In this document: positions 1 through 64,000 of the stretch, one piece after another
Numbering within the stretch: the stretch's first letter is position 1
How the letters are laid out: each line of letters begins with the position of its first letter
IMG/VR virus record: IMGVR_UViG_3300045971_000149
Location: 1 to 64,000 of that record
Reading direction: 5' to 3' (one strand)
DNA: 64,000 nucleotides
From: a virus
Program-made: the position numbers and the translations under genes
Notes under the pieces: generated by a model
What the model was told of the DNA's origin: nothing
Seen by the model: the letters and a program-made list of their open reading frames with translations, nothing else
The model's database searches: none

Positions 1-2
1 GT

Positions 3-3000
3 ACTGCTGTAAGTGCGGTGAGCGCAACTACTGCAACTTCTGCTGCGGTTGCCTACTCATTAGCAAGTACCTCAACTACCCAGGTTGGATACGCAAATAC
101 TGCTACTTCTGCTGCTATGGCTTACTCACTAGCAAGTACATCCACTACACAAGTAGGATATGCAACTACTGCTACATATGCATTTACTGCGACAAGTGCA
201 GCCGTTGCGTATTCCTTATTAGGATCTGCTTCCTTGCAAGTGGCATCTGCAACCACTGCAACAAATATCGCAGGTGGCACTGCTGGAGTAATTCATTATC
301 AGATCTCTCCGGGAATTACTGGATTTATTGGTACTGGTACTACTGGTCAAGTATTGGCGATGGGCGCAAATACAGCGACATTTGTATCGACTACAACATT
401 GTTAGTCGGAACTGCTGTAAATGCTGTGAGCGCAACTACCGCAACTTCTGCGGCTACCGCATATGCATTAGCAAGTACTTCAACAACTCAAGTAGGATAC
501 GCAACCACTGCAACAAATGCATTTACTGCGACAAGTGCGGCCGTTGCATATTCCCTAGTTGGGTCGTCTACATTACAAGTGGCATCTGCAACTACTGCAA
601 CTAATATCGCAGGTGGAACTTTTGGAGCAATTGCATATCAAACTGCATCCGGCCTAACTGGATTCATCGGAACTGGTACTACTGGTCAGCTATTGGCGAT
701 GGGTGCAAATACAGCGACATTTGTATCGACTTCGACACTTCAAGTTGGATTTGCAAATACTGCAACATCTGCCGCTGTTGCTTACTCATTAGCTAGTACT
801 TCGACCACTCAAGTTGGATTTGCAAATACTGCAACTTCTGCTGCGGTTGCGTATTCCTTATTAGGATCTGCTTCCTTGCAAGTGGCATCTGCAACCACTG
901 CAACAAATATCGCAGGTGGCACTGCTGGAGTAATTCATTATCAGATCTCTCCAGGAATTACCGGATTCATTGGTACAGGTACTACAGGTACGTTGCTACA
1001 GATGGGTGCAAATACCGCAACATTTGTATCAACATCAACACTTCAAGTAGGCTATGCTAACACAGCCACATCTGCTGCTGTTGCTTACTCATTAGCAAGT
1101 ACATCAACTACACAAGTGGGATTTGCTAACACTGCTACTTCTGCCGCAGTTGCGTATTCCTTATTAGGATCTGCTTCTTTACAAGTGGCATCTGCAACTA
1201 CTGCAACTAATATCGCAGGCGGAAGTGCAGGAGCAATTGCATATCAAACTGCATCTGGACTAACTGGATTTATTGGAACAGGTACTACTGGTCAAGTATT
1301 GACAATGGGTGCAAATACTGCAACATTTGTTTCAACTACCACATTGTTAGTCGGAACTGCTGTAAGTGCTGTGAGTGCAACTACTGCGACAAGTGCGGCT
1401 ACCGCATATGCGTTAGCAAGTACTTCCACTACACAAGTCGGTTATGCAACTACTGCAACAAATGCATTTACTGCGACATCGGCCGCAGTTGCATATTCCC
1501 TAGTTGGGTCGTCTACATTACAAGTCGCTTCGGCAACTACCGCTACAAATATTGCGGGTGGAACAGCCGGAGTAATTCATTATCAGATCTCTCCAGGAAT
1601 TACTGGATTTATTGGTACAGGCACAACTGGTTCGATACTACAGATGGGCGCAAATACAGCGACATTTGTATCAACAACGACTCTTCAAGTTGGATATGCA
1701 GTTAATGCAACTACTGCGACAAGTGCGGCTGTTGCTTACGCATTGGCAAGTACATCAACTACACAAGTAGGATTTGCAAATACTGCGACAAGTGCGGCTG
1801 TTGCTTATTCCTTAGTAGGATCTTCTGCATTACAAGTATCTTCTGCGACAACATCTACAAATATTGCAAACGGTACTGCTGGAGCACTACCTTATCAGAT
1901 CTCCCCAGGAGTTACTGGATTCATTGGAACTGGTACTACTGGTCAAGTGTTAGTGATGGGTGCAACTACTGCTACCTGGCAAAATGCAGCAGGAACAATT
2001 GGAAATGCAACCACTGCAACTAACATTGCAGGTGGAACTTTTGGAGCAATTGCATATCAAACTGCATCCGGCCTAACTGGATTCATCGGAACTGGTACTA
2101 CTGGTCAAGTATTGACAATGGGTGCAAATACAGCGACTTGGCAAAATTCTGCAGGAACAATTGCAAATGCAGTTACCGCAACTAATATTGCTGGCGGCCT
2201 TTCAGGTGCTATCCCAATTCAGACAGCCGCAGGAATAACATCGTTTATTGCTACAGGTACATCGGGTACGTTGTTACAAATGGGAACAAATAGTGCATCG
2301 TTTGTTTCGACTACAACATTGTTAGTCGGAACTGCGGTAAGTGCGGTAAGTGCAACCACCGCAACAAGTGCGGCTACTGCTTATTCGTTAGCAAGTACAT
2401 CAACTACACAAGTAGGATTTGCAAATACTGCAACTTCTGCTGCCGTTGCGTATTCGTTAGCAAGCACATCAACTACACAAGTGGGTTATGCAAATACTGC
2501 GACAAGTGCGGCTGTTGCTTATTCCTTAGCAAGTACATCAACTACACAAGTGGGTTATGCAATAACTGCAACTAATGCATCTGCATTAGTGACAGCGGCG
2601 GTTAATACAAACGCATCATTCTATCCAAGTTTTGTAAGTGCAAATAATGCGGCGCCTGGTACTTCAATGGCGCATTATACTACTAGCTCGTTTGCAGTTA
2701 ATCCGTCAACTGGAGTAGTAACTTTATCTAATAATATTCCTTCATTAACTTCGGGGGCATTAAGATTAACCGGCGCCAATTTAATAGGTCAACACGCAGC
2801 CGGTATTCTTCAAGTTGGCACTAGCTTAAATTATACGATGGCAGATATAATGGCATCGTTTGCAAGGAATACAACTACTTCAATTTCGGTAGCAATGCAG
2901 AATCAAAGTTCGAGTGCGACTGCAAGCACCGACCTTATAATACTAAATGATGATGTATTGTTTAACGGTGGCGCAGGGCGGGGGTTAGACATCGGTATTA

Positions 3001-6000
3001 ATAGTAGCCTATATGTCCCTACACTTGGCACTGATCCGTTCGGAAAGCCGAGCGGCGGCTATGTAGCAGCGTTCGGCGCATCGATGACAGTTGGAACAAT
3101 GGGCACAAATGCAACACAGTTTGGAACAACTGCAACGTTATATCTAGTAACATCGAGCACCATAAGAATGTCATTTGATGGCTCGGGCGGCGTTCTTCTA
3201 GCAGCGCGAACAACTGTAACAAATACAACGTCTGTATCTTCAACAAATACAGGTGCATTGCAAGTTGCAGGTGGAGTTGGTATTGCAGGTGGAATGTTTG
3301 TAGGTGGAACTATTACTGCAACTACATTTGTAGGTACATTTGCAGGATCAATTTCGACTGCAACTAACATTGCAGGTGGAACAGCTGGAGCAATTGCATA
3401 TCAAACTGCGTCTGGACTTACTGGATTTATTGGAACAGGAACTGTTGGTCAAGTATTGGCAATGGGTGCAAATACTGCAACGTTTGTATCAACAACTACA
3501 TTATTAGTTGGAACTGCTGTGAGTGCCGTAAGTGCAACTACTGCGACAAGTGCGGCTACTGCTTACTCATTGGCAAGTACTTCAACAACTCAAGTTGGTT
3601 TTGCAAATACAGCGACAAGTGCGGCCGTTGCCTATTCACTAGCAAGTACTTCAACAACTCAAGTAGGATTTGCAAATACAGCAACCAGTGCGGCTGTTGC
3701 TTACTCATTAGTGGGATCTGCTTCTTTACAAGTGGCGTCAGCAACAACTGCAACAAATATCGCAGGTGGCACTGCTGGGGTGATCCCTTATCAAACTGCA
3801 TTAGGTGTAACCGGATTTATTGGTACAGGTACTACTGGTCAAGTATTGACAATGGGTGCAAACACTGCAACATGGCAAAACTCGTCAGCGGCATTTACCG
3901 GTGGAACAGTAGCAAATACAACTACGTTCTTATCAACAGTTACAATTGCAAGTACTGCACCTACTATCTCAACAAACACAGGTGCATTGCAGGTTGCAGG
4001 TGGAGTTGGTATTGGCGGCGGATTATATGTAGGCGGAATTGTAACAGCAACTCAACTACAACAAACAAGCCAACAAGTCCAGATAGGTGCAGGAGCAAAA
4101 TCCGCTGCGCAGGGCGTGGCAATTGGTAATAGTGTAAATGCAAACTTCGGTTATGCAATTGGAATTGGGTATAATGCAGGATTAAACGGGATTGGCCAAG
4201 GTGCAGTAGCAATTGGTTCTTTTGCAGGTGGCGCAGCGCAAGTCCCTGCAAATGCAGTTATTATTAGCGGTCAAAACGGAAATCTTGCTGCGTATAACGC
4301 TGGATTCTATGTTGCTCCAGTTAGGGCAGATGCAACTTCAAGTGCAACAGCATTTGCAGTTTACTATAATCCAGATAGCAAGGAACTTACTACTTCAACA
4401 GGTGGATCGAGTAATGCTACAAACTTAACTGGTGGCACTGCTGGAGTGATCCCTTATCAATCAGCATCAGGTGTAACTGGTTTCATTGGAACTGGTACTA
4501 CTGGTCAAGTATTGACAATGGGGGCAAATACTGCAACATGGCAAAATTCCTCAGCAGCATTTACTGGTGGAACAGTTGCAAATACAACTACGTTCTTATC
4601 AACTGTTACAATTGCAAGTACTGTTGCTTCGATATCGACTACTACTGGGGCATTACAGGTTGCAGGTGGGGTAGGTGTTGCCGGTGATTCCTGGTTTGGT
4701 GGTAGAATATCTATCCAAACAAATCCGTTCACAGCAAACCCATTGGTAATCACAGATAGTGGAGGTGGAGGAAACATATATATAAGTGGCGGAACTTTAG
4801 CATTATCGGGTGGAGCGACTAATCCCGGGGGAACTTCCCCCGGGATAACAATGGCTAATGTTTCGGCGCTAACATTATCCGGTGGTAACGGTGGCGTTTC
4901 TATATCAGGCGGAAACAACTCTACGTTAATTGTTACTTCTACAAGTGCAACTATTTCGACAGGTACAGGTGCATTAATAGTTAACGGCGGTGTCGGAGTT
5001 GCTGGAAACATGATTGTAGGCGGTACTATAACTGCTGGAGCATTTGCAGGATCAATTTCAACTGCAACTAATATTGCAGGTGGAACAGCCGGTGCACTTC
5101 ATTATCAAATCTCTCCAGGAGTTACTGGATTCATTGGAACTGGTACTACTGGTCAAGTATTATCAATGGGTGCAAATACTGCTTCTTGGATAACATTGTC
5201 GAGCAGTTTCAACGGCGGCACGATTTCTAATCCGTTAGTTATTAACAATGCAACACAAGCAACATCCACTACTACCGGTGCATTACAAATTGTAAACGGC
5301 GGCGCAGGAATTGGTGGAAATGTATATGTTGGTGGAACATTCAACACTCTAAACTCTGCAACATTAAGTCTACCTGCAGGTAATCAAGTTGTTGTAAATG
5401 CAGCGGTTGCTCCTACAAACGATTTACAGGTTATTACTAACGTCGGATTCCCTGTAGTAACAGCCGGTGCTAGTGCATTACAGGTCGACTACTATGGTGG
5501 TGCTGCGGCAATCGAAGCGTCTTCTTTAAGAGTTAATATAACTCCGGGATCGACATCCGGCGGCACATGGAATAGTACAAGAATAGTAGCAGCCGGCGCA
5601 GCAGCAGCCGGCGTTACACTAAACGGTACGAAGTACGATTCTAAAGCAACTGGCGCAGGTGTAAGTAACGGTATATACTTTGGTACTGGTTGGGATAATA
5701 TTCTTAGCTACACAGGTACTACAGTTATTTCAGGAACTGGTCAAGTGTTCTCCGGCGGATTTGCAGTGTCGACTGGTACAGTTGTTAATGATATTGCATC
5801 AATCACAACATTCTACCCGACATTTATTAGCACAAGTACTGGAGCATCGATGACATTAACAGTGTCAACTAGCAACTTGTCGTTTGTTCCGTCAACTGGT
5901 GTGTTGTCTGCATTGATCTTCACATCCTTATCAGATCGAACACAAAAGACAAACATACAACCAGTAACAAATGCAACTTCGGTTGTTGTGCAATTACAGG

Positions 6001-6203
6001 GCGTGTCGTTTGATTACTTGCATAGCGGAAAGAGTTCATATGGTGTTATTGCGCAAGATATTGAAAAGGTTTTACCTGAAGTTGTTCATACTAACGAACA
6101 AGGTATAAAATCTGTAGATTATCAAGCGTTGTCAGCTTTCTTAATCGAATCTATTAAGGAATTAAATAAGCGTATTAGTGAATTAGAGAATAAGCAGAAA
6201 TGA
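3..6203 (+). CDS. Giant repeat-built tail fibre protein, 5' partial, with C-terminal S74 chaperone domain
   Basis: The reading frame is open to the left edge, and the repeat pattern continues there, so the start lies outside the window. At least 2,065 residues are visible. About the first 870 residues are degenerate Ala/Thr/Ser-rich units of the type ATSAAVAYSLASTSTTQVGYA, alternating with TNIAGGTAG / GFIGTGTTGQ modules, as in fibrous beta-structured phage fibres. Further on, GALQVAGGVGIAGG modules alternate with unique islands. The last ~90 residues (SDRTQKTNI, then YGVIAQDIEKVLPEVV) match the intramolecular chaperone/peptidase S74 domain that trimerises fibres and is then cleaved off. Its stop overlaps the ATG of the next gene (ATGA). 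It probably acts as a distal tail fibre or receptor-binding protein. Confidence 0.85.
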   Translation, partial: TAVSAVSATTATSAAVAYSLASTSTTQVGYANTATSAAMAYSLASTSTTQVGYATTATYAFTATSAAVAYSLLGSASLQVASATTATNIAGGTAGVIHYQISPGITGFIGTGTTGQVLAMGANTATFVSTTTLLVGTAVNAVSATTATSAATAYALASTSTTQVGYATTATNAFTATSAAVAYSLVGSSTLQVASATTATNIAGGTFGAIAYQTASGLTGFIGTGTTGQLLAMGANTATFVSTSTLQVGFANTATSAAVAYSLASTSTTQVGFANTATSAAVAYSLLGSASLQVASATTATNIAGGTAGVIHYQISPGITGFIGTGTTGTLLQMGANTATFVSTSTLQVGYANTATSAAVAYSLASTSTTQVGFANTATSAAVAYSLLGSASLQVASATTATNIAGGSAGAIAYQTASGLTGFIGTGTTGQVLTMGANTATFVSTTTLLVGTAVSAVSATTATSAATAYALASTSTTQVGYATTATNAFTATSAAVAYSLVGSSTLQVASATTATNIAGGTAGVIHYQISPGITGFIGTGTTGSILQMGANTATFVSTTTLQVGYAVNATTATSAAVAYALASTSTTQVGFANTATSAAVAYSLVGSSALQVSSATTSTNIANGTAGALPYQISPGVTGFIGTGTTGQVLVMGATTATWQNAAGTIGNATTATNIAGGTFGAIAYQTASGLTGFIGTGTTGQVLTMGANTATWQNSAGTIANAVTATNIAGGLSGAIPIQTAAGITSFIATGTSGTLLQMGTNSASFVSTTTLLVGTAVSAVSATTATSAATAYSLASTSTTQVGFANTATSAAVAYSLASTSTTQVGYANTATSAAVAYSLASTSTTQVGYAITATNASALVTAAVNTNASFYPSFVSANNAAPGTSMAHYTTSSFAVNPSTGVVTLSNNIPSLTSGALRLTGANLIGQHAAGILQVGTSLNYTMADIMASFARNTTTSISVAMQNQSSSATASTDLIILNDDVLFNGGAGRGLDIGINSSLYVPTLGTDPFGKPSGGYVAAFGASMTVGTMGTNATQFGTTATLYLVTSSTIRMSFDGSGGVLLAARTTVTNTTSVSSTNTGALQVAGGVGIAGGMFVGGTITATTFVGTFAGSISTATNIAGGTAGAIAYQTASGLTGFIGTGTVGQVLAMGANTATFVSTTTLLVGTAVSAVSATTATSAATAYSLASTSTTQVGFANTATSAAVAYSLASTSTTQVGFANTATSAAVAYSLVGSASLQVASATTATNIAGGTAGVIPYQTALGVTGFIGTGTTGQVLTMGANTATWQNSSAAFTGGTVANTTTFLSTVTIASTAPTISTNTGALQVAGGVGIGGGLYVGGIVTATQLQQTSQQVQIGAGAKSAAQGVAIGNSVNANFGYAIGIGYNAGLNGIGQGAVAIGSFAGGAAQVPANAVIISGQNGNLAAYNAGFYVAPVRADATSSATAFAVYYNPDSKELTTSTGGSSNATNLTGGTAGVIPYQSASGVTGFIGTGTTGQVLTMGANTATWQNSSAAFTGGTVANTTTFLSTVTIASTVASISTTTGALQVAGGVGVAGDSWFGGRISIQTNPFTANPLVITDSGGGGNIYISGGTLALSGGATNPGGTSPGITMANVSALTLSGGNGGVSISGGNNSTLIVTSTSATISTGTGALIVNGGVGVAGNMIVGGTITAGAFAGSISTATNIAGGTAGALHYQISPGVTGFIGTGTTGQVLSMGANTASWITLSSSFNGGTISNPLVINNATQATSTTTGALQIVNGGAGIGGNVYVGGTFNTLNSATLSLPAGNQVVVNAAVAPTNDLQVITNVGFPVVTAGASALQVDYYGGAAAIEASSLRVNITPGSTSGGTWNSTRIVAAGAAAAGVTLNGTKYDSKATGAGVSNGIYFGTGWDNILSYTGTTVISGTGQVFSGGFAVSTGTVVNDIASITTFYPTFISTSTGASMTLTVSTSNLSFVPSTGVLSALIFTSLSDRTQKTNIQPVTNATSVVVQLQGVSFDYLHSGKSSYGVIAQDIEKVLPEVVHTNEQGIKSVDYQALSAFLIESIKELNKRISELENKQK

Positions 6204-7381
6204 CTACAAATTATATTAAACAAGATGTCACCTTCGGGGAATTAGATCTAGACGAAGAGTATATTACCGATGCGTGGCTTGTCGAAAAATACGTAGGAAA
6301 TAATTTAATAACCTGCGGATATAATAACGGAATTGGTGCAATGGGAATAAGTGCACCTTTAACTGACTACTCTTCTCCTATCCAAGTTGGATCATTAACA
6401 AATTGGAAGCAGGTATCAACTGTATCTGCAAATGCATTTGCAATTAAAACAGACGGAACATTATGGGCATGGGGATCAAACGCAACCGGCCGGTTAGGAG
6501 TAGGAACTACTACTCTTACTTACTATTCGAGTCCTGTACAAATTGGCGCGTTAACAAACTGGAAGCAAATTGCAGACGCTGCTGGGTGGTGCATGGCAGT
6601 AAAGACTGACGGAACGCTATGGGGCTGGGGAACGAACGGTGTAGGGAATCTCGGAAACGGTGCAACAGTTGCCTCATACTCGAGTCCAAGTCAAGTTGGT
6701 TCGTTAACTACTTGGAAACAGGTTGCTTGCGGTCGGAATCATAGTGCGGCTGTAAAAACAGATGGAACACTTTGGACATGGGGGCAAGGGAACCTAGGCC
6801 AATTGGGTAATAGCACTACTCTTGTCTATTCGAGTCCAATACAAGTCGGGTCTGCAACTAACTGGAAACAGGTTTCATGTGGCGGACAAGTAACAGTAGC
6901 AATAGCAACAAACGGTACGTTGTGGAATACTGGAAATCAAACTAATGGATCTTTAGGCAACGGAGTAATAACCGGAAATATATCCACAATGGTGCAACTT
7001 GGTTCTGATACGAACTGGAGGCAAGTAAGCACACTAGGTGCATTTACTATGGCAATAAAAACCGATGGTACATTGTGGGGTTGGGGATATAATTTGTTCG
7101 GCTGCTTAGGCGCTGGCGATGCAGTTTCAAAATCTACTCCTGTACAGATAGGCTCGTTAACTAATTGGAAATCAGTGCACTGTGGTTATTATTTTCACGG
7201 TGCAATTAGAACCGACGGAACTGCCTGGGTTGTTGGTTATAACAATAAAGGGCAATTAGGTCAAGGTAACACTACTAATTATTCGAGCCATGTGCAACTA
7301 GGATCGAGCACTAAATGGAAACAGATCTCATGCGGATACTCAAGCCAACTAGCAGCACTTACTTTTACTGACTATAATTAA
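6200..7381 (+). CDS. RCC1-repeat beta-propeller protein A
   Basis: 393 residues. After an N-terminal segment of ~45 residues (DLDEEYITDAWLVEKY) come seven RCC1-type repeats with the signature TDGTLWxWGxNxxGxLGxG followed by YSSPxQVGxLTNWKQV. The repeats start and end in mid-blade, which fits a closed seven-bladed propeller. Start codon overlaps the fibre stop (ATGA), so the two are translationally coupled. Known RCC1-fold proteins mediate protein binding. A role in the virion adhesion apparatus is inferred from position directly after a tail fibre. Two paralogues lie downstream (8068-9345, 9355-10545). Confidence 0.8.
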   Translation: MTTNYIKQDVTFGELDLDEEYITDAWLVEKYVGNNLITCGYNNGIGAMGISAPLTDYSSPIQVGSLTNWKQVSTVSANAFAIKTDGTLWAWGSNATGRLGVGTTTLTYYSSPVQIGALTNWKQIADAAGWCMAVKTDGTLWGWGTNGVGNLGNGATVASYSSPSQVGSLTTWKQVACGRNHSAAVKTDGTLWTWGQGNLGQLGNSTTLVYSSPIQVGSATNWKQVSCGGQVTVAIATNGTLWNTGNQTNGSLGNGVITGNISTMVQLGSDTNWRQVSTLGAFTMAIKTDGTLWGWGYNLFGCLGAGDAVSKSTPVQIGSLTNWKSVHCGYYFHGAIRTDGTAWVVGYNNKGQLGQGNTTNYSSHVQLGSSTKWKQISCGYSSQLAALTFTDYN

Positions 7382-7393
7382 GAGACAACATAT

Positions 7394-8068
7394 ATGAACT
7401 ACTTTTACCTCCTTGTAGAAAATCAAACAACAGTATTACTGGGACCAACACAGTGGCGTCCTCGATACTTTCAAAGCGAATTAACTGACTTAGAAGTGGA
7501 GTATGCATTACCACTTACTGAACCGGGGTATATTAAAATAAATGATATGCTGGAATTATTTCCACTCGGAACATCAAATGCTGTATCTTTTGATCCTATA
7601 TATCAAGCACCGGTAGGTCCGTATTATACATATGTTAATAACGAAGCACACGAAAACTATACATATAGAGATGTTTCAATTGCAGAATCTCAATCAAAAT
7701 TAGTGCCAATAGTAACCGCAGAACGATATCGCAGAGAACACCTTACAACTACCGCAACTGTTCAATCTACAGTAGTAACACTTGATACCTCTAGAGATAC
7801 TCGTAATGCATTTATACAAAAATTCTTATTAATGGGTGTTGATGAAATAGCGACGTGGAAATTTCCAGAAGGGTGGATCACTCTTACAAAGGCCGATGTA
7901 GAAACATGTATCAAGGAAATTTCCACGTATGTACAAACACAGTTTGATTGGGAAAATTCCGTAATATCAAGCATTAATTCTGCAACTACTCAGGCAGAAT
8001 TAAAGTCAATATTTGCACTAGAATTTCCACCAACCCCTGGTCCTGCAACTCTTGGGGGACTTAGATAA
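7394..8068 (+). CDS. Hypothetical protein in the fibre/RCC1 cluster
   Basis: 224 residues, family not recognised with certainty. The N-terminus (MNYFYLLVENQTTVLLGP) and the later helical segment (VETCIKEISTYVQTQFDWE) recall small tail-associated proteins encoded beside phage fibres. It lies between two RCC1 genes and its TAA overlaps the next ATG (TAATG), so it is translated as part of the same unit. A structural or fibre-assembly role is inference from context only. Confidence 0.55.
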   Translation: MNYFYLLVENQTTVLLGPTQWRPRYFQSELTDLEVEYALPLTEPGYIKINDMLELFPLGTSNAVSFDPIYQAPVGPYYTYVNNEAHENYTYRDVSIAESQSKLVPIVTAERYRREHLTTTATVQSTVVTLDTSRDTRNAFIQKFLLMGVDEIATWKFPEGWITLTKADVETCIKEISTYVQTQFDWENSVISSINSATTQAELKSIFALEFPPTPGPATLGGLR

Positions 8069-9345
8069 TGGCAGTATCTCCTAAAACCGGGTTTACAGTT
8101 AAAGATCCAGTTAGTGGTAGAACTCAGGATCTAGGTAATAGGTACGTTTCGAAAGATATGCTTTTAGACATGTATCCGAACATTGCATCGGCACTAGGTG
8201 GAAGAGTCACCCCTGGACTTTGGGTGTGGGGTCCGAATTGGCTCGGCCAGTTAGGGCAAAATAATACTACTTTTGGATATTATTCATCGCCTACACAAGT
8301 TGGTGCACTAACTAATTGGAAACAAGTATCTTGTGGGTACCAGCATACCGCAGCGGTAAAGACAGACGGAACATTGTGGGTTTGGGGATCAAATGCAAAT
8401 GGTGCGTTAGGTTTAGGAACAACGACACTTGCAGTATATTCTAGTCCAGTACAAGTCGGTGCATTAACTACTTGGCGGCAAGTATCTTGCGGCTATCGGT
8501 CTACGTTTGCTGTAAAAACTGATGGAACTGCATGGTCGTGGGGAGATGCTCATTTTGGCCAATCAGGAAGAGGAACTACGGTAAATTCGTCGTCCCCGAT
8601 TCAAATTGGAACATTAACAAATTGGCGTCAAATCGAAACGGGCGGGCTAACTACATACGCAGTTAAAACAACCGGCACACTGTGGGCATGGGGAGCTGGC
8701 TCGTCGGGCCAATTAGGAAACGGAACCCTTCTTCTATATTCGTCCCCTATACAAGTCGGATCTGCAACTAACTGGCGGTCTGTTTCGGGAACTTCACCAT
8801 CAATCGGGTCCGGCTTTTACGGAAATATGGCTGCAATTCAGGACAACGGGACATTGTGGGCATGTGGATACAACGGCCGAGGCGAAGTTGGGAATGGAGT
8901 GTTAGGCGGGACTATATCAACTATGGTACAAGTTGGCTCATCGACAGCATGGAGACAGGTTATGTACACATATTATGGAGCAGTTGATGCAAATGCTTTT
9001 GGAATTCAACAGGATGGATCGCTATGGGGCTGGGGATTTGGCCTACTTAGTAATATACCCGGGTATACTACAGATCAACCTGCCCCTGTTCAAATAGGAA
9101 CCGAAACAAATTGGAGACAGGTCGGATCATCAAAATCGGGATTATTCGCAATTAAAACTGACGGAACTCTTTGGTCATGGGGAAGTCAATTTTGGGGCGC
9201 ACTCGGTGATAGTGTGTACGCCGGCGGCGGCACTAACCAGTCCTCTCCTGCACAAATTGGAACATTAAAAACGTGGAAGCAGCTTGCATGGTCCGGCAGC
9301 AATATAGGACAGCATTTTGCCGCAATAAAAGATGGATACGATTAA
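8068..9345 (+). CDS. RCC1-repeat beta-propeller protein B
   Basis: 425 residues. An N-terminal segment of ~50 residues contains DLGNRYVSKDMLLDMY, similar in pattern to the N-termini of the RCC1 proteins on either side, and is followed by about seven RCC1-type blades (for example KTDGTLWVWGSNANGALG). Longer inserts occur in blades 5 to 7. Starts on the ATG overlapping the previous stop. Probably a paralogue of 6200-7381 and 9355-10545, with the shared N-terminus acting as a common attachment domain (inference). Confidence 0.8.
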   Translation: MAVSPKTGFTVKDPVSGRTQDLGNRYVSKDMLLDMYPNIASALGGRVTPGLWVWGPNWLGQLGQNNTTFGYYSSPTQVGALTNWKQVSCGYQHTAAVKTDGTLWVWGSNANGALGLGTTTLAVYSSPVQVGALTTWRQVSCGYRSTFAVKTDGTAWSWGDAHFGQSGRGTTVNSSSPIQIGTLTNWRQIETGGLTTYAVKTTGTLWAWGAGSSGQLGNGTLLLYSSPIQVGSATNWRSVSGTSPSIGSGFYGNMAAIQDNGTLWACGYNGRGEVGNGVLGGTISTMVQVGSSTAWRQVMYTYYGAVDANAFGIQQDGSLWGWGFGLLSNIPGYTTDQPAPVQIGTETNWRQVGSSKSGLFAIKTDGTLWSWGSQFWGALGDSVYAGGGTNQSSPAQIGTLKTWKQLAWSGSNIGQHFAAIKDGYD

Positions 9346-9354
9346 AGGTTAACA

Positions 9355-10545
9355 ATGTCAACTTCAGGTTTTAAATTTCCCATTCTAACAGTAAACGGAA
9401 CCGCAACTAGCACAATTGTTGATTTCGACGACATGTTTGTTCGTAAGGAATTATTCCTTGATGCAGGGCTGTTCTCATGGGGAGCATCTCCGCAAGGTGA
9501 AAATGGGTTAGGTGCTACTACTTCTGTTTCGTCTCCTGTACAAATTGGCGCGTTAACTAACTGGAAACAAATGGTATGTGCTGCAAACTGTACTGCGGCA
9601 ATTAAGACCGACGGGACATTGTGGTCGTGGGGGTTAAACACATCGGGCCAGTTAGGACAAAATATTGCCGCAACAACAAAGCAATCAAGCCCTAACCAAG
9701 TCGGTTCGTTAACTACATGGAAACAAGTTGCAGCCGGCAATGGCTCGTTTGGCGGAATAAAAACCGACGGAACATTGTGGATGTGGGGGTTAAACACAAC
9801 AGGGGTGTTAGGAAACAGCACCACAAACGCATCTTACTCGAGTCCTATTCAAGTCGGTGCATTAACTACTTGGGCATCAATGTCTATCAGCGGGTTTAAC
9901 GCAGTCCACGCAATAAAAACTGATGGAACTCTTTGGGCTTGGGGAAGAAACAATGAAGGTGCGTTAGGTAACGGGTCAACAGTAAACACTTCGAGCCCTA
10001 TTCAAATAGGAACATTGACTGGCTGGATTCAAGTTAACGGTGGCAATGCAAGTACTAAAGCAATTCGCTCTGATGGAACACTGTGGGCATGGGGGTTTAA
10101 CGGCGGTGGGGATATGGGAATAGGAAATACTATTAACTACAGCTCGCCTGTTCAAGTAGGATCGTTAAATGATTGGAAATTTATTACTCAAGACGAAAAT
10201 AGTACTGTGTTTGCGATAAAAAATAATGGAACACTTTGGGCATGGGGATTTAATAATACAGTCGGCATGCTGGGCCAGAACACTACAACTCCGGCATACT
10301 ATTCAAGCCCGATTCAAGTTGGTGCATTAACTAATTGGAAGCAGGTTTCAGTTGGATTAGCCCATGTGGTAGCAGTTAAAACTGACGGCACTCTTTGGGC
10401 ATGGGGGCTGAATACATCTGGGCAGTTAGGACAAAGTAATACAACATCTGTTTCTAGTCCAATTCAAGTTGGTTCACTAACCAATTGGCGAGTAGTAAAA
10501 GCTGCCTTTAACGGGACCCGAGCAATCGCAGCACCTGATAATTAA
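9355..10545 (+). CDS. RCC1-repeat beta-propeller protein C
   Basis: 396 residues, third RCC1-type propeller in tandem. The N-terminal ~45 residues include DFDDMFVRKELFLD, comparable to the anchor motifs of the other two. Seven or more repeats follow with TDGTLWAWGxNTSGQLGQ and QVGSLTNWK. Preceded by AAAGG seven bases upstream of the ATG. Probably a virion-exposed binding protein; no catalytic motif is visible. Confidence 0.8.
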   Translation: MSTSGFKFPILTVNGTATSTIVDFDDMFVRKELFLDAGLFSWGASPQGENGLGATTSVSSPVQIGALTNWKQMVCAANCTAAIKTDGTLWSWGLNTSGQLGQNIAATTKQSSPNQVGSLTTWKQVAAGNGSFGGIKTDGTLWMWGLNTTGVLGNSTTNASYSSPIQVGALTTWASMSISGFNAVHAIKTDGTLWAWGRNNEGALGNGSTVNTSSPIQIGTLTGWIQVNGGNASTKAIRSDGTLWAWGFNGGGDMGIGNTINYSSPVQVGSLNDWKFITQDENSTVFAIKNNGTLWAWGFNNTVGMLGQNTTTPAYYSSPIQVGALTNWKQVSVGLAHVVAVKTDGTLWAWGLNTSGQLGQSNTTSVSSPIQVGSLTNWRVVKAAFNGTRAIAAPDN

Positions 10546-10551
10546 AAATAT

Positions 10552-10581
10552 TTGACATCACTCCTTCCGGTGCTATATAAT
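10552..10581 (+). promoter_or_regulatory. Near-consensus sigma70 promoter upstream of the glycan-modification cassette
   Basis: TTGACA at 10552-10557 and TATAAT at 10576-10581, spacer 18 nt. It lies directly after the stop of RCC1 protein C and just upstream of the AAGGAG ribosome-binding site at 10588-10593. The predicted 5' end falls at or just before that site, so the leader would be very short. Confidence 0.7.
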
Positions 10582-10599
10582 AGTACAAAGGAGTTTCAA

Positions 10600-11373
10600 T
10601 TGAAAAAATATCATTTTATTTCCGGGTTGCCACGTTCCGGAACAACTTTACTCTCTACTATCCTTAAACAAAATCCAAAATTTGAAGCAAGTGTTTCGGG
10701 GCCATTGGCAAGATTTACTAGAGCAATTATACAAGAATCGTCAAGTCAAGGTGGATATAGATTTGAATGCCCGCCAGAAAAACGCAAGCAACTCATTAAC
10801 GGGTTGTTTGAAAACTATTATGACGACCCCACAAAAGAAGTAGCATTTAACACTAACCGCGGTTGGCCATTATTGCTCCCGACTATTAAGGATTTATATC
10901 CTGAAAGCAAAATGATTCTATGTGTGCGTGATATTGGTTGGATTCTTGATAGCTTTGAAATGCTTCAGCGAAAAAATCCTTATACATTTACGAGTATGTT
11001 CAGTGATGCTGAAAGAATTAACGTATATAGCCGCTGCGAAACATTACTGAATAATGCACGAACCTTGGGGTTTGCATATGCAAGCGTAAAAGAAGCTATT
11101 ACTTCAGAATATAAAAGCTCAATAATGGTTGTTGATTACATTCAACTTGCAAAAGACCCTGCACGGACAATGCGAGCATTATATAGTTTTATCGGAGAAG
11201 AGTATTACCAACACGATTTTGATAATGTAGAAGCAAGCTACGACGAATTTGATGAAGACATTCAACTACCGGGATTACATACAACTCGAAAGAAAGTTCA
11301 GTACATAGAACGTGACACGGTTATTCCTCCCGATATTTGGCAAAGAGTAAACGGTATGGAAGTTTGGAAATAA
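10600..11373 (+). CDS. Sulfotransferase-family protein
   Basis: 257 residues from a TTG start chosen because AAGGAG lies 6 nt upstream and the protein then begins at the conserved strand (KKYHFISGLPRSGTTLLST). That segment is the 5'-phosphosulfate-binding loop of PAPS-dependent sulfotransferases. The order of elements (loop, basic helix, later VVDYIQLAKDP near the 3'-phosphate region) and the length fit the family. Likely transfers sulfate from host PAPS to a glycan or protein on the virion or host surface (substrate unknown). First gene of an overlapping cassette with three glycosyltransferase-like genes and a methyltransferase. Confidence 0.75.
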   Translation: MKKYHFISGLPRSGTTLLSTILKQNPKFEASVSGPLARFTRAIIQESSSQGGYRFECPPEKRKQLINGLFENYYDDPTKEVAFNTNRGWPLLLPTIKDLYPESKMILCVRDIGWILDSFEMLQRKNPYTFTSMFSDAERINVYSRCETLLNNARTLGFAYASVKEAITSEYKSSIMVVDYIQLAKDPARTMRALYSFIGEEYYQHDFDNVEASYDEFDEDIQLPGLHTTRKKVQYIERDTVIPPDIWQRVNGMEVWK

Positions 11374-12096
11374 ATGATTCTTAACATAACACACGAAACA
11401 TTCTGTACACGGGGGATCCGTAATGGAGATCTTGTTGCGGTTTGCAATGTTGTGCAATACTTGAGAAAGATGAAAAATAATCCAGGAATACAATTCTATA
11501 TGGGAGAAGGCACAGTAATTCCCGACGAATACTGTCAACAGTTCTTCCAATTTTTATGTAAGCAAACTGATTGTTTTTCATTAGTGCCGGGTAAACAGGA
11601 ACTTCCGTGGAAGAATGTTAACTTATGGGATTACAGAGATATCTGTGGCGATGTCGTAAAAATATATAACGACAAAGAAATGAAAAAGAAAATAGTAGTG
11701 TTTCCTATTTACGATGCACTGTATCACGTATATAGAAATTGGCCAATGGAACTATTTCATAAAGTATTAGCGCACTGTTCTGCACAATATCCCGACCATG
11801 AAAAAATTGTGTGTGTTAAAGATATACCTGATCCGAGAGCAGGGATTAATTTACATGATTTTAAATTGAGCACAGATTTCATGACTAACATAAAACACAT
11901 TATGGATGCTGAAATATTCATAGGTGGTGATACCGGAGTTAGTCACTTTGCCGCGGCCCTTGACAGAGGCCCGAAGGAACTTGTGTATTATTATTCAAGT
12001 AGGGGAATGCTACATACAACTCCATTCTATGCATTGCAAGGAAAGGGTATATTAAACACCTATTGGCTTGACTGTGAAGGAGTAACATGGGAATAA
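11374..12096 (+). CDS. Glycosyltransferase family 9-like protein
   Basis: 240 residues. The C-terminal motif GGDTGVSHFAAALD is the nucleotide-sugar-binding signature of ADP-heptosyltransferase-type (GT9) enzymes, preceded by a strand/helix pattern typical of a GT-B C-terminal domain. It is shorter than bacterial GT9 enzymes (about 320-350), so the N-terminal domain is reduced. It starts directly after the sulfotransferase stop (TAAATG) and its 3' end overlaps the next gene by 10 nt. Likely adds a sugar to a surface glycan or to a phage structural protein. Confidence 0.65.
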   Translation: MILNITHETFCTRGIRNGDLVAVCNVVQYLRKMKNNPGIQFYMGEGTVIPDEYCQQFFQFLCKQTDCFSLVPGKQELPWKNVNLWDYRDICGDVVKIYNDKEMKKKIVVFPIYDALYHVYRNWPMELFHKVLAHCSAQYPDHEKIVCVKDIPDPRAGINLHDFKLSTDFMTNIKHIMDAEIFIGGDTGVSHFAAALDRGPKELVYYYSSRGMLHTTPFYALQGKGILNTYWLDCEGVTWE

Positions 12097-12770
12097 GCGT
12101 TTCGTGTATAGACACATTAAATTATGATGTAACTATACGAGCATTAAAAACTACGATAGAAACATTACAAGGTAAAGTTACTAAAGTATATTGGTTTAGT
12201 GATATTAAATTTCCGGAGAAAATAGATATCCCAGTTAAATGGATTCCGATAAACAAATTTGTTAGGTATACGGATGAATATAATTATGTCACCCTTAAAC
12301 TAATGCCGTCAGTTATAGAAGAATCACATAACTTAACAATACACGGCGACGGATTTGCAGTTAATTCCGATGCATGGACAGATGTGTTCTTACAATACGA
12401 TTATATAGGAGCAGTCTGGCCTATGTATGCAGATAAGCGAGTAGGCAATGGCGGGTTTACTTTAAGATCGAAAAAATTGTATGATACATTAGCACGGATA
12501 AATGTAAAGTATAGAACTGAAGAGTTTTTAGGTGAAACTGATCTTACTCTATTCAATACTGATAATAAGGGCGATCGGATAGTTCCAGAAGATAACATTA
12601 TTTGTAGATACTATAGAACAAGATTAGAAGACGAGTTCGGAATTGAGTTTGCCCCGGTTCCTATTGCAGACCGATTTAGCATAGAGTTAAACACTGATTC
12701 GTTGTGGCTCGGAAAGAGTCTAGGTTTTCACAACAAGAGAATAGCACACCATTATGGAGTTGAATTATGA
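12087..12770 (+). CDS. DUF5672-like glycosyltransferase
   Basis: 227 residues. Signature elements of the DUF5672 family are visible: DGFAVNSDAWTDVFLQYDYIG, split here by DGFAV and YDYIGAVWP, then VGNGGFTLRSKKL, and PEDNIICRYYR near the C-terminus. DUF5672 proteins are predicted GT-A glycosyltransferases found in polysaccharide clusters and large phages. Overlaps both neighbours (10 nt upstream, ATGA downstream), so is expressed as part of the cassette. The acceptor is unknown. Confidence 0.7.
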   Translation: MGISVSCIDTLNYDVTIRALKTTIETLQGKVTKVYWFSDIKFPEKIDIPVKWIPINKFVRYTDEYNYVTLKLMPSVIEESHNLTIHGDGFAVNSDAWTDVFLQYDYIGAVWPMYADKRVGNGGFTLRSKKLYDTLARINVKYRTEEFLGETDLTLFNTDNKGDRIVPEDNIICRYYRTRLEDEFGIEFAPVPIADRFSIELNTDSLWLGKSLGFHNKRIAHHYGVEL

Positions 12771-13360
12771 AAGTAAATTTAGGTAGCGGATATAAACGCA
12801 TTGAAGGATTTGTTAATGTAGATGACGATCCGTTGGTTAATCCCGAATATGTTGTTAATTTAGAGAAAGGTAAATTACCGTTCGACGATAACACAGTAGA
12901 AGAAGTTGTTGCACATCATATATTAGAACATATAGGTGAAGGATTCATACCGTTGATGCAAGAAATTTATCGAGTTTGTAAGAACGGCGCAATAATAGAT
13001 ATAGTTGCGCCACATCATTTTCATGAAGTATATGTTAGTGATCCCACACATAAACGACCTATCACAGTTGATGGAATGATGCTGCTTGGAAAGAAGTTTA
13101 ATAGAGAGCATATTGAAAAGCATACCTCTAGTTCGGGTCTCGGATTAAAATTTAATATAGATTTTGAAGTTATTTGGTACGATTATGACTTCGATGTATT
13201 TTATGATGCAATGATAACAGATTTTAAAAAGAGAAAAGAAGAAGGTAAAGTTGCTCAAGAAGAAGATTTTATGATTCAACGGTTACTACGTGAAGCGACT
13301 AATGTCGCAATAAACACTAAAATAAAATTAATGGTGAAGAAAGATGGTCCAACCGCTTAA
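12767..13360 (+). CDS. Class I SAM-dependent methyltransferase
   Basis: 197 residues. The N-terminus VNLGSGYKRIEGFVNVD is motif I of a Rossmann-fold methyltransferase of the type found in polysaccharide clusters, followed by LPFDDNTVEEVVAHHILEHI (motif with the conserved HxLEH). Its coupling to glycosyltransferases suggests methylation of a sugar or of a fibre-linked glycan. Overlaps the next gene by 17 nt. Confidence 0.7.
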   Translation: MKVNLGSGYKRIEGFVNVDDDPLVNPEYVVNLEKGKLPFDDNTVEEVVAHHILEHIGEGFIPLMQEIYRVCKNGAIIDIVAPHHFHEVYVSDPTHKRPITVDGMMLLGKKFNREHIEKHTSSSGLGLKFNIDFEVIWYDYDFDVFYDAMITDFKKRKEEGKVAQEEDFMIQRLLREATNVAINTKIKLMVKKDGPTA

Positions 13361-14765
13361 ATATTCAGAAACACGCCAACCGTTAGAACACATTGTTGAT
13401 TTTTTAGAAAAAGCCAACGAAGATGCATTAGCAGCAAAAGTAATAGAAGTGTTTGCTCGTCATTCATTCAATATAGAGCAGTTTAATCTCATAGCTAAAC
13501 TGTTCCTAGATGTACGTGATATTCCCCTTGCAGAGAAGTATGCATTAAAAGTGCTTGAAATGACTGACGATCTAAATCAGAAATTTGCTGCGAGAGCAAA
13601 CTTGGCAAAGATGTATAACAATATCAACATGCCGGAGAAGTCATTATTTTACACAAATATCAATCGTGCAATAATGCCTAAAGATCCAGATACATTATTA
13701 GAATCTGTATTTTCTCTTTACTTGTTAGGTCGTAAACCCGAAGCTGAAATTATTCTTAGAGATATGGAAACATATAAAGACCAGTTAAGTGAGCGACACC
13801 GAGATATTGTTAATTTCAATCTCGGTACATATAACATGGAGAAAGGCAAATTCTTAGAAGGGCTTGGCGGGTTCTTACTTAATGTTAAGAAACTTGAGAT
13901 ATGGTTTTCCCCTAAAGAACTTCCGTATAAGTTCTGGGACGGCGGCGCATATCCAGGTAAGACACTTATTATGTTTATGGAAGGTGGCGGAATCGGAGAC
14001 GAGATGCTTACTGTAAGATTCTACGACAATCTTAAAGCAATGGGATTTGATCCAGTGTACTATACCGGCCGAAAAGATTTGTATGAAATTTTTAATCGAT
14101 GCGGATATAAAACTATAATGACTCTGGATGGCATTCCGGAAGATGCAATGTGGACATATGCGATGCAAACACCGCTATGGTTGCAATGCAAGCCAGAAGA
14201 AGTTATTAGATCAAACTACTTATATCCGTCTAATGAAGCTAGAGACAAATGGGCATTTATCAAAGAAGATAAGAAGCTTCGAATAGGAGTTCGTTGGCAA
14301 GGTAATGCAAAGAATGAGCGAGACTTGCATAGAAAAGTACCAATTGCAGATATGATGAAGACATTGCATGAAGTATATGATGGACAAGATGTCTCATTTT
14401 ACTCTCTACAACTCGGCGACGGCGTAGAAGAAATGAGCAATTATCCAGAACTGATCGATATTAGCGATAGAATTTCTTCATATAACGATACGTTAGCATT
14501 GATGGAAAACTTGGATCTAGTTGTAACATCTTGTACCAGTGTGTTACATGCTGCTGCAATTGTAGGGACTCCGACAATGGGCATGATTCCTATCTCTGCA
14601 TACTTCACTTGGGTAAGTCCCCCGACCCCCGGCCGCCCCGACAACTCTAGTATTTGGTACGAAGATAACTTACGTTTGTTTAGGCAGATAGTACCAAATA
14701 ATTGGGATAAACCGTTTAATGAGCTTAAAACGTTTTTAATTGAGCATTGGCCCAGCGCAAAATAA
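13344..14765 (+). CDS. TPR-like plus GT9/GT41-like glycosyltransferase
   Basis: 473 residues. Residues ~1-190 are helical with TPR-like spacing (AEKYALKVLEMTDDLNQKF, ANLAKMYNNINMPEKSLFY). Residues ~205-470 form a GT-B-like domain with GGGIGDEMLTVRF at its start and TSCTSVLHAAAIVGTPTMG, the donor-binding signature, near the end. This architecture is common in phage and bacterial TPR-glycosyltransferases. Last gene of the cassette, followed by strong inverted repeats. Confidence 0.7.
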   Translation: MVQPLKYSETRQPLEHIVDFLEKANEDALAAKVIEVFARHSFNIEQFNLIAKLFLDVRDIPLAEKYALKVLEMTDDLNQKFAARANLAKMYNNINMPEKSLFYTNINRAIMPKDPDTLLESVFSLYLLGRKPEAEIILRDMETYKDQLSERHRDIVNFNLGTYNMEKGKFLEGLGGFLLNVKKLEIWFSPKELPYKFWDGGAYPGKTLIMFMEGGGIGDEMLTVRFYDNLKAMGFDPVYYTGRKDLYEIFNRCGYKTIMTLDGIPEDAMWTYAMQTPLWLQCKPEEVIRSNYLYPSNEARDKWAFIKEDKKLRIGVRWQGNAKNERDLHRKVPIADMMKTLHEVYDGQDVSFYSLQLGDGVEEMSNYPELIDISDRISSYNDTLALMENLDLVVTSCTSVLHAAAIVGTPTMGMIPISAYFTWVSPPTPGRPDNSSIWYEDNLRLFRQIVPNNWDKPFNELKTFLIEHWPSAK

Positions 14766-14782
14766 TCGTCATAAAAAGCCAC

Positions 14783-14818
14783 AAAACATGCAAAATAGGT
14801 TCTCTTTTTGCACGTTTT
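14783..14818 (+). terminator. Long imperfect hairpin after the glycan cassette
   Basis: AAAAC and TGCAAAA pair with TTTTGCA and GTTTT with one mismatch and a short loop, 18 nt after the last stop of the cassette. No T-run follows, so it may be a transcript 3'-end stabiliser rather than an intrinsic terminator. Confidence 0.4.
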
Positions 14819-14831
14819 AGACCCTTAACCG

Positions 14832-14862
14832 AGGCCTTTTAAGCAGTTTGCTTAGGAGGCCT
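14832..14862 (+). terminator. Nested inverted repeat, possible terminator
   Basis: AGGCC ... AAGC, loop AGTTT, GCTT ... GGCCT, followed by TTCTT on the + strand. It overlaps the last codons of the small minus-strand gene, so it could end transcription of the + strand cassette. Confidence 0.4.
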
Positions 14863-15013
14863 TTCTTACCTTGGTCAGCGGCTTCTTTGCTGCTTTCTTA
14901 TGAACGTAATGCGGATGGTATTTTTTTACTACTGGTTTCTTAGTAGCAGCCTGTGCTCCGCTAACTCCAAATAATGCAAAAATAGTTGCAGCAATAATTA
15001 AAACTTTTTTCAT
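14852..15013 (-). CDS. Small exported Lys/His-rich peptide
   Basis: 53 residues. The N-terminus MKKVLIIAATIFALFGVSGA is a textbook Sec signal peptide with a GAQA-AT cleavage site. The mature ~31 residues are very basic (KKPVVKKYHPHYVHKKAAKK). A TTGGAG ribosome-binding site lies 6 nt upstream and a late-type octamer ~28 nt further. Function not recognised; the composition resembles small periplasmic cationic proteins. Divergent from the YqgE/AlgH gene. Confidence 0.65.
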   Translation of the reverse strand: MKKVLIIAATIFALFGVSGAQAATKKPVVKKYHPHYVHKKAAKKPLTKVRKAS

Positions 15014-15040
15014 ACAAACTCCAATTTAGTACGTTGTGGG

Positions 15041-15048
15041 ATATTTAT
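15041..15048 (-). promoter_or_regulatory. T4-late-like octamer for the exported peptide
   Basis: CATAAATA/ATAAATAT on the minus strand, 28 nt upstream of the ATG at 15013. It faces away from, and almost touches, the + strand octamer at 15051-15058. Confidence 0.45.
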
Positions 15049-15050
15049 GA

Positions 15051-15058
15051 GTTAAATA
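15051..15058 (+). promoter_or_regulatory. T4-late-like octamer 5 nt before the YqgE/AlgH start
   Basis: GTTAAATA followed by 5 nt and ATG. In T4 the late start site is ~6 nt after the octamer, so the transcript would begin at the start codon. No Shine-Dalgarno sequence is present. Confidence 0.45.
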
Positions 15059-15063
15059 TCACG

Positions 15064-15624
15064 ATGACAAAAATAGAAAATCTTACAGGTAAAATAATTA
15101 TTGCCCAGCCTGCATTTTATAGTGGCCATTTTAGCAAGAGTATTGTATTAATTGCCCAACACGGAGAAGGCGGATCGTGGGGAGTTGTATTAAATCGACT
15201 TGCGCGGACTGTTACTATGAAAGAAGTAATGAAAGCAGCAGGAGTTGAATACCATAGAGATGAAGCTATCTATATCGGTGGCCCCGTAGAGCCCACACGC
15301 ATACACGTTGTTCATTCGTTAGATTGGTCATCATCCGGAACAATGTGTATTAATGACGAAATTGGAATCACTGGCGATTTAAGTATACTAGCTGCAATAA
15401 GTGCAGGAGAAGGTCCTGACTATTATAGGGCAGGTATTGGTCTTGCAGTATGGAGTGCAGGCCAACTAGATGGGGAAATGAAAGGGCAGTCCCCTTGGAA
15501 ACCAGAACAAAGATGGCTTACAACTGATGCCACTGTAAATCTCTGCTTCAATGAGCTCGGAGAAGAACAGTGGCATAATGCTATCGGACATTGTATCGAA
15601 GAACGAGTATCTGATCTCTTTTAA
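15064..15624 (+). CDS. YqgE/AlgH (UPF0301, DUF179) family protein
   Basis: 186 residues from the ATG giving MTKIENLTGKIIIAQP; a longer TTG frame 30 nt upstream is less likely. Family hallmarks are visible: LTGKIIIAQPAF, SWGVVLNRLA, IYIGGPV, ITGDLSILAAI, and the late WSAGQLDGEM then WL. The length matches bacterial YqgE (~187). The biochemical role of the family is poorly defined; AlgH was named for a link to alginate regulation. Unusual cargo for a T4-like phage. Convergent with the helicase gene, with a 4 nt overlap at the 3' ends. Confidence 0.85.
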   Translation: MTKIENLTGKIIIAQPAFYSGHFSKSIVLIAQHGEGGSWGVVLNRLARTVTMKEVMKAAGVEYHRDEAIYIGGPVEPTRIHVVHSLDWSSSGTMCINDEIGITGDLSILAAISAGEGPDYYRAGIGLAVWSAGQLDGEMKGQSPWKPEQRWLTTDATVNLCFNELGEEQWHNAIGHCIEERVSDLF

Positions 15625-17090
15625 TCTTTTTCGGAATTCATTCCAGCAAGCATTTCTCTAATCTTTGTGCTTCCTGCAATACCTTTAATCTTCCCAATAC
15701 TACTTCCTTCAGTCGGGTCTCGAATTTCCCCAGTATCTTGATCAATAATTGTAGATGTTTTCTTCAGTCCTGCATACAACCCGGGCTTTCCATTTCCGTT
15801 ACCATTACCTTGACCGCCACCATTACTAAAACTAGATTCTTGTTCGTCTTCGTCTAGGTTGCTAATACGCAATGAGTCTAAGTTAAATTCAAGATCGACT
15901 TTTTGCCCAACACCGCTACTAGAACGAGTTTTCATAAACTGAATCTGAAAGCGTCCGCGTTCTTTCATTGCACGACTTGTAAAGATACCAATAACATTGT
16001 CTGCTGTCATGATCTTTGATAATCCGCCTGATATGTGACTGTGATCAAATTCAATCTCTTCAACTGCACTACGATTTAACTGAGACGCGGTGACTGTGAC
16101 GCATTGTGTTTCCATTGCTAAGTTACGAATTTCTTCTGATACATACTTGTCCTTAACGAACAAATCACTTGGGCTAACTTTAACGCTAAGTGGCATCATT
16201 AAATCCAAATAGTCGATTAGCAATACATCGGGTTTCACGCCCTTCTTAACTTGATACTCTTTTAGATACGCACGAATATCGTTACAGTTCTTACCAGATG
16301 GCATATATTTGACTTGCAAGTTACCGCTCTTCTTACCGATCATCTTAACTTTAAGTTCAACATCGTCTAAGCTCTTAAAGATCTCGCGTGTGCCAATCCC
16401 TGTCATCATACTGTCAAGCCGCATTGCAACTAATCCTTCGCTCAATTCGAACGTTAGGTACAATACATTTAATCCTTGCAATGCCCAATTAACCCCCATA
16501 TTCGCTAAGAACAGAGATTTACCACCGCCTGATCCTGCACAAAAGATGTTCAGTTCACCGCGATTAAATCCGCCGTACAGCTTACGATCCATTGACGGCC
16601 ATCCTGTGCTAATTTGACCATTACCGTCTTTTAACTTGCTCAATCGTGCTCTAGGATCTTCAAAGTAATCAGTACCCATGTCTTTGTTCAAGCTAATCTG
16701 AATTGCATCTTTGATTAACTTTTCAACTGGACCGTATTCGCCCTTTTCAAGCAAGTCTGCTGACTGCAAAATTGCTCGCTCTAATCCCTTATGACGAGAA
16801 AAGTTTTCAAACTCGTTCATTAACCAATCATAATTTTCTTTAGGTAATTCAACCGGGTTTAGATCAGTGTTGCAAGATGCATTAACAATTTGTGCCTCGG
16901 GCATGATCTTGTATTCGTTAACATAATCGTTAATGAAAGTTGCTACATCTTGTAACTTTCTATCAAAATTCAACGGCTCAAAAATGTTCTGGCAACGCAC
17001 AAATGTCGCTGCATCGCTCATAAACATTTCTATATATAACTTCTGAATGTCGTGACTATAACTAGGTGCTACTTGTTTATTCTCCGCCAT
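15621..17090 (-). CDS. gp41: Replicative DNA helicase, T4 gp41-like
   Basis: 489 residues, DnaB/RecA-fold helicase. Walker A FCAGSGGGKSLFLAN at ~200, H1a-like LYLTFELSEG, Walker B DVLLIDYLDLMM at ~295, and a Gln/Arg region around TVTASQLNR. The N-terminal ~150 residues form the helical domain used for hexamerisation and primase contact. The C-terminal Gly/Asn-rich linker (GGGQGNGNGNG) is atypical. Start overlaps the end of the primase gene by 14 nt, so helicase and primase of the primosome are made together. Confidence 0.9.
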   Translation of the reverse strand: MAENKQVAPSYSHDIQKLYIEMFMSDAATFVRCQNIFEPLNFDRKLQDVATFINDYVNEYKIMPEAQIVNASCNTDLNPVELPKENYDWLMNEFENFSRHKGLERAILQSADLLEKGEYGPVEKLIKDAIQISLNKDMGTDYFEDPRARLSKLKDGNGQISTGWPSMDRKLYGGFNRGELNIFCAGSGGGKSLFLANMGVNWALQGLNVLYLTFELSEGLVAMRLDSMMTGIGTREIFKSLDDVELKVKMIGKKSGNLQVKYMPSGKNCNDIRAYLKEYQVKKGVKPDVLLIDYLDLMMPLSVKVSPSDLFVKDKYVSEEIRNLAMETQCVTVTASQLNRSAVEEIEFDHSHISGGLSKIMTADNVIGIFTSRAMKERGRFQIQFMKTRSSSGVGQKVDLEFNLDSLRISNLDEDEQESSFSNGGGQGNGNGNGKPGLYAGLKKTSTIIDQDTGEIRDPTEGSSIGKIKGIAGSTKIREMLAGMNSEKD

Positions 17091-18069
17091 GCTCTATCCT
17101 TTTCTTTAACATTGTTATTTTAATCTCACCGTGCACTCTATATTTGAGGATAGTGAGAAGTGTGTAAATTCTACCAAATTTCTTAACAGCATCTGCAACG
17201 TCTTTAACATCCGGCCCCCAATCAGGCAAACTAACTGACCAATTGTGTGCTACTGCTGCCTTGAGCATTTGTATGCCTGCCTTATCATTATCGGGGACTA
17301 CTATTACTTCTCTCGCTAACTGATTAATTCTAGATATTTGTGTTTCATTAGGATCGTTATGGCCTATTGCTACTCCGTCTACTGCAATTGCATCAAACTG
17401 ACCTTCTACTACGATGACAAATTTTCTATCATCTTTTTGATTGTCAATATTAAACACATATCCAGGTTGTCCGTGTGCAAGATACTTAGGTTTGCCATCT
17501 CTAATTTTACGCCCGGTCCATCCTGTAATGCGACCTTCGTGATAATACGGAATAATAACTCGGTCTCTATAGCCGCTAGCTGAACACCAGTGCCAGTTAC
17601 ACCAATCTAAGCTCATGCCTCGATCAAGTATGTACCCTACTACTTCTAAAAAGTCGCTGTCTTCGCATCCTTTGTTAATCCATTGTTGTATGGGTAAACA
17701 ATCTTCTGGTAATTCTGTTGTCTCTAATTCAAAATTTGGAAGTTTTACTGCTTTCGGTTGATCGTCTTTCTGTTTGATAGCATCAAATGCCAATTGCTGG
17801 ATCTCGCTATCAGATATACTTAGCCAGCTAAACAGGCTTCGCGTATTTTTCGATAGTAGCTTCCCTGGTTGCCAACCTGCTTTGAAACTACAATTAAAAC
17901 AGTGATAAGTAAATCCGTCGCCGCTGAACATTATGCCGCCGCGTTTACGTGTATCGACCTTTTCGCCATTATGATGACAGCAGGGCGCATTAAAGCTTTC
18001 CCATCCCGACGGAGTTATCTTTCTTTTAGGTGGCAAGGCTAACTGCACTCTTGCCTGTATAGTATTCAT
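17077..18069 (-). CDS. gp61: DNA primase, T4 gp61-like (zinc ribbon plus TOPRIM)
   Basis: 330 residues. The N-terminal zinc-binding site is seen as CCHH and YHCFNCSF at ~30-60. The TOPRIM core includes FVIVVEGQFDAIAV (catalytic Glu) at ~213-226 and VIVVPDNDKAG (DxD) at ~255-265. Length and domain order match gp61-type primases. It synthesises RNA primers for lagging-strand replication with the adjacent gp41-like helicase. Confidence 0.88.
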   Translation of the reverse strand: MNTIQARVQLALPPKRKITPSGWESFNAPCCHHNGEKVDTRKRGGIMFSGDGFTYHCFNCSFKAGWQPGKLLSKNTRSLFSWLSISDSEIQQLAFDAIKQKDDQPKAVKLPNFELETTELPEDCLPIQQWINKGCEDSDFLEVVGYILDRGMSLDWCNWHWCSASGYRDRVIIPYYHEGRITGWTGRKIRDGKPKYLAHGQPGYVFNIDNQKDDRKFVIVVEGQFDAIAVDGVAIGHNDPNETQISRINQLAREVIVVPDNDKAGIQMLKAAVAHNWSVSLPDWGPDVKDVADAVKKFGRIYTLLTILKYRVHGEIKITMLKKRIEHGGE

Positions 18070-18078
18070 ACTACTAGT

Positions 18079-18978
18079 TTAACTGAAATACTGAATTTTA
18101 TCAATGAAACCGGACGGGAACTTATTGATATTACTTCCAATAGGATTGCCGGTAGGGTAGTAGTCAACACCAAACGCATCGTTAACTGGTTTTACTTTAA
18201 AGCGAACTGCTGTAATATTAGTGTTCCAAGATAATTGGATATTACTAGTCGTGGGTGCAATAGATGTATAACTTGCAATTTCAAAAGCTTGTGCATTTGC
18301 AGAACCTTGTGGGCTCGGCGAGTTAGCAAGTGTGCCTTCTATTGTAATTTTTCCAACAAAGTTGTTTAATGAAAACATTGCACTTTGCGGGGTAGAGATT
18401 GTCATAGCACTCGGAAATGGGCGATACCATCCTGTAAAGAAAATATATCCCATATTTAACGGATCTCTATTGTACTCTTGCCCTTGTTCTAATTGTATTG
18501 AATTAACAACTTGAACAGGAAATCCTAAAGCGAACCCGTCTTCTACTATTTCAATTTCGCCAGTAATTTCATAGTAAGTATTAGCATATGCAGGAGTGAA
18601 TGTTCCGTCACCATTATCTTTTTTCACAAGGAATCGGTAACTACCTGCAGATAGATTTATAGTATCAATGGGATTAAATGTAGCTAAACTAAGGCCTCGA
18701 GTAGATGTAGTGACTTGATCGTCGATTAGCGTTAATTGCTTTGTTAATACTCGTTGACGACCAGAGGAATCTATCATATCAAACCAGTAATTTGTGCTAG
18801 TAGATAGCGGTACTGGTTTCTGATCTGAATTTTTAAATTGAATTTGTACGGAGTCTTTAAACCCTTTTTGAATTTTTAGCTTGCGTTGATACATGATCTG
18901 GTGGATACTCCTGGTTTGATCCAAATCCAATATTACGTCAAGTAAATTGGAGTATAAATAGACTGGTAACTTGTTCAT
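18079..18978 (-). CDS. Hypothetical beta-rich, probable virion protein
   Basis: 299 residues from the ATG that follows the octamer by 5 nt (MNKLPVYLY); another ATG two codons upstream lies inside the octamer. The sequence is beta-rich (TNYWFDMIDSSGRQRVLTKQ, AGSYRFLVKKDNGDGTFTPA) and recalls baseplate or fibre-linker domains of large phages, but I do not recognise the family. Its late-type promoter supports a structural role although it sits among replication genes. Confidence 0.6.
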   Translation of the reverse strand: MNKLPVYLYSNLLDVILDLDQTRSIHQIMYQRKLKIQKGFKDSVQIQFKNSDQKPVPLSTSTNYWFDMIDSSGRQRVLTKQLTLIDDQVTTSTRGLSLATFNPIDTINLSAGSYRFLVKKDNGDGTFTPAYANTYYEITGEIEIVEDGFALGFPVQVVNSIQLEQGQEYNRDPLNMGYIFFTGWYRPFPSAMTISTPQSAMFSLNNFVGKITIEGTLANSPSPQGSANAQAFEIASYTSIAPTTSNIQLSWNTNITAVRFKVKPVNDAFGVDYYPTGNPIGSNINKFPSGFIDKIQYFS

Positions 18979-18983
18979 ATGCA

Positions 18984-18991
18984 TATTTATC
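18984..18991 (-). promoter_or_regulatory. T4-late-like octamer, 5 nt before ATG 18978
   Basis: GATAAATA then TGCAT then ATG on the minus strand, with no Shine-Dalgarno sequence. Predicts a leaderless mRNA for the 299-residue protein. Confidence 0.5.
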
Positions 18992-18997
18992 GATTAA

Positions 18998-19384
18998 ATG
19001 AAACCAATTAAAAGCAACGATTTTCAACAGAATTTTCCGTTTATAACCTGCATTCGCTGCTGTGACGACGAGTACGTCGGCATTATCATCAACCTCGATT
19101 TGCAGGTTACTAGCATATATGATTTTAGCATACTGAAAACTGACGGAGACAAACAGAAATTTTTAGAACTAGGTGAGATTTGGTGGTGGGAATCTAATAG
19201 GAAGATACCTATTAATATCTTTTTAAAGGCAGATATGATTGCATTCCGCCCTATGATCAAGACATTTAGTTCTAAAGATATTTCCGTAGTATTTGGGCCT
19301 ACGGTAAATTTAAGTGATATTGCAGAAAAGCGGGTAAAGCGTAAATCAATACAGCTTGTTAAGAACCCGAAGAAGCTTCGCTAA
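18998..19384 (+). CDS. Hypothetical protein, isolated on the + strand
   Basis: 128 residues, not recognised. It begins with MKPIKSNDFQQNFPFITCI and has a basic tail (KRVKRKSIQLVKNPKKLR). A WWWE motif occurs at ~62-65. It is divergent from the 299-residue gene and its 3' end overlaps the DnaE-like gene by 26 nt on the other strand. The compact fold-like pattern and codon use support a real gene. Confidence 0.6.
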   Translation: MKPIKSNDFQQNFPFITCIRCCDDEYVGIIINLDLQVTSIYDFSILKTDGDKQKFLELGEIWWWESNRKIPINIFLKADMIAFRPMIKTFSSKDISVVFGPTVNLSDIAEKRVKRKSIQLVKNPKKLR

Positions 19385-19952
19385 TCTGTTCGCAAATGAG
19401 ATTTAATTGCATCACAATAAGATGTGCGTAACTAACAGCATGACTCTTTTTAAAGTAATACGCTTCGTCAGTTTTAACCCAAATATCATTCTTAATCGCC
19501 TCGAAGCCTTCTTCCTTGCATATTGGCAACAGATGCTTTTTACCAGGTCTAATTAATGCCAATACTATTGCTAATTCTAGTATACTGGTCGGCTTTAATT
19601 GTTCTAACAGCGAATGATAACCATTAATATGTACCAACTGATCGCATATATCTTTCTCGTAAATCAACTCCCATAATGGTTCTACGGCAAGTAGCTTACT
19701 AATATGTTCTTCGTTCTTAACGTCTTTATATGCAGATACATTTAAGAAATCTATCTTAAAATAACCGCGCTCTTCCGCAGACTTATACTCGATACTAGAA
19801 AGTCCGGTTAATGGATTGAACGGAACAGAGTGACAATATACTCCAGAATTATGTTTCTTTGCAATACCGTGGTCAAGTCGCATTGCAGAAATATGCTTAA
19901 TTTTCGATAGCACTTCGTCTCTATCAGCGAAATCAATATCTATATCCGGCAT
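19359..19952 (-). CDS. Miniature DNA polymerase III alpha (DnaE)-like protein
   Basis: 197 residues against ~1,160 for bacterial DnaE. It opens with MPDIDIDFADRDEVL, which matches the PDxDxDF catalytic motif of family C polymerases. Then come YKSAEERGYFKIDFLNVSA (DnaE: GLxKxDFLGL), LKPTSILELAIVLALIRPGK (DnaE: LxPxxFEDLxAxxALxRPGP) and YYFKKSHAVSYAHL (DnaE: FNKSHAxAY). So palm and thumb/fingers landmarks are present in the right order with the intervening sequence removed; the PHP, OB and tau-binding domains are absent. GGAGG lies upstream of the ATG. Polymerase activity is doubtful; a regulatory or clamp-related role is possible. Confidence 0.7.
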   Translation of the reverse strand: MPDIDIDFADRDEVLSKIKHISAMRLDHGIAKKHNSGVYCHSVPFNPLTGLSSIEYKSAEERGYFKIDFLNVSAYKDVKNEEHISKLLAVEPLWELIYEKDICDQLVHINGYHSLLEQLKPTSILELAIVLALIRPGKKHLLPICKEEGFEAIKNDIWVKTDEAYYFKKSHAVSYAHLIVMQLNLICEQISEASSGS

Positions 19953-20274
19953 TTACGCCTCCTCCACATAGTGCCAACACATTTAAATATTGATCCCATG
20001 CTTTTTGCACTGCGGGATATCTGCGCCTAATCTCAACGTTCTCTAAAGATTCTTCGTTAAACACTTGCATCATGTCTTTTACGCGAGGTTCGGGCACATG
20101 AAATGCAATAGCTTTCACATCTGTAACTGTATACTCTGGGTATAAGGTTGACATAGAAGTAGTATATGTATATGGATCGATCTGTTGTCGAACAGCAAAT
20201 CGTATTTCACTATCGGTCACTTTTGCATCAAATTGATCGCAGAATTTATTGTATTTTTGAGAATAATCTTTCAT
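19933..20274 (-). CDS. Hypothetical protein upstream of mini-DnaE
   Basis: 113 residues, family not recognised (FCDQFDAKVTDSEIRFAVRQ; EPRVKDMMQVFNEESLENVE). Overlaps both neighbours (20 nt with mini-DnaE, ATG overlapping the stop of the zinc-finger gene), so is part of the replication-region operon. Confidence 0.6.
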   Translation of the reverse strand: MKDYSQKYNKFCDQFDAKVTDSEIRFAVRQQIDPYTYTTSMSTLYPEYTVTDVKAIAFHVPEPRVKDMMQVFNEESLENVEIRRRYPAVQKAWDQYLNVLALCGGGVNAGYRY

Positions 20275-20966
20275 AGTATCTTTGCTTCCTTACATATCTC
20301 TTTAACCATTATAGCATCTTCTTTCTGTTCTTTAAACTTACGCAGCCAAAATGTTAAGTCGAATACAGGAGAAATCATCTCCAATTGTTCATCGCTAAAC
20401 TTTGCAAGCATATCTGTGCCGCCTTTACAGTTTAACATTACCCAACAACTAATCTTACCATTCTTAATGTGATGCACTGCACGATTTAAGTTGACGTATA
20501 AGAAGTAATGGTTAAACTCAACCTTATTTTCGTCAGCCCATTCCATCATAGTTGTAATAGATCTCTGCACTGCTGACTCAACTGGCTCAATTTTTAGCAT
20601 CTCGTATAGATAGGTTTCGTATAGTGCGTCCTTACACCAGTGATCGAGTTTAACTCCACTCTTAATCACATAGTCAATAAATCTATCAGGATATAAAGGA
20701 TTAACATTATTAACAAAACTTCCAAACTTAACGAAGGCGTTGTAATAAGATGTTTTACAGAACTCATCATATGTTTTATCTTTTTTGGCATTTTGGGTAA
20801 GTCTAAAGAATCTGTTAAATGCGAAGAACCCTGCTTGCACTCGCTTTTCGCTTTGTTGTAGCGCCCTACGTTTTTGCTCGCACATGTGCGCTACAAGAGT
20901 CTTTTCTTTCATGAAACTCTTGTTGCAATGTACACAATTGTAAGGTTGTTCTTCTAAATTAATCAT
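20271..20966 (-). CDS. C2H2 zinc-finger protein of T4-like phages
   Basis: 231 residues. The N-terminus YNCVHCNKSFMKEKTLVAHM followed by C is a C2H2/C2HC finger. The remainder is helical (TYDEFCKTSYYNAFVKFGSF; KLDHWCKDALYETYLYEM) and resembles a conserved protein of unknown function seen in many T4-like phages. Likely DNA-binding; position between clamp-loader-like and mini-DnaE genes suggests a role in replication or late-transcription control. Confidence 0.65.
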   Translation of the reverse strand: MINLEEQPYNCVHCNKSFMKEKTLVAHMCEQKRRALQQSEKRVQAGFFAFNRFFRLTQNAKKDKTYDEFCKTSYYNAFVKFGSFVNNVNPLYPDRFIDYVIKSGVKLDHWCKDALYETYLYEMLKIEPVESAVQRSITTMMEWADENKVEFNHYFLYVNLNRAVHHIKNGKISCWVMLNCKGGTDMLAKFSDEQLEMISPVFDLTFWLRKFKEQKEDAIMVKEICKEAKIL

Positions 20967-21193
20967 GCACTCTTTGCGTTATCGTATTCTTTTACCATTC
21001 TATACAACGGATCTTGTTCCCATATGATAAGACGTTCTGGGAAATTCATTGCTTTTTTGCTACCATCGAGATATAAGTTGTCACCGTCAATTTTTGTTAC
21101 TTCACAAATATCAAGCATGGGACTCTTGCCAATCATTACTGCTCGAATAACCTTGCATCCAACATGAAATGAGAACCCTAATTTATCCTTCAT
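20963..21193 (-). CDS. Small hypothetical protein
   Basis: 76 residues (MKDKLGFSFHVGCKVIRAVM; CEVTKIDGDNLYLDGSKKAM), which looks like a small SH3-like beta barrel. Overlaps both neighbours by 4 nt. No function recognised. Confidence 0.55.
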   Translation of the reverse strand: MKDKLGFSFHVGCKVIRAVMIGKSPMLDICEVTKIDGDNLYLDGSKKAMNFPERLIIWEQDPLYRMVKEYDNAKSA

Positions 21194-21654
21194 TCGTAAT
21201 CCTTTCGTTGCTTCTTATCAAAGCCCATCTTATCGAATAGTTCTTCTTTATCTTTCTTGTCCATCATCTTTGCAAGCATTTTAATATCGGCCATCTTCAT
21301 AGCAGGATAGATGTCAGCTAACAATTTTTCAATCTTAACTGCCTTTTCTTTCGATCCTGCTTTAAGATATGGGTGATACAACTTGACACCTGCACCTGTA
21401 CCAGCAAATAGCTTCCACAGAAGTGCTTTATGATTCTTACTTAGTGTCCAATGATCTTTATTCACAAGTTCGTTAGTTCGTTCTACAAACCATTCTTGTG
21501 TTTCTCGATCGCCTTCAACATTTGCAACATACCGCATTAGGATATACGGGCTGAATACTTTTTGCTCTTCGGGAGTAAGTTTATCGTAGAAATCGTAGTT
21601 CCTGAGATCTACGCCTGCGAGTTCACGTTTGATGTCAAGTTGTGCAGTTGCCAT
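21190..21654 (-). CDS. Probable sliding-clamp-loader small subunit, gp62-like
   Basis: 154 residues starting at MATAQLDIKRELAGVD (internal ATG that overlaps the previous stop as TAATG). The helical sequence with FYDKLTPEEQKVFSPYILMR, NELVNKDHWTLSKNHKALL and KLYHPYLKAG resembles the small clamp-loader subunit of marine T4-like phages, which pairs with gp44 to load the gp45 clamp. No gp44 or gp45 homologue is seen in this window, so the call rests on sequence impression. Confidence 0.45.
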   Translation of the reverse strand: MATAQLDIKRELAGVDLRNYDFYDKLTPEEQKVFSPYILMRYVANVEGDRETQEWFVERTNELVNKDHWTLSKNHKALLWKLFAGTGAGVKLYHPYLKAGSKEKAVKIEKLLADIYPAMKMADIKMLAKMMDKKDKEELFDKMGFDKKQRKDYE

Positions 21655-21935
21655 TATACTGGATGATGAGGTGGAACATATGACGCATGCTGCGTCGACA
21701 GGTGATATATCATTATACACTGTTCTAGTGCTTTTTGCAAGGTAATATTACTCTTTGATGCTCGACGAATATTGCCCCAAAGAGTATCTTCTTCTAACTC
21801 GTTCATTAGATACATTGCCTTTAAACTTTGTCCAACCATTACTCGCTTACTGCTACCTTCTTCTCTGGCAAAAATAGTTTCGCCTCCGTCAGGGCTTTCG
21901 TAAATGAGCGTGACACCTGGAGTAAGTGATCCCAT
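21654..21935 (-). CDS. Small hypothetical protein
   Basis: 93 residues. An N-terminal beta pattern (GVTLIYESPDGGETIFARE) is followed by a helical part (LWGNIRRASKSNITLQKAL). Ends in a Pro/His tail. Located 2 nt from the methyltransferase-like gene and coupled to the gp62-like gene by TAATG. Function unknown. Confidence 0.55.
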   Translation of the reverse strand: MGSLTPGVTLIYESPDGGETIFAREEGSSKRVMVGQSLKAMYLMNELEEDTLWGNIRRASKSNITLQKALEQCIMIYHLSTQHASYVPPHHPV

Positions 21936-21937
21936 TT

Positions 21938-22609
21938 TTATACTCCGTTATTTCTTACTAAGAAAATTCCAGATCCGTTATGCCAATCGCTAGGGAACCC
22001 CGGATTTTCGCCCGTTTCTATTTCTACTTTATATAGGATTTCTAGATTGGTTTTTGCAAAACCGTTGTATGTACCAGTTTTAACATGCGATACTTCTCCA
22101 CCGTGATCATTCCAATCATCGATAATGATTAGCGACACTGGATCTAATGCAGGTACTGCTCGTACAATTGCGTTAAAATGTTCTTCTTCCTCGTGCCCTG
22201 CGTCATACAAATATACATTAAACTTGCCATGCGCTGAGAAATCAAAGTTTTCGAATTTAAAGTCAATAACATTGATGTCAGTATTCAGTCCTTTAACAGA
22301 ATCAACATTTGCTCTACATTGAGCTAAACTGCTACCACCGTATGAAAAATCATCAACTGCTAATGCTTTGATGTTATCAATACCACCAACTGCTGCACAT
22401 AAGGTCGAACCAGTAAACGACCCTAATTCTAAATAGCGAGGATCACTGATCAATCGCATATAGTTGTTAATAAATCGGCGGTATTTCAAACCGCTCATAC
22501 CCGGAATAGTTAATGCAATTGGAGGGATGCTGCTTTCAAGCGTAAACGCATCGCGAATCAATTTAATATTTGGGTGATCTGAATAGAGAAATTCTGTAAT
22601 AGTTGTCAT
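21938..22609 (-). CDS. Class I methyltransferase-like protein
   Basis: 223 residues. Rossmann-fold methyltransferase landmarks: YLELGSFTGSTLCAAV (motif I), IKALAVDDFS (acidic end of strand 2), NVYLYDAGHEEEEHFNAIVR and VSLIIIDDWNDHGG (motif IV region). Resembles the Methyltransf_24 group found in phages and polysaccharide loci. The substrate is unknown; it sits among replication genes rather than in the glycan cassette. Confidence 0.65.
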   Translation of the reverse strand: MTTITEFLYSDHPNIKLIRDAFTLESSIPPIALTIPGMSGLKYRRFINNYMRLISDPRYLELGSFTGSTLCAAVGGIDNIKALAVDDFSYGGSSLAQCRANVDSVKGLNTDINVIDFKFENFDFSAHGKFNVYLYDAGHEEEEHFNAIVRAVPALDPVSLIIIDDWNDHGGEVSHVKTGTYNGFAKTNLEILYKVEIETGENPGFPSDWHNGSGIFLVRNNGV

Positions 22610-22615
22610 ATAGTG

Positions 22616-23119
22616 TTACCAGCATTTAGTATAGTGAACGATTTCACTTTGGCGGCTAACTTCTTTAACAAAGTAAGCGCAGACGGGTTTATCTCCTGCA
22701 TGAAGTGGAGTGCAAAGTAGTTGTCCAGGTTTCATCTTTGGAAAATACCATTTAACGTCTTGATAAACATTAACGATATCGATATCAAAAAATTCAGGAC
22801 GAAAACTACTTAGTGGGTTAAACGTAAAGGTTCTAAAACCTCGATCATTTAAACTTGTTAATGGAAGAACTTCCATATCTGGACCTTCCGGATCTCCTAC
22901 AATACAACACCAATCCAAGGGCATTGGTACTTCGTAAGGTCCGATTTTAAGGACGGCGGCAGGTCCAGTGAATGATTCCAAAAAGATTAATGGCAGATAA
23001 AAGTAATCGGGATTTAAATTATCCGAATTATCCATTACTGCATACCTTAAGTCTTCATCGACTTCTTCAGGTAATTCATTTAGATAAAATGTTTTATTTT
23101 CTAGTGTTAATATTTGCAT
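22616..23119 (-). CDS. Hypothetical protein next to uvsW
   Basis: 167 residues, Pro-rich (MPLDWCCIVGDPEGPDMEVL; YFPKMKPGQLLCTPLHAG). Several phage genomes of this type carry a similar protein, but I know no function. Its start overlaps the uvsW stop, so it is cotranscribed. Confidence 0.55.
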   Translation of the reverse strand: MQILTLENKTFYLNELPEEVDEDLRYAVMDNSDNLNPDYFYLPLIFLESFTGPAAVLKIGPYEVPMPLDWCCIVGDPEGPDMEVLPLTSLNDRGFRTFTFNPLSSFRPEFFDIDIVNVYQDVKWYFPKMKPGQLLCTPLHAGDKPVCAYFVKEVSRQSEIVHYTKCW

Positions 23120-24576
23120 TATTGTTTTACTTTTTCTATAGTGAATGGATATTGAGCATCTTTATAGAATTTTTTACGTTCAGTTAAATGTCTCTTTGCG
23201 TATTTTGTATTTGCGGTAAAATCCCAGATGTTTACAAAATCTTTGTCTTTGGCTTTTCGGATGCCTCGTCCAATAGATTGAATAACTCTAACAAATGACT
23301 TTCCAGGTTCAAGTAATATAAGATTAAAAATACGGGGAATGTTAATACCAACAGCAGCAACACCATACGTCGCAATAGTAATAGTATTATCTGACGTAGC
23401 AATTTCGTCGTATTCATCCTTTCGATCAGTTGTCTTCATTGCACCAGATATGAACGCAACTTCGTCGCCGAAGTATTCTTTTAGCATCTTCCCGGTTTCG
23501 ATTCGGTCAACTAACACAAGTGCATTGCCGGTTTCTGCAATCTGCTTGATACGTTTTGCTAAGAACTCTACTCGATCTTTATCAGTAACAAGGTATTTGA
23601 GTTCTTCTGGATAACTTTTGAACTCTTTCCACTCCTGTGTTTGCACAATGTTAACATGACAAGTACTTAATACACCTTTCTGTTGTAGCTCGTATGCACT
23701 TACGCGACCTACTACATTACCGAGGCTGCATCGTATGCTTTCAAATTCAAGTGAATCCTTGGGAACAGTTCCGGTAAGTCCCCAACGGATCGGAGCATTA
23801 CGCAAGTTTTGTGTAAGTAGATTCTTCAATACTTCTGCTTTAGCTTGATGCACTTCGTCAATAATAACAGTGCTAACACCTTCAAGGAACTCTGCAAGTG
23901 TGATTAAATCAGCTTCACCATTCTTAGTTTTCTTATCAAGTACGTTCAGACTTTGCCAAGTGCAGATTGTGTGCGTCTTATCAAGATCCTTTCGATCACC
24001 GTAATAAACGCCAACATCTAACCCAACGTTAATAAAATCTTCTTCAGTTTGTTCAACTAGACTCTTGTTAGGAACTACAGTAATAGTACGTCCGTACTTC
24101 TCGCAAATCTTGCTAAGTGTTGCAGTCATGATAGTCTTGCCTGCACCTGTTGCAATTTCTTGCAATGCTTGTGGATTCTCTAAGAATACATTAACTGTGT
24201 CAACTTGGTCGTCCCGCAATCTAATAGGTTCGCCTTCAAATCGATGTCCCTTTGGCCAGCATTGATTCCCCCAAAAATCTTCTTTAATTTTTGAGAACTC
24301 TAACGGTACAGATGTGCGTTCGTCGTCGACTTCGATGTAATACCCTTCACTTTCAATAATTGGCAATACCTGATCTAGTAAACTAACATATGTGGTGCCG
24401 CCTAATCCAAAAAAGCCAACGCACCCATCCCACCTACCTAACCGATATGAGGGTTGATACTTTGCACTTTGTTGAAAATACTTAAACTTCTTAACTAACT
24501 TTTTACGAGTGTCAAGATCCAATCCATCGATCTTGACATTGACCTCGTCTTTAATTACAATTCTAGCTGTCGCCAT
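23119..24576 (-). CDS. uvsW: UvsW-like SF2 helicase
   Basis: 485 residues. Motif I EIATGAGKTIMTA at ~135, motif II VIIDEVHQAK at ~245, motif III GLTGTVP, and motif VI VIQSIGRGIRKAKD at ~435. Length and N-terminal DNA-binding domain match T4 UvsW (~500), which unwinds R-loops and branched recombination intermediates and helps switch from origin- to recombination-dependent replication. Overlaps the HARP-like gene upstream by 22 nt. Confidence 0.88.
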   Translation of the reverse strand: MATARIVIKDEVNVKIDGLDLDTRKKLVKKFKYFQQSAKYQPSYRLGRWDGCVGFFGLGGTTYVSLLDQVLPIIESEGYYIEVDDERTSVPLEFSKIKEDFWGNQCWPKGHRFEGEPIRLRDDQVDTVNVFLENPQALQEIATGAGKTIMTATLSKICEKYGRTITVVPNKSLVEQTEEDFINVGLDVGVYYGDRKDLDKTHTICTWQSLNVLDKKTKNGEADLITLAEFLEGVSTVIIDEVHQAKAEVLKNLLTQNLRNAPIRWGLTGTVPKDSLEFESIRCSLGNVVGRVSAYELQQKGVLSTCHVNIVQTQEWKEFKSYPEELKYLVTDKDRVEFLAKRIKQIAETGNALVLVDRIETGKMLKEYFGDEVAFISGAMKTTDRKDEYDEIATSDNTITIATYGVAAVGINIPRIFNLILLEPGKSFVRVIQSIGRGIRKAKDKDFVNIWDFTANTKYAKRHLTERKKFYKDAQYPFTIEKVKQ

Positions 24577-25778
24577 CTGGTGTTCCTTGCTGGTTCTTTC
24601 ATACTATAATACACTAAATTAGTTGCATTATCAACCACTGTATTCATCGTAGAATGAACATAATTGTAATAACCTAAATTAATTACTGTGGTAAATTTTA
24701 CTCCGGACTTAACTAACGGCTTTGTGATCTTGGTACTAACAAACGCAAGTTGAGTGTTTTCTGTGACTGGATTATTTAAACTTGCATCTTTTACAAACAT
24801 ATTAAATTCTGCTTTATCACTGGGCAATCTAAACATAACACTGATCTGCTCAACATCTATACCCAGTGATATTGCGAATGTAACCCATTGCTGCAAAAGT
24901 GGAAGTTCGTTTCCCCCAGGTACAATTACAATTGCAGGCCCGCCGTATTTTAATAAATCTGAAAACTCGTTAATAGGAACAGCGGCATCATCTATCCACA
25001 ACGGTTTTGTTCTTGTTGTGTGTGCTATGATTCGCTTAGTTACTTTAGATATCCCGGCAATTTCCATTAATGCACTAATAGTGTCATCCCATGTTTCGAT
25101 ACCGTAGCTTTTTGCGTGAAATAGTACTTCTGCTAATTCGTCAGATTTTGGTTGAGGAATATTCTTATGTGCATTTATAATTGCAAACTTATCGTCAACC
25201 CAAGATACCATTGGTAAATATTTCTCAGCTGATGCAACAATTTCAGTAACAGAACTATACAGCTCTGCAAACTCTTCAGTTACTGTAAATCCGCGTGGAA
25301 TTAATATATCCCCGATGTACGCAATATTACGTTCGGTTAAACCGTAAATCCACAGCTTCTGTTCAGTGCTCCATTGGCCTCGATGAATTTCATGTAAGTC
25401 ACTATTACGCTTCTTAAGTAAATCGATGATATCTTGATCATACGGAAATTCAACAAAGATTTTCTTTCGGGACTCGTGCTGTTCGATACGAATGCTTTTT
25501 ACTTTAGGTAATACTCTAAAGGGTTTCTTCCACTTCGGATTTTCTAATACGTCGTTGATGTTAGGAACAACCGGACGAATCTTATCTTTGTTTGCAGTTA
25601 ATGTTCTTAATGCAAAGTATGCTTGCTTTTCTGTAAGAGCATGACCGTGTGTTAACTGAACACCAATACTCTCAATTATAGTACGATCGGGCCCTGACCA
25701 ATCTATTGTCTGAACAGTCGTACCGGTATACACTAGGACAACATCTGCTACTAGTTCTATTAAATCTTCGATAAACAT
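24555..25778 (-). CDS. HARP-like / degenerate SF2-like protein upstream of UvsW
   Basis: 407 residues. Residues ~90-165 (KKIFVEFPYDQDIIDLLKKR, then WSTEQKLWIYGLTERN) resemble the HARP domain of annealing helicases, in which a WxFPL-type motif follows a short beta/alpha unit. The second half has a helicase-like strand pattern (GPAIVIVPGGNELPLLQQW) but no Walker A or DExH motif, so it is probably inactive as an ATPase. Lies between uvsY and uvsW and probably works with them on branched DNA. Confidence 0.5.
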   Translation of the reverse strand: MFIEDLIELVADVVLVYTGTTVQTIDWSGPDRTIIESIGVQLTHGHALTEKQAYFALRTLTANKDKIRPVVPNINDVLENPKWKKPFRVLPKVKSIRIEQHESRKKIFVEFPYDQDIIDLLKKRNSDLHEIHRGQWSTEQKLWIYGLTERNIAYIGDILIPRGFTVTEEFAELYSSVTEIVASAEKYLPMVSWVDDKFAIINAHKNIPQPKSDELAEVLFHAKSYGIETWDDTISALMEIAGISKVTKRIIAHTTRTKPLWIDDAAVPINEFSDLLKYGGPAIVIVPGGNELPLLQQWVTFAISLGIDVEQISVMFRLPSDKAEFNMFVKDASLNNPVTENTQLAFVSTKITKPLVKSGVKFTTVINLGYYNYVHSTMNTVVDNATNLVYYSMKEPARNTRWRQLEL

Positions 25779-25783
25779 GAGTA

Positions 25784-26239
25784 TTAGATATGTACATCTT
25801 CCATGCCGGCAGTTCGCAATTTAATGATATTACTCATCTGCCATTGTTTAATATCCAACGCCTTGATAATTCCAAGCCATTGGTTCCTTAGTAAAGCAAA
25901 TTCGTTGATGATCTTTTCTAAGTCAACAACATCAGCTTCACCGTCAACATACTTTTCACAATCTCTCGAACTGAGAGCACGTTGATAGTTTTCTAGATAT
26001 TTCTTGAATGCTTTTGAGCGTGTTCTTCTAAGCTCAATATTAAGATATTCTAACACAGCTTCAATTTCTTGAAGCTGGTTAAAACGCTGTTCAACAATGC
26101 CGGGTAAAAGAGAAGAAGCTTTTTCTAAGTTTCCAAATACTTTGACTTCTTTTCTAGCATCATCTAATTGGACGTAGAAGTACTCAATACAGTCAGGCAA
26201 ATGACTAATGTCTCTACTGACTTTTGAGTACCAGCTCAT
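25784..26239 (-). CDS. uvsY: UvsY-like recombination mediator
   Basis: 151 residues, all helical, with ALSSRDCEKYVDGEADVVDL and NEFALLRNQWLGIIKALDIK characteristic of UvsY proteins in T4-like phages (T4 UvsY is 137). UvsY loads the UvsX recombinase onto gp32-coated single-stranded DNA. The presence of uvsX and gp32 a few genes away supports the call. GAGGA precedes the ATG. Confidence 0.8.
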   Translation of the reverse strand: MSWYSKVSRDISHLPDCIEYFYVQLDDARKEVKVFGNLEKASSLLPGIVEQRFNQLQEIEAVLEYLNIELRRTRSKAFKKYLENYQRALSSRDCEKYVDGEADVVDLEKIINEFALLRNQWLGIIKALDIKQWQMSNIIKLRTAGMEDVHI

Positions 26240-26476
26240 TTAATCCTCGTCTTCGTTGTAATCGTCTTCTTCGTCTTCGAAATCTTCATCGGCAACAGCT
26301 TTGATTGCATCATCAAGATGCGGATCATACCCTGTAAACGACTGTAGGTCGTCGATACTAATATCATTGCCTAGCAAAAAATCAACGTATTGATTTGCTG
26401 CCATTTCGCGATTCTTTTCGGGAATATATTCACGGAACATATCCCATACTGTCATAATTAAACTCTCGTCCATCAT
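26240..26476 (-). CDS. Small acidic protein between uvsX and uvsY
   Basis: 78 residues ending in a strongly acidic tail (DEDFEDEEDDYNEDED). A homologous small ORF is common at this position in T4-like phages infecting marine bacteria; function unknown. GAGGAG ribosome-binding site, overlapping the uvsX stop. Confidence 0.6.
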   Translation of the reverse strand: MMDESLIMTVWDMFREYIPEKNREMAANQYVDFLLGNDISIDDLQSFTGYDPHLDDAIKAVADEDFEDEEDDYNEDED

Positions 26477-27528
26477 GGCTCCTCAGGTTCTTCTACGGAA
26501 GTTGTCGATTGAACCGACTTTTCATCCCATTGTTTCATAATTAACTGTAACTTTTCTTCAGTCCAATTCTTACGAAACTCTGCAATAATCTCTCCAGTGT
26601 CCTTATCAGTATAAGCAAGTTTGTTGCCTACCTTAGATAATACACTCATCTTTTCAAACATGTCAACTAACCCAGATGTAGGCGCCATTCCTGTTGAATA
26701 TGGGATTTGAATCTGTACACTTTCAAATGGCTTTGCGTAACGTGTTTTCATAATCTTGCAAGCTGCACGAATACCTAAAACATCAGTCACTTTGTTTCCA
26801 TCTTCATCCAACTTTAGTTTTAACTTTTTCATTGCAACTACAATTGAACTTGCATAAACAAATCCTTGGCCACCGCTAATCTTATCATCTGGATCAAACA
26901 TATCCTGACTTGCATATGTGTGATTAGTACATACCAATCCTACATTATAACTTCCAAACATATTTACACAGTTGCGAACTAGCGAAGTTAGTGCTTTGGG
27001 CTTACGGCCCATATCACCCTTCATTTCGCCTGCTTCGAATTGATTTACATCAGTCGGAGTAAGCAACATCCCCAATGAGTCAACTACAAATAATACCTTT
27101 GGACGTTCGTCCTGCGGCATAGTTTTGTATTCTTTCATGAATTCTGATATTGTTTTTGCAACATCGTCAATCATTGCCATGTTCAACTTCAACAGTTTTT
27201 CAGCTGAAGTATCAACGCCAAGATCAATTAGCCACTTTTCGTCAAGTGCATTTTCGCTATCAACTAAGACAACAAAAATTCCCTGTTCTTGTGCATGTCT
27301 GATAATGTTACCTGAACAAATATAAGACTTGCCCGCACCAGACTCTCCAGCAAACACTGTTACCTTACCAAGAGGAACTCCCCTAAAGAAGTCCCCCGAG
27401 ATAAGATAATTTAGTGCGTAGTTGCCAGTTGAGATCCAGTCAGTAGGATCGTTAAAGCCGATTCCTAATCCATCAATTGATTTAGTAATACTTTTTCTAA
27501 ACTTACTTATATCAAATGCTTTACCCAT
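26473..27528 (-). CDS. uvsX: UvsX recombinase (RecA/Rad51-like)
   Basis: 351 residues. Walker A FAGESGAGKSYICS at ~60, catalytic region LVDSENALDEKWLIDLGVD, Walker B KVLFVVDSLGMLL at ~150, and L2-region DKISGGQGFVYASS. Matches T4 UvsX in length (391) and order. Catalyses strand invasion in recombination-dependent replication. AAAAGGAATATC upstream of ATG gives a normal ribosome-binding site. Confidence 0.92.
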   Translation of the reverse strand: MGKAFDISKFRKSITKSIDGLGIGFNDPTDWISTGNYALNYLISGDFFRGVPLGKVTVFAGESGAGKSYICSGNIIRHAQEQGIFVVLVDSENALDEKWLIDLGVDTSAEKLLKLNMAMIDDVAKTISEFMKEYKTMPQDERPKVLFVVDSLGMLLTPTDVNQFEAGEMKGDMGRKPKALTSLVRNCVNMFGSYNVGLVCTNHTYASQDMFDPDDKISGGQGFVYASSIVVAMKKLKLKLDEDGNKVTDVLGIRAACKIMKTRYAKPFESVQIQIPYSTGMAPTSGLVDMFEKMSVLSKVGNKLAYTDKDTGEIIAEFRKNWTEEKLQLIMKQWDEKSVQSTTSVEEPEEP

Positions 27529-28207
27529 GATATTCCTTTTTTAATTTACAATTTTCCCCGTGCCATCTGGTATAGTTCGACTTTGATATATCAACTATTC
27601 CGCAATATTCACAGGATTTTCTATTTTCTAAATTGTTCACCCAATGATTAATCCCTTTGAACTTAGCTGCAATCTCTGGTCTGCGCATTGGATTATTATC
27701 GCCCTCTTGATAAGGTCGTTTAATGCCAGTTAACGCCACGCTAATTTTTTCTGCGTTCTTAGGATTTTTGTTAGGATGATTGTCTCCGCGAATAGAATTT
27801 CTTATCTGTCCTTTTTGAGGATGGTCTTTACCCTGTAAATTATGTGTCCAGTGCTTGTCTCCTCGATGTTTATCAGCCATTCTTTTTGCAATAATTGGAT
27901 TTTTCATCGGATTTAACTCGCCCGGGCTAGGTCGCAAATCCCCATTGTGCATGTTATAACTCATTGGGTTATTGCGAACATCCATAGCAGTTAAGTAGTT
28001 TGTTTCGAGCTCAACAATGTAATCAGGTGTCCCTATGACTAACACTTCTCGGACCCAATCTGATTTATTAGATAATATCATTGGCTTAACTACAGAACTA
28101 GAACAAATATATCCATCATCAGGATAGCAACCTTTTGCAGTCCTGGACCCAACATACCATTTTTGTGTGCTATGTTGAGTCCATTTATACAGATATGCTA
28201 AAGTCAC
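27521..28207 (-). CDS. GIY-YIG / NUMOD3-type homing endonuclease
   Basis: 228 residues from a GTG overlapping the gp32 stop (GTGA). The N-terminus LYKWTQHSTQKWYVGSRTAK is a GIY-YIG-like catalytic motif. Residues ~95-190 contain three or four NUMOD3-type repeats (GELNPMKNP, GDNHPNKNP, GDNNPMRRP) that bind the DNA minor groove. The C-terminus has CEYCG with a later C. Free-standing homing endonucleases of this kind often insert between conserved T4 genes; here it splits the gp32-uvsX pair. Confidence 0.75.
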   Translation of the reverse strand: MTLAYLYKWTQHSTQKWYVGSRTAKGCYPDDGYICSSSVVKPMILSNKSDWVREVLVIGTPDYIVELETNYLTAMDVRNNPMSYNMHNGDLRPSPGELNPMKNPIIAKRMADKHRGDKHWTHNLQGKDHPQKGQIRNSIRGDNHPNKNPKNAEKISVALTGIKRPYQEGDNNPMRRPEIAAKFKGINHWVNNLENRKSCEYCGIVDISKSNYTRWHGENCKLKKEYHG

Positions 28208-29208
28208 CCTTCTTTCTTTTGACGGTTTTTAATCATTTGTAGAATATCTTTTGCGCGATCGCTTGCTTCTGATCCGGCTGCTTTTGGAGCATCTTCAGCT
28301 ACTGGTGCTGCAAAAGATTTTTCAGCTTCTGCTACATCATCTTCGTCAATTGCATGCGCTGCTGGCTTTGCTGCTGGCTTTGCTGCTGACGGAGTTGCTG
28401 AACCTGTCGACTGTCCACTACCACCCATACCAGCTGGCTTAAAGTATGCGCCCCAACGATCCATGTCAAATGCTTCACCGTCCACCGACGCTTCAAACAT
28501 TTCTTTCATGATCTTGAGTTCAACTTCGCCTGGCTTCTTAGGTAGGAAGCTCTTCAAATCAAACAAACCATATTGTTCGATAGCTGCTTTTTCAGCATCG
28601 CCTAATGCACGTTCACGACGCGCCCAGCTTGATGTAGAATAGTCAGCATATCCGCCCTTGCTGGTCTTAGTAATCTTGAAGTCAAGCCCACGAACATAAT
28701 CCGTTGGTAGTTCTTCAATCTCGCTATCCATCAATGCGTTCTTAACCAGATTAAAAATCTGACTGCCGATAATGAATCGACGAATTGGATTTTCTGGTGT
28801 CTTATCCTCAGGCATTTTACTGTCTGTTACAAACCCTTGGAACAAGTAACTGCGCTTCTTCCAGTACTTACGTCCCAACTCTTCGAGTGACTTATCCTTA
28901 AACCAAGGACGCACCTCGGTAAGAATTGGACAAGTCTCGCCCCACATTTCCATGCAAGGTACTTGAACTGTTACGGGTTTGGAATTTGCTTCACCCTTAA
29001 CTCCTGCGAATGGCAATTTAATCATTGCGCGTTCAATCCAGAAGAAGGTGTTTGCTGGGTCTGCATCAGGCAGGAAACGAATTGTAGTCGTTGTACCTTC
29101 TGCTGCGTTCCAGTGTGCGAAAATCGCGTTGTCTCCACCAGCTTGACCGCCAGTGTTTTGTTGACTTGATGCCTGTAGTTTTGCTCTAATTTCTGCCAAA
29201 GATGCCAT
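28204..29208 (-). CDS. gp32: Single-stranded DNA-binding protein, gp32-like
   Basis: 334 residues. The OB-fold core is seen with TTIRFLPDADPANTFFWIER, the zinc-binding type segment around CMEMWGETCPI, and YWKKRSYLFQGFV. The C-terminal ~90 residues are Ala/Pro-rich then acidic (AIDEDDVAEAEKSFAAP), the usual protein-interaction tail. Coats single-stranded DNA and recruits UvsY, gp59-type and helicase functions. AAGGAG is 7 nt upstream; a strong terminator separates it from the gene before. Confidence 0.9.
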   Translation of the reverse strand: MASLAEIRAKLQASSQQNTGGQAGGDNAIFAHWNAAEGTTTTIRFLPDADPANTFFWIERAMIKLPFAGVKGEANSKPVTVQVPCMEMWGETCPILTEVRPWFKDKSLEELGRKYWKKRSYLFQGFVTDSKMPEDKTPENPIRRFIIGSQIFNLVKNALMDSEIEELPTDYVRGLDFKITKTSKGGYADYSTSSWARRERALGDAEKAAIEQYGLFDLKSFLPKKPGEVELKIMKEMFEASVDGEAFDMDRWGAYFKPAGMGGSGQSTGSATPSAAKPAAKPAAHAIDEDDVAEAEKSFAAPVAEDAPKAAGSEASDRAKDILQMIKNRQKKEG

Positions 29209-29270
29209 GTTAATACTCCTTAAAAAATGTGCCTTTGTGTTTGCCTCTTTTCTCTATGCAACTACATAAA

Positions 29271-29307
29271 GAAAAAACTTAGCATACGTTATATTGTATG
29301 CTAAGTT
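29271..29307 (-). terminator. Strong intrinsic terminator upstream of gp32
   Basis: A perfect 12-bp stem (AACTTAGCATAC / GTATGCTAAGTT) with an 8-nt loop is followed on the minus strand by TTTTTTC. It ends transcription of the 672-residue gene and insulates gp32. Confidence 0.85.
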
Positions 29308-29344
29308 ATTTATCTTCGCAAGCCTATTCGGCGTTTATTTTAGG

Positions 29345-31363
29345 TTATTTTAATCCGGCTAATTTTCTCATTTCGGCAATAGCAGCAACTTCTGGACCGA
29401 CAACTTTTGCTTCCTGGCTCAATTTCATAATAAAGTTTTTAGCAAGTTCGCCCGCTTCAGGACCAAATTCACGAACAATGCCGGCAACGATACCAGGTCG
29501 GCCTTTTGTCCAAGTGCCTTTATCTCTATCGAAAAAACCAACAATTGCTTTAGCAATTTCTTGTGGAGTCGCTTTCTTAGCAGGCTCTTCTTCTGGCTCA
29601 ATTACTTGATCAGCTGGATTAACTTCTGGCTCAATAGTATCTTCATCGGAAAACTGATTACGAACTCTAGCTAAGAACACACTATCCGGATCTTTTTCTT
29701 GTGCATTTACTTTATCTATTAATGCAGCTTTCTTTGCAGCAACCGTTGCCATCAGTTGCTTGATCTTTTGCAATGATCCAGTATCATTAAACTTCTTAGA
29801 TTGTATATACAAATCATTTAAGTGTTTGATCTTCGCACTTAGCTCTCTAATTTCTAATGTAAGTGCAGGGTCTGCAAGTTCAGAAATAACACTTTCTGCA
29901 ACTGGTTGTTCGGGTGCGGGTGCAGGTGCAGCCTGTAGTTGTTGAGCAGGATCTAATTCTTGTGGTTGCTCCGGTTCAGGAGCAGCACCTGCAATTGTTT
30001 GTGCAGCTTGTGGATCGGCTTGATCTAACCAAGACATAATCGTATGTTTAATTAAGTCTGAATCAGCATTCGGATTCATTTTAGCCAGTTGATTTAAACT
30101 AGCAAACAACTCGGCTCCAACATCGGCATCAATACCGATTCCTTGTAATGACTGAATGAGCTCACCGCTCGCACCTAATTGTAAATCTTGAGTTAATAAT
30201 TCTTGAAGACCGTTAGTTGTATCGGGTGTCAAAGTACCTTCAGCAATCTGATGAGCCCAGGATTCAAATGCAGCAAATTCTTTAATTCCTTCGCTAGTAT
30301 TACATTCGCATGGGCTTTCTTTGCACTCTGGGCAGATATCTTCATCTTTTGCTTCGCCCACGTATTCTTCAAGATCGATTTCGCTTTCTTCTTGCATGAT
30401 CGAGTGGATAAGCGGGAATGCTTCTGCAAGACCTTCATCAAAGCCACGTACGGTAAATGTATCTTTGTAGCTTTCCATGGTAGCATCATCTAACACTACT
30501 GGATCTGCTGACTTAGGTTGGAACTGTTCTTTCCAGGATTCGTAATACTTTTGCTGACTAAGGCATTCCATATGATTACGCAGACTTTTTAGTTTTGCAT
30601 TTGTGCGCTCTGAAATATTCATTGCATCTGGATTCATGCTCTTTGTCTTGTTGCGCACATGCTTTTGAAAACTAGCAAGCTGTAAACACTTTGCGGCTGT
30701 TTCAATGATGTCTTTACCGTGATCGTCATGCGGCATACCGCCGTGATATACATGACGTTGCAACGCACGACCTAAGGGCAACCAAGCAAACGGACTCTTA
30801 AATCTCTCACCTTCTGCGTTCTGGATGAAGATGTTCTTAATCTTACGGCTGCGAGAGCCAGGAATTGAATCGTCGATTTTACCATCATGTCTAACAATAA
30901 GTAATGTTTCGCCAACTTTTCTTTTGGAAGTCTTTGAGCTCCCAAACATTTTAGATTCTGCCATAGTTTCTTCCTGTGTGCCGTTACTTCGTTTCTGCGC
31001 AAGATATTGGAAGTCTGTCTTATCCAAATTATCTTTAGTAATATCGCGTGTGTCAAATCTCATAAGTCTACGTTTTGCAAAAAAGCGCATTTCTCTTAAG
31101 AAATCAAACCACATGTCTTGTGTTGTTTCGTCGGTATCTTCTGTGATGCCTTGACTAAAGAAGATTTTTAAGTTACCAGTATCGTTAATACTAATGCTAA
31201 CTCGCCCTAGATTATTGCCTTCTATTACAAAGTCAAAATCAAAAAATCTTGCATCAGCAGGGTTTGCTGTAACAGCACCATTGTCATCACCCATCTGTAA
31301 GTTGGAGAAACGGCTGCGTACTTTGTCGAATAAATCTTGGGCGATAATTTCTATAGGCTTCAT
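29345..31363 (-). CDS. Large hypothetical protein downstream of terminase, probable structural or morphogenesis protein
   Basis: 672 residues. A globular N-terminal half (RRLMRFDTRDITKDNLDK; PFAWLPLGRALQRHVYHGG), a Cys cluster ICPECKESPCEC at ~345, then a long disordered Ala/Pro/Glu/Gln-rich region (EPEQPQELDPAQQLQAAPAP) and a final helical domain (FFDRDKGTWTKGRPGIVAGI). No family recognised. Its late-type octamer sits 5 nt before the ATG with no Shine-Dalgarno sequence, overlapping the terminase stop, which fits expression with late genes. Confidence 0.65.
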   Translation of the reverse strand: MKPIEIIAQDLFDKVRSRFSNLQMGDDNGAVTANPADARFFDFDFVIEGNNLGRVSISINDTGNLKIFFSQGITEDTDETTQDMWFDFLREMRFFAKRRLMRFDTRDITKDNLDKTDFQYLAQKRSNGTQEETMAESKMFGSSKTSKRKVGETLLIVRHDGKIDDSIPGSRSRKIKNIFIQNAEGERFKSPFAWLPLGRALQRHVYHGGMPHDDHGKDIIETAAKCLQLASFQKHVRNKTKSMNPDAMNISERTNAKLKSLRNHMECLSQQKYYESWKEQFQPKSADPVVLDDATMESYKDTFTVRGFDEGLAEAFPLIHSIMQEESEIDLEEYVGEAKDEDICPECKESPCECNTSEGIKEFAAFESWAHQIAEGTLTPDTTNGLQELLTQDLQLGASGELIQSLQGIGIDADVGAELFASLNQLAKMNPNADSDLIKHTIMSWLDQADPQAAQTIAGAAPEPEQPQELDPAQQLQAAPAPAPEQPVAESVISELADPALTLEIRELSAKIKHLNDLYIQSKKFNDTGSLQKIKQLMATVAAKKAALIDKVNAQEKDPDSVFLARVRNQFSDEDTIEPEVNPADQVIEPEEEPAKKATPQEIAKAIVGFFDRDKGTWTKGRPGIVAGIVREFGPEAGELAKNFIMKLSQEAKVVGPEVAAIAEMRKLAGLK

Positions 31364-31368
31364 TACTA

Positions 31369-31376
31369 TATTTATC
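31369..31376 (-). promoter_or_regulatory. T4-late-like octamer, 5 nt before ATG 31363
   Basis: GATAAATA, then TAGTA, then ATG. The TAA inside the octamer is the terminase stop codon. Predicts a leaderless mRNA. Confidence 0.55.
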
Positions 31377-32949
31377 CCATTCCAGACATGTAGATAGGCA
31401 AGGGTAGGATCAATTCATCTCCTACATGCTCGTGCATCTTATCGTATATAGCAGGATCCCAGTCTTGTAACATCATAATCATACGGACGTTAAGTAGTAC
31501 GCTTGCTACTAAGTCGTCATGTTCACCAGTTTTTGCTTCAAAACTTAACCCTTTTGCCACAAAAGCTTTGAGTTGCGTAATTAGCGGTTTGCTATAAATT
31601 TTAAAAGTCTTACTTTCGATTAATTGCTTTAGCTTTGCACATGCTGCAATTTTAGACTTAGGAGTAGTTAAAAATCCCTTGCGGAATCTACGAGCGTGCC
31701 CTTTCTTAATAGGCTCACTTAGGAACAATCCCGGGTATGTTTCTTCGCCAAGTTCACTAATTGCAACTAGTGCAGCTTCACCGATTGTATTATTTTCTAC
31801 AGAATAGTAAATGCTAGAGGTCTTACCATCTGCTGTAAATTGCTCGTCAATGTGTTTGGCAATATCCCGCATTATTCGAACCTGTTTTTGAATAGGTGTA
31901 GTGTTATGATGCCACTCCCCAACTTGTTCTAAACTAGGAATTTCAATAATTTCGAGTCCTGCAAAGTCTCCACCGGTGCCTAAACACGGGTCTAACGATA
32001 TAATATAGGTTGCATCTGTGTTAATTTTCTTATACCATCGGACTTGACCCATTTTCATAATAGGCTCTTTGCCCACAAGGTCGAACAACGATATCGAATT
32101 GATAAGAGTTTCGTCAAAGATTAAGAATTCGCATTCGTGTTCTCGACGGAACCGTTCTTCACCGATACGTGCTTTTTCTTCATCAGCCCACTTTTGATTA
32201 CGATCTGGATGTTCTTGCCAAAATGCTTGGAATGGAAAGAATCCGTTCTTTCCGAGGATTGTTTCATTTCCGAATTCGTCTTCTTTTTTATTAGCTTCAT
32301 TCCAAATTTGTGCAAACTGATCTTCGTCACTATTAGGAGTGCTAGTAATAATAGCTTTACCACCTGTTGCAAGTGTAGGTGAAATAGAAGTCCAGAATTC
32401 TGTAGCGATATTTGGCGGAACGAACGCAAACTCGTCGCAGTATAGAAGCGAAAGTGACATACCCCGTCCAGTAGTTTCTGTTGTAGTCTGTGCTACAATA
32501 CGACTACCGTTTTCAAATTCCATACTTTGTTTGTTATAACTAGTAACTCCTGCACGAATGTGATCGGGACAAAGTTCGTATGCATAACGAATACGATTCA
32601 TAATTTCCATAGCACCTGTATATTTGTGTGCTGCAATTAGGATAGTTGAATCCGGAACAAACATTGCATACCATAAAATATATCCGGCTGCGGTTGTAGT
32701 TTTACCAGTCTGGCGCGGAAGTAAGTTTACATTAAATCTATGGTTGTGATAACTATCGATTAATCTACGCTGGTAATCGAATGCAGTGTAATGCAACTTT
32801 CCTTTAGTAGGATGCTGAATATGAAAGAAGTGATCAAGAAAATAATGGGGATCATCAGTACATAACGAAATATCCTGAACATCTTGTTCCGTAAACCGCT
32901 GCTTCTTATGCGCAGTTTTAATTAAATTGCCTTCGAGTATTTTAGCCAT
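31372..32949 (-). CDS. gp17: Terminase large subunit, gp17-like
   Basis: 525 residues from the ATG giving MAKILEGNLIKTAHKK; the frame extends to a TTG upstream but the octamer lies there. ATPase motifs: Walker A NLLPRQTGKTTTA at ~95, Walker B LSLLYCDEFAFVPP at ~195, coupling motif ITSTPN. RNase-H-like nuclease: SLDPCLGTGGDFAGLEI and later GEHDDLVASVLL. Cuts concatemers and powers DNA packaging into the prohead; partner is the gp16-like gene upstream. Confidence 0.92.
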   Translation of the reverse strand: MAKILEGNLIKTAHKKQRFTEQDVQDISLCTDDPHYFLDHFFHIQHPTKGKLHYTAFDYQRRLIDSYHNHRFNVNLLPRQTGKTTTAAGYILWYAMFVPDSTILIAAHKYTGAMEIMNRIRYAYELCPDHIRAGVTSYNKQSMEFENGSRIVAQTTTETTGRGMSLSLLYCDEFAFVPPNIATEFWTSISPTLATGGKAIITSTPNSDEDQFAQIWNEANKKEDEFGNETILGKNGFFPFQAFWQEHPDRNQKWADEEKARIGEERFRREHECEFLIFDETLINSISLFDLVGKEPIMKMGQVRWYKKINTDATYIISLDPCLGTGGDFAGLEIIEIPSLEQVGEWHHNTTPIQKQVRIMRDIAKHIDEQFTADGKTSSIYYSVENNTIGEAALVAISELGEETYPGLFLSEPIKKGHARRFRKGFLTTPKSKIAACAKLKQLIESKTFKIYSKPLITQLKAFVAKGLSFEAKTGEHDDLVASVLLNVRMIMMLQDWDPAIYDKMHEHVGDELILPLPIYMSGMG

Positions 32950-32953
32950 ACTG

Positions 32954-32961
32954 TATTTACT
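32954..32961 (-). promoter_or_regulatory. T4-late-like octamer, 4 nt before the terminase ATG
   Basis: AGTAAATA, CAGT, ATG. It follows immediately after a strong terminator, so terminase would have its own late promoter and a leaderless mRNA. Confidence 0.5.
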
Positions 32962-32962
32962 C

Positions 32963-32990
32963 AAAAAAATAGCCCCCGAAGGAGCTATTT
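32963..32990 (-). terminator. Intrinsic terminator before terminase
   Basis: Stem AAATAGC..CC / GG..GCTATTT with a TTCG-type loop followed by a run of T residues on the minus strand. Ends the transcript of the 302-residue gene. Confidence 0.85.
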
Positions 32991-33004
32991 GATGTAAGCA
33001 AGAA

Positions 33005-33913
33005 TTACTTCTTACTAACTTTACCTGAGCGTAAACGATCTAACAACTCATCGTCGTTCGGACCAGTGATTGCCTTGCCGACTTTCTTTGCAATCTTACT
33101 AACAATTCCCTGCTTCTTTTCAGGTTCTGGTTTATAATGTTGTCTAGCTTTGCTCGATTCTTCTGCTTCTGCCATGTATGTCTTATAGTCTTTCAATAAT
33201 TGAGTCTTAACTGTTTCAACTGCTTCAGCAAATGGGTTGCCGCCACCGTCTTTCTTTGCTGGTTCTTTTGGCTTAGATGTTACTTGATCGTCGCCGTAAT
33301 CGTGATCTTTAACTTTTGGCTCTGGAGAATTATCATAATGTGCTCCGTCGCTTGTTAACTCGTCAGTCATATCACGAACATCATCCGCCATATCGTTAAA
33401 ATGTGCTGCTTGTGCTGGCTCTTCTGCACCGCCGATGCTTTCATCTTCGTCGCCTAGGCCCGGTGCATCCATTGGCTCATCACTACCTTGTGGACCGTTC
33501 ATTTTATCAACGATGCCGATCATGTTTGCCATGTCATCAACTGGCTCCATGTGCCCTGCTTCTGGTTCAATTTCAACTTCTGCGTGTGGCTCCATTCCTG
33601 GTTCCATTCCCATTGTATCGCCAACTGGCTTCATGCCTGCTAACGATAAGATTTGACCAAGCATGTTTGCAACTTCGTCGCCAGTTTCAGCAGTTCCGTT
33701 GATGCTAAAGCTTGCTGGCATACGTGGAGGTTGCATACCACCCATCATCCCTAATGGTCCGCATTCAGCAACTGACGATTCTTGTACAGTTGACTTACCT
33801 GCAATATTAGAGATTGTCCCCATGCTCTTTTCTTGAGACATTGTTGGCTTCGCAACATTAGGGTTTGTAGCATCAATTTCAGCTAGACGTTTCATTACAT
33901 CGATCATTTGCAT
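33005..33913 (-). CDS. Acidic Met/Pro-rich hypothetical protein
   Basis: 302 residues, low-complexity acidic middle (DEDESIGGAEEPAQAAHFND) with Met/Gly/Pro-rich segments (GPLGMMGGMQPPRMPASF) and a basic C-terminus (IVSKIAKKVGKAITGP). Composition is typical of scaffold or internal head proteins, but no homology is recognised. A Shine-Dalgarno AAGGAAA precedes the ATG. Lies between terminase subunits. Confidence 0.6.
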   Translation of the reverse strand: MQMIDVMKRLAEIDATNPNVAKPTMSQEKSMGTISNIAGKSTVQESSVAECGPLGMMGGMQPPRMPASFSINGTAETGDEVANMLGQILSLAGMKPVGDTMGMEPGMEPHAEVEIEPEAGHMEPVDDMANMIGIVDKMNGPQGSDEPMDAPGLGDEDESIGGAEEPAQAAHFNDMADDVRDMTDELTSDGAHYDNSPEPKVKDHDYGDDQVTSKPKEPAKKDGGGNPFAEAVETVKTQLLKDYKTYMAEAEESSKARQHYKPEPEKKQGIVSKIAKKVGKAITGPNDDELLDRLRSGKVSKK

Positions 33914-33924
33914 AATAATTTCCT

Positions 33925-34494
33925 TTACTTTGCCACAGGGCTTTTAGTGTTTTGTGGCAAGTCATTGGTTGTTTGTCCTTTGCCTTCTGTAGGGATAACT
34001 TCCCCACGTTCCTTTCTCTTTGCTTTTAAGTCGTCGTTCAACGCCTTTACAAGGCTGAGATTATATTTGTCACCGTAGTATTCTTCACTATTAACTTTTG
34101 GATGTTCAGAATAATTGCTATCGTTTAATAGCGCACCTGCGCGTTTTTCTGGAGCATTCTGATATTCTTCTTGAGGTTCGCCGGGGTTTCTAACTACGAT
34201 ATTCTGTTCATTAATTTGTAGACCGTTGCCTAAGTAACTCATTAATTCGTGGCCTGTAACCGGATAGTCAACAGTCACTTCGTAAATGTTAACTTCTACA
34301 TTACGATGTCTTGGAAAATCTAAAGGTAGTGATTGAACTGGAGTTCTTCCTGACTTTTTAAATTCTACAACTTTATACTTGTCTAACAGCGATTTAAGAG
34401 TGGCTTCCTGTTCGGTAGTGATTACTCCTGCAATCTTAACCTTAAAAGGATAGGTCTTTTTGCTTTCTGTTAGGTGTTCTTTAAATGACTTCAT
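33925..34494 (-). CDS. Hypothetical protein between the terminase subunit genes
   Basis: 189 residues beginning MKSFKEHLTESKKTYPFKVK, an N-terminus seen in several T4-like phage head-region proteins. An alpha/beta domain (VDYPVTGHELMSYLGNG) is followed by a charged disordered tail. Downstream of a late-type octamer at 34514-34521. Function unknown. Confidence 0.6.
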   Translation of the reverse strand: MKSFKEHLTESKKTYPFKVKIAGVITTEQEATLKSLLDKYKVVEFKKSGRTPVQSLPLDFPRHRNVEVNIYEVTVDYPVTGHELMSYLGNGLQINEQNIVVRNPGEPQEEYQNAPEKRAGALLNDSNYSEHPKVNSEEYYGDKYNLSLVKALNDDLKAKRKERGEVIPTEGKGQTTNDLPQNTKSPVAK

Positions 34495-34512
34495 TGGTAT
34501 GTTCCTAGTATG

Positions 34513-34992
34513 TTATTTATCAACATTTTTAAGTTTTGCTAGGAGACTATTGCGGTCAGTAATAATAAATCCTTTGCCCTCTACAGCATCTTCGGAGTTT
34601 TCTCCGACTGTCTTTTTGTCAATAGCAAGCTTCTTTAATTGTAGCTCGACCATTTTTAATTTTTTATCAATCTTAGCACTCTTTGCATCGACCGCAGTTT
34701 TTAGCATTGCACCTGCTACTTCAAACATTCTGCTCCCGTATCTTGCTTCAACGTTCATGCCTAAGTCCATTAAATCGTCAAATGCATCTTCTGCTTTCTT
34801 AGCAAGACCGTCTAGCTCAGTATCGCTCATCGAGCCCAATCCCTCTACTTTAGGTAGTGCTGCACTAATTTTATCAAATTCTTCTAATCGATCCTGCAGA
34901 TTTATAACAGCGGCAGGCGCTTCTTTACGAGGTTTAACTAGCGGCACTTCCGTGGAAGGAAGATTTAATAAAGTTTCAAGTTTCTTTGTCAT
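34513..34992 (-). CDS. gp16: Terminase small subunit, gp16-like
   Basis: 159 residues (T4 gp16 is 164). The central coiled-coil region FDDLMDLGMNVEARYGSRMF then EVAGAMLKTAVDAKSAKIDK and KKLKMVELQLKKL fits the gp16 pattern (long helical hairpin ending in a Leu/Lys heptad). Recognises DNA and stimulates gp17 in packaging. Its ATG is exactly 5 nt after a late-type octamer. Confidence 0.7.
   Translation of the reverse strand: MTKKLETLLNLPSTEVPLVKPRKEAPAAVINLQDRLEEFDKISAALPKVEGLGSMSDTELDGLAKKAEDAFDDLMDLGMNVEARYGSRMFEVAGAMLKTAVDAKSAKIDKKLKMVELQLKKLAIDKKTVGENSEDAVEGKGFIITDRNSLLAKLKNVDK
34514..34521 (-). promoter_or_regulatory. T4-late-like octamer inside the gp16 stop region
   Basis: GATAAATA spans the last codons and stop of the gp16-like gene; the next ATG (34494) is 19 nt downstream with AGGAAC between, so this transcript would carry a short leader. 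Confidence 0.45.
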
Positions 34993-34997
34993 ATGAT

Positions 34998-35005
34998 TAT
35001 TTAAC
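34998..35005 (-). promoter_or_regulatory. T4-late-like octamer, 5 nt before the gp16 ATG
   Basis: GTTAAATA, ATCAT, ATG; overlaps the stop codon of the gp4-like gene. No Shine-Dalgarno sequence. Confidence 0.5.
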
Positions 35006-35444
35006 GCTTCTTACCGCCCATATGGAAAATATCTTCTTCTGTGATAACTCTAAACATTAATCCTTGCTTTGCACACCACTGCCTAGCAACTTGCCACTTA
35101 GCCATGTTCTTGATATAGTGTGCTTGATTAAATTTATTCTTTCCTACTGACTCTGCAAATGCTTGATTACGCGGTTTAATTTCCCATATTTCAGCATGTT
35201 TCTTTTGATCTTTGTCAGTATACACAACAAGAAAGTCTGGAACATAAACAGTTGCTTTACCAGTTAACGGATCTCTATAAGGTATTTTAATACTCTCACT
35301 AGCCCATTGTTGTATGCCCGGATTTTCATCGAGCATTTTCATAACTGCTAATTCCCAGCTTGAACGATATCTCGGAACTCCGTTACCTATATATTTCTCA
35401 GAATTTTTAGGTTGAAAGGAACCTTGTGCATATTTTAAGCTCAT
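35001..35444 (-). CDS. Head-completion nuclease-like protein, gp4/TnsA-type
   Basis: 147 residues. Conserved features of the T4 gp4 (gp50/gp65) family: GSFQPKNSEKYIGNGVPRYR, SSWELAVMKMLDENPGIQQW, then VYVPDFLVVY and AEIWEIKPRNQ, i.e. the E...D...ExK core of TnsA-like endonucleases. In T4 it is needed to complete packaged heads. Overlaps the upstream gene by 4 nt. Confidence 0.75.
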   Translation of the reverse strand: MSLKYAQGSFQPKNSEKYIGNGVPRYRSSWELAVMKMLDENPGIQQWASESIKIPYRDPLTGKATVYVPDFLVVYTDKDQKKHAEIWEIKPRNQAFAESVGKNKFNQAHYIKNMAKWQVARQWCAKQGLMFRVITEEDIFHMGGKKR

Positions 35445-35818
35445 GCAACAATATTCCTAGCAACTTCTTCAGACACTGTAAATGCATTGCCGACCCCTAA
35501 GCTACTAGTTTTATATCTATTGTAGTTTAGCACCTGTGTAACTATTGCGCTAAGTTGTAAGTTTGAAACATTTTTAAGAGTTTCAATTAGTTCAAATGGA
35601 TTCACTTGATCGATTGTGCTTTGTTTAAGCATAATATATGCAATACTAGTTGCAGCATCTTTTTCGAACCCTCTGCTTTCGAAGAATCCTATCATCGCTG
35701 CATAGGTAGTTCCTTCTATACTAATAGGAGTGTTAGTATATGCATCAAATACTTTTAGAGTAAAATCTGCACTATCAGAAAGTTTAGATGTTTGGGGAGT
35801 ATTATTAATATATGTCAT
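35441..35818 (-). CDS. Virion structural protein of the marine T4-like type
   Basis: 125 residues. FTLKVFDAYTNTPISIEGTT, ESRGFEKDAATSIAYIML and YNRYKTSSLGVGNAFTVSEE closely resemble a conserved small virion protein of cyanophage-like myoviruses. Position is unknown in the particle; the tail-gene context suggests tail or neck. Confidence 0.6.
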   Translation of the reverse strand: MTYINNTPQTSKLSDSADFTLKVFDAYTNTPISIEGTTYAAMIGFFESRGFEKDAATSIAYIMLKQSTIDQVNPFELIETLKNVSNLQLSAIVTQVLNYNRYKTSSLGVGNAFTVSEEVARNIVA

Positions 35819-35825
35819 GGTAATA

Positions 35826-37028
35826 TTACTTAGTCACACTAACAGGAGTTCCTTGAAAAGTGCCAGCTTGCCGGCCGCCTAGATTAATTCCTAATCCGCT
35901 AAGTGTGTTTCCTAACCCTGGGGCATTTTGTTGAATAATATTTCCTAGCACGCCAGTAGGACTCACTCCGCCACCGAGTATCGAGCTCTGTGCACCTGAT
36001 AATACACCCGCACCCATTACCGCAGCATTTAACAGATTAATTGGACTCTTACCGGTATTGCCTAGCCCAGTAACGTCCCCTATTAAGTCTAACGCGCCAT
36101 TAACAGTTCCGTTCATATGATCGCCGATGCCTAACGGGCTTGCAGTATGATCGTACTGTAATTTAGCAAATCCAGTAGGATTATCTTCTACCACTTGTCC
36201 TTTTCCGTAGAATACAGTTTCGTACATAATTGACATTCTACTTTCTGCAATTTTATTACCAGAAGTTTGATCTAATTTATCATGTTCCCAGTTGGAAATG
36301 ATTGGATTGACTAACTGGAAACTAGTAAACAATTGTCTGTTTAACTGATATATTGTAATGTTTTTAAAGAACGGGGATTTTACTACCGGTGAATTTAACC
36401 CGTAATCTGTTGCCCCGTATAGATTGTTTAGATTTGAATATTGAGAACTAGGTTCGAAGCCACCTTTACCGCCTCCGGCAATGCCACCGATTGCACTGCT
36501 AACTGCACTACCTGCCATTCCACCTAATACGCCGCCGAGTAACCCGCCGCCGAGTACTCCACCTACTGCATTCTTAGCTAGCGCCCCTGCACCGCCGGAT
36601 AACTGTGTACCTAGCCCATTATTTGCATCGGCAAAATAATATCTATAATAGTTTAGCCATAAATTATGTGTAGCATTACTTTGATCGTCGTGCATTGTAA
36701 TGTTAACAGGATTATATGTTATTCCTTTCTGAATAACAGTTTTTCTATTATACTGATGCATTACTTCAGTCTGTGGAGTAAATTTAGGAAGGTCGGCGGT
36801 CTTTACTAACATACCTACTATCGACTGATCTCTTGCTAACCAACTAGCATCTGTTATTGCGTCCTGATTTATCTCGTATGTCACATAATACATCCAGCTC
36901 ACTTTCGGAGCCAATGCATAAGGGAGCCCGTCCCTAGAATCTAAGTAGAGTCTTGCTGCGTGAGAATAGTCCTTTACTAAAACATCAGTATGGATATTAG
37001 GAGTAATATAGGCATTAATATTTGACAT
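35826..37028 (-). CDS. Tail-tube-related structural protein
   Basis: 400 residues. N-terminal ~140 and central ~215-290 segments (NLWLNYYRYYFADANNGLG; ESRMSIMYETVFYGKGQVV) look like the two halves of a tail-tube-type beta fold, interrupted by a Gly/Ala-rich hydrophobic segment (AVGGVLGGGLLGGVLGGMAG) and ending in Gly-rich sequence. Could be a tail tube initiator or terminator (gp48/gp54/gp3 roles). Its ATG is 5 nt after a late-type octamer that directly follows a terminator. Confidence 0.55.
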   Translation of the reverse strand: MSNINAYITPNIHTDVLVKDYSHAARLYLDSRDGLPYALAPKVSWMYYVTYEINQDAITDASWLARDQSIVGMLVKTADLPKFTPQTEVMHQYNRKTVIQKGITYNPVNITMHDDQSNATHNLWLNYYRYYFADANNGLGTQLSGGAGALAKNAVGGVLGGGLLGGVLGGMAGSAVSSAIGGIAGGGKGGFEPSSQYSNLNNLYGATDYGLNSPVVKSPFFKNITIYQLNRQLFTSFQLVNPIISNWEHDKLDQTSGNKIAESRMSIMYETVFYGKGQVVEDNPTGFAKLQYDHTASPLGIGDHMNGTVNGALDLIGDVTGLGNTGKSPINLLNAAVMGAGVLSGAQSSILGGGVSPTGVLGNIIQQNAPGLGNTLSGLGINLGGRQAGTFQGTPVSVTK

Positions 37029-37033
37029 AATAA

Positions 37034-37041
37034 TATTTAGT
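37034..37041 (-). promoter_or_regulatory. T4-late-like octamer, 5 nt before ATG 37028
   Basis: ACTAAATA, TTATT, ATG, immediately downstream of the terminator at 37043-37070. No Shine-Dalgarno sequence. Confidence 0.55.
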
Positions 37042-37042
37042 C

Positions 37043-37070
37043 ATAAAAAAAGGCCCATTGCTGAGCCTTT
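37043..37070 (-). terminator. Intrinsic terminator after tail tube gene
   Basis: AAAGGC / GCCTTT stem with TTTTTTAT following on the minus strand, 16 nt after the tail tube stop. It allows abundant sheath and tube mRNA without read-through. Confidence 0.75.
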
Positions 37071-37085
37071 CTATTTGAAACAGTA

Positions 37086-37715
37086 TTACTTACCTTGACC
37101 AGTTGCCTGAGCAGAAGCAGAATCAAACGGAGCACGTTTAACAGTATCACCTGTAATAGTAGCAGCAGTTTGAACAGCATTATCAAATGTTAACATCATA
37201 GTAATATCCATTGGATCACTAGACTTATAATCGCCACCTTGGTATGTTACTTTGTTTAAGTAGCATCCATAAAGTGTCCATGTTTCTAGCGTAGTAGGAG
37301 TATATGCGCCGTTGCCGCCGTCGAGTAACTCGATGACTGCTGAGAACTTATAATCAATACCAGATGCTGCACTTGCTTGTTCGAAGAAGTCGAACTGCTT
37401 CTGAAGTTGTTCAGAAACTAAACGGCTAACTGCATTAGAAACGTCGTCGCGCACAACAAGAGTAGCATCAGCCCAGCTAGGCTTACCAGCGTACTTAATC
37501 TTACTGTTATATACGTCGAGAGTGATTGTCTCAAACGATACTTCAGGACGTGAGCAAGTTACAACCTGCTTTGTCAGTTCTGTTCTAGGAGTTGTTACAC
37601 CAAAGTTTTCCAAAGTAACGCGGAAGCGATACTTTAACTTTGGCATCAACATACCTTCGTTTTGTGCACCGCCTACTACCGGTACTGATAATTTGTTTAA
37701 ACTTGCTACGGCCAT
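37086..37715 (-). CDS. gp19: Tail tube protein, gp19-like
   Basis: 209 residues (T4 gp19 is 163). LKYRFRVTLENFGV near the N-terminus, then KQVVTCSRPEVSFETITLDV, WTLYGCYLNKVTYQGGDY and DITMMLTFDNA follow the tail-tube pattern of T4-like phages. It polymerises inside the sheath to form the DNA conduit. Both a Shine-Dalgarno (AAGGAG) and a late-type octamer are present upstream. Confidence 0.8.
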   Translation of the reverse strand: MAVASLNKLSVPVVGGAQNEGMLMPKLKYRFRVTLENFGVTTPRTELTKQVVTCSRPEVSFETITLDVYNSKIKYAGKPSWADATLVVRDDVSNAVSRLVSEQLQKQFDFFEQASAASGIDYKFSAVIELLDGGNGAYTPTTLETWTLYGCYLNKVTYQGGDYKSSDPMDITMMLTFDNAVQTAATITGDTVKRAPFDSASAQATGQGK

Positions 37716-37734
37716 AATATGCTCCTTGTCCTTT

Positions 37735-37742
37735 TATTTATT
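37735..37742 (-). promoter_or_regulatory. T4-late-like octamer for the tail tube gene
   Basis: AATAAATA, 19 nt upstream of ATG 37715, with AAGGAG in between. It overlaps the stop of the sheath gene region. Confidence 0.45.
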
Positions 37743-37745
37743 GTG

Positions 37746-40700
37746 TTAAGCTAGGGTGTATGTTCCAGACTTAATAGCACCAGTGTTTACAATACGTAAT
37801 GGAACGTAAATGAACTCAACTGCCTTAACTGGCTCAATAGCAAGGTCTAACCATAGTTCTGAACGGTCAATTCTTGCAGGTGTATTGTTAGATTCATCGC
37901 AAACTACGATAAAGTCATACAATGCACGTTGACCGACAAGTTCCAACAACAGACTTGTTACAGCATTTTTAATTTCGTTGCGTGTAATCTTGTCATTTGG
38001 TTCAAACAAATATGGGCGGCTTAAAACATCTAGCTGACGACGTAAGTATGCAACTAATCTCGATACATTAATACGATCCAACGCACTTGAGCCATTAGCA
38101 CGAGTGTATTGTCCCATTGCAACAATGCCAGCACCAGTTAATGTAGCGATTGGATTAATCTTAACACTTGCCATCACATCACGCACGCCTGTTGGCAATG
38201 CTGTTGACTTGAATTCACCATTTTCTAAGTAACCGACTGAAGTAGCATTATCAATACCACCACGACGGATACCAGCTGGAGCAAACCATGGATAGCTCTT
38301 TGCGTCACTATTAACAATCATACGCAATGCCATGTGGCTTGGCGGAACAACAATATAGTTGCCTGCTAAGTCGTTTGTATATCCGCTTGGATAGTACATT
38401 GCCATATATTCGTTATAGCTAACTCCGCCCTTATCGCTGTTGTCAAATGCTCCGTTAGAGTTAAGACCCCATGCCTTCAAGTCAGTACCCGTTGCCTTTA
38501 AGCGCATCGGAGTGTCACCAATAACAAATCCAGAGAATGCACGATCAGCATTTAAGCTAATCATATTCTGAATCAATTCTGGGTAACCTGGGCAAACAAT
38601 TAGATTGTATGTTAATGTATCGGTATCTCTAATCGAAACATTTGCATCCATTGCGCTCTTAAGTCCCTTAATAACAAAGCCACGTTGTGCATGACGTCCA
38701 AAACTTCCTGCACCTGTATCTTGATTCGGACTTACGCTAATCCAACGATTTGCATTGTATCGAACTGTTCCACCTGAACCGTCCATTGGAAGATTCATAC
38801 GTAAGTTAATACCGTTGTTAGCAAGTACATTGATGTAATCTGCAACATATTGCTTAACATTAAATCCTGAACGACGAAGATTCCACAATCTCATACCACG
38901 TGGATATTCGGCTGGATCCGGTGCATCTGGATCAACAAAACTACTAAAACGTAAATCTGCAATAGAACTTGGATTTACTGCGTCGCCGCTTGTTGCCCAA
39001 CGTGCATCAGCAAACAACCATCCTGTTGGGCTTGTTTGATCTGTAGGATCTTGAAGAATCCAAGATAAAGTATATAGACCGTCGTACACATAAATTACTT
39101 GGCCGTATTGTTCGATATCAGCGGTGCTAATCCAGATATCACCGTCTGCAAGCGGAGTACCTTTGCTCTGTGTAAGAGGTTTAGTAGCACTTACAATTGG
39201 CCCATTAACGTCTGCGTTAGGGAATACTGTGGCATAACCTGCCCACTTTTGACCGTCGTGAACCATAACATCCACTTGATCAACTATTGAACTATACCAA
39301 AGTTGACCATTTGCAGGAGCAGAACTTGGGGAAGTTGCACTAGCAGAAAATACTAATGTTCTCCAGTTACTTGCTTTAGCAGTAGCACCTGTTGGTTCAT
39401 AAGCACCTGCTGAATAAAAATTAGCAGTATGATCCCACTGACCTGTAACACTATTGTAAACAGAAGGAATAAATCCAACAGTACCTAAGATGTTAGTAGT
39501 ATCTTTAAATAGAATTTCTCCGCCAGTGTTGTGAACAATGCTAACTGATCCATCTACATTAATTGTTGAATTGATATTAGGAATTCCAGATGCATTAACT
39601 GCTGCAACGAAATCACTAATAGTAGTTCCTTGTATTGTAACAGTAGTTGTGTTAACATAACCAGTAACTCCTGCAACGGATGCACTAATCTGTAAGCTAG
39701 AACCGGTAGTTAATGCAACAGTTGTTGTTGAAACATTGCTAGTAATTGTAGTAGGGCTAATACCAACTCTGCGTTGAACTGTGAAGTTTGCAAACGATGG
39801 AAGTCCTGGAGTAGAGTCGTTACCGTGATTATAATTGCTTTCAATAAACAATGTGCCAACTGGAATATTCACTCCCCCGCCTGCCTTATCTAAGCTGTAA
39901 GTTGCCTCTGCACCTGTAGCATAGATTGGAGATTTTACTAAGTTAAATGCATTACTTGTAGCATTATATTGTTTAACTGACCAGTATGCACCACCATTTG
40001 GAATAGTAGTCTTAACATAAACGCTTCCTGCTGGACGAGCAGATGAGCCTGTCCAAGATGGAAACTGTGTGTGAGGTCCGACAAATACTGTTGGGCCAAA
40101 ATATGTCTTTGCGCTCAATCCAAGTTGTGCAAGTAAAGTTGCATCGCCGCTGATAGCAATATTACCATCTGCGGTAACTCCGTTGCTCTTAGCAGTTGAA
40201 GAAGCAAATAATGCCAATGCGCCGCCGACTACCTTTGCACCAACACCCTTAGTTTGAAGTAATGGGTTAATTGCAAGGGCAATATCAGCCATTGCATATC
40301 CGGATGCAACTGTAACTGTAGTAGCATTAATAATTAGTGTACCTGCAACGGATGTAGCTGCAAGAATCTTACCTGTAGCAGTTGGCCAACTTGTTGCCCA
40401 TGATGTGCTAACGAATGTATTATTTGATGCGCCGGTAAAATTAGCTTCGATGTTTGATCCAACTTCAACCCAATTACCGTTTAAGTTCTTGTAGAATGTA
40501 TGAACTTGTTCAAGTGGTTGATTAACTGCAACTGCATAAGAACCTACAACGCCGAAGCTAGCTTTTGGCTTTTGATTAATTGAATCAAATTGTGTTGCGG
40601 CATTGCTATCGTCGATAATAAGCGGAGTAACATCTTTAAATGCACCAGTAGATCCCCATTCGAAAATACCAAACTGTGAGTTCGAAGTGTCAACCCAATA

Positions 40701-41102
40701 TGCGCCATCTTTAGGGGCACCAGACGGAGTACTTGATTGCGGAGTAAGACCTGAAAGATCAACTCCGGCTCTAACAACATACGCCTGCGAGCTAACGCCT
40801 AACAAACTGTAAGCTGCTTGAAGACCGTACTCGTTAAGTTCTCCACCGTGAACAGGATTACCTGATGCATCAGTGTAGAATACTGGAACACCAAAGGTGT
40901 CTGCCAAATCACGTTGGCCAGTTACTGTCCAAATCTTTCCGGCGTTTGACGGAAGTGTTCCAGGTGCAGTAACACCCGATGGATTCTTCTTGTTACTTGC
41001 TGAAGCAACAAAGATTAAAGGAATTGTCCCTGGTGCAGCTTGTGTATAGAAACTCTCGTTAACTACGCTAACTGCTACGCCTGGTGAATTTAGTGTGGCC
41101 AT
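37746..41102 (-). CDS. gp18: Tail sheath protein, gp18-like, unusually long
   Basis: 1,118 residues against ~660 in T4. N-terminal SPGVAVSVVNESFYTQAAPG and the C-terminal domain (WISVSPNQDTGAGSFGRHAQ; RRQLDVLSRPYLFEPNDKIT; NTGAIKSGTYTLA) are typical sheath ends. The extra ~450 residues lie in the middle (about 150-640) and are Thr/Ser/Gly-rich with recurrent units like GQLWYSSIVDQVDVMVHDGQ. The insert probably forms additional surface domains on the contractile sheath. A Shine-Dalgarno GGAGAG precedes the ATG. Confidence 0.85.
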   Translation of the reverse strand: MATLNSPGVAVSVVNESFYTQAAPGTIPLIFVASASNKKNPSGVTAPGTLPSNAGKIWTVTGQRDLADTFGVPVFYTDASGNPVHGGELNEYGLQAAYSLLGVSSQAYVVRAGVDLSGLTPQSSTPSGAPKDGAYWVDTSNSQFGIFEWGSTGAFKDVTPLIIDDSNAATQFDSINQKPKASFGVVGSYAVAVNQPLEQVHTFYKNLNGNWVEVGSNIEANFTGASNNTFVSTSWATSWPTATGKILAATSVAGTLIINATTVTVASGYAMADIALAINPLLQTKGVGAKVVGGALALFASSTAKSNGVTADGNIAISGDATLLAQLGLSAKTYFGPTVFVGPHTQFPSWTGSSARPAGSVYVKTTIPNGGAYWSVKQYNATSNAFNLVKSPIYATGAEATYSLDKAGGGVNIPVGTLFIESNYNHGNDSTPGLPSFANFTVQRRVGISPTTITSNVSTTTVALTTGSSLQISASVAGVTGYVNTTTVTIQGTTISDFVAAVNASGIPNINSTINVDGSVSIVHNTGGEILFKDTTNILGTVGFIPSVYNSVTGQWDHTANFYSAGAYEPTGATAKASNWRTLVFSASATSPSSAPANGQLWYSSIVDQVDVMVHDGQKWAGYATVFPNADVNGPIVSATKPLTQSKGTPLADGDIWISTADIEQYGQVIYVYDGLYTLSWILQDPTDQTSPTGWLFADARWATSGDAVNPSSIADLRFSSFVDPDAPDPAEYPRGMRLWNLRRSGFNVKQYVADYINVLANNGINLRMNLPMDGSGGTVRYNANRWISVSPNQDTGAGSFGRHAQRGFVIKGLKSAMDANVSIRDTDTLTYNLIVCPGYPELIQNMISLNADRAFSGFVIGDTPMRLKATGTDLKAWGLNSNGAFDNSDKGGVSYNEYMAMYYPSGYTNDLAGNYIVVPPSHMALRMIVNSDAKSYPWFAPAGIRRGGIDNATSVGYLENGEFKSTALPTGVRDVMASVKINPIATLTGAGIVAMGQYTRANGSSALDRINVSRLVAYLRRQLDVLSRPYLFEPNDKITRNEIKNAVTSLLLELVGQRALYDFIVVCDESNNTPARIDRSELWLDLAIEPVKAVEFIYVPLRIVNTGAIKSGTYTLA

Positions 41103-41134
41103 TTATTGCTCTCCAAATATGGTTTTATCTAGTA

Positions 41135-41142
41135 TATTTAGT
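41135..41142 (-). promoter_or_regulatory. T4-late-like octamer for the tail sheath gene
   Basis: ACTAAATA on the minus strand ~32 nt upstream of ATG 41102; the leader holds GGAGAG. Confidence 0.45.
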
Positions 41143-41162
41143 TCAGCAATCAAATTTCGCCG

Positions 41163-41170
41163 GGTAAATA
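41163..41170 (+). promoter_or_regulatory. T4-late-like octamer for the HNH-like gene
   Basis: GGTAAATA, 32 nt upstream of ATG 41203; arranged back to back with the sheath octamer. Confidence 0.4.
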
Positions 41171-41202
41171 TATAGTGAAAAGGCACCAAAAAGGGCGGGG
41201 TT

Positions 41203-41538
41203 ATGAGAGGATTATGTAAAACCTGTGGAAGTAGACCAGTTGCAATCAACTATAAAAAAGAAGAAAGGGTTTTCTATCGGAGTCAGTGCGACCATTGTGC
41301 AAAGGGACGCAATATCGGAAAGCCGATGTGGTATATCTCGGGCTATCGACTAAAGTGTAAATGTGATAGGTGTGGGTTTGAAAGCAAATACAAAGAGCAA
41401 TTCGATGTATTCTATATTGACGGCAACCCCACAAATTGCCGTCATACAAATTTAAAAAGTGTCTGTGCTAATTGCCAACGTATTCTCCATGCGCTTCGAT
41501 TACCGTGGAAACGGGGAGACCTGACGCCAGACTTTTAA
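41203..41538 (+). CDS. HNH-like zinc protein conserved in T4-like phages
   Basis: 111 residues. Cys pairs CKTC, CDHC, CDRC and CANC form probable zinc sites, with FDVFYIDGNPTNCRHTNLKS then VCANCQRILH like the beta-beta-alpha core of HNH nucleases (NLxxxCxxC). A similar small protein is widespread in marine T4-like phages. Nicking activity is possible but unproven. The 3' end overlaps the dNMP kinase gene on the opposite strand by ~70 nt. Confidence 0.6.
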   Translation: MRGLCKTCGSRPVAINYKKEERVFYRSQCDHCAKGRNIGKPMWYISGYRLKCKCDRCGFESKYKEQFDVFYIDGNPTNCRHTNLKSVCANCQRILHALRLPWKRGDLTPDF

Positions 41539-42130
41539 CTTGTTGGTATAACTCGTCAATATTTCCGTTATTATCAATTACTGCATCGAACGGTGTTCCT
41601 ACCCATGCCCATTCACTTGCATGAACTTCGGGAAATGCTGTACGCATATGGTTAAAGGTACTGCGATTTGATTCAACTGCAAGATTATACCATTCCGGTA
41701 ATGCGCCACGCTGTACCCAAACTACTTGGCCGCCTTGTGCTTTAATAGCGGTTATCTCATTTGGAAATCGGCAGTCGCTAATTACAATATCATCTGTACT
41801 AGATCGAAGTTTATTCTCTAAGCTTGCAATCCACATATCATTATGAAAACCGTTTCGACAAACTTCGGTTCCCCAGTGTTGCAAAATCCATCGCGGAGTA
41901 AGTTGTGGCATTCCTAATCGAGCAGCCCACCAAGTATCTATTTGCTCACGCCACTCTCGAGCAGCTTTTGTACGGCCTTCAAGCAGTTCTCTATCCCAAC
42001 CGAATACTGCGGCAACTGCATCTTTCAAAGTTGCAGCAAACGAATCACGCCGAAATTCGTGGAAGTTTACAAGATAGTCCGCAACAGTATCTTTACCTGC
42101 ACCAATAAACCCACATACACCTATAATCAT
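41468..42130 (-). CDS. Deoxynucleoside monophosphate kinase
   Basis: 220 residues. P-loop CGFIGAGKDTVADYL at the N-terminus, WILQHWGTEVCR and VISDCRFPNEITAIKAQGG in the substrate and lid region match the T4 gp1 type dNMP kinase family. Phosphorylates dNMPs for phage DNA synthesis. Upstream of it are three TAAATTATAGT-like repeats and AGGAG. Confidence 0.8.
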   Translation of the reverse strand: MIIGVCGFIGAGKDTVADYLVNFHEFRRDSFAATLKDAVAAVFGWDRELLEGRTKAAREWREQIDTWWAARLGMPQLTPRWILQHWGTEVCRNGFHNDMWIASLENKLRSSTDDIVISDCRFPNEITAIKAQGGQVVWVQRGALPEWYNLAVESNRSTFNHMRTAFPEVHASEWAWVGTPFDAVIDNNGNIDELYQQVKSLASGLPVSTVIEAHGEYVGN

Positions 42131-42184
42131 AGCATCTCCTGATACTATAATTTACTATAATTTAATATAATTGTCAATAATTTA

Positions 42185-42943
42185 TTAGCCAACTACAAAC
42201 CACATTGGCTTCTCACCGGCGCTGTATGACATTATTTCCACTTCTAGTTCTTTAAGTGAAGTGAGCCCTTCTTGTTTTAGGGCATCGCCATTTAAATTAG
42301 TACCGCCTTGTGGTCCGGCAATTGTTGCAAACTTGCTACGAGCTTCACCTAAAATAACCTTGGCTTGTGCTAGTGCATAATCTTTAAGCCAAATTCCGGC
42401 GTACGGATCTTCTAATAAAACAAAGTCCGGTTTATGATTGTACATCCACAATAGGATTGTTTCTTCACCACGAGGCCGCTGCATAATAGTAAGCTTCTTA
42501 GTTGCAGGATTCCATGTAAAATTAATCTCACTACCGAACATTTTACCAACCATCTTTTGGTAGGATGCAAATGCATAGTATGTAGCAAGCCCGCCCATAT
42601 TACTAGAATTCATTAGATATGTATTTGAGTATGCAAGGTTAAACGGTTCAAATAAGCTACCTGTATCGCCGCCACCAGTTCTAGACCCGACACTTCTACG
42701 GTATAACTGTCTAACTTCGATCACTTCGCTGCTTAATGTGTATTCATTAACATCTTGTTCCAATGTCATAAATGAAAAGCTTTCTTCTACGCTATTACTA
42801 GACTTCTGTCGGAACTTTGCAAATGCTCGGTCAATAGCGGTGTTGTAATGCTTTGGATCGAGTTCAATATCAATCATACCATCACCAAGCATGGTTTTAA
42901 TGTATTCAACTACTTGTTGGCGGGGGTTTTCTAATGTGCTCAT
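42185..42943 (-). CDS. gp13: Neck protein, gp13-like
   Basis: 252 residues from the ATG 5 nt after the octamer (MSTLENPRQQVVEYIKTMLG). HYNTAIDRAFAKFRQKSSNS, NEYTLSSEVIEVRQLYRRSV and IWLKDYALAQAKVILGEARS are typical of gp13 neck proteins in marine T4-like phages. Joins the head portal to the tail together with gp14. Divergent from the gp14-like gene across 28 nt. Confidence 0.7.
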   Translation of the reverse strand: MSTLENPRQQVVEYIKTMLGDGMIDIELDPKHYNTAIDRAFAKFRQKSSNSVEESFSFMTLEQDVNEYTLSSEVIEVRQLYRRSVGSRTGGGDTGSLFEPFNLAYSNTYLMNSSNMGGLATYYAFASYQKMVGKMFGSEINFTWNPATKKLTIMQRPRGEETILLWMYNHKPDFVLLEDPYAGIWLKDYALAQAKVILGEARSKFATIAGPQGGTNLNGDALKQEGLTSLKELEVEIMSYSAGEKPMWFVVG

Positions 42944-42948
42944 GTCAA

Positions 42949-42964
42949 TATTTATCAATAAATA
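42949..42964. promoter_or_regulatory. Back-to-back late-type promoters in a palindrome
   Basis: ATATTTAT-CA-ATAAATAT: the left half read on the minus strand gives GATAAATA 5 nt before the gp13 ATG; the right half on the plus strand gives AATAAATA 7 nt before the gp14 ATG. Neither gene has a Shine-Dalgarno sequence. Confidence 0.6.
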
Positions 42965-42971
42965 TACTACT

Positions 42972-44183
42972 ATGCCAAGACTATCACTTTATAAACCCGA
43001 AAAGGGCAACGACTTTCGATTCCTAGACCGGGTTATCGGTGAACAATTTCAAGTGGGCGGAACTGACTTATTTGTCCATAGGTACTTAGGGCCAGTAAAT
43101 CCTGCTGCGGGGGAAGCAAGTCCCGGCGTTCCGACACAAACTAATCCGATTAGTGAGTTAGGCATCCAAGATGTTATCTTAATGGAAAACAGAGATAGAC
43201 ATTATGATCCTAATGTATATGTAATGCGTGCCATTTATACATTACAAGATTTAGATTTTAACCTAAGCCAGTTCGGTATTTTTCTAAACAACGATAATAT
43301 TTTTATTCACTTGCATCTAAGCAATTGTGTTAACACTTTAACTAGAAAAATAATGGCAGGCGATGTTATAGAGTTGCCTCACTTAAAGGACGAGTATGCA
43401 TTAGATGATGCAATGGTTGCATTAAAGAGATTCTACGTTGTACAAGATGTCACTCGTGCAGCGAGTGGGTTTAGTCAAACGTGGTATCCACACTTACTTA
43501 GAGTTAAGTGTGTACCGTTAGTTGACAGTCAAGAATATAAAGAGATTCTTGATGCAAGTGCAGGTGACGGGTCTAATCAAACATTACGTGACATTCTTAG
43601 TACTTACAATAAGAGTATCGAAGTTAACAATGCAATTATTGCCCAAGCAGAAGAAGATGCACCTCTTAGTGGTGCAAGTACAAACAACTTATATGTTATA
43701 CCAGAGAATGGAGACTTACTATCTCAAGATATTGATGCATCTAGCGATACCCTTAATGCAGATGATAACATTACTGATGCAAGCATAGTATTACAGTCGC
43801 CTGATCATAATTATTATGTTGGATACGGGACGGGCGACGGCAAACCACCAAACGGTGCTCCGTATACTTTTGGAACAACATTTCCGTCGGCATCAGTTGC
43901 AGGACAATTCCATCTACGCACCGATTATTTCCCGAATAGATTATTTCGCTGGAATGGAACATTTTGGGTTAAATTTGAGGATAATGTAAGAATGACATTG
44001 ACAAATAGTTACGATCCAAATGTGCCAAATCAAAGCTCTACAACGACTACATACAGTACAGCTATTAGAGAAACACAGCGTTCGGGCTTTATTAACAATA
44101 ACAATACTGCAACTATTGCAGGAAATATTGTTCAAGAGCGTCAAGCACTTTCTAAAGCACTTAAACCGAAGGCAGATAATTAA
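42972..44183 (+). CDS. gp14: Neck protein, gp14-like
   Basis: 403 residues from ATG 42972 (MPRLSLYKPEKGNDF). The N-terminal ~200 residues follow the gp14 pattern (ENRDRHYDPNVYVMRAIYTL; AGDVIELPHLKDEYALDD; FYVVQDVTRAASGFSQTWYP). The C-terminal part adds a segment common to such proteins (GQFHLRTDYFPNRLFRWNGT). T4 gp14 is 256 residues, so this one is extended. Overlaps the next gene by one base. Confidence 0.65.
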   Translation: MPRLSLYKPEKGNDFRFLDRVIGEQFQVGGTDLFVHRYLGPVNPAAGEASPGVPTQTNPISELGIQDVILMENRDRHYDPNVYVMRAIYTLQDLDFNLSQFGIFLNNDNIFIHLHLSNCVNTLTRKIMAGDVIELPHLKDEYALDDAMVALKRFYVVQDVTRAASGFSQTWYPHLLRVKCVPLVDSQEYKEILDASAGDGSNQTLRDILSTYNKSIEVNNAIIAQAEEDAPLSGASTNNLYVIPENGDLLSQDIDASSDTLNADDNITDASIVLQSPDHNYYVGYGTGDGKPPNGAPYTFGTTFPSASVAGQFHLRTDYFPNRLFRWNGTFWVKFEDNVRMTLTNSYDPNVPNQSSTTTTYSTAIRETQRSGFINNNNTATIAGNIVQERQALSKALKPKADN

Positions 44184-45631
44184 TGGAACATTTTTACGAC
44201 GCGCAAATAAAACGTTACCTAACACAGTTTATGCGACTTATGAGCAACTTTGCATATAAAGATGCAAAGGGAAAACTCACACAGATTCCTGTACGGTACG
44301 GAGATATGAATAGACAAGTTGCGCAGATCATGAGAAAGAACAGCGAGAATGTTGTTCAAAGTGCTCCGTTTATTGCTTGCTATATAAAAAGTCTAGATTT
44401 TGCTAGAGATAGACTGCAAGACCCTACGTATGTTAGTAAAGTGAATATCCGTGAACGTGCATATGATGCACAAGGTCGCGAATACCTAAATACACAAGGT
44501 GAGAATTATACAGTAGAACGATTAATGCCAACTCCTTTTACTTTGCAGTTCACCGCAGATATTTGGACCACTAATACTGATCAAAAGTTTCAATTACTAG
44601 AACAAATACTAGTGTTGTTTAATCCGTCTATGGAAGTACAGTCTAGTAGTAATTATTTAGATTGGACAAGATTAAGTGTAATCGAACTTACGAATATGAC
44701 ATTCTCTAGTAGGCAAGTACCTCAAGGGCTTGAACAAGATATTGATATTGCAACGCTAAACTTCACTGCACCTATTTGGATTACAACTCCTGCGAAAGTT
44801 AAGAAACTAGGAATTATTACACAAATTATTACAAGCATGTTTGTAGATCCAGTCGGAACTATTGAATCTGGAGTATATGCAGATTCGGCTGATACTAATT
44901 TCTTCGATACTAGAAATCCAGTAAGTGTTGATTATATTACATTAGGTAACTTAGAATTACTAGTGCTCAATAACACTGCAAAGTTAACTCCTTCAAATGA
45001 AGTAATTAAGGCTCCGAACAATATTGATATTCCTCAAATATTTGGATCCGGCATAAATTGGGTTAGGATATTAGATTTGTATCCCGGGAAGTTTACAGCA
45101 GGCCTGAGTCAACTACGATTAACTAAGCCCGACGGTAATGAAATTGTAGGACACATTAGTTTAGATCCGCTAGATGATCAAACAATGCACATTAGCTTCG
45201 ATACTGATACTGTTCCAATGAATACTATCCTAACTGATGCTCTGAATACACATTCGAGAGGAACTGTTGATGCAATCGTAGATCCACAAACATTTAACCC
45301 TCGACCACTAATAAACGGAGTGCTAGGTAATGCAACTATTGATGCTCGTTACTTAATACTTGAAGATATTAATCCAAATATAGGCACTCCAAATTACTCC
45401 GGACCGACTGCTTGGAAGAATCTAAATAACTCGGACTTTGTTGCCCATGCTAACGACATAATCCAGTGGGACGGATCTCAATGGAATGTACTGTTCAATA
45501 GTCGAGTAGTTAGTGCATTAACATATATAACTAATGCACGAACTGGTGTGCAGTATGCTTGGGACGGTGCGAGTTGGATGAAGAGTTACGAAGGCATCTA
45601 TACCGCGGGAAAATGGCGGTTAGTTCTATGA
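44183..45631 (+). CDS. gp15: Tail sheath stabiliser / completion protein, gp15-like
   Basis: 482 residues; T4 gp15 is 272. The N-terminal ~240 residues carry the family pattern: HFYDAQIKRYLTQFMRLMSN, KLTQIPVRYGDMNRQVAQIM, PTPFTLQFTADIWTTNTDQK and DIATLNFTAPIWITTPA. The extra C-terminal half includes WDGSQWNVLFN and WDGASWMKSYEG motifs. Caps the tail and joins it to the neck. Ends with ATGA coupling to the Nudix gene. Confidence 0.75.
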   Translation: MEHFYDAQIKRYLTQFMRLMSNFAYKDAKGKLTQIPVRYGDMNRQVAQIMRKNSENVVQSAPFIACYIKSLDFARDRLQDPTYVSKVNIRERAYDAQGREYLNTQGENYTVERLMPTPFTLQFTADIWTTNTDQKFQLLEQILVLFNPSMEVQSSSNYLDWTRLSVIELTNMTFSSRQVPQGLEQDIDIATLNFTAPIWITTPAKVKKLGIITQIITSMFVDPVGTIESGVYADSADTNFFDTRNPVSVDYITLGNLELLVLNNTAKLTPSNEVIKAPNNIDIPQIFGSGINWVRILDLYPGKFTAGLSQLRLTKPDGNEIVGHISLDPLDDQTMHISFDTDTVPMNTILTDALNTHSRGTVDAIVDPQTFNPRPLINGVLGNATIDARYLILEDINPNIGTPNYSGPTAWKNLNNSDFVAHANDIIQWDGSQWNVLFNSRVVSALTYITNARTGVQYAWDGASWMKSYEGIYTAGKWRLVL

Positions 45632-46056
45632 CAAATATAACCTGCTCGGGCGGATTGTTCCTGGCAAAAGATACACAACGATTTCTATTTCTGCTTCGTG
45701 CACAAGGTAAAACCGCGGGTACTTGGGGACTTGTAGGCGGGAAGAAAGAGCCGTCTGACATCACTGCATACGATGCATTGCTTAGAGAAATCCAGGAAGA
45801 AATTGGTTCAGTACCAAATAACGTTAAGCCAGTACCGTTAGAATGGTATTCTAGTAGAGATGATATGTTCTCGTATCATACCTATGTAATGATTGTGGAG
45901 CATGAGTTTATTCCTCTTCTAAACGAAGAGCATACAGGATACTGTTGGGTTGGAATAAATGATTGGCCACGCCCGTTACACTCCGGAGTAAGAAATACCC
46001 TTATTAGTAGAACTACTAAAGGTAAAATTCAAACTATTCTAGATGTTATACGGTAA
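45628..46056 (+). CDS. Nudix hydrolase
   Basis: 142 residues starting on the ATG that overlaps the gp15-like stop. Nudix fold with SGGLFLAKDTQRFLFLLRAQ, TWGLVGGKKEPSD and REIQEEIGSV. The Nudix box has a few extra residues between GGKKE and REIQEEIG relative to the Gx5Ex7REUxEExGU consensus, so the first Glu may come from a different position. Probably hydrolyses a nucleoside diphosphate derivative. Its end overlaps the convergent fibre gene by 11 nt. Confidence 0.75.
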   Translation: MTNITCSGGLFLAKDTQRFLFLLRAQGKTAGTWGLVGGKKEPSDITAYDALLREIQEEIGSVPNNVKPVPLEWYSSRDDMFSYHTYVMIVEHEFIPLLNEEHTGYCWVGINDWPRPLHSGVRNTLISRTTKGKIQTILDVIR

Positions 46057-47839
46057 CTGTTATCACATCCCAAAATAAGTCTTGCGAATTATAAATTGTT
46101 GAAAAGTACATAACCTTCCCCGCCACGGTAGATGTTGATAACGGTGCAGTGCTAAACGCACGGAATCCGCCGGTTGAAGTTGTCCACGATAACACATGAG
46201 AAATTCCATCATCCTTAATACGGATCATTAATCGTTGACCATCATTCTTTAACCCAACCGGTGCCGCAATCGTCGTATCAGTCGATAGTGCTAGCACTGA
46301 ATATTGTCCAACACTGCTGTTAGGGGTTATAGTAATGTTTGATGTTGTACTAGCAGTTCCCTGTATTACAGTGCCTGTTGAAACTACCGATGCTACAGTT
46401 AATGTATTTGTAAACGATGTAGCTCCAGTAACTCGACCGCCTGATGTTAAGTTTAGCGAGCTAACTGAATTAACTGCTAACGAAACTAACGTACCTGTGG
46501 TAAATGACTGTGCAAATTTTGCAATACTCGAAGTTGATGCAAAGTATGCATTTGTCGCAGTGAATGCAATATTGGCGTATGTAGATGTTCCTGCAACATC
46601 GGCATAACTTGAAGTCGATGCAAAGTACGCATTAGTTGCAGTATTAGCAACAGCAGCAAGACCAACAAACGTAGTAGAAGTATTAACAAGTGTGAATGCA
46701 ACAGACGCAGTAGTTGCATACCCTACTTGTGTAGTTGATGTATTAACGAGGGTGGATGCAAATGCTGATAACGTAGCAGTATTAGCAATACTTGCATATG
46801 TTGAGGTGGTTGCCTGATACGCAAAGGACGAAGTTGTTGCTTGATACGCAAATGTTGCAGTAGTTGCAAAACTTGCATTAGTCGATGTAGTTGCTTGAAA
46901 CGCAAATGTTGCAGTAGTTGCAATGCTCGCGTTTGTTGCAGTAGTTGCAGTATTGGCATAACCAACTTGTGTAGTTGATGTGCTGGCCAATGAATAAGCA
47001 ACAGCGGCAGAGGTAGCAGTAAATGCGTATGATGCAGTATTGGCATAACCAACTTGTGTAGTCGATGTACTAGCCAACGAATAAGCAACTGCTGCACTAG
47101 TTGCAGTGTTTGCATAACCTACTTGTGTGGTTGAAGTACTTGCAAGCGAGTAGGCAACCGAGGCACTTGTTGATGTAGTTGCCTGAAACGCAAATGTTGC
47201 AGTAGTGGCGAAACTTGCATCAGTTGAGGTAGTAGCTTGAAAGGCAAATGACGAAGTTGTTGCCTGATATGCAAATGTTGCAGTAGTAGCAATGCTCGCG
47301 TTTGTTGCAGTAGTTGCCTGAAACGCAAATGTTGCAGTAGTGGCAAAACTTGCATTAGTCGATGTAGTGGCGAAACTTGCATTAGTTGATGTAGTTGCAA
47401 AACTTGCATTAGTCGATGTAGTAGCTTGATACGCAAATGTTGCAGTAGTAGCAATGCTCGCGTTTGTTGATGTAGTTGCTTGATCTGCGAGTACCGAATG
47501 TGCAACTAATGTACCAGTATTAAACGATAACGTATATCCGCTGGTAGTGGCAAAATCAGCGACTCCAACTAAATTACCAACTATTTTAGGAGCAAATACA
47601 GTATTCCCAACATACAAACTACCCGAGATTCCCGCCCCACCTGCAATAGTAATCGACCCTGTAACTGTGCTAACTGCTGTGGATGTATTACGGATAATGA
47701 AACGGTGATCAGTTACATAGTCTGTATTTGTAAACCCCCTTACTGCGGTCCAGGACTGCGCAGCAAAACTCCATATATAAATTACCGTACCTATAGTAAC
47801 GGTCTGTTGATCATAAGGATTTAGGGGAAATGTTATCAT
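46046..47839 (-). CDS. Second repeat-built tail fibre / collar-type protein
   Basis: 597 residues. The N-terminal segment MITFPLNPYDQQTVTIGTVI then YIWSFAAQSWTAVRG is an attachment motif seen in T4-like phage structural proteins. Residues ~105-390 are Ala/Thr/Ser repeats (ATTSTNASFATTATFAYQ) plus the unit AVAYSLASTSTTQVGYANTA that also builds the left-edge fibre. The C-terminal ~150 residues are a unique domain (TTSNITITPNSSVGQYSVLA). No S74 domain. Likely a fibre or whisker partner of the larger one. Confidence 0.75.
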   Translation of the reverse strand: MITFPLNPYDQQTVTIGTVIYIWSFAAQSWTAVRGFTNTDYVTDHRFIIRNTSTAVSTVTGSITIAGGAGISGSLYVGNTVFAPKIVGNLVGVADFATTSGYTLSFNTGTLVAHSVLADQATTSTNASIATTATFAYQATTSTNASFATTSTNASFATTSTNASFATTATFAFQATTATNASIATTATFAYQATTSSFAFQATTSTDASFATTATFAFQATTSTSASVAYSLASTSTTQVGYANTATSAAVAYSLASTSTTQVGYANTASYAFTATSAAVAYSLASTSTTQVGYANTATTATNASIATTATFAFQATTSTNASFATTATFAYQATTSSFAYQATTSTYASIANTATLSAFASTLVNTSTTQVGYATTASVAFTLVNTSTTFVGLAAVANTATNAYFASTSSYADVAGTSTYANIAFTATNAYFASTSSIAKFAQSFTTGTLVSLAVNSVSSLNLTSGGRVTGATSFTNTLTVASVVSTGTVIQGTASTTSNITITPNSSVGQYSVLALSTDTTIAAPVGLKNDGQRLMIRIKDDGISHVLSWTTSTGGFRAFSTAPLSTSTVAGKVMYFSTIYNSQDLFWDVITVTV

Positions 47840-47860
47840 AGGAGTGGGCTCAGTTTAGTA

Positions 47861-47868
47861 TATTTATA
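47861..47868 (-). promoter_or_regulatory. Exact T4 late promoter octamer TATAAATA
   Basis: TATAAATA on the minus strand, 21 nt upstream of ATG 47839. This is the only perfect match to the T4 late consensus that I found; the predicted leader is ~16 nt. Confidence 0.65.
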
Positions 47869-47886
47869 CCGAACCCACTAGCGAAA

Positions 47887-48552
47887 TCAGACCGTAGTAT
47901 TATTTTGAACCAACGGAATATATTTCTGCGCTAACTTAGTTCGCATTTCTCTACTTTGCCCGGGCCAATGCATGATCCAATCGCCGGAATGCCACTGTCC
48001 GTCGGTTCCTATTCTGTCTAACGTACTCTCAATAGGTTGATGTGCCCCGTCACTATAGCATGCCGCATTTAATTCACGTTGTGGCACAATCTTAATAATA
48101 TCCTTAAACCTGTAAAAGCTATCGATGATTACTTGTTGTTCTTTCCAATCTCTATGAGCATATTGTGGATACTGGTCCAGAATAAATTGTAAGTAATCCC
48201 GCCCCTGTGGACTATTCCGCACCATCATAACCCCGGCATTAATATCGTTAAAATACGTGGCAATAATAAAGTGAAACCTATCATCTACTCTATCTTCTAT
48301 GCGAACATCAAAGTTAGTAATTAACGCATCTGTATCGATCCATAAAAACCAATCAATATCGGGATTCAATTTCCCCAGTTCCAGTAAGTCACGTATCTTT
48401 GCAAACCCCGGACTCAAGTCTCCTTGTTGATAATCAATAACATGATATTGATAATCGTGTTTCTCACAATACAACCGTTGATTTTGTTCCCAAGTCATGT
48501 CGCTTAACCAACGATACCCTTCGTCTTGCATTGTAATTAGTGCACAGTTCAT
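47887..48552 (-). CDS. GT34-like glycosyltransferase
   Basis: 221 residues. The N-terminus NCALITMQDEGYRWLSDMTW, then AKIRDLLELGKLNPDIDWFL leading to the DxD motif WIDTDALITN at ~95, and NAGVMMVRNSPQGRDYLQFI and WKEQQVIIDSF further on, resembles the galactosyl transferase GMA12/MNN10 (GT34) family. Next to the second fibre, so may decorate fibres or host glycans. AAAGGA lies 5 nt before the ATG. Confidence 0.7.
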   Translation of the reverse strand: MNCALITMQDEGYRWLSDMTWEQNQRLYCEKHDYQYHVIDYQQGDLSPGFAKIRDLLELGKLNPDIDWFLWIDTDALITNFDVRIEDRVDDRFHFIIATYFNDINAGVMMVRNSPQGRDYLQFILDQYPQYAHRDWKEQQVIIDSFYRFKDIIKIVPQRELNAACYSDGAHQPIESTLDRIGTDGQWHSGDWIMHWPGQSREMRTKLAQKYIPLVQNNTTV

Positions 48553-48724
48553 ACAGATCCTTTATGTTCACATATTTAAATATTCGCCAGCCCCTACTTA
48601 ATAATACTGACTATTTGGTAAAACCAGGCGTCACATCAGCCAAAATAGAGAGCGCAGCGACTGCGAAGCAGCGAGCGGAAAATTTTTTACTTGCGTTAAG
48701 TACATATATAACCTATACTAAACT
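48553..48724. other. Intergenic spacer with GC-rich repeats
   Basis: Contains a duplicated GCAGCGA unit at about 48653-48676 followed by TTTTTT. No ORF is convincing. May hold the 3'/5' signals of the two flanking divergent genes. Confidence 0.35.
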
Positions 48725-48985
48725 ATGTCCCTTAAAATCCGGTTCCAATTTCCCCGCGGTGAATTCACGGGCCCGAACATTATCTTCCACAATGAATTCA
48801 CCCACGAAATCCGTAAATGGACACACGCTAGAAACATTGAAAATCATTTACTCAAGTTAGAATACAATAGTGATACAAATACAACAGTAGTAACATTTCC
48901 CAGCGATAAGGCCGTTCTACTGTTCGTAATGACTTGGACTTCTAAACACAAGTGGTGCACACAATACAAGGTATTACAGGAATGA
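48725..48985 (+). CDS. Small hypothetical protein, convergent pair member 1
   Basis: 86 residues (MSLKIRFQFPRGEFTGPNII; NTTVVTFPSDKAVLLFVMTW). The pattern DT..VVTF...KA.LLF...W is echoed in the opposing gene (TVITLRF....HYELFIHHW), suggesting distant paralogy. 3' end overlaps it by 44 nt. Confidence 0.5.
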   Translation: MSLKIRFQFPRGEFTGPNIIFHNEFTHEIRKWTHARNIENHLLKLEYNSDTNTTVVTFPSDKAVLLFVMTWTSKHKWCTQYKVLQE

Positions 48986-49229
48986 CGGTGGGATCGACGC
49001 TGATTTCACTGCGACAATTGAAGCACTTACATGTTTTACACGGTAGAACAATATGTGACCAATGATGAATGAATAGTTCATAGTGACTCTGTTGCTTAAA
49101 TCGCAAAGTAATAACAGTATCCCGTAGAGTGAAGACATATTCGATTCCTGCTGTGCAATAGTTCTGAGTGAGGAACCACTTACATTGATCAAAGTAGGAA
49201 TACGGTATTTGTACGGGAGTTGAAGTCAT
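48942..49229 (-). CDS. Small hypothetical protein, convergent pair member 2
   Basis: 95 residues with a Cys-rich tail (LPCKTCKCFNCRSEI; PCIVCTTCV). Supported as a gene by TTTAAATA exactly 5 nt before the ATG, the same arrangement as for other late genes here. The C-terminal part overlaps the opposite gene, so its Cys pattern may be partly a by-product of that. Confidence 0.45.
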   Translation of the reverse strand: MTSTPVQIPYSYFDQCKWFLTQNYCTAGIEYVFTLRDTVITLRFKQQSHYELFIHHWSHIVLPCKTCKCFNCRSEISVDPTVIPVIPCIVCTTCV

Positions 49230-49234
49230 ACAAG

Positions 49235-49242
49235 TATTTAAA
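49235..49242 (-). promoter_or_regulatory. T4-late-like octamer, 5 nt before ATG 49229
   Basis: TTTAAATA, CTTGT, ATG; no Shine-Dalgarno sequence. Confidence 0.45.
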
Positions 49243-49589
49243 GTGAATTCCCGTACTAAAGTGTTAGCACATTTCCAAAGAGTACGAGCCCAGACCGGGT
49301 CCTTGCCCTCAAAATTTTCCTGCGTAAAATTTTTAGATCTTCGATTTAAAACCGAGGGGAAGTTTTAAAACCGGTAAAACACGTTGTAAAAAAATGTGCT
49401 TGCAAAAATAAAGAGAGTTGGAGATCTGTACCCATGGTGATTTGCTAACCCCATGGCTCAAAAATTTGCATGCATGCTGCTGCTACTGCATGCTGCTTGT
49501 GGGATAGAACCCCCCACCACCTCGGCAATGCGCATCATCCTGCGCATTGCTCCCCAATCAACTTATAAAGCGCAGCATCCTGCGCATTA
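49243..49589. other. Gene-free boundary between late and early regions
   Basis: About 350 bases without a credible ORF on either strand. Features seen: A/T-rich stretch with repeated AAAATTTT / AAAACCGG elements (49310-49400), CCATGG twice (about 49432 and 49452), TGCATGC/GCATGCTGCTG repeats (49469-49498), and the two GCGCA hairpins described separately. It lies exactly where the early array begins. Confidence 0.5.
49525..49585 (-). terminator. Two related GCGCA hairpins after the SprT-like gene
   Basis: A perfect 10-bp stem GCAATGCGCA / TGCGCATTGC with loop TCATCC (49525-49550), and GCGCA / TGCGC with loop GCATCC (49570-49585). Both carry CATCCTGCGCATT. No T-run follows, so they may be RNA 3'-end stabilisers or factor-dependent stops at the end of the early region. 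Confidence 0.45.
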
Positions 49590-50402
49590 TTAGCAGCGGT
49601 CCCAGTTGTTCTTCACATAGGTGCGTGCCAGTGCAGCCTTCATGCCTAGTGCCACGATGCCGTACTGCACAGCCTTCTCAAACGCTTCGCTGCCGCTGTC
49701 TGCTTTAGCTATAGTAATGTATGCACGGATGCGCTCTGCATTGCTGCTGCCACTGTGCTGTGCTACTACAGGCATACGCATACGCGCCATGATGTCTACA
49801 GCCTTAGCAGGAGCAATGGGTGCTGCCACCTTAGTCACTGTGGGTGCAGTCAGCATGGATGCGTTAGTCATTGTGTACGGCTGTGCCTTGCTTACGCGAC
49901 CCTTGCCGCGGAACATGTAGGATGCGCCGCGTGTCTGTATCTTGCGATGTATGACAGGGCTAACGGCAACAATGTGGCCAGTGGATGTAGTGTATGCATA
50001 CGGCTTAGCCTTAGCCACTGCTTCGGGTGCGTCTTCTTGTTTGTAGCAGCGTGAGCCATTGCCGCCTAGTGCTACACATACACGCTTCCAGCCTGCATCA
50101 TGATTGCGTCCAAACTGTGGAAACGCTTGGCATACACTGTGCGCGACTTCATGCGGCACTGTGTCGTTTAGGATGTGTTCCCAGCTCTGGCCACCAAGGC
50201 GCATATGCACAGTGTTGAAGCGCAGGTACATGTCATGTGCAGTACGCTCAAAGCGATCAAGCTTGCAGCCTGCCATACCAGCAGCACGGCCAGTAAGGTC
50301 GAAGCGGATTTGGATTGCGGGCATCTTAATGCCAAACTTGCTTTCTGCAAGGGCGATACACTGTGCAACTTTGGCTTTGACTGCTTCGACTTTTGCTTGC
50401 AT
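49590..50402 (-). CDS. SprT-like zinc metalloprotease
   Basis: 270 residues. NDTVPHEVAHSVCQAFPQFG contains the HExxH zinc site, followed by NHDAGWKRVCVALGG, the SprT-family third zinc ligand region. The C-terminal ~60 residues (ERIRAYITIAKADSGSEAFE) form an additional small domain common to phage members. SprT/Spartan proteins cleave proteins near DNA. First gene reading into the window from the early array; promoter at 50435-50463. Confidence 0.75.
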   Translation of the reverse strand: MQAKVEAVKAKVAQCIALAESKFGIKMPAIQIRFDLTGRAAGMAGCKLDRFERTAHDMYLRFNTVHMRLGGQSWEHILNDTVPHEVAHSVCQAFPQFGRNHDAGWKRVCVALGGNGSRCYKQEDAPEAVAKAKPYAYTTSTGHIVAVSPVIHRKIQTRGASYMFRGKGRVSKAQPYTMTNASMLTAPTVTKVAAPIAPAKAVDIMARMRMPVVAQHSGSSNAERIRAYITIAKADSGSEAFEKAVQYGIVALGMKAALARTYVKNNWDRC

Positions 50403-50434
50403 GTTATGTCCTACTGTTTGTTTGCTATGTGTGT

Positions 50435-50463
50435 ATTATAACAAAGAACGACGAGACTGTCAA
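50435..50463 (-). promoter_or_regulatory. Early promoter 1 (SprT-like gene)
   Basis: Minus-strand TTGACA, 17 nt, TATAAT, then ACACACATAGCAAACAAACAG leader in two parts before TAGGAC and ATG. First of 29 copies. Confidence 0.85.
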
Positions 50464-50485
50464 GTCCCGCCGCCCTGTAGGGTTA

Positions 50486-51373
50486 TCAGTTAGTCAGTAC
50501 GTACTGCGCAATGGCTTTCCAATTGCCGCCTGCTGCCCGAAGCTTTGTCACTGCTTGCAGTGTGCGCAGGCTAAGCTCTTTCACTTCGCCTTGCACGGAG
50601 CGGATAAGTGCCATCGCGTCGTCTTTATGCTTTTGGCTGTACTGCGGCATGAAAGTTGCACTGCTTGTCATATGCTGCATGCGTTCCACTTTCTGATCGC
50701 TTGTCATCTTCAAGTCAATGCAGTAAGCACGAGTCAACAGTGCGTTGGCTACTTGCTCGCGGCGCATGTTAGAGATGAAGATGATGCGTCCTTGGAATAC
50801 AAAGCTACGCGGCAGGTCGTCGTCTTTCATGTCTGCGTTCCAGCTAATCACTCGCTTGTCGTAGCTGTCCAAAGCGCCCTTCAGCAGGTTCAATGCAGTA
50901 GCATCTTTGAGCACATCGTCGCAGTCATCAAACACTAGCACACTGTCGCGATTCATGTACAGCTCGCGATACAAGCCCTTAGCAGTGCTATAGCCTTTGA
51001 TCATCTTGTATGCTTTAGACGGGGCGTCGCTTTCGAAGCTAGACACATCCTCAAGTCCGTTTGCAGCGAGTGCTTCCTTCACAGTGTGCGTCTTGCCCAA
51101 TCCGCCGGGACCAGTGATCAGTACGCTAGTCGCGTTGCCTTGTGCAATCATGTTAACGAGCTGCGTCACAAACTCGAAGCGCTGATTGATTGGCCATTTA
51201 GTGTCTTCGCCGTCTTGCGGAGCAGTGACATCTTCGCTTGCAGGCACAGTGACCTTGTGTCCCGCCTTAGCCATCATCTTCACAACGCGAGTCTGGTCGT
51301 AGGACTTAACGACTTTCTTTCCCATGTACATGCCAATCCAGTTGCCGTCTGCATAAACAATTTTAGCTTGCAT
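50486..51373 (-). CDS. AAA-family ATPase 1
   Basis: 295 residues from the ATG preceded by AAAGGAAACGAA (a longer frame starts 30 nt upstream without a site). Walker A LITGPGGLGKTHTV at ~100, Walker B VLVFDDCDDVL at ~145, sensor-1-like IIFISNMRREQV at ~195, and a C-terminal helical lid (ELSLRTLQAVTKLRAAG). The residues LNLLKGALDSYDKRVISWN are nearly repeated in the second ATPase at 59926, so the two are paralogues. Role unknown. Confidence 0.75.
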   Translation of the reverse strand: MQAKIVYADGNWIGMYMGKKVVKSYDQTRVVKMMAKAGHKVTVPASEDVTAPQDGEDTKWPINQRFEFVTQLVNMIAQGNATSVLITGPGGLGKTHTVKEALAANGLEDVSSFESDAPSKAYKMIKGYSTAKGLYRELYMNRDSVLVFDDCDDVLKDATALNLLKGALDSYDKRVISWNADMKDDDLPRSFVFQGRIIFISNMRREQVANALLTRAYCIDLKMTSDQKVERMQHMTSSATFMPQYSQKHKDDAMALIRSVQGEVKELSLRTLQAVTKLRAAGGNWKAIAQYVLTN

Positions 51374-51409
51374 TTCGTTTCCTTTTACTGCTTCGTTTAA
51401 CATGTATGT

Positions 51410-51438
51410 ATTATAGTCTCATTGTGCAGAACAGTCAA
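51410..51438 (-). promoter_or_regulatory. Early promoter 2 (AAA ATPase 1)
   Basis: TTGACT, 17 nt, TATAAT on the minus strand. Confidence 0.8.
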
Positions 51439-51460
51439 GTCCCGCCAACTTGTAGGGTTA

Positions 51461-51664
51461 TTAGTAAGAAAGTGCTTTGGCTAGCGTCGCAGCATTCAAT
51501 GCGTTTTGCGCATCATACAGTGTGGCCGTTGCGCGGGCTACTGTGGCGTTAGATGCTTTCTCGCTGTTGTTTGCTACGTGGTACGCTACTAGCGCATCGG
51601 CGTATGCGAACACAAGTGCTTTGACTGTTCGATTGTGCTGCGCTGCGACTTTGACTGTTGCCAT
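51461..51664 (-). CDS. Small Ala-rich protein
   Basis: 67 residues (MATVKVAAQHNRTVKALVFA), helical, Ala-rich and low in complexity. Its own promoter and an AAGGAG site support it. Function unknown. Confidence 0.6.
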   Translation of the reverse strand: MATVKVAAQHNRTVKALVFAYADALVAYHVANNSEKASNATVARATATLYDAQNALNAATLAKALSY

Positions 51665-51690
51665 GCTGTACTCCTTGTTGCGATGTATGT

Positions 51691-51719
51691 ATTATAGTCT
51701 CATTCAACGGAACTGTCAA
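51691..51719 (-). promoter_or_regulatory. Early promoter 3
   Basis: TTGACA, 17 nt, TATAAT, then the conserved ACATACATCGCAACAAGGAG leader to ATG 51664. Confidence 0.85.
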
Positions 51720-51720
51720 C

Positions 51721-51741
51721 AACCCTATGATCCATAGGGTT
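51721..51741 (-). terminator. Perfect 9-bp hairpin between noncoding unit and promoter 3
   Basis: AACCCTATG / CATAGGGTT with a 3-nt loop, abutting the -35 of promoter 3. Variants of this ACCCTA...TAGGGT hairpin follow genes elsewhere in the array (52423-52441, 52710-52726, 59607-59627), so it marks the end of a transcription unit. Confidence 0.6.
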
Positions 51742-52089
51742 ATTGTGAATAGGTGCTGTTCGTTTGGACTCTTACCACAGTGTTTCCCGATATGGCTAAC
51801 CGGCGCGGTTGATCACCGCAAAGGACATAGACAGCTTAGTCCTACTGTTTACTTCTCGCCTGATCAGGACGACTAGTTAGTTAAGGCGTTTCGAGCGATG
51901 GAAGATTTTACACTGTCTTGCGACTGAAGTGACTCCGTCTTTCGATGCGCTGTATGGCACCGGCCCCACTACCTTATTGTAACATGCTCGGGGAATACTG
52001 GCCCATTGCCAATCACTAGATCGGGTGAACGTTCAAACCTAAACACATTACAATAAGGGCACTGTAGTTTCCTACAGTGCTGTACCTAC
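51742..52089. ncRNA. Gene-free structured region, candidate noncoding RNA
   Basis: About 350 bases with no credible ORF. It holds an 11-bp inverted repeat CCTTATTGTAA / TTACAATAAGG (51972-51982 and 52048-52058), a perfect 9-bp hairpin GCACTGTAG-GAAA-CTACAGTGC on the minus strand (52059-52080), and two mutually exclusive stems around AACCGGCGCGGTT and GCGGTTGATCACCGC near 51800-51825. The array-type hairpin at its downstream end suggests that it is a transcribed unit on the minus strand, read from the gene at 52359. No tRNA cloverleaf could be folded by eye. Confidence 0.35.
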
Positions 52090-52359
52090 TTACAGTACAA
52101 AGCCCAAACGCTGGCCTTCTTCAGCGACAGCTTGCGCAACATCCAAATCGTCGCAAACCCAATCGCTGTTAAGCAAAGCGTCTACGCAATCTTCTTGTCG
52201 CTCTGCTTGCGCCAACTCAATAAAGCGCACGTCAGTGTGACCGTTACGCTCCAGCACACCCTTACGGCCTTTGCTGTTAGCATAGCGCACAGCAAACACG
52301 CCGTTTTGCTTGGAAACGCCGACGAAAGTAAAAGTGTTTGTGTTAATGTCTTTTGCCAT
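52090..52359 (-). CDS. Small protein, GVSK/RYAN family member 1
   Basis: 89 residues. FTFVGVSKQNGVFAVRYANS then RKGVLERNGHTDVRFIEL match in pattern the first ~55 residues of the 145-residue protein at 63112-63549, so the two are paralogues. Function unknown. AGGAG site and its own promoter. Confidence 0.65.
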   Translation of the reverse strand: MAKDINTNTFTFVGVSKQNGVFAVRYANSKGRKGVLERNGHTDVRFIELAQAERQEDCVDALLNSDWVCDDLDVAQAVAEEGQRLGFVL

Positions 52360-52391
52360 TTTTAACTCCTAGTGTGTTTGTGTATGTATGT

Positions 52392-52420
52392 ATTATAACG
52401 CCGTTTTGCTTTACTGTCAA
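52392..52420 (-). promoter_or_regulatory. Early promoter 4
   Basis: TTGACA, 17 nt, TATAAT. An ACCCTA / TAGGGT hairpin (52423-52441) lies just upstream, after the stop of the gene before. Confidence 0.85.
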
Positions 52421-52443
52421 CTACCCTATGCACTGTAGGGTTA

Positions 52444-52653
52444 TTAGTATTTCTGTACGCGGATGATCTGATGCAAGTAAGCCCAGCTGCCGTTCTTGTC
52501 ATCGCCGCTTGCCAACGTGTAGCCAATGCCGGGAATGCCGTTCTTTATGTCTGCATCCACTTCGTCGACAATAGCGCGGACGCCCATGCCGCTGCCGAAG
52601 TTTGTGGCAACCCAAACGATGCTTCCCACCTTTACGTCGCGTAGTGTAATCAT
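52444..52653 (-). CDS. Small protein with SH3/KOW-like pattern
   Basis: 69 residues from the ATG with AAAGGA 6 nt upstream (MITLRDVKVGSIVWVATNFG); an earlier in-frame ATG lacks a site. The VKVGSIVWVA...GVRAIVDEV pattern is that of small beta-barrel proteins. Function unknown. Confidence 0.6.
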   Translation of the reverse strand: MITLRDVKVGSIVWVATNFGSGMGVRAIVDEVDADIKNGIPGIGYTLASGDDKNGSWAYLHQIIRVQKY

Positions 52654-52677
52654 ATAGTCCTTTGTTTGCATGTATGT

Positions 52678-52706
52678 ATTATACTCTCAAACTGCAGAAC
52701 TGTCAA
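52678..52706 (-). promoter_or_regulatory. Early promoter 5
   Basis: TTGACA, 17 nt, TATAAT, serving the gene at 52653. A CCCTA / TAGGG hairpin (52710-52726) precedes it. Confidence 0.85.
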
Positions 52707-52737
52707 CAACCCTATGCACCGTAGGGGCTTTATTGTG

Positions 52738-52758
52738 TTAGGCACAATCGCCGTCCAT
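52738..52758 (-). other. Six-codon minicassette ORF
   Basis: Downstream of promoter 6 there is only ACAAGGCGGGG, ATG, five codons (MDGDCA) and TAA, then the hairpin at 52710-52726. Either an eroded cassette, a leader peptide, or a ~60-nt small RNA. Confidence 0.3.
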
Positions 52759-52780
52759 CCCCGCCTTGTTCGAAGTATGT

Positions 52781-52809
52781 ATTGTAACACCTTCGATCAA
52801 GTTTGTCAA
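52781..52809 (-). promoter_or_regulatory. Early promoter 6, serving almost no coding sequence
   Basis: TTGACA, 17 nt, TACAAT on the minus strand. The only downstream ORF before the next hairpin has six codons. Confidence 0.7.
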
Positions 52810-52812
52810 TCC

Positions 52813-53058
52813 CTATCGTAGATCACCAAACAGGCTGAATCCAGTCTTGGGATCAGGAAGATCTGCGTTGTCGATTGGATGTATGACAGGCTCATCCTCT
52901 TGTTCAGCTTCGTCGGACAGCTTGATCAGGTTGAGCTCCTCCCATGCTCTCCACAGGTCGTAGTCAGGATCGCCAGTGTTGCTTTCCATAGCGGCTATTC
53001 CTTGTTGCAGGAACTGCAGGGCGATCTTAGCCCGGATGAGTTTCTCTTTGTGTTTCAT
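52813..53058 (-). CDS. Small acidic hypothetical protein
   Basis: 81 residues (MKHKEKLIRAKIALQFLQQG; EQEDEPVIHPIDNADLP). No family recognised. Second gene after promoter 7, 12 nt from the 46-residue gene, with GGAAG upstream. Confidence 0.6.
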   Translation of the reverse strand: MKHKEKLIRAKIALQFLQQGIAAMESNTGDPDYDLWRAWEELNLIKLSDEAEQEDEPVIHPIDNADLPDPKTGFSLFGDLR

Positions 53059-53070
53059 GTTATTGCTTCC

Positions 53071-53211
53071 TTAGAATATGATTACTTCGTCGCCGTCGTC
53101 TTTAACTTCGTCGATCGGGTTAGTGCAGTCCCACTCGCCACACCACACAGTTACCTGCTTGTCCTGATCCATACGAGACAACATCTCCATCAATTCGCGT
53201 ACAGTCATCAT
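53071..53211 (-). CDS. 46-residue hypothetical protein
   Basis: Begins MMTVRELMEMLSRMDQDKQV and ends DDGDEVIIF. The pattern (VRELxxxLxxxDQDxxV, then a Cys/Trp segment and a final DEVIIF) matches a small protein often seen in phages. AAAGGAG site 6 nt before the ATG and promoter 7 directly upstream. Confidence 0.65.
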   Translation of the reverse strand: MMTVRELMEMLSRMDQDKQVTVWCGEWDCTNPIDEVKDDGDEVIIF

Positions 53212-53235
53212 CTACTCCTTTGTTGCTATGTATGT

Positions 53236-53264
53236 ATTATACTCTCTTTTGGACAGAGTGTCAA
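53236..53264 (-). promoter_or_regulatory. Early promoter 7
   Basis: TTGACA, 17 nt, TATAAT. About 46 bp around it are identical to promoter 8, the longest exact repeat in the array. Confidence 0.85.
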
Positions 53265-53267
53265 CCG

Positions 53268-53495
53268 CTATCGCACTTCGAATCGACCTTTAGCGTCACG
53301 AGCTGGATTGCGATAGATGTCACGATAGCTGCCAGATGCTAGTTGATAGACTGCGATGTCGCGTTGCTCTGTCTTCCAGAGATTGTATACAAAGTTGCAG
53401 CATTCGCCTAGACTGTTGCTTTCAAACAACACCACAGCGTCATCATCGTGTGCCAGCTTGAACTCGGGATTAAGGTAGAAGCATTGGTATTCCAT
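53268..53495 (-). CDS. Small hypothetical protein
   Basis: 75 residues from ATG 53495 (MEYQCFYLNPEFKLAHDDDA); the open frame extends further but overlaps the gene upstream. Follows the DUF1737-like stop by one base. Function unknown. Confidence 0.55.
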   Translation of the reverse strand: MEYQCFYLNPEFKLAHDDDAVVLFESNSLGECCNFVYNLWKTEQRDIAVYQLASGSYRDIYRNPARDAKGRFEVR

Positions 53496-53496
53496 C

Positions 53497-53658
53497 TTAG
53501 ATCTTTGCGTCCTTAACCATAGCTTGACAGAAAAAACGGTAGCCATTGTCGCCACCAACAGACATACCACCTTGCAGTTTCCAACCATCTTCCAACATCT
53601 CGTTTACTGTGTCAGTGAGTGCGTCTGCGCTGGATTCTTGAACTGCAAAATATTCCAT
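53497..53658 (-). CDS. DUF1737-like small protein
   Basis: 53 residues (MEYFAVQESSADALTDTVNE, then GWKLQGGMSVG and QAMVKD). This follows the DUF1737 pattern of a short N-terminal strand, a VN-helix, and GWxxxGG. Function of the family unknown. AAAGGA site, promoter 8 upstream. Confidence 0.7.
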   Translation of the reverse strand: MEYFAVQESSADALTDTVNEMLEDGWKLQGGMSVGGDNGYRFFCQAMVKDAKI

Positions 53659-53684
53659 TGTGTGTCCTTTGTTGCTATGTATGT

Positions 53685-53713
53685 ATTATACTCTCTTTTG
53701 GACAGAGTGTCAA
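53685..53713 (-). promoter_or_regulatory. Early promoter 8; its -35 holds the upstream stop codon
   Basis: TTGACA, 17 nt, TATAAT. The TGA at 53710-53712 ends the 180-residue gene, so stop and -35 overlap. Confidence 0.85.
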
Positions 53714-54252
53714 CCAAAGTCCCGTGCCATCTTGTACTCGCAACGAGCAATCTCTTCCAACTGCTCCTTGATGCTATGCAAGCGATCATACAGGCGTTCC
53801 ATAGCCATATCCTGCTCAGGACCTTCGCCCAATGCACCTTCCTGGTATGCATCCAACTGCTCCTGGATAGCGATCTGCTCTTCGCACAGGTTGCCCACAT
53901 CGCCTACCATCACCTTAGGAACCATAACCTTAGCCACTGCGGCAGCGGCCTTCTCCTGTGCAATCTCTACCAACTGGCCTGCATACTTGTTGATGCGCGG
54001 CACACCTTTCACGTTGGGCTTGCGCCAGTATGCGATCTGCTTGTCGGACAAGCGGTTGAACTTGCTGTAGAAGTTAGCCATTGACGTGCCCATACGTGCA
54101 TCGGCGGGTGTGAAGCCAATGCCGTTCTGGTAGCGGGTCTGTTCGCTTACTTGCTCGTCACGCACTTGGCGTTCGTTGAGCACTACCAAAGCACGGGCAA
54201 TGGCCTTGTTAGAAGTGTTCAGCAGGTCCAGGATTTGTTGCTTGCTTGTCAT
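53710..54252 (-). CDS. Helical hypothetical protein
   Basis: 180 residues, largely coiled (SNKAIARALVVLNERQVRDE; EEQIAIQEQLDAYQEGALGE; LYDRLHSIKEQLEEIARCEY). No family recognised. The last codons are GGT TGA in the -35 of promoter 8. AAGGAG site upstream. Confidence 0.6.
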   Translation of the reverse strand: MTSKQQILDLLNTSNKAIARALVVLNERQVRDEQVSEQTRYQNGIGFTPADARMGTSMANFYSKFNRLSDKQIAYWRKPNVKGVPRINKYAGQLVEIAQEKAAAAVAKVMVPKVMVGDVGNLCEEQIAIQEQLDAYQEGALGEGPEQDMAMERLYDRLHSIKEQLEEIARCEYKMARDFG

Positions 54253-54278
54253 ACAGTACTCCTTGTTGCGATGTATGT

Positions 54279-54307
54279 ATTATACAATCAAACAGAAGCC
54301 TTGTCAA
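54279..54307 (-). promoter_or_regulatory. Early promoter 9, within the end of the upstream gene
   Basis: TTGACA, 17 nt, TATAAT. The coding end of the 59-residue gene (VDKASV) runs through the -35 and the spacer. Confidence 0.85.
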
Positions 54308-54467
54308 CCTCTTTCTTCAGTTCGCTGTAGTTCTTCATCACAAAGACGTACTCGTCCTGTGTGAGTTTTGTTGCAGAAGCAGCTCTAGGATCGAGCATGT
54401 TCCACTTGCCGCTGCGTTGCACCTTGACGTAGGCTTTGAAGTCTTTCAGTTGCTTTGCTGTAAACAT
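54288..54467 (-). CDS. 59-residue hypothetical protein
   Basis: From ATG 54467 (MFTAKQLKDFKAYVKVQRSG); AAGGAG lies upstream. Basic N-terminal half and acidic end. Its tail codons double as promoter 9. Function unknown. Confidence 0.55.
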   Translation of the reverse strand: MFTAKQLKDFKAYVKVQRSGKWNMLDPRAASATKLTQDEYVFVMKNYSELKKEVDKASV

Positions 54468-54492
54468 TGTGTCTCCTTGTTGCGATGTATGT

Positions 54493-54521
54493 ATTATACA
54501 ATCAAACTGCAGACCTGTCAA
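54493..54521 (-). promoter_or_regulatory. Early promoter 10
   Basis: TTGACA, 17 nt, TATAAT, conserved ACATACATCGCAACAAGGAG leader. Confidence 0.85.
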
Positions 54522-54527
54522 CCGGAA

Positions 54528-54701
54528 TCAGTACGTCTCTTTGTGGATTGTGAACTGATCTGCAGGATACTTTGCTTTGAACTCATCCGTAGCCATGTAC
54601 TCGCGCAAGGCTTTGGCGTCAAAGAACACCTTACTCAGGACCGATTGTAGCTTGCCGATTGGGCACACTGTAAGATAGACTGACTTCGCTTTACCTGCCA
54701 T
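54528..54701 (-). CDS. 57-residue hypothetical protein
   Basis: MAGKAKSVYLTVCPIGKLQS to TIHKETY. Basic alpha/beta; ATG overlaps the stop of the 36-residue ORF (TAATG), so the two are coupled. Function unknown. Confidence 0.55.
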   Translation of the reverse strand: MAGKAKSVYLTVCPIGKLQSVLSKVFFDAKALREYMATDEFKAKYPADQFTIHKETY

Positions 54702-54811
54702 TAGAGTTCTCCTGTGATCAAATAGAATGCCAAGTCGGCATCAAAGGGTTCCCAAGGGACGATACATTCCAATCCTACCCAATGAATGTACTCGTTGCTG
54801 AATGTAGACAT
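54701..54811 (-). CDS. 36-residue hypothetical protein
   Basis: MSTFSNEYIHWVGLECIVPW to LITGEL, downstream of promoter 11 with AAAGGAACGAT before the ATG. Aromatic-rich. Could be a leader for the coupled 57-residue gene. Confidence 0.45.
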   Translation of the reverse strand: MSTFSNEYIHWVGLECIVPWEPFDADLAFYLITGEL

Positions 54812-54833
54812 ATCGTTCCTTTGTTTGTGTGCT

Positions 54834-54862
54834 ATTATAACACGTTATTGCAGATTGAGCAA
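54834..54862 (-). promoter_or_regulatory. Early promoter 11, weak -35
   Basis: TATAAT with TTGCTC 17 nt upstream, inside the 3' end of the gene at 54845. The -35 is degenerate compared with the others. Confidence 0.5.
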
Positions 54863-55216
54863 CTCTTTTTCTTCCTGGCTCAACTTCGCAAGGGCGTTCT
54901 GACGAACCAAATACTTGCGCTCTGCTTCGGCACGTTCTTCTTCTTTCCACTTCACTGCCCAGCTTAGGTCGTCCAAATCAGACTCTGCATCGGTGCTGTA
55001 GAAGAAGTCGACTTCGAAGTAAGTGCGATCGCGTTTGTCCAGATCAAACAGGCTAAACGTCATGTCGTTGCGAGCAGCCATTTCAAAGTTCGCGTGTTGG
55101 GCACGTTGCAGGACTGCCATCAAACGATTTGGGTAGGATGCCTCTTGTTCTTCAAGCATTGCCTGACGCACTACTTCTTCCCGGGCCATACGCTCTGCTT
55201 TAGTTTCTTTTGCCAT
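54845..55216 (-). CDS. Charged helical hypothetical protein
   Basis: 123 residues from the second ATG (MAKETKAERMAREEVVRQAM); the first, 9 nt earlier, abuts AAGG too closely. Glu/Arg-rich coiled ends flank a beta-like segment (MTFSLFDLDKRDRTYFEVDF). Function unknown. Confidence 0.55.
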   Translation of the reverse strand: MAKETKAERMAREEVVRQAMLEEQEASYPNRLMAVLQRAQHANFEMAARNDMTFSLFDLDKRDRTYFEVDFFYSTDAESDLDDLSWAVKWKEEERAEAERKYLVRQNALAKLSQEEKELLNLQ

Positions 55217-55244
55217 TTCGTTCATCCTTTTTGTCTATGCGTTA

Positions 55245-55273
55245 ATTATAGCAAGGTTTTACCAAAGCGTCAA
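55245..55273 (-). promoter_or_regulatory. Early promoter 12
   Basis: TTGACG, 17 nt, TATAAT. The leader lacks the ACATACAT element. Confidence 0.7.
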
Positions 55274-55304
55274 CACCTATTTCAAAGACCCTACAGGGTG
55301 ATGG

Positions 55305-55312
55305 GATAAATA
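55305..55312 (+). promoter_or_regulatory. Late-like octamer upstream of GIY-YIG gene
   Basis: GATAAATA on the + strand, 64 nt upstream of ATG 55377. The only late-like signal in the early region. Confidence 0.35.
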
Positions 55313-55376
55313 AAAGTGCCGCTCGCGACACGCCAATGTCCAGCAGCTCTAACAGTTTATAAGGAACTAATCAGCA

Positions 55377-55727
55377 ATGTATTTACACTTCTATGTCTAC
55401 GCCTATCTGCGTATTGACGGCACACCCTACTACAAAGGCAATGGTGATCGAGCTTACGCAAAACACCGCATTCCTGTGCCAAAAGATCGATCGAGGATCG
55501 TGTTCCTTGAGACAAACCTAACTGATATCGGCGCATTGGCAATTGAGCGCAGACTGATTGCTTGGTACGGACGCAAGGACTTAGGCACAGGTATCTTGCG
55601 TAACCTTACAGACGGCGGCGAAGGTTCAAGTGGAGCAACTAGATCACAAGAAACTCGCGATAAAATATCAGCCGCAAAGAAAGGCATACCTGCTCATAAC
55701 AAAGGAAAAACGAGTAGGAAGAGTTAG
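55377..55727 (+). CDS. GIY-YIG homing endonuclease on the opposite strand
   Basis: 116 residues. [19 protein letters not shown] is the GIY-YIG motif (YxYxYxxxDGxPYYxGKG type), followed by RAYAKH, an Arg/Glu-containing helix ([13 protein letters not shown]) and [10 protein letters not shown]. The C-terminus has one NUMOD3-like unit ([20 protein letters not shown]). Free-standing, the only + strand gene in the early array, and flanked by a minus-strand promoter with no gene of its own. Both suggest insertion as a mobile element. Confidence 0.8.
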
Positions 55728-55753
55728 TTCCTACTGTTTGTTGCTATGTATGT

Positions 55754-55782
55754 ATTTTACAACCGAAATGTCTACTTGTCAA
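55754..55782 (-). promoter_or_regulatory. Early promoter 13, orphan, antisense to the GIY-YIG gene
   Basis: TTGACA, 17 nt, TAAAAT, then the conserved ACATACATAGCAACAAACAG leader, but no ATG follows; instead it runs antisense into the endonuclease gene. Confidence 0.75.
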
Positions 55783-55927
55783 GTGCTGTTAGGTCTTTTT
55801 TCAACCATGCAAGGTTAGTGGAACTCATCAACCGCAGACCATGGCGGAAGGCTATGTAGACTGACTTGGCGCCGCCTACGTGCTTCTCAATTATGAAAGT
55901 CTTGTACTGAAACCTATCTTTGATCAT
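55772..55927 (-). CDS. 51-residue hypothetical protein
   Basis: From ATG 55927 (MIKDRFQYKTFIIEKHVGGA), 1 nt after the previous stop. Basic, beta then alpha. The longer open frame upstream overlaps the neighbouring gene. Function unknown. Confidence 0.55.
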   Translation of the reverse strand: MIKDRFQYKTFIIEKHVGGAKSVYIAFRHGLRLMSSTNLAWLKKDLTALDK

Positions 55928-55928
55928 G

Positions 55929-56120
55929 TTAGGCAACCTTTGTGATCTCACCGCGCCAGTAGCACTCGTAGGATCCACCGTCCCAACGTGCCTTGTAGGC
56001 CTGCGCTTCTTCCAGTGTTGTAAAGAACTTGGTGTCACTTGGATCGCAGCGTTGACCCCAACCTGCTTCGTACTCGGTGATCACTACCTTATACAGTGTT
56101 CCCATCTTGACTTCGGACAT
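55929..56120 (-). CDS. 63-residue hypothetical protein
   Basis: From ATG 56120 preceded by AAGGAGAAGCAA (MSEVKMGTLYKVVITEYEAG). FFTTLEEAQAYKARWDGGSY looks like a small alpha/beta unit seen in phage small proteins. Function unknown. Confidence 0.6.
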   Translation of the reverse strand: MSEVKMGTLYKVVITEYEAGWGQRCDPSDTKFFTTLEEAQAYKARWDGGSYECYWRGEITKVA

Positions 56121-56145
56121 TTGCTTCTCCTTACTTGATGTATGT

Positions 56146-56174
56146 AGTATAACGCCGATCAGAGAAGATGTCAA
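56146..56174 (-). promoter_or_regulatory. Early promoter 14; -35 holds the upstream stop codon
   Basis: TTGACA, 17 nt, TATACT. TGA at 56171-56173 ends the gene before. Confidence 0.8.
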
Positions 56175-56365
56175 CCAACGAACTCCCTAACCCAATGAAA
56201 CCGTGTTGTAGCAGGCATCCACCGATACTGTTGACGCCTGCGTTCCTCTGTCTCAAAGTCGTAGCAGACGCAAACCCAACCGCGGTCTTCGGAGAACGCC
56301 ACCTTGTCAGCGACCTTCACAACCTGTACATACCTGCCGTCCATCATCTTTGCTACTATCATCAT
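56171..56365 (-). CDS. 64-residue hypothetical protein
   Basis: MMIVAKMMDGRYVQVVKVAD start with AGGAGG immediately upstream; FETEERRRQQYRWMPATTRF at the end. Function unknown. Its TGA lies within promoter 14. Confidence 0.55.
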   Translation of the reverse strand: MMIVAKMMDGRYVQVVKVADKVAFSEDRGWVCVCYDFETEERRRQQYRWMPATTRFHWVREFVG

Positions 56366-56388
56366 ATCGCCTCCTAGTCCATGCATGT

Positions 56389-56417
56389 ATTATAGCAAAG
56401 AATAAAGACCCTGTCAA
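56389..56417 (-). promoter_or_regulatory. Early promoter 15
   Basis: TTGACA, 17 nt, TATAAT. Confidence 0.8.
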
Positions 56418-56528
56418 CTGATGGGAATTAAACGGTTTACAGCAATGTTTCAGGTGGTCTGCGCATTAGCGACAACAGCAGCGATTCTACCGCTGTACGT
56501 CTATCTGAGGCCTATATAAATCAATGAC

Positions 56529-56717
56529 TTACGTCGCCTTAACCGTAGCATCTGAGACAACTTTAAGTAGATCAAATAAACGAGCCGTTCCGCAGGAGTA
56601 GGCAACAGTGTGAAGCTCGCCCTTATGCCCACACGTTCCACTCCGAACACAAGGGCAATCACATCGGAAAGGGCACACCTGCCCAATTGGGATCCTGCCC
56701 TGCACAAGGGTGCTCAC
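56529..56717 (-). CDS. Cys-rich small zinc-ribbon-like protein
   Basis: 62 residues from a GTG overlapping the stop of the membrane protein gene (GTGA). VCPFRCDCPCVRSGTCGHKG, then VAYSCGTARL, has nine Cys/His that could form a zinc site. The translational coupling supports it. Function unknown. Confidence 0.5.
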   Translation of the reverse strand: MSTLVQGRIPIGQVCPFRCDCPCVRSGTCGHKGELHTVAYSCGTARLFDLLKVVSDATVKAT

Positions 56718-56839
56718 TTTGCCACCTGTGTCACTGCCGCCTTAGTCGCTTCGATTCCTTTATCAGCAACCTTAGCAACCCCAGCGAAGCCCACGGTTGC
56801 TACCGCGATGCCCAAGATGAATCCGATTAGAAATTGCAT
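56714..56839 (-). CDS. 41-residue membrane protein
   Basis: MQFLIGFILGIAVATVGFAG then an amphipathic helix. One N-terminal transmembrane helix with AAGGAAAC upstream. Third in the promoter 16 operon after the 119-residue gene, coupled to the Cys-rich ORF by GTGA. Confidence 0.6.
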   Translation of the reverse strand: MQFLIGFILGIAVATVGFAGVAKVADKGIEATKAAVTQVAK

Positions 56840-56851
56840 AGTGTTTCCTTG

Positions 56852-57211
56852 TTAAGCAATTGACTTGAAGTAACCATAAGGGATGCCTTGTTCCCAGCAA
56901 AAGTAGTCCCAGTCGCCGTTGCAACCGCTAGCTTCCATCAACCAACGCAGTGCATCTTCACGTGAACCAGCACCAGTTGCAATCGTAGCGCGAACCAGCA
57001 ACTCCAGCTTCTCGATAGCCGCAACCTGATCCAACTCACGTTGTTCCCACACAACCTTAGCCTGCTCACCCAAACGGGTTAGCATCTCCACCAAGTCTTC
57101 TTCTGTGCAGGAAGCAAAGTCTACCCAACGAGGACGCACGTTGTACACTTCCTTGTAGAAGTCCCAGTACTCTGCTACCAGTTCGTCTTTGCGGGTCATT
57201 ACGTATTCCAT
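56852..57211 (-). CDS. Conserved phage hypothetical protein
   Basis: 119 residues. ELVAEYWDFYKEVYNVRPRW resembles a conserved motif (ELxxxYxDxxKDxYGxRPR) of small phage proteins of unknown function. Helical throughout. AAAGGACACACA before the ATG; first gene of the promoter 16 operon. Confidence 0.65.
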   Translation of the reverse strand: MEYVMTRKDELVAEYWDFYKEVYNVRPRWVDFASCTEEDLVEMLTRLGEQAKVVWEQRELDQVAAIEKLELLVRATIATGAGSREDALRWLMEASGCNGDWDYFCWEQGIPYGYFKSIA

Positions 57212-57237
57212 TGTGTGTCCTTTGTTGCTATGTATGT

Positions 57238-57266
57238 ATTATACTCTCAATTCGCAGGGCTGTCAA
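57238..57266 (-). promoter_or_regulatory. Early promoter 16
   Basis: TTGACA, 17 nt, TATAAT. Confidence 0.85.
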
Positions 57267-57267
57267 C

Positions 57268-57384
57268 CTATCCCTTAGCGATCTTGATAGCAAGTGCAAT
57301 CAACTGTGCGGTAGTCAACGGAACGAACTTTTGGTCCTGAGCCCGCTTAACGTGATCTGCTTGAACAATAGTAAACTGTGGCAT
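57268..57384 (-). CDS. 38-residue hypothetical protein
   Basis: MPQFTIVQADHVKRAQDQKF to AIKIAKG. AAGGAAACAAC before the ATG, promoter 17 upstream. Two short helices. Function unknown. Confidence 0.55.
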   Translation of the reverse strand: MPQFTIVQADHVKRAQDQKFVPLTTAQLIALAIKIAKG

Positions 57385-57414
57385 GTTGTTTCCTTAGTGT
57401 GTTGCGATGTATGT

Positions 57415-57443
57415 ATTATAAGGCCAATTCGGAAAACTGTCAA
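57415..57443 (-). promoter_or_regulatory. Early promoter 17; -35 holds the upstream stop codon
   Basis: TTGACA, 17 nt, TATAAT. TGA at 57440-57442 ends the YodL-like gene. Confidence 0.85.
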
Positions 57444-57757
57444 GTAGTCTCTTCCAGTTCTTCCCATCCCATAGAAGCACACAAGTAGTTCACACCGTCC
57501 ACTTCTACAATGTCGCCTACACTAACAGAGCGACCACGTCCGTACAGTTGCTCGCGTTCGCCTTGACGCGACGGGTTGTTTGTCAGGTCAAATGCTTCTT
57601 CAGCAGCGTCAATGCCTTCTGCATCAACTGCAAAGCAAGGGCGGATCTCATAGGATTTGTAGTTGTCCATTGCCACGTTGGCTTGACCACGCTTGCTAGT
57701 GTAGAAAGACATTATCAGTTCTGCAGGGGCTAGCTTGATAGTTACTACTGAAATCAT
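57440..57757 (-). CDS. YodL-like domain small protein
   Basis: 105 residues. FDLTNNPSRQGEREQLYGRG then RSVSVGDIVEVDGVNYLC and GWEEL match the pattern seen in YodL-like proteins of plasmids and phages (FxLTNN...RSLSVGDVVxxxG..Y.c..xGW). Molecular role unknown. AAGGAGCACACA before the ATG. Confidence 0.65.
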   Translation of the reverse strand: MISVVTIKLAPAELIMSFYTSKRGQANVAMDNYKSYEIRPCFAVDAEGIDAAEEAFDLTNNPSRQGEREQLYGRGRSVSVGDIVEVDGVNYLCASMGWEELEETT

Positions 57758-57783
57758 TGTGTGCTCCTTGTTGCGATGTATGT

Positions 57784-57812
57784 ATTATAACAAAGAAAGC
57801 AGGGGCTGTCAA
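57784..57812 (-). promoter_or_regulatory. Early promoter 18
   Basis: TTGACA, 17 nt, TATAAT. Confidence 0.85.
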
Positions 57813-57821
57813 CCCCGTTGC

Positions 57822-58043
57822 TTACTTGAGACCAAACAGTCTTGCAGCTTCTAACGCAGCAGCAGGCAGCGGCTCGCCCGTGCTTTTTGCAATAGTAAAC
57901 GCGGCTTGCATTGCAGCAAGTTGCGCAGGGCTAACACGCACACCCAAATAGGAGCCAACCTCAACTTTAGCTTGCAAACTGCGCAAACTGTTAAGTTGAC
58001 GCTTGGACAAGTTGGAAACTACTGCGGATTGTACTGGAGTCAT
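57822..58043 (-). CDS. Small helical hypothetical protein
   Basis: 73 residues (MTPVQSAVVSNLSKRQLNSL; LAAMQAAFTIAKSTGEPLPA). Function unknown. Own promoter and AAAGGAACACAAA leader. Confidence 0.6.
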   Translation of the reverse strand: MTPVQSAVVSNLSKRQLNSLRSLQAKVEVGSYLGVRVSPAQLAAMQAAFTIAKSTGEPLPAAALEAARLFGLK

Positions 58044-58070
58044 TTTGTGTTCCTTTGTTGCGATGTATGT

Positions 58071-58099
58071 ATTATAGCGCCTTTCAATAACCCTGTCAA
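58071..58099 (-). promoter_or_regulatory. Early promoter 19
   Basis: TTGACA, 17 nt, TATAAT. Confidence 0.85.
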
Positions 58100-58107
58100 C
58101 CGATGGG

Positions 58108-58317
58108 TTATTCCTTCTCTTGCACCCAGAGGCTATCTAGGTCTGCATCTAGGTCTGCCAGCAACCCTGCAATCGCAAAGGCGTACTCATCACCAACATC
58201 TGTACCACCTAACTCTTGGGCAATAATTGCAGCGGCCGACTCCAGGCGCATCTTGGCCTGTGACAGGTTGTAGATTGCCTTACGTTGCTCTGCGGTGAGC
58301 GTTGCGGTGTTAGTCAT
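58108..58317 (-). CDS. Small helical hypothetical protein
   Basis: 69 residues (MTNTATLTAEQRKAIYNLSQ; AIAGLLADLDADLDSLWVQE). Second gene of the promoter 20 pair, 3 nt after the 57-residue gene. Function unknown. Confidence 0.6.
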   Translation of the reverse strand: MTNTATLTAEQRKAIYNLSQAKMRLESAAAIIAQELGGTDVGDEYAFAIAGLLADLDADLDSLWVQEKE

Positions 58318-58320
58318 GCC

Positions 58321-58494
58321 CTATGCGCCTTCAATGCTTTCCAGCTCATGCAGTTGCACCATCAAGTCCAAACGCACGGCGTACAGGGCGTTGATCTCAT
58401 CCTCCATCCCATCCAACAGTTCCAGCAAGTCAATAGATCCTTGCAAGCGCAGGATTGCCATTTCCAAGTGGTGTGTTGCAGTAGTTCCGTCCAT
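58321..58494 (-). CDS. 57-residue helical protein
   Basis: MDGTTATHHLEMAILRLQGS to LESIEGA, an amphipathic helix pair (IDLLELLDGMEDEINALYAV). AAGGAGTACACA before the ATG. Function unknown. Confidence 0.6.
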   Translation of the reverse strand: MDGTTATHHLEMAILRLQGSIDLLELLDGMEDEINALYAVRLDLMVQLHELESIEGA

Positions 58495-58520
58495 TGTGTA
58501 CTCCTTGTTGCGATGTATGT

Positions 58521-58549
58521 ATTATAACGCTAAAGTGTGCAGCAGTCAA
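58521..58549 (-). promoter_or_regulatory. Early promoter 20
   Basis: TTGACT, 17 nt, TATAAT. Confidence 0.8.
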
Positions 58550-58576
58550 CCAAAGACCCTGCACACTATAGGGCTA

Positions 58577-58810
58577 TTAATTTACTGTGTTGCAGCCCAT
58601 CAACTTACCCTTCAAGCTGTACGCACAAGCGTAAATGCGACCGGGCTCCATGCTGTCCTCTGTGCACGTTACAAACGCAAGCACTTCATCCTTGCCCTGA
58701 TACTTTACAACTTTAGCACTTTGTTGCAGGAAGTTGTTGCCGAAGGGCAGTTGCTTTTTAGCAACGGTGAATGCAATGCCGTTTGCGCTAACAGTAATGT
58801 CGTTTTTCAT
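58577..58810 (-). CDS. Small hypothetical protein
   Basis: 77 residues from ATG 58810 (MKNDITVSANGIAFTVAKKQ), AAAGGGCTTT before it. Beta-rich (DEVLAFVTCTEDSMEPGRIY). Function unknown. Confidence 0.6.
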   Translation of the reverse strand: MKNDITVSANGIAFTVAKKQLPFGNNFLQQSAKVVKYQGKDEVLAFVTCTEDSMEPGRIYACAYSLKGKLMGCNTVN

Positions 58811-58837
58811 AAAGCCCTTTGTGTTGTTTAAGTATGT

Positions 58838-58866
58838 ATTATAACGCAAAGAAGGGCTACTGTCAA
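58838..58866 (-). promoter_or_regulatory. Early promoter 21
   Basis: TTGACA, 17 nt, TATAAT; leader shorter than usual. Confidence 0.8.
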
Positions 58867-58889
58867 CAATAGCCCTTCACGTTAGTCAA

Positions 58890-59150
58890 CTATGCAAGCA
58901 CACACTTGACAGTAATTCCTGCACCAAAACTACGGTGCCATGCCTCGGGTTCCTGCGTAAGCGTAACATTTTCCGCACCGCAAGCGGCACGCAATGCAGC
59001 AAGTGCCTTGTCGTTTCCGCGGTAATAGCACTTAACGCGGCGTTGGTTGCCCGTGTGTCCTGTTGTTTTGTTTGTGTACATCATATTTCCGTTAACGCCG
59101 TTGGCGCGCATGATGTTACGGACTTGCAGGGTGGTAAGCAGTTTAGCCAT
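58890..59150 (-). CDS. Small basic hypothetical protein
   Basis: 86 residues (MAKLLTTLQVRNIMRANGVN; RRVKCYYRGNDKALAALRAA). Possibly nucleic-acid binding by composition (inference). AAAGGAAACGAA before the ATG. Confidence 0.6.
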   Translation of the reverse strand: MAKLLTTLQVRNIMRANGVNGNMMYTNKTTGHTGNQRRVKCYYRGNDKALAALRAACGAENVTLTQEPEAWHRSFGAGITVKCVLA

Positions 59151-59177
59151 TTCGTTTCCTTTTGCGTTTAAAAATGT

Positions 59178-59206
59178 ATTATAACAGCAAAGCGCAAAGT
59201 TGTCAA
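59178..59206 (-). promoter_or_regulatory. Early promoter 22
   Basis: TTGACA, 17 nt, TATAAT. Confidence 0.8.
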
Positions 59207-59230
59207 CAACCCTACGCTTTACTCAACTAC

Positions 59231-59551
59231 TTAAAATTCGTACACGTCGTCCGTTTCCTCAACCCACAGTGTGCCATCCTTGCGTTTGTACACTACAACG
59301 TCCTTGCCGTAAAAGCGTTCGTCTTCGTATGCACTGCCCATAAAGTCGTACACTTCCACACCTTCAACCCGCTTCATGTCGCGCAGTGCAAAGCGTTCCA
59401 CAATCGTGTCGCCGTCATCGCCGTCGCTTGCAAGTGTCCAACCTTCTGTTCCAATGTTGTACTTCACATTGTCTTGCCAACGTGCGTCATCTTGCCACAG
59501 TGTTTGCAACAATTGCAGTTTCACAAACTTCAGCGTTTTAACTTCTTTCAT
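59231..59551 (-). CDS. Hypothetical protein
   Basis: 106 residues (MKEVKTLKFVKLQLLQTLWQ; YEDERFYGKDVVVYKRKDGT). Beta-rich C-terminal half ending WVEETDDVYEF. Function unknown. AAAGGAACTGT before the ATG. Confidence 0.6.
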   Translation of the reverse strand: MKEVKTLKFVKLQLLQTLWQDDARWQDNVKYNIGTEGWTLASDGDDGDTIVERFALRDMKRVEGVEVYDFMGSAYEDERFYGKDVVVYKRKDGTLWVEETDDVYEF

Positions 59552-59576
59552 ACAGTTCCTTTGTTGCTATGTGTGT

Positions 59577-59605
59577 ATTATAGCAGCAAAGCGCAAAGCT
59601 GTCAA
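59577..59605 (-). promoter_or_regulatory. Early promoter 23
   Basis: TTGACA, 17 nt, TATAAT, preceded by the AACCCTA / TAGGGTT hairpin (59607-59627). Confidence 0.85.
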
Positions 59606-59606
59606 C

Positions 59607-59627
59607 AACCCTATGCACTGTAGGGTT
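59607..59627 (-). terminator. ACCCTA hairpin at the end of the AAA ATPase 2 unit
   Basis: AACCCTA / TAGGGTT with a 7-nt loop, overlapping the stop codon of the 92-residue gene. Same element as at 52423 and 51721. Confidence 0.55.
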
Positions 59628-59904
59628 ATACCTCTTCCTCTTCTGTCTCCTTGACTTCCCACAACGGCTCAGCGAAGTCGTAGCCTTCTGATATCAGTTC
59701 CTCTGCTGCACGGATGAACTCGGCTTGTAGATCCCATACTGCGGCTGCGATGCGTTCGTCTTTCTTGCGGCGTGCTCGAGCAGTGCCTTCCTGATAGATC
59801 ATTCCGTAGTGTTCTTTGCAGTAGCTCGATTCATTGTGAAGAGCAGTGCAACCACAAGGAACGTTGCCGTTCCCCAGGTATTGGCATTCAGTTACTTTGT
59901 CCAT
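59626..59904 (-). CDS. Zinc-binding small protein
   Basis: 92 residues. The N-terminus has C8, C17, C19, H23 and CKEH (C29-H32), a probable zinc site, then a long helix (ERIAAAVWDLQAEFIRAAEE) and an acidic end. Second gene of the AAA ATPase 2 operon (21 nt after its stop). A similar Cys/His pattern occurs in other phage small proteins. Confidence 0.6.
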   Translation of the reverse strand: MDKVTECQYLGNGNVPCGCTALHNESSYCKEHYGMIYQEGTARARRKKDERIAAAVWDLQAEFIRAAEELISEGYDFAEPLWEVKETEEEEV

Positions 59905-59925
59905 TTTCGTTATCCTTTGTTATTT

Positions 59926-60801
59926 TTAAATTCGACGCATGCAGGTAGTCTTGCACATTGCTTGCCAGCTAGCAGGAAAGCTCTTGCGCAAGTCAGCAAC
60001 CTTCAACACCATACGTAGTGACAGTTCGCGCAGCTTATCCTTGTTGTCATTAATAAACTTAACAACCTCGGCTTCCACTTCGGGCTCGAACTCGTAGTTA
60101 GCAAGCATCTTTGCGCCGGTAACCACTTGGTGTATACGCAGCATCTTTTCACGTTGCGTATCCATTTGCAGATCGATATAGTGACAACGGCTTTCCAATG
60201 CTGCCAAGTGCTCCTTCAAACGTTTAGACTTAACGTGCTCAAACTTAATGTTAGTAATAAAGATCGCAGAACCTTTAAACTCGAAACGATCCGGGATGCC
60301 TTCGCCACGCAGCAAGCGGCTATCAGTGTTCCAGCTAATCCAACGCTTCTCGGAACTGTCCAATGCACCTTTCAAGATGTTCAGGCTAATCTCGTCCAAC
60401 AGCACAGAGTCGCAGTCGTCGAATACAACCACACTACCTTTAGCAGAGTACTCATACAGCTTGCGGTACAGGCCTAGTGCGCTAATAGCACCACCTTTGA
60501 CGATTTCGTACTTTGGCTTCTTATTGGCAAGCTTAGTGAACAGGTCATCCTTTTCCAGGACTTTCTCAATACCAAAGGACTTACCAACACCAGGAGGGCC
60601 ACTAACAATCATTGCACGTACATCGCCGCTCTTCACAGCCTTTGCCATCTCCGTTAGGATCATAAAGCGTTCTTCAAGACGCGCAAGGATCTCTTCGTCG
60701 GTTTCGCGGGCCACCTCTTGCTCACGTGCTTTGATCTTATCGTGATCAAACTCAAGTACTGTTGCGCCTGCGGATGCTTTTTTGGATGCTGCTGTTGCCA
60801 T
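59926..60801 (-). CDS. AAA-family ATPase 2
   Basis: 291 residues. Walker A IVSGPPGVGKSFGI at ~67, Walker B VVVFDDCDSVL at ~122, SLNILKGALDSSEKRWISWN, sensor region AIFITNIKFEHV at ~180, and lid helix (ELSLRMVLKVADLRKSFP). Same architecture as AAA ATPase 1 (50486-51373); paralogues. Probably a hexameric remodeller acting early in infection. Tail ends MRRI. Confidence 0.78.
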   Translation of the reverse strand: MATAASKKASAGATVLEFDHDKIKAREQEVARETDEEILARLEERFMILTEMAKAVKSGDVRAMIVSGPPGVGKSFGIEKVLEKDDLFTKLANKKPKYEIVKGGAISALGLYRKLYEYSAKGSVVVFDDCDSVLLDEISLNILKGALDSSEKRWISWNTDSRLLRGEGIPDRFEFKGSAIFITNIKFEHVKSKRLKEHLAALESRCHYIDLQMDTQREKMLRIHQVVTGAKMLANYEFEPEVEAEVVKFINDNKDKLRELSLRMVLKVADLRKSFPASWQAMCKTTCMRRI

Positions 60802-60834
60802 TGTATATTCCTTAGTGTGGTTGTGTATGTGTGT

Positions 60835-60863
60835 ATTATAACAAAGAAACGTTACCTTGTCAA
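60835..60863 (-). promoter_or_regulatory. Early promoter 24
   Basis: TTGACA, 17 nt, TATAAT, conserved leader to ATG 60801. Confidence 0.85.
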
Positions 60864-60874
60864 CCTCTTTATGC

Positions 60875-61099
60875 TTACAGAGTAAACTGTTTCAGCAATG
60901 TCGTTGCCATCTTGGTATCGTTAACCTTATCCATAAAGGCCAGGATCATCAACTCTACCACAGTCTCGGCGTCCTTGCGATCAGCCTTACCCAGAGTGGC
61001 AATAAAGCGTCGAACCTGATCCTGCCCCTCCATTGCCCATATGATGTCAGCGAATGCCATCTGCTTTGCGGAAAGTCCCGGGATTACAATATCGTTCAT
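60875..61099 (-). CDS. Small helical hypothetical protein
   Basis: 74 residues (MNDIVIPGLSAKQMAFADII; DAETVVELMILAFMDKVNDT). Follows a 44-residue gene in the same unit, AAGGAACTATC before ATG. Function unknown. Confidence 0.6.
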   Translation of the reverse strand: MNDIVIPGLSAKQMAFADIIWAMEGQDQVRRFIATLGKADRKDAETVVELMILAFMDKVNDTKMATTLLKQFTL

Positions 61100-61108
61100 G
61101 ATAGTTCC

Positions 61109-61243
61109 TTACTTCTTAGGCTTGACTTGCTTTGCTTCTTGTGCAGCGATCTTGCCGCTGTAGGCCTTGCCTGCTTTGTGGATAAGGCCGGTCTTTGTGT
61201 AAACAATTGTACCGCCAGTGGATGATGCTTTGGATGCTTGCAT
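61109..61243 (-). CDS. 44-residue basic protein
   Basis: MQASKASSTGGTIVYTKTGL to KQVKPKK. Lys-rich, no hydrophobic helix. Might bind nucleic acid (inference). GGAATACACA before the ATG. Confidence 0.55.
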   Translation of the reverse strand: MQASKASSTGGTIVYTKTGLIHKAGKAYSGKIAAQEAKQVKPKK

Positions 61244-61270
61244 TGTGTATTCCTTTGTTGCTATGTATGT

Positions 61271-61299
61271 ATTATAACGTCTATCTTCTAACCTGTCAA
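61271..61299 (-). promoter_or_regulatory. Early promoter 25
   Basis: TTGACA, 17 nt, TATAAT. Confidence 0.85.
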
Positions 61300-61302
61300 C
61301 CT

Positions 61303-61557
61303 TCAGGGTTCAAACCACTCGGTGCTTTCAACACGAACGAGCTTAGTGCGGGTGAGATGATGGAACTCAGGATCTTCGTCCTGCTCTGCCATCTCCTGGA
61401 AGAAGAAGTGATAATCCTCACCGCTGTCTTCGTCCAATGCACAGAAGGCACCTTCGTCAAAGTCTGTCCATTGCATACGCAGCCACATGCCACCGGGCGT
61501 AACATAGAAGCAAGCACCTTCAGCCGCTTCAAAGATCTGTTTAGCAGTGTATTTCAT
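61303..61557 (-). CDS. Small acidic hypothetical protein
   Basis: 84 residues (MKYTAKQIFEAAEGACFYVT; HHLTRTKLVRVESTEWFEP). Starts on ATG overlapping the previous stop (ATGA) with AAGGAAACAG before it. Function unknown. Confidence 0.6.
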   Translation of the reverse strand: MKYTAKQIFEAAEGACFYVTPGGMWLRMQWTDFDEGAFCALDEDSGEDYHFFFQEMAEQDEDPEFHHLTRTKLVRVESTEWFEP

Positions 61558-61706
61558 TCTGTTTCCTTTTCAACGAATTCGACGTTGTCAATGTCTTCGC
61601 CACGCCCGGGCTCCAAATTAGTCCAGATGGCATCAGCAACCCAATTGCGGGGATGTGATGCTTCATCGTCCAGGATCAAGTCAAAGGATACGCGGTATGT
61701 TTTCAT
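61554..61706 (-). CDS. 50-residue hypothetical protein
   Basis: From ATG 61706 (MKTYRVSFDLILDDEASHPR). ASHPRNWVADAIWTNLEPGR is a pattern common in short phage proteins. Starts 1 nt after the preceding stop. Function unknown. Confidence 0.55.
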   Translation of the reverse strand: MKTYRVSFDLILDDEASHPRNWVADAIWTNLEPGRGEDIDNVEFVEKETE

Positions 61707-61707
61707 T

Positions 61708-61872
61708 TCAGTAATCTCCGTAGACTGCGTCAAGTTGCTCTTCAAAGTCAGCGATGATCTCTTCCACAATCTCCTGCGGCACAGAAGTAATAGCAGCAAT
61801 CTCGTCAGCAGCAAGACCTTGCTCGTCGTACAGCTCAGTAATCTCGCAGTACAGTTCTTTCATTTTGGACAT
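61708..61872 (-). CDS. 54-residue HTH-like protein
   Basis: MSKMKELYCEITELYDEQGL; helix-turn-helix pattern LAADEIAAITSVPQEIVEEI. May be a small DNA-binding regulator. First gene of a three-gene unit after promoter 26. Confidence 0.55.
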   Translation of the reverse strand: MSKMKELYCEITELYDEQGLAADEIAAITSVPQEIVEEIIADFEEQLDAVYGDY

Positions 61873-61903
61873 TGTGTGTTCCTTTGTTGCTATGTATGTA
61901 TGT

Positions 61904-61932
61904 ATTATAACAGCCTTTTTACGGGCTGTCAT
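61904..61932 (-). promoter_or_regulatory. Early promoter 26
   Basis: ATGACA, 17 nt, TATAAT; extra ACAT in the leader. Confidence 0.75.
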
Positions 61933-61942
61933 CAAAGACCCT

Positions 61943-62191
61943 TTACACTAGTCGGAAATTCTTGCTGAGGAACTTTGACACTTTGCTGTAACCGTGCTCC
62001 TTAATCAGCTCGCTCACCAGTGCGTCTGCTTCGGGCGCATTGCCGCAAGTGGTCATACGATCTGCATCCAGCACCATTTCGATTGCATCCCCATTGGACT
62101 CGCAGAACTCCATAGCATCGGAACCAATGTAGTTCCAAGTTGCGTAAACGGCTTGATTGAGTTGGGAAATAACTGTTGCGTCTAGCTTCAT
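61943..62191 (-). CDS. Hypothetical protein
   Basis: 82 residues (MKLDATVISQLNQAVYATWN; DALVSELIKEHGYSKVSKFL). AAGGAGTACAGT before the ATG. Function unknown. Confidence 0.6.
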   Translation of the reverse strand: MKLDATVISQLNQAVYATWNYIGSDAMEFCESNGDAIEMVLDADRMTTCGNAPEADALVSELIKEHGYSKVSKFLSKNFRLV

Positions 62192-62217
62192 ACTGTACTC
62201 CTTGTTGCGATGTATGT

Positions 62218-62246
62218 ATTATAGCGCCTATTGAAAAAACAGTCAA
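62218..62246 (-). promoter_or_regulatory. Early promoter 27
   Basis: TTGACT, 17 nt, TATAAT, conserved leader. Confidence 0.8.
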
Positions 62247-62249
62247 GAG

Positions 62250-62273
62250 AAACCCGCCACAAAGGACGGGTTT
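62250..62273 (-). terminator. AAACCCG / CGGGTTT hairpin
   Basis: 7-bp stem with a 10-nt loop between the stop at 62291 and promoter 27. Confidence 0.6.
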
Positions 62274-62290
62274 AAGTGAGCTAGGAAAGC

Positions 62291-62563
62291 TTACAGAGTG
62301 ATGCCAAGTGCACGCGCCTTGAAGCCCAATGCAACGATCTCACGGCTTGGACGTCCGAGTTCGTATTCTGTGACTACAACGCCATTGCCAGCAGTGCGAG
62401 TATTTGCGTAGACTGCGTATCCGAATTGACGGATACGTGATGCTTCTGCGCGTAGATTGCCAACTGAGAAGCGATTACGTGCTTCTGCTTGTGTCAACTT
62501 CTCGCCTGCTGCCAATGCTGCGAATACCTTACCGGTCTTAGTGTCTTGATTAATCTTCTTCAT
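62291..62563 (-). CDS. HTH-like hypothetical protein
   Basis: 90 residues. LTQAEARNRFSVGNLRAEAS then RIRQFGYAVYANTR and VVVTEYELGRPSREIVALGF: a winged-helix pattern found in small phage proteins. AAGGAATAACAA before the ATG. Possible transcription regulator. Confidence 0.55.
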   Translation of the reverse strand: MKKINQDTKTGKVFAALAAGEKLTQAEARNRFSVGNLRAEASRIRQFGYAVYANTRTAGNGVVVTEYELGRPSREIVALGFKARALGITL

Positions 62564-62600
62564 TTGTTATTCCTTGTAATACTGCTTAACAGTTAATACA

Positions 62601-62629
62601 AGTATAACAACAACGATTTGGTAAATCAA
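62601..62629 (-). promoter_or_regulatory. Early promoter 28, diverged
   Basis: TTGATT, 17 nt, TATACT; no ACATACAT leader. Confidence 0.6.
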
Positions 62630-62847
62630 GCACTTATCTTGCCAAATTCCTTTTTCGTGTGATAGTTAGCCAGCATCTCGTGTACCATACTAACTACATT
62701 GTCGTGATCTTCAGTTAGAAGGAACTGAACAGGGCTTTTACTCCAAGAGCGGTTCTTCAAGAACTCTGAATAGATATCACGATGCTTCTTGTCCGCCGGA
62801 TTGAACATTACAGTCGGACGGCCATAGTTTTGCAAAACGCTTGCCAT
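62626..62847 (-). CDS. Hypothetical protein
   Basis: 73 residues (MASVLQNYGRPTVMFNPADK; HDNVVSMVHEMLANYHTKKE). TAATATGG spacing to the membrane protein gene upstream is 1 nt, so they are coupled. Function unknown. Confidence 0.6.
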   Translation of the reverse strand: MASVLQNYGRPTVMFNPADKKHRDIYSEFLKNRSWSKSPVQFLLTEDHDNVVSMVHEMLANYHTKKEFGKISA

Positions 62848-62848
62848 A

Positions 62849-63064
62849 TTAGCTAGACTTTATAGAAGATTTAAACAACAAGCCGCACAGGACATTGATT
62901 CCTAATGCAGTCCATACAGAGTTGATTGGATGAATTCCGTCAACAACTCCTACCAAGCAATCATTCCATAGCCACATTGTAGGGTATGCAAACAGCAATG
63001 CCATTACCACAACGATTGCAACAATGCCAACGATTCCGACAATAACAACAAACAACTTATCCAT
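62849..63064 (-). CDS. Conserved phage membrane protein
   Basis: 71 residues from ATG 63064 (MDKLFVVIVGIVGIVAIVVV), GGAG upstream. Two transmembrane helices: the N-terminal Ile/Val helix and WTALGINVLCGLLFKSS at the end, with YPTMWLWNDC between. Such small membrane proteins, ending LLFKS, are common in phages. Function unknown. Confidence 0.65.
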   Translation of the reverse strand: MDKLFVVIVGIVGIVAIVVVMALLFAYPTMWLWNDCLVGVVDGIHPINSVWTALGINVLCGLLFKSSIKSS

Positions 63065-63111
63065 ATTCAACTCCAGTTAAAGTACTATACAGCGGGGTCT
63101 TGGGTATTGAA

Positions 63112-63549
63112 TTAAACCAATGCTTCGCCAACGGCCTTAAGTGCTTCGTCGTCGGTAAGCTTCTTCTTAATAACTGCCTTTGCTTCGGCGATAGTCACGA
63201 GCGGGCCAGTAGGGCCTTCAACTGCGGGCAGCTTAGCCTTAACAGCTTTAGTCTTTGCAGGAGCTTCCTTCTTGGGCTTGTCTTTGGATGCAGCTTTAGG
63301 AGCGGGTTCGGAACGCTTGTCAACTTCAGCTTCCAATGCAGCACGGATCTCTGCTTTGCCGTTGTCAAAGTCAATGCCGATCAAATATGCAACTGCATCT
63401 TCCTTGGACATTGGGTGTTTCAATTCCACGATATCAATATCAACGTGGCCGTTCTTTGCAAGCACCTTAACGCGCATTGCGTCATTGGCATAGCGAACTT
63501 TGTATTCGCCGTTCAGTTTAGATACGCCAGCATGTGAAAAAGTAGTCAT
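63112..63549 (-). CDS. GVSK/RYAN family member 2 with Lys/Ala/Pro linker
   Basis: 145 residues. N-terminal ~55 residues (FSHAGVSKLNGEYKVRYAND; LAKNGHVDIDIVELKHPMSK) are paralogous to the 89-residue protein at 52090-52359. A linker (EPAPKAASKDKPKKEAPAKT) leads to a C-terminal helical segment (AEAKAVIKKKLTDDEALKAV). Function unknown; the linker suggests a DNA- or protein-binding tail. Confidence 0.65.
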   Translation of the reverse strand: MTTFSHAGVSKLNGEYKVRYANDAMRVKVLAKNGHVDIDIVELKHPMSKEDAVAYLIGIDFDNGKAEIRAALEAEVDKRSEPAPKAASKDKPKKEAPAKTKAVKAKLPAVEGPTGPLVTIAEAKAVIKKKLTDDEALKAVGEALV

Positions 63550-63601
63550 TTGTAGTTCCTTCTGTGTGTGTTTTAAACAGCACCTTGCTGTCTATGTGTT
63601 A

Positions 63602-63630
63602 ATTATAACGCCTAATGGAAAATTCGTCAA
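63602..63630 (-). promoter_or_regulatory. Early promoter 29
   Basis: TTGACG, 17 nt, TATAAT; leader differs from the consensus. Confidence 0.75.
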
Positions 63631-63635
63631 CCAAT

Positions 63636-63749
63636 TTATTGTTGTTTTTCTGCAACAATATTGAAGCCTGCTTCGGCTTGCTCATCTGCTTCGTATTGTG
63701 TATACACTGTGAACAGGTACAGTTCACCGTCCCAAATTTGATAGCTCAT
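63636..63749 (-). CDS. 37-residue hypothetical protein
   Basis: MSYQIWDGELYLFTVYTQYE to AEKQQ. ATG overlaps the stop of the gene before (ATGA). The YQIWDGEL pattern suggests a beta-hairpin and a helix. Function unknown. Confidence 0.5.
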   Translation of the reverse strand: MSYQIWDGELYLFTVYTQYEADEQAEAGFNIVAEKQQ

Positions 63750-64000
63750 TCCGCATCCTTTGCCATAGCTGTAGTCAGGTCTTCAAAACCGTTGTCGTCA
63801 ATGTTCACATACCACTTGCCGTCAGTACGCAGGATGTAGTCAAATCCTTGCATGTCTCCGCTGTTTTGGTAGTGCAGGAAGTCAGTAAAGCGTTCCTTGC
63901 CTTGCTCAGTATCACCGCGATCGCGTCCGTAGAACACGCATACGCCCTTCTGTGCGTTTTCGAACCAATGTGCCCCGGTTGGCTCAACAGCCGCAGCAAG
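63746..64000 (-). CDS. Hypothetical protein, cut by the right edge
   Basis: The frame is open to the window end (GAHWFENAQKGVCVFYGRDR, continuing to TTAMAKDAE). At least 84 residues visible; the true start is probably outside the window, since the only starts inside are weak GTG codons. Function unknown. Confidence 0.55.
   Translation of the reverse strand, partial: LAAAVEPTGAHWFENAQKGVCVFYGRDRGDTEQGKERFTDFLHYQNSGDMQGFDYILRTDGKWYVNIDDNGFEDLTTAMAKDAE

Follow-up and report, generated by a model that had tools for sequence, protein, structure and literature searches.

A predicted C-terminal half of a split, minimal DNA polymerase III alpha in the replication gene cluster of a T4-like phage

Why does a T4-like phage carry a small family C polymerase core among its replication genes? 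The question is posed by an intact gene, ATG-initiated and uninterrupted by stops, in the 64,000-nucleotide stretch analysed here (the window), which covers positions 1 to 64,000 of IMG/VR record IMGVR_UViG_3300045971_000149. A sequence-only reading had recognized landmarks of DnaE, the bacterial Pol III alpha, in its 197-residue product and had taken the protein for a stripped family C fragment, perhaps a decoy for the host clamp or tau, a polymerase inhibitor or a minimal nucleotidyltransferase. Judged by its sequence relationships, the protein is no odd fragment: it belongs to a minimal Pol III alpha that is specific to phages and split in two, and it corresponds to the C-terminal half (C-half). 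The PHROG 11778 ('DNA polymerase') profile matches it over its full length (residues 3-189 to profile positions 8-194 of 197) with E=3.8e-63, and the Pfam DNA_pol3_finger profile matches at E=0.0015, below Pfam's own cutoff. The gene, its motifs and its neighbours are listed in Table 1.

Table 1. Positions in the window of the C-half gene, its conserved motifs and the surrounding replication genes.
Feature	Positions	Strand	Remarks
C-terminal half of split minimal Pol III alpha, PHROG 11778	19359..19952	-	197 aa
PDIDIDF, P2-F8	19929..19949	-	catalytic D3 and D5 (=D401, D403); start Met aligns with DnaE M399
GYFKIDFLN, G63-N71	19740..19766	-	K66 (=K553) and third catalytic Asp D68 (=D555)
LKPTSILELAIVLALIRPGKK, L119-K139, fingers motif	19536..19598	-	R135, P136, K138 invariant
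FKKSHAVSYAH, F167-H177, fingers helix	19422..19454	-	H171=steric gate H760, K169=K758, S170=S759
DnaB-like replicative helicase	15621..17090	-	neighbour; synteny
DNA primase	17077..18069	-	neighbour; conserved order
Convergent ORF, phrog_11637	18998..19384	+	26-bp overlap with 3' end of C-half
113-aa ORF upstream of C-half	19933..20274	-	20-bp overlap with start of C-half
UvsW-type helicase, C-half cluster	23119..24576	-	
UvsY-like recombination mediator, C-half cluster	25784..26239	-	
UvsX recombinase, C-half cluster	26473..27528	-	
gp32-type single-strand DNA-binding protein, C-half cluster	28204..29208	-	

The resemblance to DnaE is clear at the level of profiles. Against a profile of 31 DnaEs, residues M1-E13 align with E. 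coli DnaE 399-411 (E=3.8e-6) and residues 51-178 with 538-767 (E=1.7e-9). The two blocks are collinear, the next-best alternative alignment having E=0.13, which bears out the order of landmarks first noticed. Compared by hhalign with E. coli DnaE alone, the C-half gives a weak match (E=0.014), and a single-sequence search of the PDB with it gives none. When a profile of its family is compared with PDB sequences, nine of the ten matches are Pol III alpha. Foldseek, run with the AlphaFold model against the PDB, returns Pol III alpha for the first eight matches and a protein titled only 'DNA polymerase' for the ninth, with E-values of 0.01-1 that are weak singly and consistent together. Pol III alpha leads the profile and structural matches alike, and a chance match of motifs is ruled out by the PHROG, PDB-profile, Foldseek and DnaE-profile results.

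All three catalytic Asp residues of family C polymerases are kept on this one chain: D3, D5 and D68, equivalent to E. coli D401, D403 and D555. The two Asp residues counted earlier are both present; the count itself was too low, as the third, whose presence had been left to check, lies in FKIDFLN. Also kept are K66 (K553), R135-P136, K169 (K758), H171 (H760, proposed as the steric gate in E. coli alpha; PMC8485763) and Y175 (Y764). Residues D3, D5, D7, K66, D68, R135, P136, K138, K168, H171 and Y175 are invariant over 88 C-half sequences, partly by construction in the environmental sample because some of it was retrieved with patterns containing PDIDIDF and YYFKK; the same invariance recurs in divergent phages found by tblastn. 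The position equivalent to S759 is Ser in the present protein and Pro or Ala in RaK2-, 121Q- and PA5oct-like phages. Two lysines of the family, in RPxK and FKK, are absent from E. coli DnaE at the same places and might, speculatively, replace lost triphosphate contacts.

What separates these residues has been drastically shortened, in agreement with the earlier description of compressed motifs with the intervening parts removed. In E. coli DnaE, D403 lies 152 residues from D555, and D555 lies 205 residues from H760; in the C-half these distances shrink to 63 (D5-D68) and 103 (D68-H171). The 400 residues downstream of H760 are reduced to 26 after H171, and the protein ends at the equivalent of about DnaE residue 785. 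By alignment, the thumb (E. coli DnaE 433-510) is missing along with everything C-terminal of that end point. About 100 residues of the fingers are also gone, a conserved stretch (E. coli about 645-750) that includes LRRAMGKK. Of the usual family C parts, the PHP, clamp-binding and tau-binding regions and full fingers are absent by alignment, and the GS motif lies not on the same chain but, in relatives, on a separate protein.

This partner (N-half; phrog_11127), about 170 aa long, carries the GS motif as GRGSS, and profile comparison aligns its residues 75-168 with DnaE 283-392 (E=3.4e-11). The GS motif of family C polymerases binds the incoming nucleotide, and neither half by itself holds a complete active site. 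N-halves terminate in EFLR or EFLK, at the point where DnaE runs through ERFLN-PERVSM-PDFDVDF, and most C-halves begin with M-PDIDIDF. As the N-half aligns through residue 392 and the C-half from M399, the two abut at DnaE 393|399. GRGSS is invariant or nearly so among N-halves, with one Cys in Atu_ph07.

All nine complete relatives checked (Phosso, Atu_ph07, RaK2, PA5oct, Vibrio 2.275.O, XaC1, 121Q, the 345-kb contig G001 and Slicko01) have the two halves as well as a family B polymerase; completeness is as the records state, except that G001 was judged on size and content and Vibrio 2.275.O is titled a partial genome. The C-half is predicted to be half of a two-gene enzyme rather than a stand-alone protein, and the earlier placing of a reduced family C core among the replication genes of a T4-like phage holds good. 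In RaK2 the N-half and C-half are ORF162 and ORF124, and in 121Q they are gp56 and gp16. Searched with the RaK2 N-half or with the RaK2 C-half, INPHARED yields 90 records each time, and the two genus tallies are almost the same. No fused form was seen among the fetched loci, bar one full-length bacterial-type DnaE record. A DnaQ-like exonuclease scored above cutoff in six of eight complete relatives, was weak in Phosso and not found in G001; it was rejected as a constant partner because it is not universal.

Some gene models in these relatives deserve separate mention. Both halves in the complete, 141-kb Alishewanella phage Slicko01 (L182:7571-8182 and L182:19021-19533, both on the minus strand) are annotated 'hypothetical protein'. 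The annotated start at 8073 of the Atu_ph07 C-half (L083:7992-8564) removes the DIDID catalytic motif, and the longer ORF fits the family. The family B polymerase apparently occupies two ORFs in PA5oct (825+379 aa), Atu_ph07 (418+578) and Slicko01 (578+322).

The whole 157,925-bp record carries terminase, tail sheath, primase and helicase genes, and no N-half, family B polymerase or clamp loader was found in it, although the complete relatives have the latter two as well as the N-half. The simultaneous lack of these three indicates that the record is incomplete; it is very probably a fragment.

The C-half family extends over about 90 phage records. A tblastn search found relatives in 105 INPHARED records, of which 13 are Streptomyces phages, whose listed matches are marginal (E about 0.7) and fall in genes annotated as DnaE-like Pol III alpha. 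Nearly all the others are jumbo phages or parts thereof, including RaK2-like, 121Q-like and PA5oct-like phages, Atu_ph07, Phosso, XaC1 and Vibrio 2.275.O. At least 494 further IMG/VR stretches carry relatives. The present lineage is no more than 71% identical to any of the IMG/VR relatives kept and no more than 51% identical to any cultured phage, and megablast with 25 kb of the window found no close phage. A scan of bacterial genomes for the minimal form gave, among the matches listed, only weak ones of 24-31% identity; 31 of the 37 fall within long frames that bear DnaE motifs, GRGS and PDxDxD among them, and the motif filter found no frame of this kind for the remaining six.

The neighbourhood of the C-half is conserved as well. 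It comprises gp32, UvsX, UvsY, UvsW, hypothetical genes, the C-half, a convergent ORF, a gene for a structural protein, primase and DnaB. From the hypothetical genes to DnaB, the order in the window matches that in RaK2, 121Q, XaC1, PA5oct and Vibrio 2.275.O, and broadly that in Phosso and Atu_ph07; a convergent ORF occupies the same position in relatives. The 113-aa ORF just upstream was considered as a missing third subunit and set aside, since ORFs at the same position elsewhere include no convincing relative. In those jumbo relatives where the distance was measured, the N-half is no farther than about 0.7-3.3 kb from the gene for the gp44 clamp loader, and in several phages a GroES-like gene intervenes. 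Slicko01 is an exception, its clamp loader being near the C-half.

Other parts of the window hold features of their own. One repeat occurs at least 22 times between 50422 and 63630. On the minus strand it reads TTGAC(A/G)-about 17-TATAATACATACAT; the copies form an array of near-consensus sigma-70 promoters preceding small genes, probably early promoters. Two similar AAA ATPase genes about 9.5 kb apart (50486-51403 and 59926-60801; 77% DNA identity over 61 bp) suggest a duplication. Three RCC1-repeat proteins (6200-7381, 8068-9345 and 9355-10545; Pfam RCC1, E down to 1e-57) lie close together beside a 2061-aa repetitive protein (18-6203) and are probably parts of the virion surface or fibres. 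A sulfotransferase (10552-11373; PF13469) is followed by genes resembling sugar or methyl transferases (11374-14765) and an AlgH-like protein (15034-15624; PF02622); the replication genes lie on the other strand from all of these.

The predicted structures bear on how the halves could work. AlphaFold models the fingers of the C-half alone with pLDDT above 90 and its part of the palm with about 58-70. Such low palm confidence is expected if the palm needs the N-half, although it could reflect a modest alignment instead. The N-half model has a mean pLDDT of 87.6, and its top nine PDB matches are all Pol III alpha or PolC. Taken together, the models fit two half-palms that would complete each other.

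The homology, collinearity, fission point, residue conservation, co-occurrence and neighbourhoods suggest that the C-half and N-half probably form a thumb-less heterodimeric polymerase of the Pol III alpha type, for limited synthesis beside the main replicase. The C-half would supply the three metal-binding Asp residues and shortened fingers, and the separately encoded N-half the N-terminal part of the palm with the nucleotide-binding GS motif. The chains would associate through the palm into one composite site of nucleotidyl transfer. With its thumb, PHP, clamp-binding and tau-binding regions lost, the enzyme is expected to be slow and non-processive and to be recruited by partners in the phage replisome. 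It would make short stretches of DNA in gap filling, primer hand-off or repair, leaving bulk replication to the family B polymerase. Strict conservation of catalytic residues across phages at about 40% identity argues for activity, although activity of the pair is not guaranteed, given that the thumb and a conserved stretch of the fingers are missing.

The same missing parts, the complete family B polymerase in every complete relative and the position of the N-half next to the clamp loader would also suit a pair that assembles without useful catalysis, its fold kept as a structural or regulatory replisome subunit that might, for example, link the clamp loader to the primase-helicase. This reading is unlikely, as structure alone would not demand that the three catalytic Asp, the lysine by D555, the steric-gate His and the GS motif stay invariant across divergent phages. 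Conservation of this kind also weighs against the idea that the protein lures away or inhibits the host Pol III holoenzyme as a mimic of clamp, tau or alpha, to which phage origin and homology to host alpha might point. Alpha binds the clamp and tau through parts near its C-terminus, and the C-half ends far before them; it is located in a replication cluster with primase and helicase, and none of the complete genomes checked has it without an N-half. As these binding regions are lacking, a decoy role is disfavoured, and it is improbable overall.

All three metal-binding Asp lie on the C-half, as a nucleotidyltransferase working on its own would require. In every complete genome checked, however, it is the partner chain that carries the GS motif, which Pol-beta-type folds need, and palm confidence is low when the C-half is modelled alone, making this quite improbable; a minimal nucleotidyltransferase is the closest of the earlier ideas when applied to the pair, and does not suit the C-half alone. 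Joining of the halves by a split intein is scarcely credible: DnaE is a known split-intein host, but cyanobacterial DnaE is split elsewhere, near the KSH motif, and the phage halves, ending in EFLR and beginning with Met-PDIDIDF, have no intein-sized extension, nor was an intein found in either half at the loci examined.

The heterodimeric polymerase proposed here has both precedents and differences. From computational analysis, Iyer et al. 2021 (PMC7824862) briefly described how group 2.2 jumbo phages, besides a family B polymerase, encode a minimal Pol III alpha in two pieces whose genes lie far apart; the two pieces correspond to PHROG 11778 and PHROG 11127. The independent test made here agrees with that two-gene split; the protein family and T4-like replication genes are likewise common to both, and the present protein is a new, divergent member, in a new lineage whose fragment lacks the N-half. 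Beyond the text of that paper, though its Figure 3b may show some of them, are the fission at M399, the map of deletions, retention of the steric gate, the link of the N-half to the clamp loader and the occurrence in a 141-kb, non-jumbo phage. No experiments on the pair were found in the literature searched.

Bacterial DnaE and PolC share with the phage pair the Asp triad, K553, the RP motif and K758/H760/Y764, with the GS motif on the partner chain. They differ from it in having PHP, thumb, clamp-binding, OB and tau-binding regions and the additional fingers residues, and in being unsplit where the phage protein divides into two chains before PDxDxD. Cyanobacterial split DnaE is likewise encoded by two separated genes, from which the phage pair differs in split point, minimal size and absence of an intein. 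Full-length DnaE-like polymerases (phrog_405), as in Streptomyces phages, also bring family C into phages, although the C-half matches them only at the marginal level given above.

More tentatively, a whole phage clade, extending below jumbo size to the 141 kb of Slicko01, may run two replicative-type polymerases, the second of them a family C heterodimer without a thumb. Its active site would be made complete by two chains, of which one is encoded next to the clamp loader and the other next to the primase-helicase, and family B and family C enzymes would share the work in a mixed replisome. An active pair would amount to a very small core of Pol III type. With the catalytic site divided over two genes, it would offer a natural way to learn which parts of DnaE catalysis truly needs, and it would be a case of family B and family C polymerases combined in one phage replisome. 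Since the pair is conserved, the question can be put directly to experiment in cultured phages, RaK2, 121Q and PA5oct among them.
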